This document shows positions 1 through 31,489 of a stretch of DNA of 31,489 nt, one piece after another. The DNA is from a virus. Position numbers and translations under genes: made by a program. Each line of letters starts with the position of its first letter. The stretch's first letter is position 1. Under the pieces are notes generated by a model. It searched no databases. It saw only the letters and a list, made by a program, of their open reading frames with translations, and was not told the origin of the DNA. Location of the stretch: IMG/VR virus record IMGVR_UViG_3300032278_000070, positions 1 through 31,489 of that record; one strand, given 5' to 3'.

Positions 1-2
1 TG

Positions 3-740
3 CTGCTCAACGCTTCGTTCGATGACGTTATGGCGTCGTCGTCCCGTCTCCTTGGCCGTCACATGGCCCAGTCGATGGACATTGAAGCGCGTAACACCCT
101 GTACAAGGCCGGTATCCCGTTCGGTGGTGGTTCGTCGGTTGCTCCGTCGCTCACCTTCGGTCGGACCAAGGCTTCTGGTGCCCGCACCACGGTTTCGCCA
201 TATGATGGCGGTACCATCGGTACGGTAGGCGCACCGGGCTATCTCTCACCCACAACCATCAAGGATGCGGTTGAGACTCTGGCTGCGGAGAACATTCCGC
301 GCCTTGGCGACACCTACGTCTGCTTCGTTCACCCGTCGCAGAGCCGCTCCTTGCGTGATTGGCCCGAGTTTATTGAGGTCACGAAGTACGCCGCACCCGG
401 TAACTTCATGCTCGGTGAAATCGGTCGCCTGTATGACGTGGTCTTCATTGAGACCACTCAGGTCACACAGGGTTTGGGTGCAACAACCCTACCGCACTCA
501 GCGTGGGACTCGGACTCCAGTACTTCTGGTGTCCAGCCTCTGGCTACAGCCTACAACGCCATTATGATTGGCGACAACTCCTTCGGTCAGGCTATTGCCC
601 TGCCGGTTGAGTTGCGCGACGGTGGCGTGATTGACTTCGGTCGTGAGCACGGCCTAGCATGGTACGCCATCTGGGGCTTTGGTGTCATAACCAGCGAGTC
701 CCGAGTTGTCATCAACACCCTTGGTGGTGCCATCGCCTAG
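3..740 (+). CDS. Major capsid protein, N4-gp56 family (5' truncated)
   Basis: This is the C-terminal part (about 245 residues) of the protein that builds the icosahedral shell. The reading frame is open from the window edge, so the true start lies upstream; the internal ATG at 30 is probably not the start. The visible sequence has the layout of N4-gp56-type capsid proteins: an early helix with MAQSMDIEARNTLYKAG, then a central YVCFVHPSQSRSLRDW segment, then GNFMLGEIGRLYDVVFIETT. The family match is by pattern recollection only. A strong hairpin follows the stop, consistent with a highly expressed gene whose transcript is ended or protected there. Neck and tail genes follow downstream, as expected for a late head-to-tail operon. 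Confidence 0.85.
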   Translation: MLNASFDDVMASSSRLLGRHMAQSMDIEARNTLYKAGIPFGGGSSVAPSLTFGRTKASGARTTVSPYDGGTIGTVGAPGYLSPTTIKDAVETLAAENIPRLGDTYVCFVHPSQSRSLRDWPEFIEVTKYAAPGNFMLGEIGRLYDVVFIETTQVTQGLGATTLPHSAWDSDSSTSGVQPLATAYNAIMIGDNSFGQAIALPVELRDGGVIDFGREHGLAWYAIWGFGVITSESRVVINTLGGAIA

Positions 741-772
741 TCTAGGTAGCGGCGATGGTGTAATATGGTGTT

Positions 773-808
773 GCGGGGGGTAGGGGTCTACGAGCCTCTC
801 CCCCCCGC
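773..808 (+). terminator. Strong G/C hairpin after the capsid gene
   Basis: Bases 773-786 pair with 795-808 over 14 positions, with one mismatch (781/800) and one G-T wobble (784/797). The loop is 8 bases. The stem is an almost pure G run against a C run. No clear T-tract follows, so it could be a partial terminator or an RNA-stability element rather than a classical intrinsic terminator. It lies between the capsid gene and the next start at 853. Confidence 0.6.
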
Positions 809-852
809 CGCCTATAAGTAGCCCCTAACGGAAAGAATAGGACTAGATCAAC

Positions 853-1140
853 ATGGCAGAAGAAACTGAAGTAGAAGAAGTAGAAGAAGTAGCAGAAGCA
901 GCCCCGGCTAAAAAGGCCCCCGCTAAGAAGAAGGCTCCAGCAGTTAAGGAGCCAGCGGCAGAGGTGGTTGATGAAACCATTACTGTCGTCCCTGAAACCA
1001 AGCGTGGCCGAGTCAAGGGCACTTGGAGAATGTATTACACTGGCCAGCCTTGGGACTTTGTTGACGGGGATTCCTACGACCTTCCACAGGACCTGTACGA
1101 GTACCTGCGTGCGAACGGCAACATCTACGACACCCTCTGA
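853..1140 (+). CDS. Small Lys/Ala/Pro-rich protein, unknown function
   Basis: A 95-residue protein that I do not recognise. Residues 1-15 are very acidic (repeated Glu-Val-Glu-Glu). Residues 17-36 are a low-complexity Ala/Lys/Pro stretch like the disordered tails of nucleic-acid-binding or capsid-associated proteins. Residues about 50-95 look folded and rich in aromatic residues (GTWRMYYTGQPWDFVDG and YDLPQDLYEYLRANG). It has no signal peptide or membrane segment. A GGAAAG purine tract precedes the ATG at about 16 bases, which is rather far. Its place between the capsid gene and a fibre gene suggests a minor head or neck component, but that is inference from position only. Confidence 0.75.
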   Translation: MAEETEVEEVEEVAEAAPAKKAPAKKKAPAVKEPAAEVVDETITVVPETKRGRVKGTWRMYYTGQPWDFVDGDSYDLPQDLYEYLRANGNIYDTL

Positions 1141-1148
1141 GGTAAACC

Positions 1149-2669
1149 ATGTCCTTCACGGTCCCCAATCGCCCGGACACCGACGACCCAGATCAGGCGG
1201 AACCAGACAAGGGCGACTTCCAGAGCCTAGGTTACCGCAAGTCAGGTGTTCTGACCGGGGGAGCCGCAACTAGAACGGCTACCAACACGTTATCTGTTGA
1301 GGCCACTACTGGGTACCTCAATGGTGAGTACTTTAGTCTGTCTACTGCCACCTCTATTAACATCGCTGCTCCCTCGTCAGGTAGTAACGCAAAGTTTGTC
1401 CTGATTCTGGTAAAGAAGGCAGGTGGTGTGTTTAGTGCCACCTCCATTGAGGGCGACACAGACAACGGTGGAGAGAGCGCATCTAACGCTCGTTACCCTA
1501 ACTTCGATTCCACCACGAACATGCTGTTGGCTGCGGTGTACTACGCCGTCGGGGACACCGACATTGACGGCAACTCTATTGTAGACAAGCGCGTGTTTGT
1601 CATGCCGCAGGCCAACCCGACTGCGGTCTCGTCTGCACCGGGGCCCACTGATGGCGCTATCGGTGAGATCAGGATTGATTCCAGCATCTCACCAGAAGAC
1701 GGCCAGTCCATAGTGTGGATCAAGACCGCTGCCACTGTATGGTCTAACCTTGGTCAGTATTCCTCCACAGCCTCTGCTCAGGGACAGACCGGCTCGGCAG
1801 GCAACCAAGGGGAGCAGGGAACCGCAGGCGCAACAGGGCAAGCAGGAGCAACTGGGAACACAGGCGCAACAGGGCAAGCAGGAGCGCAGGGCACACAAGG
1901 GATACAAGGCTCACAGGGTCTCACAGGCTCAACAGGGCAGGCAGGAGCGACTGGGAACACGGGGGCTACGGGGCAGGCAGGAGCGACTGGGAACACGGGG
2001 GCTGCGGGGCAACAGGGTCCACAGGGTATCAAGGGTGACAAAGGGGATAAAGGTGACACTGGTGCTGCTGGCGCATCCTCTGACTACTCTTTCGTGGTCT
2101 CTACGGGCTTTGGAGCCCCGGCGGCTACGGTGGGGAACGGTGGGCATCTGATGATATACGGGGGCAATGAGATTTCAACAGTACGCACCAGCACGGCCTT
2201 CACGATCAACTGGGATGGAGTGGGTAAGTACCTCCCTAAGTATGCTGGAGCAAGTCATCCGATTACCGGGTATCTGTATACCGGACACCTCACCCCCACC
2301 TCCCACGGTACCTATAACATTGGTGGTAGTAGCACAACCCGGTACAAGCATGGGTATTTCTCTGGCACGGTGTACTGCAACGTCTTGAATGAAGAGTCTG
2401 ACCTGTCGTTGAAAGAGGACATTGGGGAAGCACCCGGCTTGGACTTCGTTACTTCTCTAAAGCCCCTGTCCTACCGCTTTAAGGCCTCCCCGGCCAAGCG
2501 CCACTGGGGGTTCGGTGCTCAGGACGTGGAGGCCGTGTGTGATGACACCGCAGGGATTGTCCACAAGGATGAGCACAGTATGGGGCTGTCTTACAGCGAG
2601 TTCACGGCCCCCATCGTCAAGGCCATTCAGGAACTGACTGAACGGTTGGAGGCCATTGAGAATGGCTGA
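1149..2669 (+). CDS. Collagen-repeat fibre protein with C-terminal S74 chaperone
   Basis: A 506-residue trimeric-fibre-type protein. Residues 1-205 form an N-terminal attachment-like part. Residues 212-310 are 33 uninterrupted Gly-X-Y triplets (collagen-like triple helix, rich in GAT, GQA, GNT and GDK). Residues about 312-410 are a beta-rich tip. Residues about 417-506 form a Peptidase_S74 intramolecular chaperone. The S74 Ser-Lys dyad is visible as S417 and K422 (SDLSLK, the S+5 K spacing known from phage endosialidases), followed by HWGFGAQDVEAV and a C-terminal helix LTERLEAIENG. S74 domains trimerise the fibre and then cut themselves off. The start has GAGG 5 bases upstream. The gene lies next to capsid genes and far from the baseplate genes, so it may be a head fibre rather than a tail fibre. 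Confidence 0.88.
   Translation: MSFTVPNRPDTDDPDQAEPDKGDFQSLGYRKSGVLTGGAATRTATNTLSVEATTGYLNGEYFSLSTATSINIAAPSSGSNAKFVLILVKKAGGVFSATSIEGDTDNGGESASNARYPNFDSTTNMLLAAVYYAVGDTDIDGNSIVDKRVFVMPQANPTAVSSAPGPTDGAIGEIRIDSSISPEDGQSIVWIKTAATVWSNLGQYSSTASAQGQTGSAGNQGEQGTAGATGQAGATGNTGATGQAGAQGTQGIQGSQGLTGSTGQAGATGNTGATGQAGATGNTGAAGQQGPQGIKGDKGDKGDTGAAGASSDYSFVVSTGFGAPAATVGNGGHLMIYGGNEISTVRTSTAFTINWDGVGKYLPKYAGASHPITGYLYTGHLTPTSHGTYNIGGSSTTRYKHGYFSGTVYCNVLNEESDLSLKEDIGEAPGLDFVTSLKPLSYRFKASPAKRHWGFGAQDVEAVCDDTAGIVHKDEHSMGLSYSEFTAPIVKAIQELTERLEAIENG
1827..2020 (+). repeat. 36-bp-period tandem repeat inside the collagen-like gene
   Basis: Near-identical units begin at 1827, 1863 (partial), 1926, 1962 and 1998, each containing a core like CAGGAGC(A/G)ACTGGGAACAC. 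The 36-base period equals 12 codons, or four Gly-X-Y triplets, so the reading frame is kept. Such repeats allow the fibre shaft to lengthen or shorten by recombination. There are no unique spacers between units, so this is not a CRISPR array. Confidence 0.85.
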
Positions 2670-2808
2670 CCTTCCCACTCCAACGGCTGAGGCCTATACC
2701 AACATCATTGTGGTTAGGCGGCACATGCCTGCACGTATCAGTGATGTGTTCCCTGCGTTGAACCAGCCGGGGCAGGATTCAATACCCGGAACAGACTCCG
2801 CCCAGTAG
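2662..2808 (+). CDS. Small 48-residue protein, unknown function
   Basis: A short ORF starting MADLPTPTAEAYTNIIVV and ending ...PGTDSAQ. Its ATG overlaps the end of the fibre gene by 8 bases, and its stop lies 15 bases before the next gene. It fills what would otherwise be a 154-base gap in a genome with very tight packing, which is the main argument that it is real. It is too short for a firm family call, with no membrane segment or cysteine motif. It could be a small assembly factor or fibre chaperone partner. It could also be non-coding sequence that happens to be open. Confidence 0.5.
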   Translation: MADLPTPTAEAYTNIIVVRRHMPARISDVFPALNQPGQDSIPGTDSAQ

Positions 2809-2823
2809 TAGTACAATATAGGC

Positions 2824-3621
2824 ATGGCGGCTCTAACCGACGTTGAAACTACCGCACGTAACTATCTAAGGGACTTCCCACGGTTCTTTCAGTTAGATTA
2901 TCCTGTCGTAGGCAGAACCTATGACTTAGGGCATCCTAACATTGACTCCACTAAACTATGGGTAGCAACTTATGTCAGTAGTACGACCACGGAACTTACT
3001 AGTAGCCAGTATGATGTTGATGACCGTAATGGGCTCATACGCTTGGCTACGACACCTTCTGCGGGTACGACGCTTCTGGTAGAGGGCTATCACTTTGAAT
3101 GGTTACTTCCCGCAGACCTGACCTTCTACGCCAAACTGGCCCTGAACCAGCACATGCACACGCTGGACATGGATAGGGAGCAGTTGTCGGCGGTAGTCAA
3201 GGACGTTATAGGTATTGACGCCATGATTGAGGCCCTCTGGGGACTTATGACGGAGTACAGCAGGGACATTGACATCACTACGTCTGAGGCTGTTCACATC
3301 CCTGCCAGCCAGCGCTTTCGTATGATCCAGCAGTTGCTACAGTACTGGACCCCAGAGTACGAGAAGAAGGCCCGAGCCCTCAACATCGGTCTGGACCGTA
3401 TTGAAGTCTTCAACCTGAGGCGCACCTCTCGCACCACCAACAGGCTGGTACCGGTCCAGAAGTCCCGTGAGTTGGGCGACTACGGCCCGATTGAGAGGAT
3501 CTACTCACCGATTGACGACGGGGAGATCGTGATTGCTGAGGAGCAGGACGACCTACGCACCGATGTGTTCATCGACGGTGATCCACCTGAAGGGTACGTA
3601 TCTGGCGTTAGGTATCTGTAG
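2824..3621 (+). CDS. Head-tail connector / neck protein (probable)
   Basis: A 265-residue protein. The N-terminal part (MAALTDVETTARNYLRDFPRFFQ) is helical. A beta-rich section with YDVDDRNGLIRLATTP follows. The C-terminal half carries long helices (FRMIQQLLQYWTPEYEKKARAL) and an acidic tail. There are no catalytic motifs. The order capsid, then this gene, then completion proteins, then sheath suggests a connector or adaptor that sits between portal vertex and tail. I base the role on position and general character, not on a recognised domain. The start has a weak ribosome-binding site (ATATAGGC just upstream). The next gene begins on the last base of this stop codon, suggesting translational coupling. 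Confidence 0.6.
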   Translation: MAALTDVETTARNYLRDFPRFFQLDYPVVGRTYDLGHPNIDSTKLWVATYVSSTTTELTSSQYDVDDRNGLIRLATTPSAGTTLLVEGYHFEWLLPADLTFYAKLALNQHMHTLDMDREQLSAVVKDVIGIDAMIEALWGLMTEYSRDIDITTSEAVHIPASQRFRMIQQLLQYWTPEYEKKARALNIGLDRIEVFNLRRTSRTTNRLVPVQKSRELGDYGPIERIYSPIDDGEIVIAEEQDDLRTDVFIDGDPPEGYVSGVRYL

Positions 3622-4157
3622 TGGTAAACATTCGTAGGGAACTGGACCATATCTCGGCTAACTACCGAAGGTACCACCGAGATACCGGTGAAACCATCGT
3701 GTGGTATGAGATTCAGCCTTTCGGTAGTAACGCTTCCACGGATAGCCTCTACGACGACGTTTACGATGAGGGTCTTCTAGCGACTGGTGGTCTGAGGTAC
3801 AAGACCGGAGTAATCATTCCGGTGTTGCAGATTCAGGAGACCGAGGACACCAAGACTGCCACCGCTGATGGTCGTCATGTCGTACAAACTATCAATGGTG
3901 TGGCTTCTGTATCGGATATGGTTGACGCAGGTGTAGGTGACGTGTCTGAGTACCGTAATCACCTAAACGATATGTTCTTTTATGATGGCCGATACTATTC
4001 TGTAACCACCTACCGTGTTCGTGGACGTGCTAGGGAGAATGTCCTCGTGGTGTTTGAGGGCATTGAGAAGTACTTGGATCAGGAGTTCGTGAACGATCCC
4101 GGCCCGCCTGCTCTAGCCTTTGCAGACTACGGCTGGCCTGCCACCCTTCCGCAATAG
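3621..4157 (+). CDS. Head-closure / neck protein (probable)
   Basis: A 178-residue protein that starts at a GTG overlapping the upstream TAG by one base. Its C-terminal part (FFYDGRYYSVTTYRVRGRA, then ENVLVVFEGIEKYLDQEF) resembles the small beta-barrel stopper and completion proteins of phage necks, in which a short beta domain closes the portal. Central residues about 55-85 are a beta-rich TGVIIPVLQIQETEDT stretch. There are no transmembrane segments or cysteine clusters. Its place between the connector-like gene and later tail-completion genes supports a neck role. The functional label is inference. Confidence 0.55.
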   Translation: MVNIRRELDHISANYRRYHRDTGETIVWYEIQPFGSNASTDSLYDDVYDEGLLATGGLRYKTGVIIPVLQIQETEDTKTATADGRHVVQTINGVASVSDMVDAGVGDVSEYRNHLNDMFFYDGRYYSVTTYRVRGRARENVLVVFEGIEKYLDQEFVNDPGPPALAFADYGWPATLPQ

Positions 4158-4163
4158 GCACGC

Positions 4164-5027
4164 ATGGCTACTCCCAAACTTCCACAGCCTCCGTCAAGCG
4201 ACCGTGACGCTTGGGAAGAGATAGCCCAGAACCCAGAGCCGGGACGGATGATCTACCGGGGTGAGCGTAGAAGCCGAAGCCCGCTGGTAGACCACCCAGA
4301 CCCCCCCGTGCAAGGCCGTCCCCAAAGCGAAGGTGACGAGGTGGGCCTCCACTGGACCGTCAACGCACCATACGCTATGGCCTTTGGACATAGAGAGAGT
4401 GAACAAGATACGGTGACATACCGGGCTGTCATAGACGACCCCGAGGCACAGGTTATACCGTTTGGACGACTAGCCGACTATACCGTCACTAGGGAGCGGG
4501 GCTTTACGGTGGACCGCCGATTCGGCCAAGGAGCCCTTAGAGAGGGGGAGGTGCGGCTTCGCCCCGGAGCCAAGATGCGAATTCTTGGTGAGCAGTGGGG
4601 TGGTCAAGACGAGGAGACAGTCCTCCCAGAGGGCACGTTTAAGACCGTGGCATACCCACCTAAAGAGGCATACACCGGGGGGCCTGCTGGTTATTTGGGG
4701 CTGGCAAAAGAGTCAGTTCCGGGCACACTCCAACGTCGTCAGCACGAAGATGAAGAGGCCCTACTACCACAAACACAAGGGGCCCTCTTCCAAGAGCACA
4801 AGCCACCTGACGCACCCGCCACCTACATACGGTCGTCTGAGGCTGCTGGGTGGGATGCGTGGCATGAGGACTTCAAGAACATACACGACACACTCTACAA
4901 GAACTATGAACTCGGAGAGGTCAAGGGGTCAGGTATGTCTGTTAAACTGCCGCACTGGAGTCGGGAAGAAGAGAAGCCTGTTCCTCGTCATATCCTAAAC
5001 AGGATCAAGGACACCAGAACAGACTGA
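4164..5027 (+). CDS. Putative ADP-ribosyltransferase (R-S/T-E type)
   Basis: A 287-residue protein with what looks like the full signature of arginine-type mono-ADP-ribosyltransferases. R32 lies in MIYRGE, matching the first NAD-contacting Arg. T65 lies in GLHWTVNAPYAMAFG, matching the S/T-x-S-like strand with its following A..F helix. E127 and E129 lie in REGEVRLRPGAKMRI, matching the E-x-E catalytic loop and the following P-G strand. These enzymes transfer ADP-ribose from NAD+ to proteins such as host RNA polymerase; T4 Alt is a virion-packaged example. Residues about 145-287 are charged and mostly helical, without a recognised domain. The gene sits 6 bases after a neck gene, so the product could be a virion component. 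The assignment is by motif; a structural neck protein that merely resembles this pattern remains possible. Confidence 0.55.
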   Translation: MATPKLPQPPSSDRDAWEEIAQNPEPGRMIYRGERRSRSPLVDHPDPPVQGRPQSEGDEVGLHWTVNAPYAMAFGHRESEQDTVTYRAVIDDPEAQVIPFGRLADYTVTRERGFTVDRRFGQGALREGEVRLRPGAKMRILGEQWGGQDEETVLPEGTFKTVAYPPKEAYTGGPAGYLGLAKESVPGTLQRRQHEDEEALLPQTQGALFQEHKPPDAPATYIRSSEAAGWDAWHEDFKNIHDTLYKNYELGEVKGSGMSVKLPHWSREEEKPVPRHILNRIKDTRTD

Positions 5028-5052
5028 CCTTCTATGGTGTATCATTAGAACA

Positions 5053-5076
5053 AGATCCTAATGAGCGTTAGGATCT
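5053..5076 (+). promoter_or_regulatory. Perfect 9-bp inverted repeat (RNA hairpin or operator)
   Basis: AGATCCTAA (5053-5061) is the exact reverse complement of TTAGGATCT (5068-5076), with a 6-base loop TGAGCG. It lies in the 81-base gap after the ADP-ribosyltransferase-like gene. The possible ATG at 5061 falls inside the stem, which argues against its use as a start. It has no T-tract, so a terminator role is uncertain. Confidence 0.55.
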
Positions 5077-5108
5077 CTCAACCGCCCAGAGGAACGCTAG
5101 GAGAGCGT

Positions 5109-5579
5109 ATGGCCACAGAGCCAAAGACTAACGACGCCACCGCTTCCTCTGATGAAGACTACCTAGGCTTCTTTAGTTCGGGCATTCCCGCTCAGATTTC
5201 GTATGGCAGCAGGATGTACCTCCAGTTGGCCGCTCTTACGGAGATCGCCGTTAACAAGGCCCTACAGAAGCACGTGGATGAGTCACGTATTAAGTTGGAG
5301 AGGGACAAAGAGTACGCTCCTCTAGCCCCATACTACAATGCACGTCAGATGGAGGATTCCGAAGACCTGCTTGAGTTTGGTCTGTTTGACCTACCCCGTA
5401 GGTACCATTCACTGGCCAACAACTTGGAGTATGGTACTGTTAATACTCCTCCTAGGGCCTTTCTTAGGCGCACCTTGCTCAAGGAAGCCGATTCCCTGAC
5501 CAAGGAGATAAGTAAGGAACTGAACCGACTCATGGGTGAGATTGTCGTAGACCACGCCGAGGCCCTCAGTAGTGTCTGA
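5109..5579 (+). CDS. Tail-completion / HK97 gp10-like neck protein
   Basis: A 156-residue protein from this start. The C-terminal part has EYGTVNTPPRAFLRRTLLKEADSL, closely resembling the HK97 gp10 and related tail-joining family, in which a Gly-rich turn and a PRxFLR segment precede a long terminal helix. I chose ATG 5109 because AGGAGAG (5099-5105) stands at good spacing before it. The upstream ATG at 5061 lacks a ribosome-binding site and is buried in a hairpin; using it would add 16 residues. The protein probably joins the tail terminator to the head. The next gene starts 8 bases before this stop. Confidence 0.6.
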   Translation: MATEPKTNDATASSDEDYLGFFSSGIPAQISYGSRMYLQLAALTEIAVNKALQKHVDESRIKLERDKEYAPLAPYYNARQMEDSEDLLEFGLFDLPRRYHSLANNLEYGTVNTPPRAFLRRTLLKEADSLTKEISKELNRLMGEIVVDHAEALSSV

Positions 5580-6309
5580 TCGTACCGGGTTCCTACTGGC
5601 AGAGGATCAGGCCCTGAAGATTAAGTTCAGTGGCATCCAGTTGTCTGACGATAGAGACGCCACTCGTGATGTTCAAGTGTTCTTTCGTTATCCAGAGGGA
5701 GAAACCGAGAAGAAGTACCCGTTCATAACGATTGAACTACTGGACATCAACCATGCTCCTAACAGGCAGCACTCTGAGCAGATCATCTATGCCTTCCGAG
5801 GCACAGCCCCGACTGGGCAGCCTGATGGCCACTATGCTACCCAAGGTTCCGCAAAGTCGTTTACTTACTGGCCGGATACCACCGATGATGTAACCACTCT
5901 AACTGGTTTTTCAGGCTCCTCGTCCTCACCCTTCGTGAGTGCCATGGAGCATGTTCCAGTAGACCTGCTCTATCAGGTCACCACTTTCACCCGCTCGGCC
6001 ATCCACGACCGGTATCTGCAAGCACACATACTGACCAAGATAGCCCCGTTTCGACAGGGGTACTTGAACGTAGGTGCCGATTCAACTGATAGGCACATGG
6101 ACCTGCTGGATTGGCGGGGGGCAGACATGCTGGATGAGGAAGCAGGATTTAAGAAGAGAATCTTCCGTAAGGTATATACTCTATCTGTGACATCAGAGAT
6201 CCCAGCCACCAATCTTGTCGGGCTCTATCAGGTCGCTCGTACCGAAGATGGGTACGCAGCAGGTAGCACAACCTTTAAGGATAAAGTCACGCTGGATGTT
6301 CTAGCGTGA
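5572..6309 (+). CDS. Tail terminator / completion protein (probable)
   Basis: A 245-residue protein starting at GTG 5572, overlapping the previous gene by 8 bases. It has a beta-rich N-terminal part (DVQVFFRYPEGETEKKYPFITIELLDI) and a Ser-rich loop around residues 118-124. A region with alternating strands and helices (LLYQVTTFTRSAIHDRYLQAHIL) follows, and this resembles tail terminator folds that cap the tube and sheath. The gene stands immediately before the sheath gene, the usual place for the terminator in contractile phages. No catalytic motifs are visible. The role rests on position and general fold impression. Confidence 0.5.
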   Translation: MSDRTGFLLAEDQALKIKFSGIQLSDDRDATRDVQVFFRYPEGETEKKYPFITIELLDINHAPNRQHSEQIIYAFRGTAPTGQPDGHYATQGSAKSFTYWPDTTDDVTTLTGFSGSSSSPFVSAMEHVPVDLLYQVTTFTRSAIHDRYLQAHILTKIAPFRQGYLNVGADSTDRHMDLLDWRGADMLDEEAGFKKRIFRKVYTLSVTSEIPATNLVGLYQVARTEDGYAAGSTTFKDKVTLDVLA

Positions 6310-6343
6310 AACCCGTAACCCACTGTATTAAGGAGAAGTCCTA

Positions 6344-8248
6344 ATGGCATCGTATACTCGCCCCGGTGTGTACGTTAACGAGTCGGCTTTAAAGCCAGTC
6401 GTTACCAATCGTCCCGGTCGCACTACCGCTTCCTTCGTGGGAAAGTCCACGAGAGGACCCACCGGCAAGCCCGTACTGATTCAGTCATGGGGAGCCTTCA
6501 CCGCTACGTTCGGTGACATCAATCCATTGTACGAACTGGGATATACTATTTATCAGTTCTTTTCCAACGGAGGCACTGAGTGTTACATTGTGCGTACGCT
6601 GACTGACAGCACTACGGCAAACACTGATTCAGCCCTTGCGCTGGTCCATGACACTGACAAGAACCTGTTTACTGCTACGTCTAAGTTGGCTGGTGCCGAT
6701 GGCAACAACATCACCATTGAAGCCACCAAGAACGAAAATAACGACACCTCTGCTACTAGTGGTGGTACTGGTATCTTGGACATCGTCGTTAAGTACAAGG
6801 GTGTTACCAAGGAAACCTTCGCTGCACTGACCTTTGCCAACGCCACTGGTGCCACTTCAGCCACAATACAGGTTAATGACGCTGTGTCTGGCTCTCAGTA
6901 CATCACAGTGTCCTCACAGGTCACCAACAACCATGCCTCTGGAGCGCAGTTCAACACCTCGTTCGCTACCGCCGTTACCTTCACCTTGGCTGGTGGGGCC
7001 GACATCGGGCAGTCTGAGAAGGCCACGGGCAATGTCCAAGGCACCACCGCTGGAGTTGCTGCTAACCACTTCCTCCTGACCGCTGAGAACGCTGGCGCTT
7101 GGGCCAATGGTCTAACCGCTGAGACCACTGCGGGTCTTGAGGCAGCGTCGACAACCTCCTATGGTACCTTCGATGTGGTTATCAAGTTGGATGGTGGAGA
7201 GAAGGAGCGTTGGACTGAGGTGTCCCTTGATGCCACCCACAACCGCTACGTTCTTAGCCTCTTGAACAACTATTCGGATTACGTCAGGGTGTCCAACGTG
7301 GCTACCCCGACCAAGGCTGCAAACACGTCGGTTACTTCCGGCACGTACTCCTTGGTGGGAGGCTCAGATGGAGTTGCGGTGGATGCAAGTGACTACACCA
7401 ACGCCTTGGGCTACTTGGATCAGGTGACTGGCGACCTGCTGATCAACCTTCCGGGGGTGTCATCCTCTTCCGAGGTGAACAGCGCTCTGTCGTATGCTTC
7501 AACCCGTGGTACCGGATTCGTGATTATCGACCCCGATCTCACCGCCACCACTGCCGCAGCAGCAGTAACCGCAGTGTCACCATACTCTAACAGCGGTTAT
7601 GGCGCAGTCTACTACCCAGCAGTGACCGCAGCGGACCCGACCAAGACGGGCCCTGCATCTCTACGCACCTCAGCGGTAGGTGGTGCTGTTATGGCTATCT
7701 ACGCTAAGGCAGAGAGGCTCAAGTCTGTGGCTCAGGCACCCGCAGGGTTTAACTACGACTTGGCCAACGTCTTTGGTCTGGTGGCAACCTACACCGAGGC
7801 CGAGGAAGGTACCCTGTACTCTTCGGGGATCAACCCCATCCGCTTGGTACCGGGAACCGGGGCCATCCTGAATGGTACTCGCACTCTGGCACCTACCTCT
7901 CCTGAACGGTACATTCCTATTCGTAGGACCCTGAACTTCGTGAAGGCTCGGATGAAGGAGATCACCAAGTTTGCGGTCTTTGAGCCCAACGATTCTAGTC
8001 TGAGGGAGGAAGTTACTGAGGTAGTTACCCAAGAACTCCGTGGCCTATGGGGCAAGGGAGCGCTCAAGGGAGGTACCAGCGATTTGGCGTTCTACGTTAC
8101 CTGCGATGGGACCAACAACACAGATAGCACCGTTGCTAACGGTGAAATACACGTTGAGGTGGGGCTGGCTCTACAGTACCCCGCTGAGTTCGTGATCGTT
8201 AATGTCAGTCAGTGGACTGGCGGCTCCAACGCAGTCGACACCCTTTAG
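6344..8248 (+). CDS. Tail sheath protein
   Basis: A 634-residue protein that forms the contractile outer sheath. It opens with YTRPGVYVNE, the typical first strand of phage sheath proteins, then RTTASFVGKSTRGPTGKPVLIQSW and an FGDINPLYELGYTIYQFFSNGG segment, all classic for this family. An enlarged middle (residues about 85-330) is rich in Thr, Ala and Gly and probably forms the surface-exposed domains. The conserved C-terminal part has RYIPIRRTLNFVKARMKE and TQELRGLW, which form the inter-subunit handshake region. A strong AGGAGA (6331-6336) precedes the ATG, as expected for an abundant virion protein. The tube gene follows 14 bases after the stop. Confidence 0.95.
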   Translation: MASYTRPGVYVNESALKPVVTNRPGRTTASFVGKSTRGPTGKPVLIQSWGAFTATFGDINPLYELGYTIYQFFSNGGTECYIVRTLTDSTTANTDSALALVHDTDKNLFTATSKLAGADGNNITIEATKNENNDTSATSGGTGILDIVVKYKGVTKETFAALTFANATGATSATIQVNDAVSGSQYITVSSQVTNNHASGAQFNTSFATAVTFTLAGGADIGQSEKATGNVQGTTAGVAANHFLLTAENAGAWANGLTAETTAGLEAASTTSYGTFDVVIKLDGGEKERWTEVSLDATHNRYVLSLLNNYSDYVRVSNVATPTKAANTSVTSGTYSLVGGSDGVAVDASDYTNALGYLDQVTGDLLINLPGVSSSSEVNSALSYASTRGTGFVIIDPDLTATTAAAAVTAVSPYSNSGYGAVYYPAVTAADPTKTGPASLRTSAVGGAVMAIYAKAERLKSVAQAPAGFNYDLANVFGLVATYTEAEEGTLYSSGINPIRLVPGTGAILNGTRTLAPTSPERYIPIRRTLNFVKARMKEITKFAVFEPNDSSLREEVTEVVTQELRGLWGKGALKGGTSDLAFYVTCDGTNNTDSTVANGEIHVEVGLALQYPAEFVIVNVSQWTGGSNAVDTL

Positions 8249-8262
8249 GAAGGAATAAGTAA

Positions 8263-8874
8263 ATGGCATCTGTAACAACACTGAGGACTGATCCCCTTAG
8301 GAACTTTAAGTTCAAGGTGGCTATCGTTCCTCGGGACACCGAGTTAAAGACACTGGCTAGTGGTCTTGGCAATCTAGGGTTCGCCCAGATGTCCGGTATC
8401 GCAGTCACCAATGAGGTCATCCCGTATAGGGAAGGCGGGATGAACACCCATCCACACAAGATGGTAGGACAGTCGGACTTCGCTCCCGTGTCTCTGGCGC
8501 GTGGTGTGTTCGCCAACCAAGAACAGTTGTATAGTTGGCAGCAGTTCATTCATGCTTGGCAGGGAGGTATTGCACTAGGATCAACAGGTAACGGCGGCAC
8601 CACTGCTGGCGCTGCCGCATCGGATTACCGCTGTAATGTAATGGTTACAGTGTTTGACCATCCGGTTACCGACAACTCCTCCACCAACGGCTACCAGTAC
8701 GACGTGGACCCTAGTGCCGACACCACAGTGAAACTGCCTGAGCGCTTGCAGGTGATGCTCTACAACGCTTGGCCCGGATCGTACTCCATCAGTGACCTCA
8801 ATGCTGGTGACAACGGCATCCTGATCCAGCAGTTGCAGTTGCACCACGAAGGTTTCACTATCAAATGGTTCTAG
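8263..8874 (+). CDS. Tail tube protein (gp19-like)
   Basis: A 203-residue protein forming the inner tube through which DNA passes. It has the T4 gp19-type pattern: DPLRNFKFKVAI at the N-terminus, GLGNLGFAQMSGIAVTNEVIPYREGG in the middle, and a HKMVGQSDFAPVSLARG strand. A Gly/Ala/Ser loop (residues about 108-125) is longer than usual. The C-terminus ends in QLQLHHEGFTIKWF, a typical closing strand. It is somewhat longer than T4 gp19 (about 163 residues). AGGAAGGA (8247-8254) is a strong ribosome-binding site. Sheath followed directly by tube is the standard order in contractile phages. Confidence 0.93.
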   Translation: MASVTTLRTDPLRNFKFKVAIVPRDTELKTLASGLGNLGFAQMSGIAVTNEVIPYREGGMNTHPHKMVGQSDFAPVSLARGVFANQEQLYSWQQFIHAWQGGIALGSTGNGGTTAGAAASDYRCNVMVTVFDHPVTDNSSTNGYQYDVDPSADTTVKLPERLQVMLYNAWPGSYSISDLNAGDNGILIQQLQLHHEGFTIKWF

Positions 8875-8930
8875 GAAGTGACGCCACACTCTAACATAAC
8901 CCTGTATAACTAGTACACAAGGAGACTCTA

Positions 8931-9734
8931 ATGAGTATAACTCTTTCAGAAGACGCAGCAGCATTTAACGAAGCCATCCAAGACCCACCCCCAGAGGTGG
9001 GTAAGGCTGCTCCAACAACAGTAAACCTTATGCGGGGCCTTGTGGACCCGGAGACAGGTGAATGGCAGAGCGTGGCAATAGTATCGGAGATGACTGGAGA
9101 AGACGAGGAAGCATTGGACCTAATCTCAACTAAGGACAACCTTTCCTACGCTGAATATACCTCGGCGCTTCTGAGGCGTTCGGTCACGTCTATCGGTAAC
9201 CTCCGAGTTGCGTCAGATCCATCTGTGTTGGACAACCTGATTATTGGTGATAGGGATCTCCTATTCCTTGGGATCATCCGTGCAACCTACGGAAATATCA
9301 GGGACTTCAGGTTGATCTGTCCTAGTTGTAAGGAATCCAACGAGGTCAAGGTCAACTTGGACACGGACTTTGAGATAGAGGAGCCAAAGGGAGACGCCCG
9401 TTCTACTAGGGAAATAACCCTAAAGGACGGTTCCGTGGTAAGCATTAAGTACCTGACAGGCAAGGACGCCAAGGCCGTGGCCTCTGCGGGAGACACTACT
9501 GCGGTACAGAACACGGAGATCGTCACGCAGAGTGTCGTATGGGACGATGATCGGTCCATTCAGGTACGTAGGTCATGGTCAAAGGGTCTATCCCTAGCAG
9601 ACCGCAAGACCATTGTACGAGCCGTGCTGGATGACCAGCCCGGCCCGAGACTGGAGGAGGTGAATGCCCCGTGCGCCTACTGTAGTGAAGACATAACTAT
9701 GGTACTTGACTGGGTGTCCCTTTTACTCGGTTAA
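8931..9734 (+). CDS. T4 gp26-like baseplate/tail assembly protein with zinc cysteines
   Basis: A 267-residue protein resembling the T4_baseplate (gp26) family found between tube and tape-measure genes of contractile phages and injection systems. It has an N-terminal disordered part (residues 1-45). A helical core follows (YAEYTSALLRRSVTSIGNL, then DRDLLFLGIIRATYGNI). It carries two CxxC pairs, C130/C133 (CPSC) and C248/C251 (CAYC), likely binding one zinc. AAGGAG (8919-8924) is a strong ribosome-binding site. The gene is followed by a short ORF in the +1 frame, so the product may also be made in a longer frameshifted form. Its role is most likely assembly of the tail tube or hub on the tape measure. 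Confidence 0.75.
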   Translation: MSITLSEDAAAFNEAIQDPPPEVGKAAPTTVNLMRGLVDPETGEWQSVAIVSEMTGEDEEALDLISTKDNLSYAEYTSALLRRSVTSIGNLRVASDPSVLDNLIIGDRDLLFLGIIRATYGNIRDFRLICPSCKESNEVKVNLDTDFEIEEPKGDARSTREITLKDGSVVSIKYLTGKDAKAVASAGDTTAVQNTEIVTQSVVWDDDRSIQVRRSWSKGLSLADRKTIVRAVLDDQPGPRLEEVNAPCAYCSEDITMVLDWVSLLLG

Positions 9735-9735
9735 C

Positions 9736-9864
9736 TTGACTCACGTTTATTGGAACTATGATGCTATTGCCCAAGGTTACCCCGGATACACGCTCTCGGA
9801 CATCCGTAGTATGTCTATACGACAGCGTTCTTTCTGGGCTGCCATGGCAAAGTGGCGTAGTTAG
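9736..9864 (+). CDS. Short +1-frame ORF after gp26-like gene: frameshift extension or small partner protein
   Basis: This region is open in the +1 frame relative to the preceding gene from about 9697 to the TAG at 9862-9864. Read from TTG 9736 it gives 42 residues ending in YTLSDIRSMSIRQRSFWAAMAKWRS, with a dIR.MS.RQR.FW pattern like the small C-terminal partners of gp26-like proteins. TTG 9736 lies two bases after the upstream TAA and has no clear ribosome-binding site. The alternative is programmed frameshifting at CTTTTAC (9720-9726), where Leu-CTT could slip to TTT, fusing these residues to the gp26-like protein. It fills the otherwise empty 144 bases before the tape-measure gene, which supports coding. 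Confidence 0.6.
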   Translation: MTHVYWNYDAIAQGYPGYTLSDIRSMSIRQRSFWAAMAKWRS

Positions 9865-9878
9865 TTCTGGAGAGAACC

Positions 9879-11996
9879 GTGCCTGATGATATAAAAGAAT
9901 CTGAAGATCAGACTATGAAGGCCTTTGCTACGTTCAAGGGTAGATTCAAGGCTGACATACAGGCCATCAAGAAGATGGACTCGTCGTTCGGCAACCTTGC
10001 CAAGACTCTGCGAGAGGTAAACGCTGAACTAAGCAAGATGATCGACCGTGGTCGTGACGCTCAGATTTCGTTGCAGGGAGTAGCCCAGTCTGCGGGTGGC
10101 CCCGCACCAACCGCTCCAGTTCAGGGTACTGGTGGGCGTACCAAGGCCGGTGGGACGGGTGGAACCAACGCTCCATTGACCAGCGGAACATGGGGCAAGT
10201 TCACGAACATGCTTGCTGGAGCCGCTGGCCAAACTGGCAAGAACGATCCTTTCGGGGGAGGGAGGGCGTGGGGTCAGGTTGGCCAATGGGTTGGCCAAAC
10301 AGCGGCTGCTGGTATTGGATGGGCTGGGGCACGGGCTGAAGGGGCAGCACCCTACATGCTAACTGCTGATCGTACAGGGATGCTCTACCGTCAGATGTAC
10401 GGTGGCACACAGTTGGAGTATCAGAATAAGTACCGTGCTCCCCTGATGGGCCGTCAGAATGACCCACTGTTATTGGGGAACGGTGGAGTTGAGGCGATGC
10501 TGGGGTTGCAGGCAACTACCGGACTCAACGCCACCCAGATGGCTCAGGGGGTTCAAGGCATCAGGGTGGCCTCTGGGTTTGGCTACTCAACGGGTGCTGC
10601 CAACCAAATGATCTCTGCTTTGGCAGCGCCCGGGTCCTCCAACCTTATGACGATTATGACCGGAATGGGTTTGTACGGCCCGGGTGGTCAGGCCCGAGAT
10701 CCGATGGACGTGATCAGAAACACCGTCCAACGCATGGGCCTGACCGACGAGGACATGGTACAGGGAGCCTTCCAGCCCGGGTCCATGACTAGGGCAAACC
10801 TGAGCCGCTCTGGTCTGCCAGAGGACATGCAGAACTTGGTACTTCAGTACGCCCAGCAGAATCTGGAGTTCCGCAAGAAGGGCGGTGAGGGTATGTACGA
10901 CCCGGCCTCCAAACGTGACCGCCAACGAATGGGTGTAGAGGAGGGCTACGCCACTGAGTTTGAGCGTACACGGGTTGAAGAGACCCGACGGGAGGAGCAG
11001 TTCTATCGTCGTCAGGTTGATAACTACGAGCAGATGGAGGAGAACACTCAGGCATTGATCAGGTTGACTGCGTCCATTGAGGACACGCTGTCCGGTGCTG
11101 TCGGTGCCAAGATAAGTACTACAAATATGTGGCAGATGCGTGCCGCTGGAGGGGTAGGCAAGACACTGGGCCCGCTGTTGACGACGATGGGTGGTTTTTC
11201 GCTTATGGCCTCTGCCGGTCCACAGGCCATCGGATCGGTCCCGGTAGGTCTGGGTCTGATGGCCGCAGGTGGCCTGCTGACAGCAATGTCAGGAGACCCT
11301 GATGACGTGATACAGCCCGGCATGGAAGCAGGGTTCTCAGGAAACCTACGCTCTATGGCCGTGGCTGCTGAGTCGGAGGGCCATGTACTAAGTCTGACAA
11401 GCGGGGTCCGTTCTGAGGAAGAGCAGAGGGCACTGTTCTTGGATAGGCACGACGAGGACCCCAATGGTAATAGGGTGTATAACGGAAAGACGTACAGTCT
11501 CAACGCCGCTGGTCGTGCTAAGGGTTACGCCGCTCCCCCGGGACATTCCCTACACCAGTTGGGTATGGCCGCTGATCTGGGACCACGGTCAGCGTGGCCA
11601 TGGATAGGTGCAAATGCTTCACGCTTCGGGCTACGTGTGGCTGATGGTGAGCCGTGGCATGTAGCCCGCATTGGTGCCAAGGCCCCGGTCGGCACACAGT
11701 TCGGCACTTCAGGCCATAGTGCTGGTTCCAGTCCTACTAAAGCACCACGCGCTGTCGCAGGTACCCTTCCCACCGGCTTGGCTGTTCCAGAGTTGGAACA
11801 GGCCATGAAGGACTCTCACCCGTCAGCGAACCTGATGCAGGGAGACGCTGATTCTGGGGGCTCTGTCATAACCATCTCTCCCACGATACACCTAACAGGG
11901 ACTGGCTCTTCTGCTGCTGACGCCCAGAAACTCGCTAATCAGGTAATCAGGTTGATTGAAACCTCTACCGCTGTAGACACCCTGAGGAGATCGTAA
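9879..11996 (+). CDS. Tape measure protein with C-terminal M15 (VanY-type) peptidase domain
   Basis: A 705-residue protein starting at GTG, with GGAGAG just upstream. The N-terminal part is helical and then Gly/Ala-rich. A charged coiled-coil (RTRVEETRREEQFYRRQVDN onwards) follows. Residues about 429-471 are strongly hydrophobic (Gly/Met/Leu-rich, possibly membrane-inserting). Residues about 490-605 form a D-alanyl-D-alanine carboxypeptidase-type fold: SLHQLGMAADLG supplies H559 and D566, and EPWH supplies E591 and H594, the expected zinc ligands and catalytic Glu. The likely role is to set tail length and, after ejection, cut peptidoglycan locally and open the membrane. The position after the gp26-like chaperone is the standard tape-measure slot. 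At 705 residues it is short, implying a rather short tail. Confidence 0.82.
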   Translation: MPDDIKESEDQTMKAFATFKGRFKADIQAIKKMDSSFGNLAKTLREVNAELSKMIDRGRDAQISLQGVAQSAGGPAPTAPVQGTGGRTKAGGTGGTNAPLTSGTWGKFTNMLAGAAGQTGKNDPFGGGRAWGQVGQWVGQTAAAGIGWAGARAEGAAPYMLTADRTGMLYRQMYGGTQLEYQNKYRAPLMGRQNDPLLLGNGGVEAMLGLQATTGLNATQMAQGVQGIRVASGFGYSTGAANQMISALAAPGSSNLMTIMTGMGLYGPGGQARDPMDVIRNTVQRMGLTDEDMVQGAFQPGSMTRANLSRSGLPEDMQNLVLQYAQQNLEFRKKGGEGMYDPASKRDRQRMGVEEGYATEFERTRVEETRREEQFYRRQVDNYEQMEENTQALIRLTASIEDTLSGAVGAKISTTNMWQMRAAGGVGKTLGPLLTTMGGFSLMASAGPQAIGSVPVGLGLMAAGGLLTAMSGDPDDVIQPGMEAGFSGNLRSMAVAAESEGHVLSLTSGVRSEEEQRALFLDRHDEDPNGNRVYNGKTYSLNAAGRAKGYAAPPGHSLHQLGMAADLGPRSAWPWIGANASRFGLRVADGEPWHVARIGAKAPVGTQFGTSGHSAGSSPTKAPRAVAGTLPTGLAVPELEQAMKDSHPSANLMQGDADSGGSVITISPTIHLTGTGSSAADAQKLANQVIRLIETSTAVDTLRRS

Positions 11997-14353
11997 TGCC
12001 GCACACTGGTGCTACGCACACACCACCGCCGCCGTTTCTCTCAACTGGAGCCCCTGCGGGGTATGCCACACCCGATGAGATTGTTGAAGCCACTTTCCAG
12101 AACCCGAAGTTCAGGGGAATAGGTAGTAGCAACGGTCTGGTTCCCACAGACGGATTGATTCAGCGTGGATACATGCGTCTGCTTACTGAGGTGTTTGAGT
12201 TCCAGAATACTACTAACCCGGTTAATGACGTGAGGAGTTCCTTAAACCACGACCTTGGTACTAAGTTGAACTTCCAGTTCAATCCTAATGAACTTACTAG
12301 GTCAGTGGTAGCCCGTACAGATACGCAGTTGTGGATCAACCAGTCTCCCAGTCAGTTGCTACAGCCCGGCATTGGTGATATGTCCTTCTCTTGGCAGATG
12401 CTGTTCAATCGTGAGGCTGAGGTGCAGAAGGGCAGAGTCTTTGGCAATCGTGACGCATCAGCCTTTGAAACTGACAGCATCACCAACCGTCTTGACGAGT
12501 TCTCCACACAGCAACAGGCGAGTGCAGATACTGCCGCAGAAGAACTGGGGGTGCTGGCCGACATTGCTATTCTGGACAGGATAACTGGTCAGAGCATCAG
12601 TAAGGAAGCCATCCAATATGCACAGGACCGGTATGCCCGTCTGGTGGCCTCTGGTGATATTACAGAGGAGGAGGAAGAGGACGACAAGACTAATATCAGT
12701 GCCCTAGCCGGGGGTGATGTCGCCTCCCTGATGGACATCAACGTACAGAACTCCGCATTCTTGATTCCCAATCCCATTCGTGTGGTGTTCTCTGAGAACT
12801 TCATGGTAGATGGTTATGTGAATAGCGTTACCGTTTCGTTCAAGAAGTTCTCCACCCAGATGGTGCCTACGGTTGCTTTGGTGGACGTTTCTATGCACGC
12901 CATTTATCAGGGCTTCGCCCGCTACAAGTCCACGTTCACCACCATCTTGGAACTGGCACAGAAAGAAAAGAAAGAAGAAGACGGCACTATTCCTCCCGCA
13001 GACCCCGGAACAGGTGCAGCCAAAGTTCAGGATGCAGGTAGGGTCAGCGCAGTACTGGATGGCATTGACCACTCCCCGACTCAGGACTTGAGGTTTACGG
13101 CTGACCGCATACCCAAGGACCCAGAGACAAAACTAGAGCACCACAAGTATGCCTCCACCGACAACCTCACGGTTGATGAGCAGGACGCCAAGCCCTTCAA
13201 GATCGACGGGGGTATTAGTTTTGCTATAATCTCCAGACTAGGCGTTGGTCCTGATGGTGGTGGGGATAAGACCTTGTTGACAATGCACGATAACGATGAG
13301 TTGGTTGTCTCAGATTTGTCCGCTAGGGTTTCTATGGGACTACGCCTTCGTGCGAGACTTAGGCCAATCCAGCAGAGCGGTGGCATCACCCCGAAGGCTA
13401 TGCTAGAGGCTCTGATTGCGGAAGACGTAGTCGATGAGCCGGTTGGACTCGCCCCCGGTTATATTCGGGATTCAGTGTTCTTTGCTATGTGGCCCGAAGG
13501 GCAGAGGAAACTGTTGCTGGCACAGGGGGATGGCATGGACTCGCAACTGGGCAGCAGTGCTACCGTTCATCAACTCTTTAGTGAGTTCGATGGCCAAACC
13601 GTAAGTACCCGTTCGTTTCCTATTACCCACCACGCAAACGGGACGATACTACCTAATGACACTTATGGGGACATGCTAGGAATACACGAAGCGGTGTACC
13701 CTAAGGGAGATGTATACGTAGGTGACTCCGGCGGACCTGCCGTCAAAACCTTCGTAGATAAAGGTGTCTGGATTTGGCTAAACTGGAGAGACGCCTATGA
13801 CGATGAACGTAAGTGGGAAGAGGACGACACGCTGTACTACCTTGCCAAAGGATTCTACAGTCCTAGTGATACCTCATCGTTCCCTTCTGAACTAATAATA
13901 ACGCACAGTGACACTACTAAGAATCTAGTGTTTGAAGTGGACTACCAGATGAACTTGCTGTTCAGGACTCAGTTGGCCTATCAGGGCAACGAAGTAACTG
14001 ACACCGGTTGGTTACGAGTTCACCCTAGGTCTGAGGTTTCTGCCTTTATACCAGACAGTAGCGGCCAGCACGGCCCCGGTAAGAATCTGGACTTGAATGG
14101 TGATTTGGTGGGTAACAAGGCAGTTGGGTTGGGCTTGGATGCTAGGTTTCCGTGGCAGTATGACCAGAGGGGAACGAAACTACACTTTGACGGTCATAAG
14201 GGATTTGGTGGTAACACTATCCCATGGTCATATCAGAATACCAGTTCTGTGATGCTGGGTATTGACTACAGCGTAGGCAGCGTTAGTGTCTACATTTCAA
14301 GTGATCCAGATAAAACTCAGGGGTACGTAGCAGGAGGAAGGAAGGCACACTGA
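11996..14353 (+). CDS. Large tube-initiator / baseplate protein (probable)
   Basis: A 785-residue protein whose ATG overlaps the tape-measure stop by one base. Residues about 85-160 (LNFQFNPNELTRSVVARTDT, then IGDMSFSWQMLFNREAEV) and about 265-310 (FMVDGYVNSVTVSFKKFSTQMVPTVALVDVSM) resemble the tube-initiator proteins that precede LysM-like proteins in contractile systems: a beta-sandwich that continues the tube into the baseplate. A Glu/Asp run occurs near residue 225. The C-terminal half (residues about 350-785) is unrecognised and beta-rich, far longer than typical initiators, and may be an added surface domain. The following LysM-like and hub genes support a baseplate role. Confidence 0.65.
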   Translation: MPHTGATHTPPPPFLSTGAPAGYATPDEIVEATFQNPKFRGIGSSNGLVPTDGLIQRGYMRLLTEVFEFQNTTNPVNDVRSSLNHDLGTKLNFQFNPNELTRSVVARTDTQLWINQSPSQLLQPGIGDMSFSWQMLFNREAEVQKGRVFGNRDASAFETDSITNRLDEFSTQQQASADTAAEELGVLADIAILDRITGQSISKEAIQYAQDRYARLVASGDITEEEEEDDKTNISALAGGDVASLMDINVQNSAFLIPNPIRVVFSENFMVDGYVNSVTVSFKKFSTQMVPTVALVDVSMHAIYQGFARYKSTFTTILELAQKEKKEEDGTIPPADPGTGAAKVQDAGRVSAVLDGIDHSPTQDLRFTADRIPKDPETKLEHHKYASTDNLTVDEQDAKPFKIDGGISFAIISRLGVGPDGGGDKTLLTMHDNDELVVSDLSARVSMGLRLRARLRPIQQSGGITPKAMLEALIAEDVVDEPVGLAPGYIRDSVFFAMWPEGQRKLLLAQGDGMDSQLGSSATVHQLFSEFDGQTVSTRSFPITHHANGTILPNDTYGDMLGIHEAVYPKGDVYVGDSGGPAVKTFVDKGVWIWLNWRDAYDDERKWEEDDTLYYLAKGFYSPSDTSSFPSELIITHSDTTKNLVFEVDYQMNLLFRTQLAYQGNEVTDTGWLRVHPRSEVSAFIPDSSGQHGPGKNLDLNGDLVGNKAVGLGLDARFPWQYDQRGTKLHFDGHKGFGGNTIPWSYQNTSSVMLGIDYSVGSVSVYISSDPDKTQGYVAGGRKAH

Positions 14354-14604
14354 TGGCTGTAACTCCCTCCTCCCGGTACACCCAGATCACAGACTCCAAT
14401 GGTAGGGCCGTTGTCCAGCGTAAGGCTAGGGTCAACAGCCATTACTCCACGGTGGTGTCTGTTCAGGATCAGTCCCTTCAGGACATCGCTGCAAAGTGGT
14501 TGGGTAACGCCAGCCTGTACTGGCGTATCGCTGATCTGAACCCACAGGTGCTTTACCCGGATGAGGTTCCCATGGGGACTCGCCTACGCATACCAACGGT
14601 GTAG
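14353..14604 (+). CDS. LysM-like baseplate protein (gpX/gp53 type)
   Basis: An 83-residue protein. The C-terminal 45 residues read VQDQSLQDIAAKWLGNASLYWRIADLNP and then DEVPMGTRLRIPTV, the pattern of a LysM fold as in P2 gpX: a strand, an IA..W.G helix, a YWRIADLNP helix and a final RLRIP strand. These proteins usually bridge tube initiator and hub rather than bind free peptidoglycan. It overlaps the upstream stop by one base and lies directly before the hub gene. Its short length and position fit gpX well. Confidence 0.82.
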   Translation: MAVTPSSRYTQITDSNGRAVVQRKARVNSHYSTVVSVQDQSLQDIAAKWLGNASLYWRIADLNPQVLYPDEVPMGTRLRIPTV

Positions 14605-14607
14605 CCC

Positions 14608-15816
14608 ATGGTCTTGGTGAACACCCCAACGCAGTTCGGTACCGCAAAGCATACGATAGACGTAGAGATTGCGGGGTTCAATGCTGCGCCCGTAGAGCGT
14701 GTGGACATAAACCTACGTGAGAACGAGCACGATCATGTGCGCTTCGTCCTTGCAGGTATCTCTCCCCTGTCGATAACTGACTACATAGGCGTTCCCGTCA
14801 AGGTGACCGTGGGGGTAGGGTACAGCGCTGGGTTCACCTTCTGTGGTTATATTAACAGTGTCAAACCATCTCATACGGTATCTAGCGGTATTGCTCAGGG
14901 GAGCCTACTTCAGGAGGCTTGGGTAGACTGCTTGGGCGCTAGTGCGAATATGCGTGGTAGGAAGAACAGGGTATGGCCCAGTAACGGGGAGAACTTCAAG
15001 GTGCTGGACATGGTTAGCGAGTTGGCTAGTGACTACGGTCTGTCCTACTCCTGTCCCGACAGTACTATGGTTATCCCTCGTAAGGTGCAGAAGGGTGTGT
15101 CAGACTGGGCTATCCTAGCGAAATCCTGTGTGGATTCTGGATTGGCTGTCAACCTACACGGTAGTGAAATCCACGTGTGGGACCCCTACACAGCCATACG
15201 ATACGGTGCGCCATCCTTCACCCTCCAGACCGTGTACACCGTAGGTGGTCCTGCCATTGCCCAACCCGGTCGTATCATGGAGTTCGATGGTACCTTCGGG
15301 ACAGCCCACGAATACGGGGATGTGAACGAGGCATCTATGGCCATTCTGGATGCGGACAGTCAGTTACTCACTGCCTCTTCAACAGAACTTCTGGGTAGCA
15401 CAGGTTACGGGGAAGACCTTTCGTCAGGCCTCAAGGACGTGCTGTCCGTGGAGGCTCTCTCTATGGCCGACGCTCGTAGGAAGTTGACCGCAACTAGGGC
15501 CTACTCTGATGCCTTCGTGGCCAAGGTGTCCACTACCGGTGTTGCGGGACCAGTGCCCGGAAGTGTCGTAGGTGTTGAAGGGTTCAGCAGCGACTTCGAT
15601 GGTGCTTGGTTGGTACGTGAGATGAACATGAAGTTCAACGATGGCAACTTCGTGTCCGAGTTCGGACTCTCACGTAGTACAACCGGGAAGGGGTACACTG
15701 GGCTACCAGTACTACGTGCCTACCTAGAACCTGATGCCCCCAAACTGGTACCGGGCAAGTTGGGGACTCCTGAGTGGAGGTCCTCTACTATGAGAGCACG
15801 AGTCTATGCATACTGA
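14608..15816 (+). CDS. Baseplate hub protein (gp27 / phage late control D-like)
   Basis: A 402-residue protein resembling gp27/gpD and the N-terminal part of VgrG. It has HTIDVEIAGFNAAPVERVDINLRENEHDHVRF at the N-terminus, then an IGVPVKVTVGVGYSAGFTFCGYINSV strand pair, as in hub ring domains. A middle VSDWAILAKSCVDSGLAVNLHGSEIHVW segment is the usual 'W..L..L....G' signature of this family. The C-terminus has SVVGVEGFSSDFDGAWLVREMNMKF. It forms the trimeric ring that carries the central spike. It overlaps the spike gene by 11 bases, so the two are probably made in equal amounts. Confidence 0.85.
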   Translation: MVLVNTPTQFGTAKHTIDVEIAGFNAAPVERVDINLRENEHDHVRFVLAGISPLSITDYIGVPVKVTVGVGYSAGFTFCGYINSVKPSHTVSSGIAQGSLLQEAWVDCLGASANMRGRKNRVWPSNGENFKVLDMVSELASDYGLSYSCPDSTMVIPRKVQKGVSDWAILAKSCVDSGLAVNLHGSEIHVWDPYTAIRYGAPSFTLQTVYTVGGPAIAQPGRIMEFDGTFGTAHEYGDVNEASMAILDADSQLLTASSTELLGSTGYGEDLSSGLKDVLSVEALSMADARRKLTATRAYSDAFVAKVSTTGVAGPVPGSVVGVEGFSSDFDGAWLVREMNMKFNDGNFVSEFGLSRSTTGKGYTGLPVLRAYLEPDAPKLVPGKLGTPEWRSSTMRARVYAY

Positions 15817-18244
15817 TTCTCATATAACTGATTCTCTATACACCTCCTACTCACAGATCCATCGGGCCGTAGTACAGTACTCCAGTACCACAACGGGTGA
15901 GATTCATGTGATCATCCCTACAGTTACAGGGCTTGACACCTCCATCCCAGTCTCATACTTCGGTAGGGAAGCGCACCCGTTTGAGAACGACTGGGTGGTG
16001 CCCAATGTGGGGGCCAGCATCATCGTCTGTCGTGAGGACGAGGACTACACCAGCGTCTTCTGGATCAACACCACCTACAACCCGGTGCGGGCCGACGTAG
16101 GCGAGTCCAACCCATCCAACTACAACTTCGGCCCCAGCGGATCGGAGTCAATCTTCGACCTGTCTGACTGGGCAGGGCACCCTACATCTGCGGGCTTGTA
16201 CTTGGGCTCCATCTACATGGGGTTCCACACAGGCTCCAACGGGTCCGACGGGTGGCGTACCTACATGGACTACACCGGTAAGTTCTACTTGAAGGGTAGT
16301 GGTACCAATACCTTGACATGGGACGGCTCAACTTTGGCGGTGACCGGGACGGTTACTGCTACTGCTGGGGAGATCGGGGGCTGGACCATTGATGCGGACT
16401 CCCTGTACTCAGGCACCAAAGACACCAGTGGGTACGCCGATGGTGGGGGTATCACCATCTCTAGCGGGGGGTCTATCCACGCCAAGCAGTTCTACATAGA
16501 CACCTCTGGTAACGCATTCTTCAAGGGTGATTTGACTGGCGCTAACATCACCGGGACCACAGGCACCTTCACTGGTAGTATCACAGGGGCTTCGGGGACG
16601 TTCACTGGAAGCATCACAGGGGCCTCAGGTACGTTCACTGGGTCGATCACCGGTGCTTCGGGTACCTTCGGAGGGGCATTGTCCGGGGCCAGCATCAGTG
16701 CTGGAACCATCTCTGGTGCTGCTATCACTGCTGGGTCTATCAACGTCCCTGCAATCAGTCCTAAGTTCACAGTCGCTGATACTGGGGCGGTGACTGCGTC
16801 AGACTTGACACTCACCGGAACGGTTACAGCCACTAGCGGGATTATCAATGGTGCTGCCCTCGTAGGTGGGACCATCACAGGTTCCACCATCCTTGTACCG
16901 GGTACTGGAGCAGACGCGGATACTCTTATGAGGTTGTCGAATAGTGGAACCACCGCGTTCCTAGAACTTGAGGTGGAGGATCAGACGGTGGCCGGTTACA
17001 TAGCCATCAACCGAGTGACTTCCCCCTCCGTTCATTCCAATCTTCAGATACTTGCGCCCGCTATGGAGGGGTCCACTCGCCCCGGTATGACCATCAAGCA
17101 TTACGTCGGGGGCGGTTCCTACGTCAACATCGGAACTGACGACAGCAACCCACAGATACTTCTAGAGGATACAGGGACTGGCACCGCCACCATTAGGGGA
17201 GACGGTGCTGTCAGTATTGAATCACCGGACATTTCGCTGGGTACAGCCGACACCCACTTTGTGTCTGTGCCCCACAACGGAATCGAACTGGAGAACAGTG
17301 CTCCATCTACCACAACCAACAGGTTGTACAACCAGAGCGGAACACTGAAATGGGATGGGTCTGCGGTTGGTGGGGGTACCACCTACACGTTCTCCTCCCC
17401 CCTGTCGGAGTCCAGCGGGACGGTCAGCATCGACCTCTCCGGGTATTCAACTACCAGTCATAACCACAGTGGTGTGTACGCTACATCAAGCCACAACCAC
17501 AGCGGTACGTACCTTGAACTTGGCGGCGGGACGATGACCGGAACCCTCAACTTGGGAACGGGCACAAAGAGGATAGAGGGTGGCTCCGGTGGTGGTTTGA
17601 TGATCGACTCTTCAGGTAGCGCCTATCTGCGTGCGAATAATGAGGCCAACTATGGAGTGACCGCTTGGACGGGTGGTCATACAACCATCTACAACGGAAC
17701 TACCCCTAGGATCGTTACAGCAACTAGTTACAACATATGTTATGAAGATTGGGTTCCTGATACTACTGATGAGTGGAACCTCGGTTTCAGTACTGGCGCT
17801 CTTAAGTGGAAGAACCTGTATTTATCGAATAATGTGTACACACATGATGGTGGCGTCCACGTTTCAGATGTTTCGCAGAAGACAGATGTTGTAGATTCCA
17901 TCCTCGGCCTTGATTTCATAAATGCTGTACGTCCTGTATCATACAAGTGGGTTGAGACTGAAGGCAGGTCCGGTGTTAGAACTCATCATGGCTTTATTGC
18001 TCAAGAAATAGAGGCTGTGCTTGGAGATGATGCCACCGCTATGGCTTTGTGGTGCAATGTTCATCAGCCAGCGCTTGCAGCGGAAGAACTACCTGAGGGA
18101 CAAGTCATGGCAGCCGTGGACGAGTCGTATACCCAGTCGCTACGCTACACGGAACTTGTCCCCGTTATTACTAAAGCATTACAGGAAATATCAACTAAAC
18201 TAGATGCGGCAGAAGCCCGCATAGCAGTACTGGAGTCAGCATGA
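15806..18244 (+). CDS. Baseplate spike OB-fold fused to a long fibre with C-terminal S74 chaperone
   Basis: An 812-residue protein. Residues about 13-95 (RAVVQYSSTTTGEIHVIIPTVTG, then WVVPNVGASIIVCREDED, then VFWINTTY) have the gp5-type OB-fold pattern of central spikes. Residues about 100-690 are a long beta-rich shaft, including GTFTGSITGAS repeats near residues 253-296, a hinge of SHNHSG repeats near 550-570, and many Thr/Ser/Gly strands. Residues about 687-812 are a Peptidase_S74 chaperone: S687 and K692 (SDVSQK), then HHGFIAQEIEAV and a C-terminal coiled-coil (LDAAEARIAVLESA). The S74 domain trimerises the shaft and then cleaves itself. A single gene therefore links the baseplate centre to a receptor-binding-like fibre. 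The last part of the gene is noticeably more A/T-rich than the rest. Confidence 0.8.
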   Translation: MHTDSHITDSLYTSYSQIHRAVVQYSSTTTGEIHVIIPTVTGLDTSIPVSYFGREAHPFENDWVVPNVGASIIVCREDEDYTSVFWINTTYNPVRADVGESNPSNYNFGPSGSESIFDLSDWAGHPTSAGLYLGSIYMGFHTGSNGSDGWRTYMDYTGKFYLKGSGTNTLTWDGSTLAVTGTVTATAGEIGGWTIDADSLYSGTKDTSGYADGGGITISSGGSIHAKQFYIDTSGNAFFKGDLTGANITGTTGTFTGSITGASGTFTGSITGASGTFTGSITGASGTFGGALSGASISAGTISGAAITAGSINVPAISPKFTVADTGAVTASDLTLTGTVTATSGIINGAALVGGTITGSTILVPGTGADADTLMRLSNSGTTAFLELEVEDQTVAGYIAINRVTSPSVHSNLQILAPAMEGSTRPGMTIKHYVGGGSYVNIGTDDSNPQILLEDTGTGTATIRGDGAVSIESPDISLGTADTHFVSVPHNGIELENSAPSTTTNRLYNQSGTLKWDGSAVGGGTTYTFSSPLSESSGTVSIDLSGYSTTSHNHSGVYATSSHNHSGTYLELGGGTMTGTLNLGTGTKRIEGGSGGGLMIDSSGSAYLRANNEANYGVTAWTGGHTTIYNGTTPRIVTATSYNICYEDWVPDTTDEWNLGFSTGALKWKNLYLSNNVYTHDGGVHVSDVSQKTDVVDSILGLDFINAVRPVSYKWVETEGRSGVRTHHGFIAQEIEAVLGDDATAMALWCNVHQPALAAEELPEGQVMAAVDESYTQSLRYTELVPVITKALQEISTKLDAAEARIAVLESA
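16562..16693 (+). repeat. 33-bp tandem repeat in the fibre shaft
   Basis: Units of 33 bases (11 codons, GTFTGSITGAS) begin at 16562, 16595, 16628 and 16661, the last one diverged. The sequence differs at third codon positions between copies, so the amino-acid repeat is being kept while the DNA drifts. Further, more degenerate Gly/Thr repeats continue downstream in the shaft. Confidence 0.8.
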
Positions 18245-18972
18245 TACCTACAACCAAGAGCAGCGTAGACCTTTCACTACTACACCCCCGCTTTAAGCAG
18301 CGGCTGGAGGCATTCTTTGCGGACCCCCGCATTAGCGGGCGTGTCTCCATCTCCTCGGGCTGTCGTTCCTACGCACAACAGATGTACTTCTACAAGAGGT
18401 ACCTCAAGGGCGGGAACCTAGCGGCCAACCCCGACAGAAGGTTTGGTCCTAAAGCCTTGAATGGTGTTGGGATCTGGAGAGGAAGTTGGCATATGTCTCA
18501 GGACGATGGTTTTTGCTATGCGGTTGACTTCCATCGCCTGAACAAGGACCTAGCCACATGGGAAATCAACGCCATTGCCAAGGAGTACGGGCTACATCCC
18601 ACCGTTGACGGAGAGTGGTGGCACCATCAGCCTCGTGCCTCAACAGAATGGTTCGATGCCCCGGCTATGGGCAAGAAGCCAGCCAAAGAGGAGAAGAAGG
18701 AGCCCAAGACGGACTGGGCAGCCGTCGTCCTGTACGTACAGAGTTTGTACACTATGGTTAGTACTGCTCCTCTTAAGAGGGGTAGTCGTAACGAGGCAGT
18801 TCGGGTGATGCAGCGTAAACTAGGTGAGATAGGCATTAATGCCGGGACACCGGACGGTATCTTTGGTAGAATGACTACTAGGGCAGTTAAACGGTACCAG
18901 CGGGTGAACAAACTCACAGTAGACGGAATCGTTGGCCCAGCCACATGGGCCAAACTAATAGTAGAGGGTTAA
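18241..18972 (+). CDS. M15 peptidase with PG_binding_1 domain (endolysin or tail hydrolase)
   Basis: A 243-residue protein. Residues about 30-140 are an M15-type metallopeptidase: SWHMSQ gives H84, CYAVDFH gives D96, and EWWHHQ gives E125 and H128, the Zn-ligand and catalytic set. Residues about 140-160 are a Lys/Glu/Pro linker. Residues about 180-240 are a PG_binding_1 three-helix domain (LKRGSRNEAVRVMQRKLGEIG, then DGIFGRMTTRAVKRYQR, then VDGIVGPATWAKL). It would cut peptide stems in peptidoglycan. Its ATG overlaps the spike stop by 4 bases. It lies inside the baseplate block, about 4 kb from the holin-like gene, so it may be the endolysin or a baseplate-bound hydrolase. No signal peptide is visible, which fits holin-dependent release. 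Confidence 0.88.
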   Translation: MIPTTKSSVDLSLLHPRFKQRLEAFFADPRISGRVSISSGCRSYAQQMYFYKRYLKGGNLAANPDRRFGPKALNGVGIWRGSWHMSQDDGFCYAVDFHRLNKDLATWEINAIAKEYGLHPTVDGEWWHHQPRASTEWFDAPAMGKKPAKEEKKEPKTDWAAVVLYVQSLYTMVSTAPLKRGSRNEAVRVMQRKLGEIGINAGTPDGIFGRMTTRAVKRYQRVNKLTVDGIVGPATWAKLIVEG

Positions 18973-18973
18973 G

Positions 18974-19399
18974 TTGCGTACCATTTCTGTACCGTTCACG
19001 TTCTCTGGGGGGTCCCTCCAGAACACTGACGATCCACATAAGATTGCTCGTCAGGAGATCATCAACGTACTGATGACTGAGCAGTACGAGCGTGTCATGG
19101 CCCCCGGGTACGGAGCATCTACTACTAGACTGTTGTTCACAACCTTGGACAACCTAGTAGTAGCGGACTACAAGGAGGAGGCACTGGCCATGCTAAATAG
19201 TAATACGTCCAACTGCTCTGTTCGTTCACTATCAATCACAGACCAGCCAGAGTCTGTACCTCAGGGTGGGGGTACTGAAGACCCACAGTCCACACTCTAC
19301 GTTAACGTCACGTACAAACTTAATGGAGACCCAACTTCCTCCACCATGTCTGTGTCTATTGCCACCCCAGACGCACTCAACGTATTCTCTCCGATCTAA
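18974..19399 (+). CDS. Baseplate wedge protein (gp25-like)
   Basis: A 141-residue protein starting at TTG 18974, two bases after the upstream stop. It opens with PFTFSGGSLQNTDDPHKIARQEIINVLMTEQYERVMAPGYG, the GPW_gp25 pattern, including ERVMAPGYG as the equivalent of the conserved EPR-type segment. The C-terminus is beta-rich. gp25-like proteins join the tube to the wedges and help start sheath assembly. Placement directly before a gpJ-like gene is the usual order. TTG as a start is uncommon but the N-terminus fits the family well there. Confidence 0.85.
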   Translation: MRTISVPFTFSGGSLQNTDDPHKIARQEIINVLMTEQYERVMAPGYGASTTRLLFTTLDNLVVADYKEEALAMLNSNTSNCSVRSLSITDQPESVPQGGGTEDPQSTLYVNVTYKLNGDPTSSTMSVSIATPDALNVFSPI

Positions 19400-19408
19400 G
19401 GAAACCCG

Positions 19409-20902
19409 ATGGCTACTGACTACACCAGCAGGGACTTTGAGTCCGTCAAGGATGATCTAATCCGTCGTGCTAGGGCAACCATACCTGAGTGGTCACGGGG
19501 AGGGTCTTCTGACTTTGCCATGGTGCTGGTGGACCTATGGTCCTACATTGCTGACATCCAGAACTACTATGTGGACAAGGCCCACAACGAGTCTTTCCTG
19601 TCAACAGCCACGCAGGTTGGATCGGTACATGCTCTCGCTCGTATTCTTGGGTACAACCCCAATCAACGAGTAGCCGCCTCGTCCACGGTGCGACTATACA
19701 ACAGTTCTGCCGCAGTCATCACTATCCCCAAGGACACACAGTTCGTGGTGCCTGCGACCAGTTCCACGTCTACCATTTACTTTGCGTCCACAGGGGCTGT
19801 GGACATTGATGCGTCCACCACCTCAGGCGCAGGTATACCGGTCGCCGTACTGGAGGGACGGTACGTGGAGGAAACCATCACCCTCAACTACCTAGGTGGT
19901 GCAGGGGGCACCTTCATGCTATCAGAGAAGAAGGTTATTCCAAACTCACTGTCCCTCCTCGTGGGAACCACCACCTATCAGTACACCCCGCGTCTCACAA
20001 ACATTGCTTCCGACACCCCTGCGTTCACCACAATGACGGATAGTTCAGATAGTACCGTTGTGGTTCTGGGCAATGGAATCAACGGGCTGGTACCCCCCTC
20101 GGGCAGCACCATCACGGCCACCTACCGGGTGGGTCAGGGCGTTCTGGGTAATGTGGTGGCTAATGCTATAACTGCACTGGACAGCCCCGTCACCCACATA
20201 TACATCAACAGTTCCACGGCTGGTGTAGGGGGCAACGACCCCGAGTCCATCACGTCCATTAAGGCAAACGCCCCCACCCTACGCAGGTCACAGGACCGGG
20301 CAGTCACGCTGGCGGATTACACCTCGTTGATACAGGGATTCTCTGGTGTCACCAAGGCATACGCCATTAGTTCAGTAGCCTCTGGTGCGGTAACGGTGAA
20401 CTACGTTGCTTTACCCAACTATCCAGACTTTGAAACGCGCGATAGTGGCACTGCTTTGTCCCTCACGGCAGACTTCGGCACCGCAGGTACAGAGATCCAC
20501 AGTAACTTGGGTACGTACCTTTCAGGTAGGTCGGTACTAGGTGTGACTGTGAATCAGATCAGCACCACCATCAACTTCTCAAACGTGTACGTTGACTTCA
20601 GTTCGGTGGTAGTGAAGGATGGGTACTACCAGACAGAGGTGAAGAATAATATCACTTCTGCCATTCAGGCCCTGTTCACATGGGACGCTGTGGAGTTCAA
20701 CCAGATCGTCAAGCGTAGTTTGATAGAGTCAGCCGCCAACGCTGTTGCTGGGGTTACAAGTGTTACGTTGAGTAACCTAGGATCTTCGGGGGGTGGCTCT
20801 AGTCTGGGAGACTACACCATTACTGCAACGAATGCTAGCCAAGTGTACCTGCCTGTTATCCGTACAATCACCTACGCTGGAGTTACCGGGGGCGTCTCCT
20901 AA
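19409..20902 (+). CDS. Baseplate wedge protein (gpJ / gp6-like)
   Basis: A 497-residue Baseplate_J-type protein. It begins DYTSRDFESVKDDLIRRARATIPEW, then MVLVDLWSYIADIQNYYVDKAHNESFL, then LARILGYNPNQRVAASSTVRL, the typical N-terminal run of this family. The middle part is beta-rich. The segment ESITSIKANAPTLRRSQDRAVTLADYTSLIQGFSGVTKAYA is a second family hallmark. It forms wedge dimers that surround the hub. AGGAAA precedes the ATG. The next gene starts on the last base of this stop codon. Confidence 0.93.
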   Translation: MATDYTSRDFESVKDDLIRRARATIPEWSRGGSSDFAMVLVDLWSYIADIQNYYVDKAHNESFLSTATQVGSVHALARILGYNPNQRVAASSTVRLYNSSAAVITIPKDTQFVVPATSSTSTIYFASTGAVDIDASTTSGAGIPVAVLEGRYVEETITLNYLGGAGGTFMLSEKKVIPNSLSLLVGTTTYQYTPRLTNIASDTPAFTTMTDSSDSTVVVLGNGINGLVPPSGSTITATYRVGQGVLGNVVANAITALDSPVTHIYINSSTAGVGGNDPESITSIKANAPTLRRSQDRAVTLADYTSLIQGFSGVTKAYAISSVASGAVTVNYVALPNYPDFETRDSGTALSLTADFGTAGTEIHSNLGTYLSGRSVLGVTVNQISTTINFSNVYVDFSSVVVKDGYYQTEVKNNITSAIQALFTWDAVEFNQIVKRSLIESAANAVAGVTSVTLSNLGSSGGGSSLGDYTITATNASQVYLPVIRTITYAGVTGGVS

Positions 20903-23079
20903 TGGTAGATTCCCTCCGGCTTAGGGATACCACTACTGATCCTGAACTTAGGGCCACCTCAGGGGAGGCTGGCCTCCGCTCGGATAACTATGTTGCTCCT
21001 ATCAGCATTACTTCAGTTGCCTCCATCTCTGCACAGGTTACGTCCTACACGGAGGAGTCCAGTGAGTGGGGTTTGCAGGTGGGCTGGTCAGCAGAGACTC
21101 TGCTTGACGCCAGTACCCCATCTTCTGGCAACATCAACATTGCAGAGATCCAGATAAGGTACGCATGGGATGGGTACCCTGAGTTGTGGAACGACGGGGA
21201 TCAGTTGGCACTGTACACCCCAACCAACGATGGAGTTACTCCAGCGAGACATGATGGTGTGCGTAACGACACACAACTGAGCAACTGGCTTTACTACAGT
21301 CTGTTCTTTCGATACATTGATTCTAATGCTTTGACGTACATCTCTAGGGTAGCCGTTACCTCTGTCCTGATACCCACGAGGCACGGTATGGGTGAGGCCA
21401 TGTTCAAGCATGTTCCAAAGTACTACCGCTACCTAGATAGGACTGAGGGGTTAGGCCACCTCCAGAAGTACATTGAGGTGTTCGGGTGGGAGGCTGACTA
21501 CTTCAGGTCACTGGTGGACGAGTTGATGGTGGCTAAGGACCCGTACCGTGTTCACTACGACTCCCTTGACCGGTTGGCCAACTCCTTTGGCCTACCATAC
21601 ACCTCAGCGGAGATGCGGCCTTACCAGTTGCGGGAGTTGATCTATGACTCCGACAGGTACTACGACCAGAAGGGCCGAGCAGACGCCTTGGTGTCACTGC
21701 TGTCTGTACTATCAGACTCGGAGGTTAGTTGTAGAGAGTTTACCAATACAGGGGCATCCCCTACTTCTGCTTACCAGCGGGCCAAGTTCACCATCTCTGC
21801 TAGCCGTATGAACTTGGTAACCAACCCACGCTTCGTGGGTACTCCGTCGTCCAGTGGCACTTGGAACGTCCTGACCAGCGCTTCTGCTGGCACCGTAACT
21901 GTGGACCATAGTGCTGCTACCGGTGTAACCATTACCACCGGGTCCTCCGATGCAGGTACTGCCTACATCTTCCCACGTAAGCCAGTTCAGGTGAAGAGGT
22001 CTATTCACTATTACTCATCAGTAGCAGCCAGCCTTACGGCGGCTACTGCCAAGGTCAGGCTATACCGTGAGGAGCCTACCTCAGCGGGTTCCCTTCCAGA
22101 CCAGTCCAAGTACTTCGTGACCGACGCTTCAAGTAGTGCTGACTACTACCTCTCGTTGACCGAGGACTCCACAGGCGGGGACTACTCCACGGGAGCGTTC
22201 AAGCAACGTGCAGGCTTCTATCTAACACCATCAACCGCAGAGGCCAACGCCGTGCTCACCACCACCTCCACACCAGTTAATGGTGGTCTGTTCCGTGCCA
22301 GACTGTACGCTAGCACCTCTAAGTCACTCAGGTCGTTTAGCCTGAAGTTGACCAGAGTTGATACCCACCCATCCAGCGGTAGTAGGTTTGACAGGTTCAA
22401 CCTAGCGGTACATGACGGAACGGCCAATGTTATTGATCCACAAACTAGTAGTTCGGACACTAACTTCACGATTAACTCTTCAGGTCAACTGATTGACGAA
22501 GACAACAGCAATGCTGTAGTTACCAAGTTGACGGAGACTACCGGGGGTGTCACCTACACTTTGTTCATTGATGACGTGACTACCCTATCGTATGCTGCCA
22601 CTACTCAACTTCCATCCGACGACACGTCTACCTTCGACTTTAGGGACACCGGGGTAGAGCAACTTTATCCAGTTATTGTAGTTGACCTAAGCAACAGCGC
22701 CTCTGTCACACTGGACAAGTGGATCTTCCAACCCTTCTACGATGGTGACTACTTTGACGGCACCACCTTGGAGGGTCACTCCTACATTTCTGGTGGTGCT
22801 GTCACCAGCGACTACTACTGGTCAAGCACAGCGAACGACAGTGCTTCTATCTTTACCCCAGTAAGGCATCGCAACCGGGCTACCATACGTAAGGCCCTGC
22901 TCCATAACCTTCCGGTTACCATGTCTAAGGAACTGACCTCTGCCAACTACCACACAGACACCAACCATGGACATCAGGTGGTGTTCGATGCCTCCCCCGG
23001 GGACGAACACCTGTTCGATCCACACTCATGGTCTTCGGGTGTGTATACTGAGGGGACCATCACCACCAACAGCAACTAA
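20902..23079 (+). CDS. gpI-like tail protein fused to a carbohydrate-binding-like region
   Basis: A 725-residue protein. Residues about 1-165 are a beta-rich N-terminal domain that I do not recognise. Residues about 167-285 match the P2 gpI-type pattern (FKHVPKYYRYLDRTEG, LGHLQKYIEVFGWEADYFRSL, then LANSFGLPY and YYDQKGRADALVSLLSVLS). From residue 304, NLVTNPRFVGTPSSSGTW starts a jelly-roll-like segment as in CBM_4_9-type domains, and a further beta-rich part runs to about residue 650. gpI links wedges to tail fibres, and here the binding function may be fused in one chain. P2 gpI is under 200 residues, so this is a large extension. The gene follows the gpJ-like gene as usual. Confidence 0.8.
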   Translation: MVDSLRLRDTTTDPELRATSGEAGLRSDNYVAPISITSVASISAQVTSYTEESSEWGLQVGWSAETLLDASTPSSGNINIAEIQIRYAWDGYPELWNDGDQLALYTPTNDGVTPARHDGVRNDTQLSNWLYYSLFFRYIDSNALTYISRVAVTSVLIPTRHGMGEAMFKHVPKYYRYLDRTEGLGHLQKYIEVFGWEADYFRSLVDELMVAKDPYRVHYDSLDRLANSFGLPYTSAEMRPYQLRELIYDSDRYYDQKGRADALVSLLSVLSDSEVSCREFTNTGASPTSAYQRAKFTISASRMNLVTNPRFVGTPSSSGTWNVLTSASAGTVTVDHSAATGVTITTGSSDAGTAYIFPRKPVQVKRSIHYYSSVAASLTAATAKVRLYREEPTSAGSLPDQSKYFVTDASSSADYYLSLTEDSTGGDYSTGAFKQRAGFYLTPSTAEANAVLTTTSTPVNGGLFRARLYASTSKSLRSFSLKLTRVDTHPSSGSRFDRFNLAVHDGTANVIDPQTSSSDTNFTINSSGQLIDEDNSNAVVTKLTETTGGVTYTLFIDDVTTLSYAATTQLPSDDTSTFDFRDTGVEQLYPVIVVDLSNSASVTLDKWIFQPFYDGDYFDGTTLEGHSYISGGAVTSDYYWSSTANDSASIFTPVRHRNRATIRKALLHNLPVTMSKELTSANYHTDTNHGHQVVFDASPGDEHLFDPHSWSSGVYTEGTITTNSN

Positions 23080-23091
23080 GCCGGGCAGGAT

Positions 23092-23346
23092 ATGGAATAC
23101 ATTGTCGGAGCATTGGCGGTCACCAAGACCGTCCACCTTCTGGAACTGGCCCTACCACGAGCCGTTATGCCTTGGGTTAAGGTTGTGGCCGGTGTGGTCC
23201 TCGGGTACGGTGTGTCAGCACTACTGGGCACCCCCAACTTGATTGTTGACGGGCTGGTGGTCGCTACGCTAGCATCGGGAGCCCACGGGGTGCTACGCTT
23301 ACTGACCTTGCTGGGTGATCTTGTAATACGTCGCACCATTCGATAG
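23092..23346 (+). CDS. Small membrane protein, probable holin
   Basis: An 84-residue, strongly hydrophobic protein. Likely membrane segments are residues about 28-46 (VKVVAGVVLGYGVSALLG) and about 51-77 (IVDGLVVATLASGAHGVLRLL), with a third possible one near residues 3-20. It has a basic C-terminus (VIRRTIR). The size, number of membrane segments and basic tail fit holins, which release endolysins at lysis time. No family motif is specific enough for certainty. It stands alone between the baseplate and replication modules. Confidence 0.65.
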   Translation: MEYIVGALAVTKTVHLLELALPRAVMPWVKVVAGVVLGYGVSALLGTPNLIVDGLVVATLASGAHGVLRLLTLLGDLVIRRTIR

Positions 23347-23356
23347 GGAGCAGAAC

Positions 23357-24124
23357 ATGGCTGAAGTCAAGAACTACGTAGTTGTCGGGCGAGGTGACGC
23401 CCCGGGCGACGTGATCTCAGCGGGCCTGAGGGACTTGGGCAGGGACACCCACTTCTACGTCCCGTGGATGGGTGGCAAGTCCACGGAGCCAACGGCAGGG
23501 ATGAAGAAGGTCTACGACTTCCTAGTGGACGATGACGCTACGTTCACCATTCTGGCTAAGGTGAGGGACATGCCACACCCTGCTCTCCTGAGTAAGTGCA
23601 TCGTGGTGAAGGAGAGTGGCTCTGATCAGCCAGACCTCAACTTCGACAATGTACCGCCCGACTCCACGGCGCTGGTGCTGTGGGACTCGGAGGACGCCGT
23701 TGGCCATGAGTGGCTCTCTTGCGAGTACTTCGACCGGGGGCACCCCCTGCTGGACCTGACCAACGGACTGATACCTATCACGGTGGAGTCCACGACACCC
23801 ACCGTCGTGGATCAGAAGGACGAGATAGAACCTCTCACCGACGAGGACCTTGAGGCCATGCCTCCCGGGGTCAGGAAGCAGTTGGACAAGTCCCTTGGGG
23901 ACACCCCTGTGGTAGACGAGGATGTACAGGATTCTGAGGAGATGGAATCCGACATTGAGGAAATGGAGGCCAAGATCCTCCAGTTCGTCAACAAGGAGAA
24001 GGAAACCGACGAGTCACAGTATGCCACTATGGTCGTGGTACTTCCGACGGGTAGATCCTTCACCACGTCGATACCCCTCTTGAACGTGTGGGACCTCTTG
24101 AACACGGTGGTGTGGTCTGAGTAG
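23357..24124 (+). CDS. Unknown acidic protein with N-terminal Rossmann-like part
   Basis: A 255-residue protein that I do not recognise. It begins VKNYVVVGRGDAPGDVISAGL, a strand-loop-helix start like a Rossmann fold. The central part reads FYVPWMGGKSTEPTAGMKKVYDFLVDDDATFTIL and ALVLWDSED. Residues about 160-220 are very acidic and helical (DEDVQDSEEMESDIEEMEAK), likely disordered or coiled-coil. A C-terminal small beta part (YATMVVVLPTGRSFTTSIPL) follows. It has no membrane segment or cysteine motif. It is the first gene after the holin-like gene, and its stop is 26 bases from the next ATG. I cannot assign a function. Confidence 0.7.
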   Translation: MAEVKNYVVVGRGDAPGDVISAGLRDLGRDTHFYVPWMGGKSTEPTAGMKKVYDFLVDDDATFTILAKVRDMPHPALLSKCIVVKESGSDQPDLNFDNVPPDSTALVLWDSEDAVGHEWLSCEYFDRGHPLLDLTNGLIPITVESTTPTVVDQKDEIEPLTDEDLEAMPPGVRKQLDKSLGDTPVVDEDVQDSEEMESDIEEMEAKILQFVNKEKETDESQYATMVVVLPTGRSFTTSIPLLNVWDLLNTVVWSE

Positions 24125-24126
24125 GC

Positions 24127-24150
24127 CCTCTGAGCGGAAGGCATCAGAGG
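24127..24150 (+). promoter_or_regulatory. Perfect 7-bp palindrome at the start of the winged-helix gene
   Basis: CCTCTGA (24127-24133) is the exact reverse complement of TCAGAGG (24144-24150), with a 10-base loop that holds GGAAGG (24136-24141), the likely ribosome-binding site. The ATG at 24151 follows directly. It could act as an RNA hairpin controlling translation, or as a DNA operator bound by the HTH protein it precedes. Both are inference from the sequence. Confidence 0.55.
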
Positions 24151-24810
24151 ATGTCCACTTTCGGAAAGTACCCGGTGTGGGTGCAGTCAAAGTTGAGAGG
24201 TAACTTCTCAGCGATAGCCACACTGGTGGAACTGGTGGTCCTCATGGACCACAACACATACCGTACTACCATAAGTTCGGCCAGACTGGCTGAGAGACTG
24301 GGATGCTCAACCAGCACGGTAAAGAGATCATTGGCTACGCTGCTAGACGAGGGAGTGATCTCCCGTCACTATGGCTACCGTAAGACCGGTGTGTACAAGG
24401 TGAACATGGAGGACCCCGTGGCTGTCGATGACTGGGACGAGTTGGAAACCCTAGGTGAAGACACTGACAAGAGTGAACCCACTCAGAAGTCTTCAGGGGG
24501 TAGGTTGGCCCGGCTGGTAACGTATTTCAGGACAGAGGTAGAGATGCTGAACCCCATGTCCATCCAGTCTCAGGTGAACGGCAAGGCACTCAGCAAGCAC
24601 TTCAAGGACATGCTTGACACTCACGGTCTGAGTGAGTACGACATCAAGCGTATGATCACCGTGTTTGCTGGGGAACTTGGGGGCACTGGTAAATCTGATG
24701 TGCCCGCATGGAAGGCTTTCCTAGCCAACCGCCAAGCATTATTGAATAAGGTTAACAGGGGCAAGATAGACGTGGTGTTTATTGACGATGGAAGGCCAGA
24801 GGGTGTCTGA
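24151..24810 (+). CDS. Winged-helix DNA-binding protein, DnaD-like / replication initiator type
   Basis: A 219-residue protein. Residues about 39-84 are a winged helix (TTISSARLAERLGCSTSTVKRSL, then EGVISRHYGYRKTGVYKV), as in HTH_36 proteins and phage replication initiators. Residues about 95-115 are an acidic linker. The C-terminal part (residues about 115-205) is helical (RLVTYFRTEVEMLN, LSEYDIKRMITVFAGELGG), loosely like DnaD/DnaB-II domains. It is followed by an AAA+ loader and a DnaB-like helicase, so a role in origin recognition or helicase loading is likely. The preceding palindrome hints at autoregulation. Confidence 0.75.
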   Translation: MSTFGKYPVWVQSKLRGNFSAIATLVELVVLMDHNTYRTTISSARLAERLGCSTSTVKRSLATLLDEGVISRHYGYRKTGVYKVNMEDPVAVDDWDELETLGEDTDKSEPTQKSSGGRLARLVTYFRTEVEMLNPMSIQSQVNGKALSKHFKDMLDTHGLSEYDIKRMITVFAGELGGTGKSDVPAWKAFLANRQALLNKVNRGKIDVVFIDDGRPEGV

Positions 24811-25471
24811 GCCAATACGTAGTACCCGCTGGCTCAAGGGCCAGACCATTGATGAGCGCACCGAGTCCGCTTGTATCCCTTTGTCCCTTACAGGCGCACG
24901 CCTAGAAAACTATGACGTGGAGCGTGGGGACAAGTACGCCCACGACACCGTGTTCAAATGGCTACGGAACTACGAGGACCACAGGGAGAAGGGTATCGGC
25001 TTACAGTTGGTAGGAACACACGGATCAGGTAAGACCCATCTGGCGGTCGCTGCTCTACGTGCTGCCATCCGGTCCTATCGGCAGTGTGGTCGCTACATCA
25101 CTACCAACAACTACATTCGTGCTCTGGATGAGTCTAGGAACAATGACGGGGTCCTACCCGACAACTATCCTGACGGTAACCTTCTCCATTATCTTCGTTC
25201 TGCTTACGACGTGGTAGTTCTTGACGATGTAGATTCTGTCAGGGACACGGAGTTCGCTAGACGTGAACTGACCGACCTACTGGAGTCCCGGGTCCAGAAC
25301 AAACTAGTTACCATTGTCACGCTGACCAACAAGAGGGACCCAAACCAGCCAACAGAGTCTCCCCTGATTATGGCAGTCAACGCTAAGTTCGACTCCCTTG
25401 TGCGTGGTACCAGCCTTGCGGTTTCTATCGTAGATAGCGCTGATCAGAGGAGTAGGCCAGTTGGAAGGTAA
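24788..25471 (+). CDS. DnaC-like AAA+ helicase loader
   Basis: A 227-residue AAA+ ATPase. It has Walker A at G76-T83 (GTHGSGKT), Walker B at V142-D147 (VVVLDDVD), and a later arginine region (LVRGTSLAVSIVDSADQRSR). This is the usual compact arrangement of phage DnaC-type loaders that place the hexameric helicase on DNA. I chose ATG 24788, which overlaps the previous gene by 23 bases; TTG 24782 and GTG 24803 are alternatives, and none has a clear ribosome-binding site. Flanking winged-helix and helicase genes support the assignment. Confidence 0.85.
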   Translation: MEGQRVSEPIRSTRWLKGQTIDERTESACIPLSLTGARLENYDVERGDKYAHDTVFKWLRNYEDHREKGIGLQLVGTHGSGKTHLAVAALRAAIRSYRQCGRYITTNNYIRALDESRNNDGVLPDNYPDGNLLHYLRSAYDVVVLDDVDSVRDTEFARRELTDLLESRVQNKLVTIVTLTNKRDPNQPTESPLIMAVNAKFDSLVRGTSLAVSIVDSADQRSRPVGR

Positions 25472-25904
25472 CAACATTCACCCAGAAGCCCCCATCAAAC
25501 AGGCCTGTCTGTTTGAGGGTGTCTTGGCTGCACCTCCTACCAAAGTGGTGCAGAAGATGAGAGCAGCAACTGCTGCCCGTCAACATGAGTGGCACAGGTA
25601 CATCGGCATGTGGCAACCACATGAGTTGCCTATCAAGTCTCTGATTGATAGTGTCCTACGACGTGGAGTCGGGGTTGAGGTATACACTATGCTTCCAGCA
25701 GGCGCTGATAACGCCATCGACGGGTGGTTGGCCCGTAAGGGCGTGTCCGTCCCGGTCTACCTCTTTGCTGACATCAACGAGATTCGTGAGGAAATGAAGT
25801 ACCACAGTCCGTCCATGAGGGTACACGTGGCCACAGAGGAGCAGGCACGCATCTTGGGTATTAGAGCAAGGGTGGCGTCACCCTCTAGGGAGTGGGTCCT
25901 GTAG
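25461..25904 (+). CDS. Unknown protein between loader and helicase
   Basis: A 147-residue protein starting at TTG 25461, with AGAGGAG at good spacing upstream and an 11-base overlap with the loader gene. It contains CLFEGVLAAPPTKVVQ near residues 16-30. The C-terminal part is conserved in character: VEVYTMLPAGADNAIDGWLARKG, then VPVYLFADINEIREEMKYH, then VHVATEEQARILGIRARVASPSREWVL. The layout faintly recalls HAD-type hydrolases, but the DxD motif is missing, so I do not assign that family. It lies between loader and helicase, so a replication-related role is possible. Confidence 0.65.
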   Translation: MEGNNIHPEAPIKQACLFEGVLAAPPTKVVQKMRAATAARQHEWHRYIGMWQPHELPIKSLIDSVLRRGVGVEVYTMLPAGADNAIDGWLARKGVSVPVYLFADINEIREEMKYHSPSMRVHVATEEQARILGIRARVASPSREWVL

Positions 25905-27172
25905 TGGCCAGTGCTGAACACCTCCTTATCAGTAAGGTACTATCAGACGGGTCCCTCTCAGAAGCGATAGCACAGGGGGTACAGGCTGTCCACTTCTCCG
26001 TCCCAAACCAGCCAATCTGGTCGTGGATGCTGGAGTTTTGGCAGAAGCATGGGTCTGTCCCAACCCAGAGGGTCATGCAGGACGAGCACCCATCTGTCAC
26101 AGTCGGTGACTCATCTGGAGAGACACTCAGTCGTCTGGTAGACGAGGTCATAGAAGGTCACCGCAGTACCACCGTGACTGGATTGATGACCGAGGCTCTG
26201 GTGAGTCTCAAGGATGGGAACACAGAAGGGGCGATACGTCACCTGTCATCGGGTCTACAGGATGTTTCCGCAGTAACATCACAGTCCAAGGACGTGGATC
26301 TGATTAGTGAGTGGGAGGATAGGCTCAGTAAGTACGCCGACATGCGGGATAGACCAGATGAGTTAATAGGATTGTCCACTGGCTTCCCGGGGCTAGATAG
26401 GTTGACAGCAGGCATTAGGCCGCAACAGTTGATCACCTTCGTGGGTGAGGCCAAGCGGGGTAAGTCCATGCTTGCGATGGTCATGGCGGTATCCGCTAAT
26501 ACCAATGGTGTGTCACCCCTGATGGTGTCCTTTGAGATGAGTGCGGAAGAGCAGGCGGCTAGGTATGACTCCTTCGTGGCCAAGGTATCCCATACTGGCC
26601 TTATGCGTGGAATGTCCACCAAGGACGAGGTGGCTCGCCTAGACAAGGCTCTACGGATGAGGAAGAACAGGAGCCCGTTCCGTATTGTTGAGGACATTGC
26701 GTCCAGCACCACGGTGTCCAGTCTCTCTGCGAAGATCAAGCAGCATGAGCCCGGCATCGTGTTTGTGGATGGGGTGTACATGATGGACGACGAGCACGGG
26801 GAACCCAAGGGTAGCCCGCAGGCCCTGACCAACATCACCAGATCACTCAAGCGTCTGGCACAGCAATACAAGGTACCCATCGTGGTGACCACTCAGGTTC
26901 TGGCCTCCAAGTTGAGCAGTCGTACCAGCAGGCGTGTTACTGCTGACGCCATCGGTTACTCTTCTTCGTTTGTGCAGGACTCTGACATAGTCATGTCAGT
27001 GGAACGGGACCCTGACTATGACGACCGTTCTATCGTTAGGGTGCTCCTGTCCCGTACCTCCCCACACGGTGAGGTAACCATCAAGTGGGACTGGGACACG
27101 ATGGACTTCTCAGAGATAGGTGACGACGACGACTACGAGGCTGAGGATAGTGATGATTTCAACGACTGGTGA
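25904..27172 (+). CDS. Replicative DNA helicase, DnaB-like
   Basis: A 422-residue protein from GTG 25904, which overlaps the upstream TAG by one base; the GTG at 25892 would leave no room for the AGGGAG ribosome-binding site. Residues about 1-105 are a helical DnaB-type N-terminal domain (HLLISKVLSDGSLSEAIA onwards). The RecA-type core follows, with GEAKRGKS (G181-S188) as Walker A, VSFEMSAEEQAARYDS as the segment with the catalytic-Glu motif, PGIVFVDGVYMMDD as Walker B, and PIVVTTQVLASKL as motif H3. The C-terminus is very acidic (DDDDYEAEDSDDFNDW). It unwinds the fork as a hexamer. Loader before and primase after are the expected neighbours. Confidence 0.9.
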   Translation: MASAEHLLISKVLSDGSLSEAIAQGVQAVHFSVPNQPIWSWMLEFWQKHGSVPTQRVMQDEHPSVTVGDSSGETLSRLVDEVIEGHRSTTVTGLMTEALVSLKDGNTEGAIRHLSSGLQDVSAVTSQSKDVDLISEWEDRLSKYADMRDRPDELIGLSTGFPGLDRLTAGIRPQQLITFVGEAKRGKSMLAMVMAVSANTNGVSPLMVSFEMSAEEQAARYDSFVAKVSHTGLMRGMSTKDEVARLDKALRMRKNRSPFRIVEDIASSTTVSSLSAKIKQHEPGIVFVDGVYMMDDEHGEPKGSPQALTNITRSLKRLAQQYKVPIVVTTQVLASKLSSRTSRRVTADAIGYSSSFVQDSDIVMSVERDPDYDDRSIVRVLLSRTSPHGEVTIKWDWDTMDFSEIGDDDDYEAEDSDDFNDW

Positions 27173-28073
27173 TGCCCTAGTGGAAGTGCTGTCCAGAATG
27201 GGCGTGAACATAACGACCGTAGGTGACTCAGAGATTGGGGGTCACTGTCCAGTACACGTGTACACCACTGGACGTGAGGACGGCAGCCCCTCTTGGTCCA
27301 TGAATAGTAATACCGGTCTGTGGATATGCTATTCCTGTGGTGCAAGGGGTAATCTGCCCCATCTGGTGTCCACATTGACTGGCAGCAGCGACGATGTTAC
27401 CGAGGTCAACCAGTTCATACTAGAAACCGGGCTGGATAGCCTGCGTGAGGGAAACACCCCGCAGGATAGCCCACCCCCAAAGCCAGACGTGGACGCCTTT
27501 AGGAGGTTCACTGAGGTCCCTGAACAGTTGTTGCATCACCGTGGTATCAATCAAACCACCGCCTACCGCCATGGCATCAGGTGGGACCCAAAGCCACGTC
27601 ATTGGATCATCCCGATCATGTCACCCCGGGGGGACCTATGGGGATGGCAAGCCAAGGGTAAGGGTTACTTCAGAAATGTACCCACGGGTGTAAGTAAGTC
27701 CCAAACCTTGTTCGGACTGCACCTGTTCAGAGCACACACAGCAGTACTGTTGGAGTCACCTCTGGACGTAGTGCGTCTGGCCTCTGTGAGATTGGGCATG
27801 GGTGTACAGGGTCTTGCTACGTTCGGAGCATCCGTGAGCAAGGAACAGATGTCCTTAGTGTCTCGCCGGGCTGATACAATAGTAATAGCGCTTGACAACG
27901 ACGAAGCAGGTATCTGTGCTGCTGAGAGGGTCGCTAGGGAATGTCCTAGGCCCCGCAAAGGCATTACTTTCCTGCGCTACGAACATACTAATGCGAAGGA
28001 TATTGGCGACATGACGAACGATGATATAGAAGGTGCTATAACTGGCACCTCCCCGATCCCATGGTGGCTGTGA
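27153..28073 (+). CDS. DNA primase, DnaG-like (CHC2 zinc finger and TOPRIM)
   Basis: A 306-residue primase. The N-terminal zinc ribbon has C32, H35, C59 and C62 (CPVH, then CYSCG). The TOPRIM core has LLESPLDVV (E201) and ALDNDEAG (D248, D250), the metal-binding set. Between them GINQTTAYRHGIRWDPKPRHWIIPI fits the RNA-polymerase-like N-terminal part. I chose ATG 27153 because GAGG lies 6 bases before it; the frame is also open further upstream. It overlaps the helicase gene by 20 bases. At about 306 residues it lacks a separate C-terminal helicase-binding domain. It makes primers for lagging-strand synthesis. Confidence 0.9.
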   Translation: MISTTGDALVEVLSRMGVNITTVGDSEIGGHCPVHVYTTGREDGSPSWSMNSNTGLWICYSCGARGNLPHLVSTLTGSSDDVTEVNQFILETGLDSLREGNTPQDSPPPKPDVDAFRRFTEVPEQLLHHRGINQTTAYRHGIRWDPKPRHWIIPIMSPRGDLWGWQAKGKGYFRNVPTGVSKSQTLFGLHLFRAHTAVLLESPLDVVRLASVRLGMGVQGLATFGASVSKEQMSLVSRRADTIVIALDNDEAGICAAERVARECPRPRKGITFLRYEHTNAKDIGDMTNDDIEGAITGTSPIPWWL

Positions 28074-29611
28074 TGGGATTCACGGGAGAACTCTACCCCT
28101 TCCAAGAGGAAGCGCGAGAGTTAATGAGCGACCGTGGCACAATGATGCTGTGCATGGTCATGGGGTCGGGCAAGACTCCGACCACCATAGCCACCTTGGA
28201 GACCCTCGTACAGCAGGATGAGATCAGTAGGGCATTGATCGTAGTACCTGCATCTCTGAAGTATCAGTGGCTCTCTGAGATCAACAAGTTCTCCACCTCC
28301 AGAGCCGTGGTCATAGATGGCACTCCCAAGGCTAGGGAGGTACTCTGGAGGGCTGCAATCTCCTGCAAGTACATCGTGGTCAACGCTGAGTTGTTACAGA
28401 ATGATTCCAAGTACCTTGAGCGCATTCGTATTGATGCTATCGTCATAGACGAAGCAACTATGATCAAGTCCCATGCTGCTAAGAGGTCAAAGTTCTTGAA
28501 GAAGGTAGGGAAGAGGGTTCCGTACAGATTTGCCCTTACAGGCCAGCCGATTGAGAACCGACCGGAGGAACTGTTCTCCATAATGGAGTTCGTGGACCCC
28601 GCTGTGCTGGGCAGGTTCGACCTCTTCGACCGTACCTTTATTGTTAGGGACCGCTGGGGCAAGCCCATCAGGTACAGAAACCTAAATAATCTGAGCAGTA
28701 GTCTAAGCAATGTGATGATCCGTAAGACCCGTGAGGACATCAAGGATCAGTTGCCTGATCTGATCACTAAGGTAGTGCCGGTACCTTTCGACGTGTCTGG
28801 TGCCAAGGTCTACCGTGATATAACCAAGGATCTACTGACGAAGATCAACGAGGCCATTGGTAAGGTGGGTCGTGGATTCGATTTGTGGAGGCACTACAAT
28901 GCCATGGATAACAAGGCCCAAGGGGAGATCATGTCCCGCCTTACGGTACTCAGGATGCTCTGTGATAGCCCTGACCTAGTTCGTGCCTCCGCTGACCTGT
29001 ATGCCTCGGGCGGCGGCGAGGGTAGCGCCTATGCTTCTCAGGTGGTGAACAACGGATGGCTCCGTTCCGTTACTAGGTCCCCGAAGTTGGATGCCGTGGT
29101 GGAGTACGTGAGGGACATCTTGGAAGAGGAAGAGAGTAACAAAGTAGTTATATTCTCATTCTTCAGACAGAACCTACGGTTACTGGACGAGGCCCTCTCC
29201 AAGTTCACGACCTGCACCAAGTTCATGGGAGGTATGTCATCCCACGATAAGGAGCGGTCAAAGACTAAGTTCGCTGAAGATCCAAACACTAGGGTCTTCC
29301 TGTCATCTGACGCTGGGGGCTACGGGGTTGACCTCCCGATGGCGAACCATCTGATAAGTTACGACCTACCGTGGTCGGCAGGGAAGTTGGATCAACGTGA
29401 GTCACGTATCATCAGGCTGTCCTCTGAGTTCCCGCACGTTACGGTGACTTCATTTGTGATGAAGGGCAGCATCGAAGAACGCCAGTACGATATGCTCCAA
29501 GAGAAGCGCCTGATCAATCGGGCATTCATTGACAAGGGCTATGATGCCCAAGGTCGGTACGAGATCACTTTGGGCTCGTTGTCCGACTTCTTACATACAT
29601 CGGAGGTATGA
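28073..29611 (+). CDS. SNF2-type DEAD/H helicase (superfamily 2)
   Basis: A 512-residue protein from ATG 28073, which overlaps the primase stop by one base (GTG 28061 is an alternative). It carries SF2/SNF2 motifs: LYPFQEEARELM (Q-type start), MGSGKT (M30-T35, Walker A), DEAT (126-129, Walker B), ALTGQPIENRPEEL (motif III), VVIFSFFRQNLRLLDEAL (motif IV), FLSSDAGGYGVDLPMANHLI (motif V) and QRESRIIRL (441-449, motif VI). The two RecA lobes are joined by an insert (residues about 250-330). It may remodel protein-DNA complexes or forks during replication or recombination. The neighbours are replication genes. Confidence 0.9.
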   Translation: MGFTGELYPFQEEARELMSDRGTMMLCMVMGSGKTPTTIATLETLVQQDEISRALIVVPASLKYQWLSEINKFSTSRAVVIDGTPKAREVLWRAAISCKYIVVNAELLQNDSKYLERIRIDAIVIDEATMIKSHAAKRSKFLKKVGKRVPYRFALTGQPIENRPEELFSIMEFVDPAVLGRFDLFDRTFIVRDRWGKPIRYRNLNNLSSSLSNVMIRKTREDIKDQLPDLITKVVPVPFDVSGAKVYRDITKDLLTKINEAIGKVGRGFDLWRHYNAMDNKAQGEIMSRLTVLRMLCDSPDLVRASADLYASGGGEGSAYASQVVNNGWLRSVTRSPKLDAVVEYVRDILEEEESNKVVIFSFFRQNLRLLDEALSKFTTCTKFMGGMSSHDKERSKTKFAEDPNTRVFLSSDAGGYGVDLPMANHLISYDLPWSAGKLDQRESRIIRLSSEFPHVTVTSFVMKGSIEERQYDMLQEKRLINRAFIDKGYDAQGRYEITLGSLSDFLHTSEV

Positions 29612-30027
29612 TGGACGACTGCGAGTGGACCGAGGGTGACGACGCCGCATTCAATCTGCGGCTCGTGCAGGAATACAAGGCTGCCAAGGAGATGGCCGAT
29701 ACATCAAAGAAGCGTGCCGATGGACTAAAGTCGCAACTGATAGAACTAGTGGACGAACGTGGGTATGAGGGGGAGAATGGGCACCGCTGGTTTGAGGTGG
29801 GGGACCACAAACTGAAGAGGGAGCGTCGGGTCAGTACCATCTTCGACTCAGAGGCCTGTGAGGCGTGGGCCAAGGAGCAGGGTAAGGAGATGTGGGATAA
29901 GGTCAGCGAGGTGGTGGAGGTGCTTGTGGAGGACAAGGTTCTTGGGCTAGCATGGGACCATCCTGACATGCGGGACATCGTGAACGGGTTCTACATAGAA
30001 CGAGAGACATGGGCGTTTAAGGCATGA
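29608..30027 (+). CDS. Unknown small protein with helical N-terminus
   Basis: A 139-residue protein overlapping the helicase gene by 4 bases (ATGA). Residues 10-50 are helical and charged (LVQEYKAAKEMADTSKKRADGLKSQLIEL), like a short coiled-coil. A beta part follows (YEGENGHRWFEVGDHKLKRERRV), then more helix. It has no cysteine or membrane motif. A second ATG at 29611 is equally possible. Its position among replication genes suggests an accessory role, but I do not recognise the family. Confidence 0.7.
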   Translation: MMDDCEWTEGDDAAFNLRLVQEYKAAKEMADTSKKRADGLKSQLIELVDERGYEGENGHRWFEVGDHKLKRERRVSTIFDSEACEAWAKEQGKEMWDKVSEVVEVLVEDKVLGLAWDHPDMRDIVNGFYIERETWAFKA

Positions 30028-30515
30028 GTTCTAAGGCTAAGGACTACTTCCACGACCTACTGAACCGGGACCACTCCTACCTCACTGACGACTCCGACGT
30101 AGGTAAGTTGTCTGATATTCCTGATTATCCGGGTAGTACCCCCCCGCGAAATCGGGAAGATAGCCCTAGTCAGGACACCGTCCTCGGCGGGGACGACCTC
30201 CGACGTGGCAAGGTGTACCGTGTGGGTGGGGAACTTAGGACGTTCTACCCCATCGGAGAACTGGCCAAGGTGCTGGGCAGGAAGCCAGTCACTATTCGTA
30301 TGTGGGAACGTAATGGGTGGATACCTCAGGCCAACTACAGGACACCCCCTCCCCGTGGGGCGCAGTTGTCAGGCGAGCCTAAGGGTCGTCGCCTGTATAG
30401 CCGGGAGCAGGTAGAGTTCTTGCTTTTGGCGGTTGAGGCGTATAACCTCAACATCAGTAAGAAGGCCGACTGGGTCGGCTTTAAGGAACACACCGCCAGT
30501 AAATGGCCGGTGTAA
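30024..30515 (+). CDS. MerR-like helix-turn-helix protein
   Basis: A 163-residue protein overlapping the previous gene by 4 bases. Residues 1-70 are polar and disordered. Residues about 74-135 have the MerR-type pattern: FYPIGELAKVLGRKPVTIRMWERNGWIP, then a Pro-rich loop, then GRRLYSREQVEFLLLAVEAY. The tyrosine in RRLYSREQV is typical of the wing. It could be a transcription regulator or an excisionase-like architectural protein. The absence of an integrase nearby favours the regulator role. The next gene follows closely or overlaps it. Confidence 0.78.
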   Translation: MSSKAKDYFHDLLNRDHSYLTDDSDVGKLSDIPDYPGSTPPRNREDSPSQDTVLGGDDLRRGKVYRVGGELRTFYPIGELAKVLGRKPVTIRMWERNGWIPQANYRTPPPRGAQLSGEPKGRRLYSREQVEFLLLAVEAYNLNISKKADWVGFKEHTASKWPV

Positions 30516-30535
30516 CGACAGAGAAGAGATACGAT

Positions 30536-31177
30536 ATGCCATTGGATTATGAAGTAGCCGAAGAAGCAGCACCCGCACCGGAGACTCGCAAGATCATCCG
30601 ATCAGGGTGGGGCGCTGTGGACACGATCAAGCGGGAGGACGCCAACTATGCCGTTCGCCTTAAGACCGGACCAGAGCCGGTCCTCATCAAGTTTCTTCAG
30701 GATGCTCCTTACGCATCGTGGAGGCAGCACTGGGTCAACCGAACTGGGCAGAAGTCCTTCGTGTGCCGCGAAGGTATGGACGACCGTGGGTGCCCCCTGT
30801 GTGACGCAGGCAATCGCCCCCGCCCCCTGTTCGCCTTCAATGTGCTCCTGATGGAGCGTGGTGAAGAGCAGGTACTCAGGTCCTACGAGGCAGGTACCCG
30901 GGTCATCGCCACGCTGAGGAACTTCAACGAGGACGAGCGTCAGGGTCCCCTGTCAAAGCACTACTGGGCCGTCAGTCGCTCTGGTACTGGACCACAGACC
31001 CAGTACAACCACCTACTCATCAAGGCACGAGACCTTTCAGACGAGTGGGGCATGGAAGAGTTGTCTGAGGACTCTCTGGAGCGCTCTCTGAGCAAGGCAT
31101 ACGATGCTGACATCATCCGAGTGTCCACCTACGAGGAAATGGTCGCCCTTGTCAACGAAGACATTGGAGCAGGCTGA
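30536..31177 (+). CDS. Single-strand DNA-binding protein, T4 gp32-like with zinc site
   Basis: A 213-residue protein from ATG 30536, chosen because GAGAAGAG stands about 7 bases before it; ATG 30503 is an alternative that adds 11 residues and overlaps the previous gene. It has the ligands H65, C77, C86 and C89 (HWVNRTGQKSFVC, then GCPLCDAG). Their spacing is nearly that of T4 gp32 (H64, C77, C87, C90). The surrounding residues form an OB-like fold (VLIKFLQDAPYASW, LFAFNVLLMERGEEQVLRSYEAG). The C-terminus is acidic (ALVNEDIGAG and neighbours), though shorter than in gp32. It coats single-stranded DNA at the fork and may contact the polymerase encoded next. Confidence 0.85.
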   Translation: MPLDYEVAEEAAPAPETRKIIRSGWGAVDTIKREDANYAVRLKTGPEPVLIKFLQDAPYASWRQHWVNRTGQKSFVCREGMDDRGCPLCDAGNRPRPLFAFNVLLMERGEEQVLRSYEAGTRVIATLRNFNEDERQGPLSKHYWAVSRSGTGPQTQYNHLLIKARDLSDEWGMEELSEDSLERSLSKAYDADIIRVSTYEEMVALVNEDIGAG

Positions 31178-31199
31178 AGGCACTGGTGGGGGTTGGACC

Positions 31200-31489
31200 G
31201 TGTCCTCTCTCCTTGGCTCCGGCCTCCACCACGTGTCCTCCTTGTCGGAGGTCCGTGAGTTGGTCTCTGAGATACAGTCTCAGGGAGCATTCGCATTCGA
31301 TGTGGAGACGGTCGGGGTGCTTGAACACCACCCCGACCTCTTCAGTCGGGTAGACCAGCAGGTGGCTTCCCACGTAGAGGGTCTCGTTGTACAGAACGAG
31401 ACCAACATCAAGAGGTCCAGAGAGGCCAAAGAGCAGGCGATGACTAAGACCATCGCTTTGGACCCGAAGCGCAACGAAATAATATGGAT
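31200..31489 (+). CDS. DNA polymerase with 3'-5' exonuclease motif (3' truncated at window end)
   Basis: An open frame from GTG 31200 to the window end (about 96 codons). Its residues AFAFDVETVGVLEHHPDL contain FDxET (D34, E36), the ExoI motif of DnaQ-type proofreading exonucleases. A later segment, ALDPKRNEIIW, recalls the start of exonuclease domains in phage family-A polymerases. The rest, including the polymerase domain, lies outside the window, so a stand-alone exonuclease is also possible. It follows the gp32-like gene, which is a common place for the polymerase. The start is not firmly fixed; GGTGGGGG upstream is purine-rich. Confidence 0.6.
   Translation, partial: MSSLLGSGLHHVSSLSEVRELVSEIQSQGAFAFDVETVGVLEHHPDLFSRVDQQVASHVEGLVVQNETNIKRSREAKEQAMTKTIALDPKRNEIIW

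Follow-up and report, generated by a model that had tools for sequence, protein, structure and literature searches.

The window analyzed here, a linear viral record of 31,489 bases that is likely a fragment, carries a series of baseplate genes, and these genes as well as all features given below lie on the plus strand. A small LysM/tail-X-like baseplate protein (14353..14604; phrog_7145, phrog_46) is followed by a gp27/VgrG-like hub of 402 aa (14608..15816; phrog_52, E = 2.7e-9). When a low-confidence model of this hub, best modeled in its N-terminal half, was searched with Foldseek, all 19 matches at E ≤ 1e-3 were hub or spike proteins of contractile systems or phage tails, including VgrG, eCIS spikes, the MC58 tail protein and T4 gp27. 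The next open reading frame (15806..18244), proposed here to encode a central spike-fibre, starts with an ATG, overlaps the end of the hub gene by 11 nt and encodes 812 aa comprising an OB domain, a fibre and an S74 chaperone. Directly after it lies a gene for a peptidoglycan-binding, endolysin-like protein (18241..18972; PF01471, phrog_2649), followed by a gp25-like wedge protein (18974..19399; phrog_43, with PF04965 below cut-off) and a gp6/J-like wedge protein (19409..20902; phrog_219, PF04865). The spike-fibre gene is thereby placed between a gp27/VgrG-like hub and the gp25/J wedge genes, the slot of a central spike. Downstream of the gpJ/gp6 gene, a weak match marks a possible gpI-like gene.

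An earlier note had read this gene, from its letters, as joining a gp5-type OB fold to a long fibre that ends in S74, and the anatomy it described is confirmed, in a gene that sits in the spike slot. The OB domain, the putative tube plug, spans residues 16-93 (15851..16084) as delimited by AlphaFold2, Foldseek and stand-alone homologues. Sequence comparison defines a first fibre module immediately downstream (16106..16360; NPSNYNFG...WRTYMDYTGKFYLKGSGTNTLTWDG), which is also present in long-fibre relatives and in the fibre of an unrelated neighbourhood, L011. A short tandem repeat of GTFTGSITGAS-type units (16546..16669; TRF, period 33/66 nt) follows, and a motif scan located two HxH motifs (SHNHSG) at residues 552 and 563 (17459..17500), a motif that forms metal sites in spike needles, Sf14 gp47 among them (PMC11821841). 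The description of the fibre as repeat-rich holds for part of its length, namely the 33-nt repeat and a module that occurs up to four times in relatives, and fails for the rest. The same OB, fibre and S74 architecture is found in the full-length relatives L003, L005, L006, L012, L013, L025 and L027.

The Peptidase_S74 core occupies residues 687-740 (17864..18025), where PF13884 scores 45 bits, well over its cut-off of 22. The motif SDVSQK falls at residues 687-692, so that the residues S687 and K692 singled out beforehand proved exact; cleavage is predicted before S687, with K692 as the second catalytic residue. Descriptions of S74 give SDxxxK as its catalytic motif, which S74 fibres and the window protein have in common, T5 pb1 having its catalytic pair, Ser1264/Lys1269, at the same spacing (PMC10769870; PMC4690869). 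The S-x4-K spacing is kept in all eight of the full-length S74-bearing proteins examined, and L018 carries another self-cleaving chaperone, Peptidase_G2, in place of S74 (E = 5e-35). Two S74 domains per record were counted in the window and in G001, G002, G012, G013 and G014, with G013 and G014 belonging to the fibre clade; S74 is absent from the entire record in the four sister-clade records searched.

The fold and the family of the N-terminal domain were approached separately. An AlphaFold2 model of the window protein, built on an 11-sequence alignment and with a mean pLDDT of 54.5 overall, places five short strands in the OB stretch (18-26, 33-36, 47-49, 71-76 and 84-87), where 10-residue blocks have pLDDT values of 48-82, mostly 62-82. 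The model is thus a modest one, with values of roughly 60-80 in the OB part. In Foldseek against the PDB, the top match of the OB domain is the PlPVC1 central spike (E = 7.5e-4), and the other best matches (AFP, R2 pyocin, AlgoCIS, A-1(L) and PVC) are likewise all spikes of contractile systems. VIA-align also finds an OB barrel over residues 12-93, with Z-scores of 6-7 that are shared among spikes and cold-shock/IF1 folds and therefore cannot tell which OB family it is. By itself, this model-based evidence argues moderately for an OB fold.

Direct profile searches were silent: the first 97 residues have no Pfam or PHROG match, PF04717 (Phage_base_V) has no match to the window OB even at E ≤ 10, a phmmer search of the whole 812-aa protein against the PDB returned nothing useful, and an OB-family profile against the PDB gave a weak hint to P2 gpV only (E = 1.3). 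The family assignment comes instead from stand-alone OB genes of sister phages, which share 32-41% identity with the window OB and whose profile finds it at E = 2e-22 (hhalign 99.4%), while among 3,300 shuffled sequences the top score is E = 0.005. One of these stand-alone proteins, L037, scores 24.2 against a Phage_base_V cut-off of 23.8, and five others match below the cut-off. Because of these homologues we assign the window N-terminus to the spike OB family, with the link to Phage_base_V one step removed, and since the stand-alone proteins stop there we set the OB border near residue 93. The gp5-type OB postulated in the earlier note is thus upheld by spike matches in Foldseek, by homologues that reach Phage_base_V and by the slot between hub and gp25/J, and a non-OB fold was not found. 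Searched with Pfam, the 812 aa contain no lysozyme domain and no Gp5_trimer_C or similar triple beta-helix needle domain, so we do not class the protein as a needle spike; the A-1(L) central spike, by contrast, does match PF22178, itself below cut-off.

To place the gene among its relatives, we drew on viral contigs, since a tblastn search of 50,697 phage records with the hub and with the N-terminal 175 aa gave no match. A contig scan with the N-terminus and the hub recovered a fibre clade (L003-L010, L012-L029) and a more distant sister clade (L030-L042), with several of these loci overlapping or representing near-identical contigs. L018 lies in a 'Pacearchaeota' bin, which we rejected as host evidence as it is a phage contig. 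Across related phages the hub-OB-gp25-J slot takes three forms: an OB domain alone (about 78-141 aa), an OB domain plus ~120 aa in Streptomyces myophages, and, in the clade of the window, an OB domain with fibre and chaperone (401-946 aa). In the sister clade the short OB gene, ~78-98 aa in most members and extended in L040/L041 by a short coiled-coil-like tail, sits between a hub of 385-389 aa, whose Phage_GPD match is below cut-off, and a gp25 of 136-138 aa. Judged by sheath and J, the closest phages in culture are Streptomyces myophages of ~112-116 kb, namely BRock, LuckySocke, Alone3, GiJojo and pSt2308. BRock encodes, in this order, a hub annotated as late control D, gp130, gp25 and J; gp130 (210 aa) clearly belongs to Phage_base_V (E = 1.2e-8). 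Compared by profile, the window OB group and the Streptomyces spike OB show no significant similarity (hhalign 4%), and the link between them consequently rests on the slot and on the stand-alone group.

In the hub tree the fibre clade forms one group (98/98) apart from the stand-alone clade, and a close homologue of the peptidoglycan-binding gene that adjoins the spike-fibre gene is present in five of five fibre-clade records and in none of four sister-clade records. The simplest history would be that an OB-only or short-tailed spike gained the fibre and chaperone together with this wall-active neighbour; as the hub tree is rooted at the midpoint only, fibre loss in the sister clade is retained as the alternative.

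A separate spike gene elsewhere in the genome had been named beforehand as the finding that would overturn the central-spike reading, and searches of the window and of relatives as long as 100 kb revealed no such gene. The OB-family profile matches at a single place in each of seven records, none known to be complete, which include relatives of 100, 97, 68, 60 and 57 kb, and a PF04717 search of the records matched the same places only. PAAR has no match above cut-off in these records; the matches in one record are weak and sub-threshold, and that candidate was rejected.

Within the fibre clade, the base of the protein is conserved and the remainder is variable. The OB domain shares 58-85% identity between the window and its fibre-clade relatives, with most genes adjoining the spike at 50-77%, and full-length fibre-clade proteins range from 401 to 946 aa. 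Residues 1 to 184-222 of the window protein match L003, L006 and L013 at 65-68%, its last ~150-210 residues match L012, L025 and L027 at 38-48%, and the middle of the spike is unalignable between the window and L012, L025 and L027. Because the N-terminal and C-terminal parts match different relatives, the gene is a mosaic in which the tip and chaperone have been exchanged independently of the base. Long members additionally carry one to four copies of a module, GLYLG..MGY..W[KR]TYMD..G.FYL.G, that also occurs in the fibre of L011. A conserved base, a variable modular shaft and an exchangeable tip with a maturation domain are the usual signature of receptor-binding fibres, and the mosaicism and length variation seen in these sequences would fit such a role.

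We consider it likely that this protein serves as the central spike of a contractile tail and that a long trimeric fibre takes the place of the usual needle (and, with respect to T4, of the lysozyme as well). The OB domain (residues 16-93) would trimerize beneath the hub and close the tail tube, and residues ~95-686 would extend along the tail axis as a trimeric fibre, modular and rich in beta structure. The S74 domain (687-812) would fold the trimer and then cut itself off before S687, exposing the tip, which would most likely touch the host surface ahead of, or at the same time as, fibres borne by the wedge. Contraction would then drive the tube behind the tip, with wall cutting left to separate peptidoglycan-active proteins. 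As the tube plug is fused to a long, fast-changing fibre, the center of the injection device in this group of uncultured phages probably contacts and recognizes the host rather than merely piercing it. A host-binding central spike is a plausible function, supported in part by the comparative evidence. A fibre of several hundred residues would be mechanically awkward for a tube that has to cross the envelope, a consideration that counts against the axial reading.

The protein could also be axial and passive, a piercing needle or a spacer that keeps the tail at a distance, with no part in receptor binding. Known spikes pierce membranes, the gp5 of cyanophage Syn33 reaches 859 aa without S74, and the window protein has two copies of the HxH motif of spike needles; however, HxH is not conserved in relatives and sits away from the tip, ~120 residues ahead of the cleavage site, and a more than twofold variation in length, mosaic sequence and C-terminal parts that are exchanged independently are difficult to reconcile with a spacer, which we regard as unlikely. 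Proteins composed of a fibre and S74 are usually side fibres or tailspikes, and the window is a fragment, so that this protein might instead be a peripheral tail fibre that uses the OB domain as a baseplate adaptor, with the true central spike encoded elsewhere. The OB domain is nevertheless directly homologous to stand-alone genes in the spike slot that have no fibre to attach, it is present as a single copy in records up to 100 kb, and its gene overlaps the hub gene by 11 nt, which together make a peripheral position quite improbable. That the domain is a generic OB barrel on an ordinary tailspike unrelated to gp5/gpV, as the level VIA-align scores of cold-shock and IF1 folds and the want of a direct Pfam match might suggest, is very hard to credit given the contractile spikes among the best Foldseek matches, the significant homology chain to Phage_base_V members and a slot conserved across the fused, stand-alone and Streptomyces groups.

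The central spike of contractile systems is usually viewed as a rigid needle, with host recognition as the task of peripheral fibres. The gene described here is a predicted host-range gene in phages that have no cultured close relative. A broader reading, which we put forward tentatively, is that the whole clade may have turned the spike needle into its main, self-maturing receptor-binding fibre, with axial contact sensed before contraction and tips swapped between phages. With its three states, the slot offers a ready-made comparison through which to address the minimal needs of a contractile spike, the way a contracting tail could pass or shed a central fibre, and the possible role of axial contact as a trigger.

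With respect to its chaperone, the window protein resembles S74 and Peptidase_G2 fibres such as T5 pb1, the K1F endosialidase, the phi29 appendage and the Bdellovibrio MAT fibres, all of which have a C-terminal, self-cleaving intramolecular chaperone; to our knowledge, none of these is fused to a baseplate-spike OB domain. With respect to its base, it resembles the spikes of T4 gp5, P2 gpV and R2 pyocin, in which an OB domain encoded in the baseplate cluster sits just under a gp27-type hub, but those spikes continue into a rigid triple beta-helix needle and T4 also carries lysozyme. Similarly, Sf14 gp47 and gp112 of phage 7-7-1 are rigid beta-helical needles (PMC11821841; PMC12796354). BRock gp130 and its relatives occupy the same slot, in the order hub, OB protein, gp25 and J; at 210 aa, however, gp130 consists of an OB domain plus a ~120-aa domain and has neither a long fibre nor S74. 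Cyanophage gp5 was considered as a precedent for OB with S74 and rejected, since the Syn33 protein is long but shows no S74.

Two systems approach the proposed function more closely. In lambda, gpJ is a trimeric fibre on the tail axis, situated below the hub, whose tip binds the receptor (PMC7291167), although the tail of this siphophage is non-contractile and hub and fibre are one polypeptide. Because the hub in the window is a separate gene (14608..15816), the window protein is not a gpJ-type member, though it may work alike. In the Bacillus phage Vp4, the predicted central spike Gp111 is 2,033 aa long and includes carbohydrate-binding modules; the related phage Deep-Blue encodes the corresponding halves as two genes, Gp188 and Gp186 (PMC11406892). 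As in the window protein, a puncturing N-terminus and a host-binding C-terminus are predicted within one myophage central spike, and the fused and split states of Vp4 and Deep-Blue parallel the fused and stand-alone states found here. The likeness is one of description: Gp111 is described with carbohydrate-binding modules and coiled coils, and the account drawn on here mentions no S74, whereas the window protein combines a modular fibre rich in beta structure with a chaperone of the self-cleaving type. On these accounts, host binding by a central spike is not without precedent. The open-access literature searched yielded no account of an S74 fibre joined to an OB spike, which is not proof of absence; both the parts and the idea have precedents, and the architecture that unites OB, fibre and S74 itself appears to be new.

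Between the tube and hub genes, the window encodes a 705-aa protein (9879-11996) into which, judging from its VanY-type (M15) peptidase domain, wall-cutting may be built. A peptidoglycan-binding endolysin-like gene (18241-18972) lies between the spike gene and gp25, a feature of the fibre clade, the relatives whose spikes join an OB-fold, fibre and chaperone; no close homologue of this gene was found in the stand-alone-OB sister clade.

The window also encodes a second S74 protein of 506 aa with collagen-like repeats (1149-2669), which may be either a fibre of the head or an additional tail fibre. Several fibre-clade records likewise carry a second S74 ORF of ~460-515 aa, ~11-13 kb from the hub, and S74 was absent from the sister-clade records tested. 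The window's copy is positioned shortly downstream of the major head gene. At the other end of the window, the stretch that comes after a possible gpI-like gene (23092-31489) has a holin-like ORF and replication genes but no obvious side-fibre genes.

One fibre-clade member, a phage tail fragment (L018:1-6056; NYZR01000039.1), encodes a spike with Peptidase_G2 at its C-terminal end and S74 missing. This contig was assigned to a Candidatus Pacearchaeota MAG, a binning that is probably an error.

In the Streptomyces myophages, the Phage_base_V proteins (L043:11116-11721; L044:9252-9884) carry a ~120-aa C-terminal domain, which may be a host-binding domain and recurs in Streptomyces phage Rowa at 31% identity.
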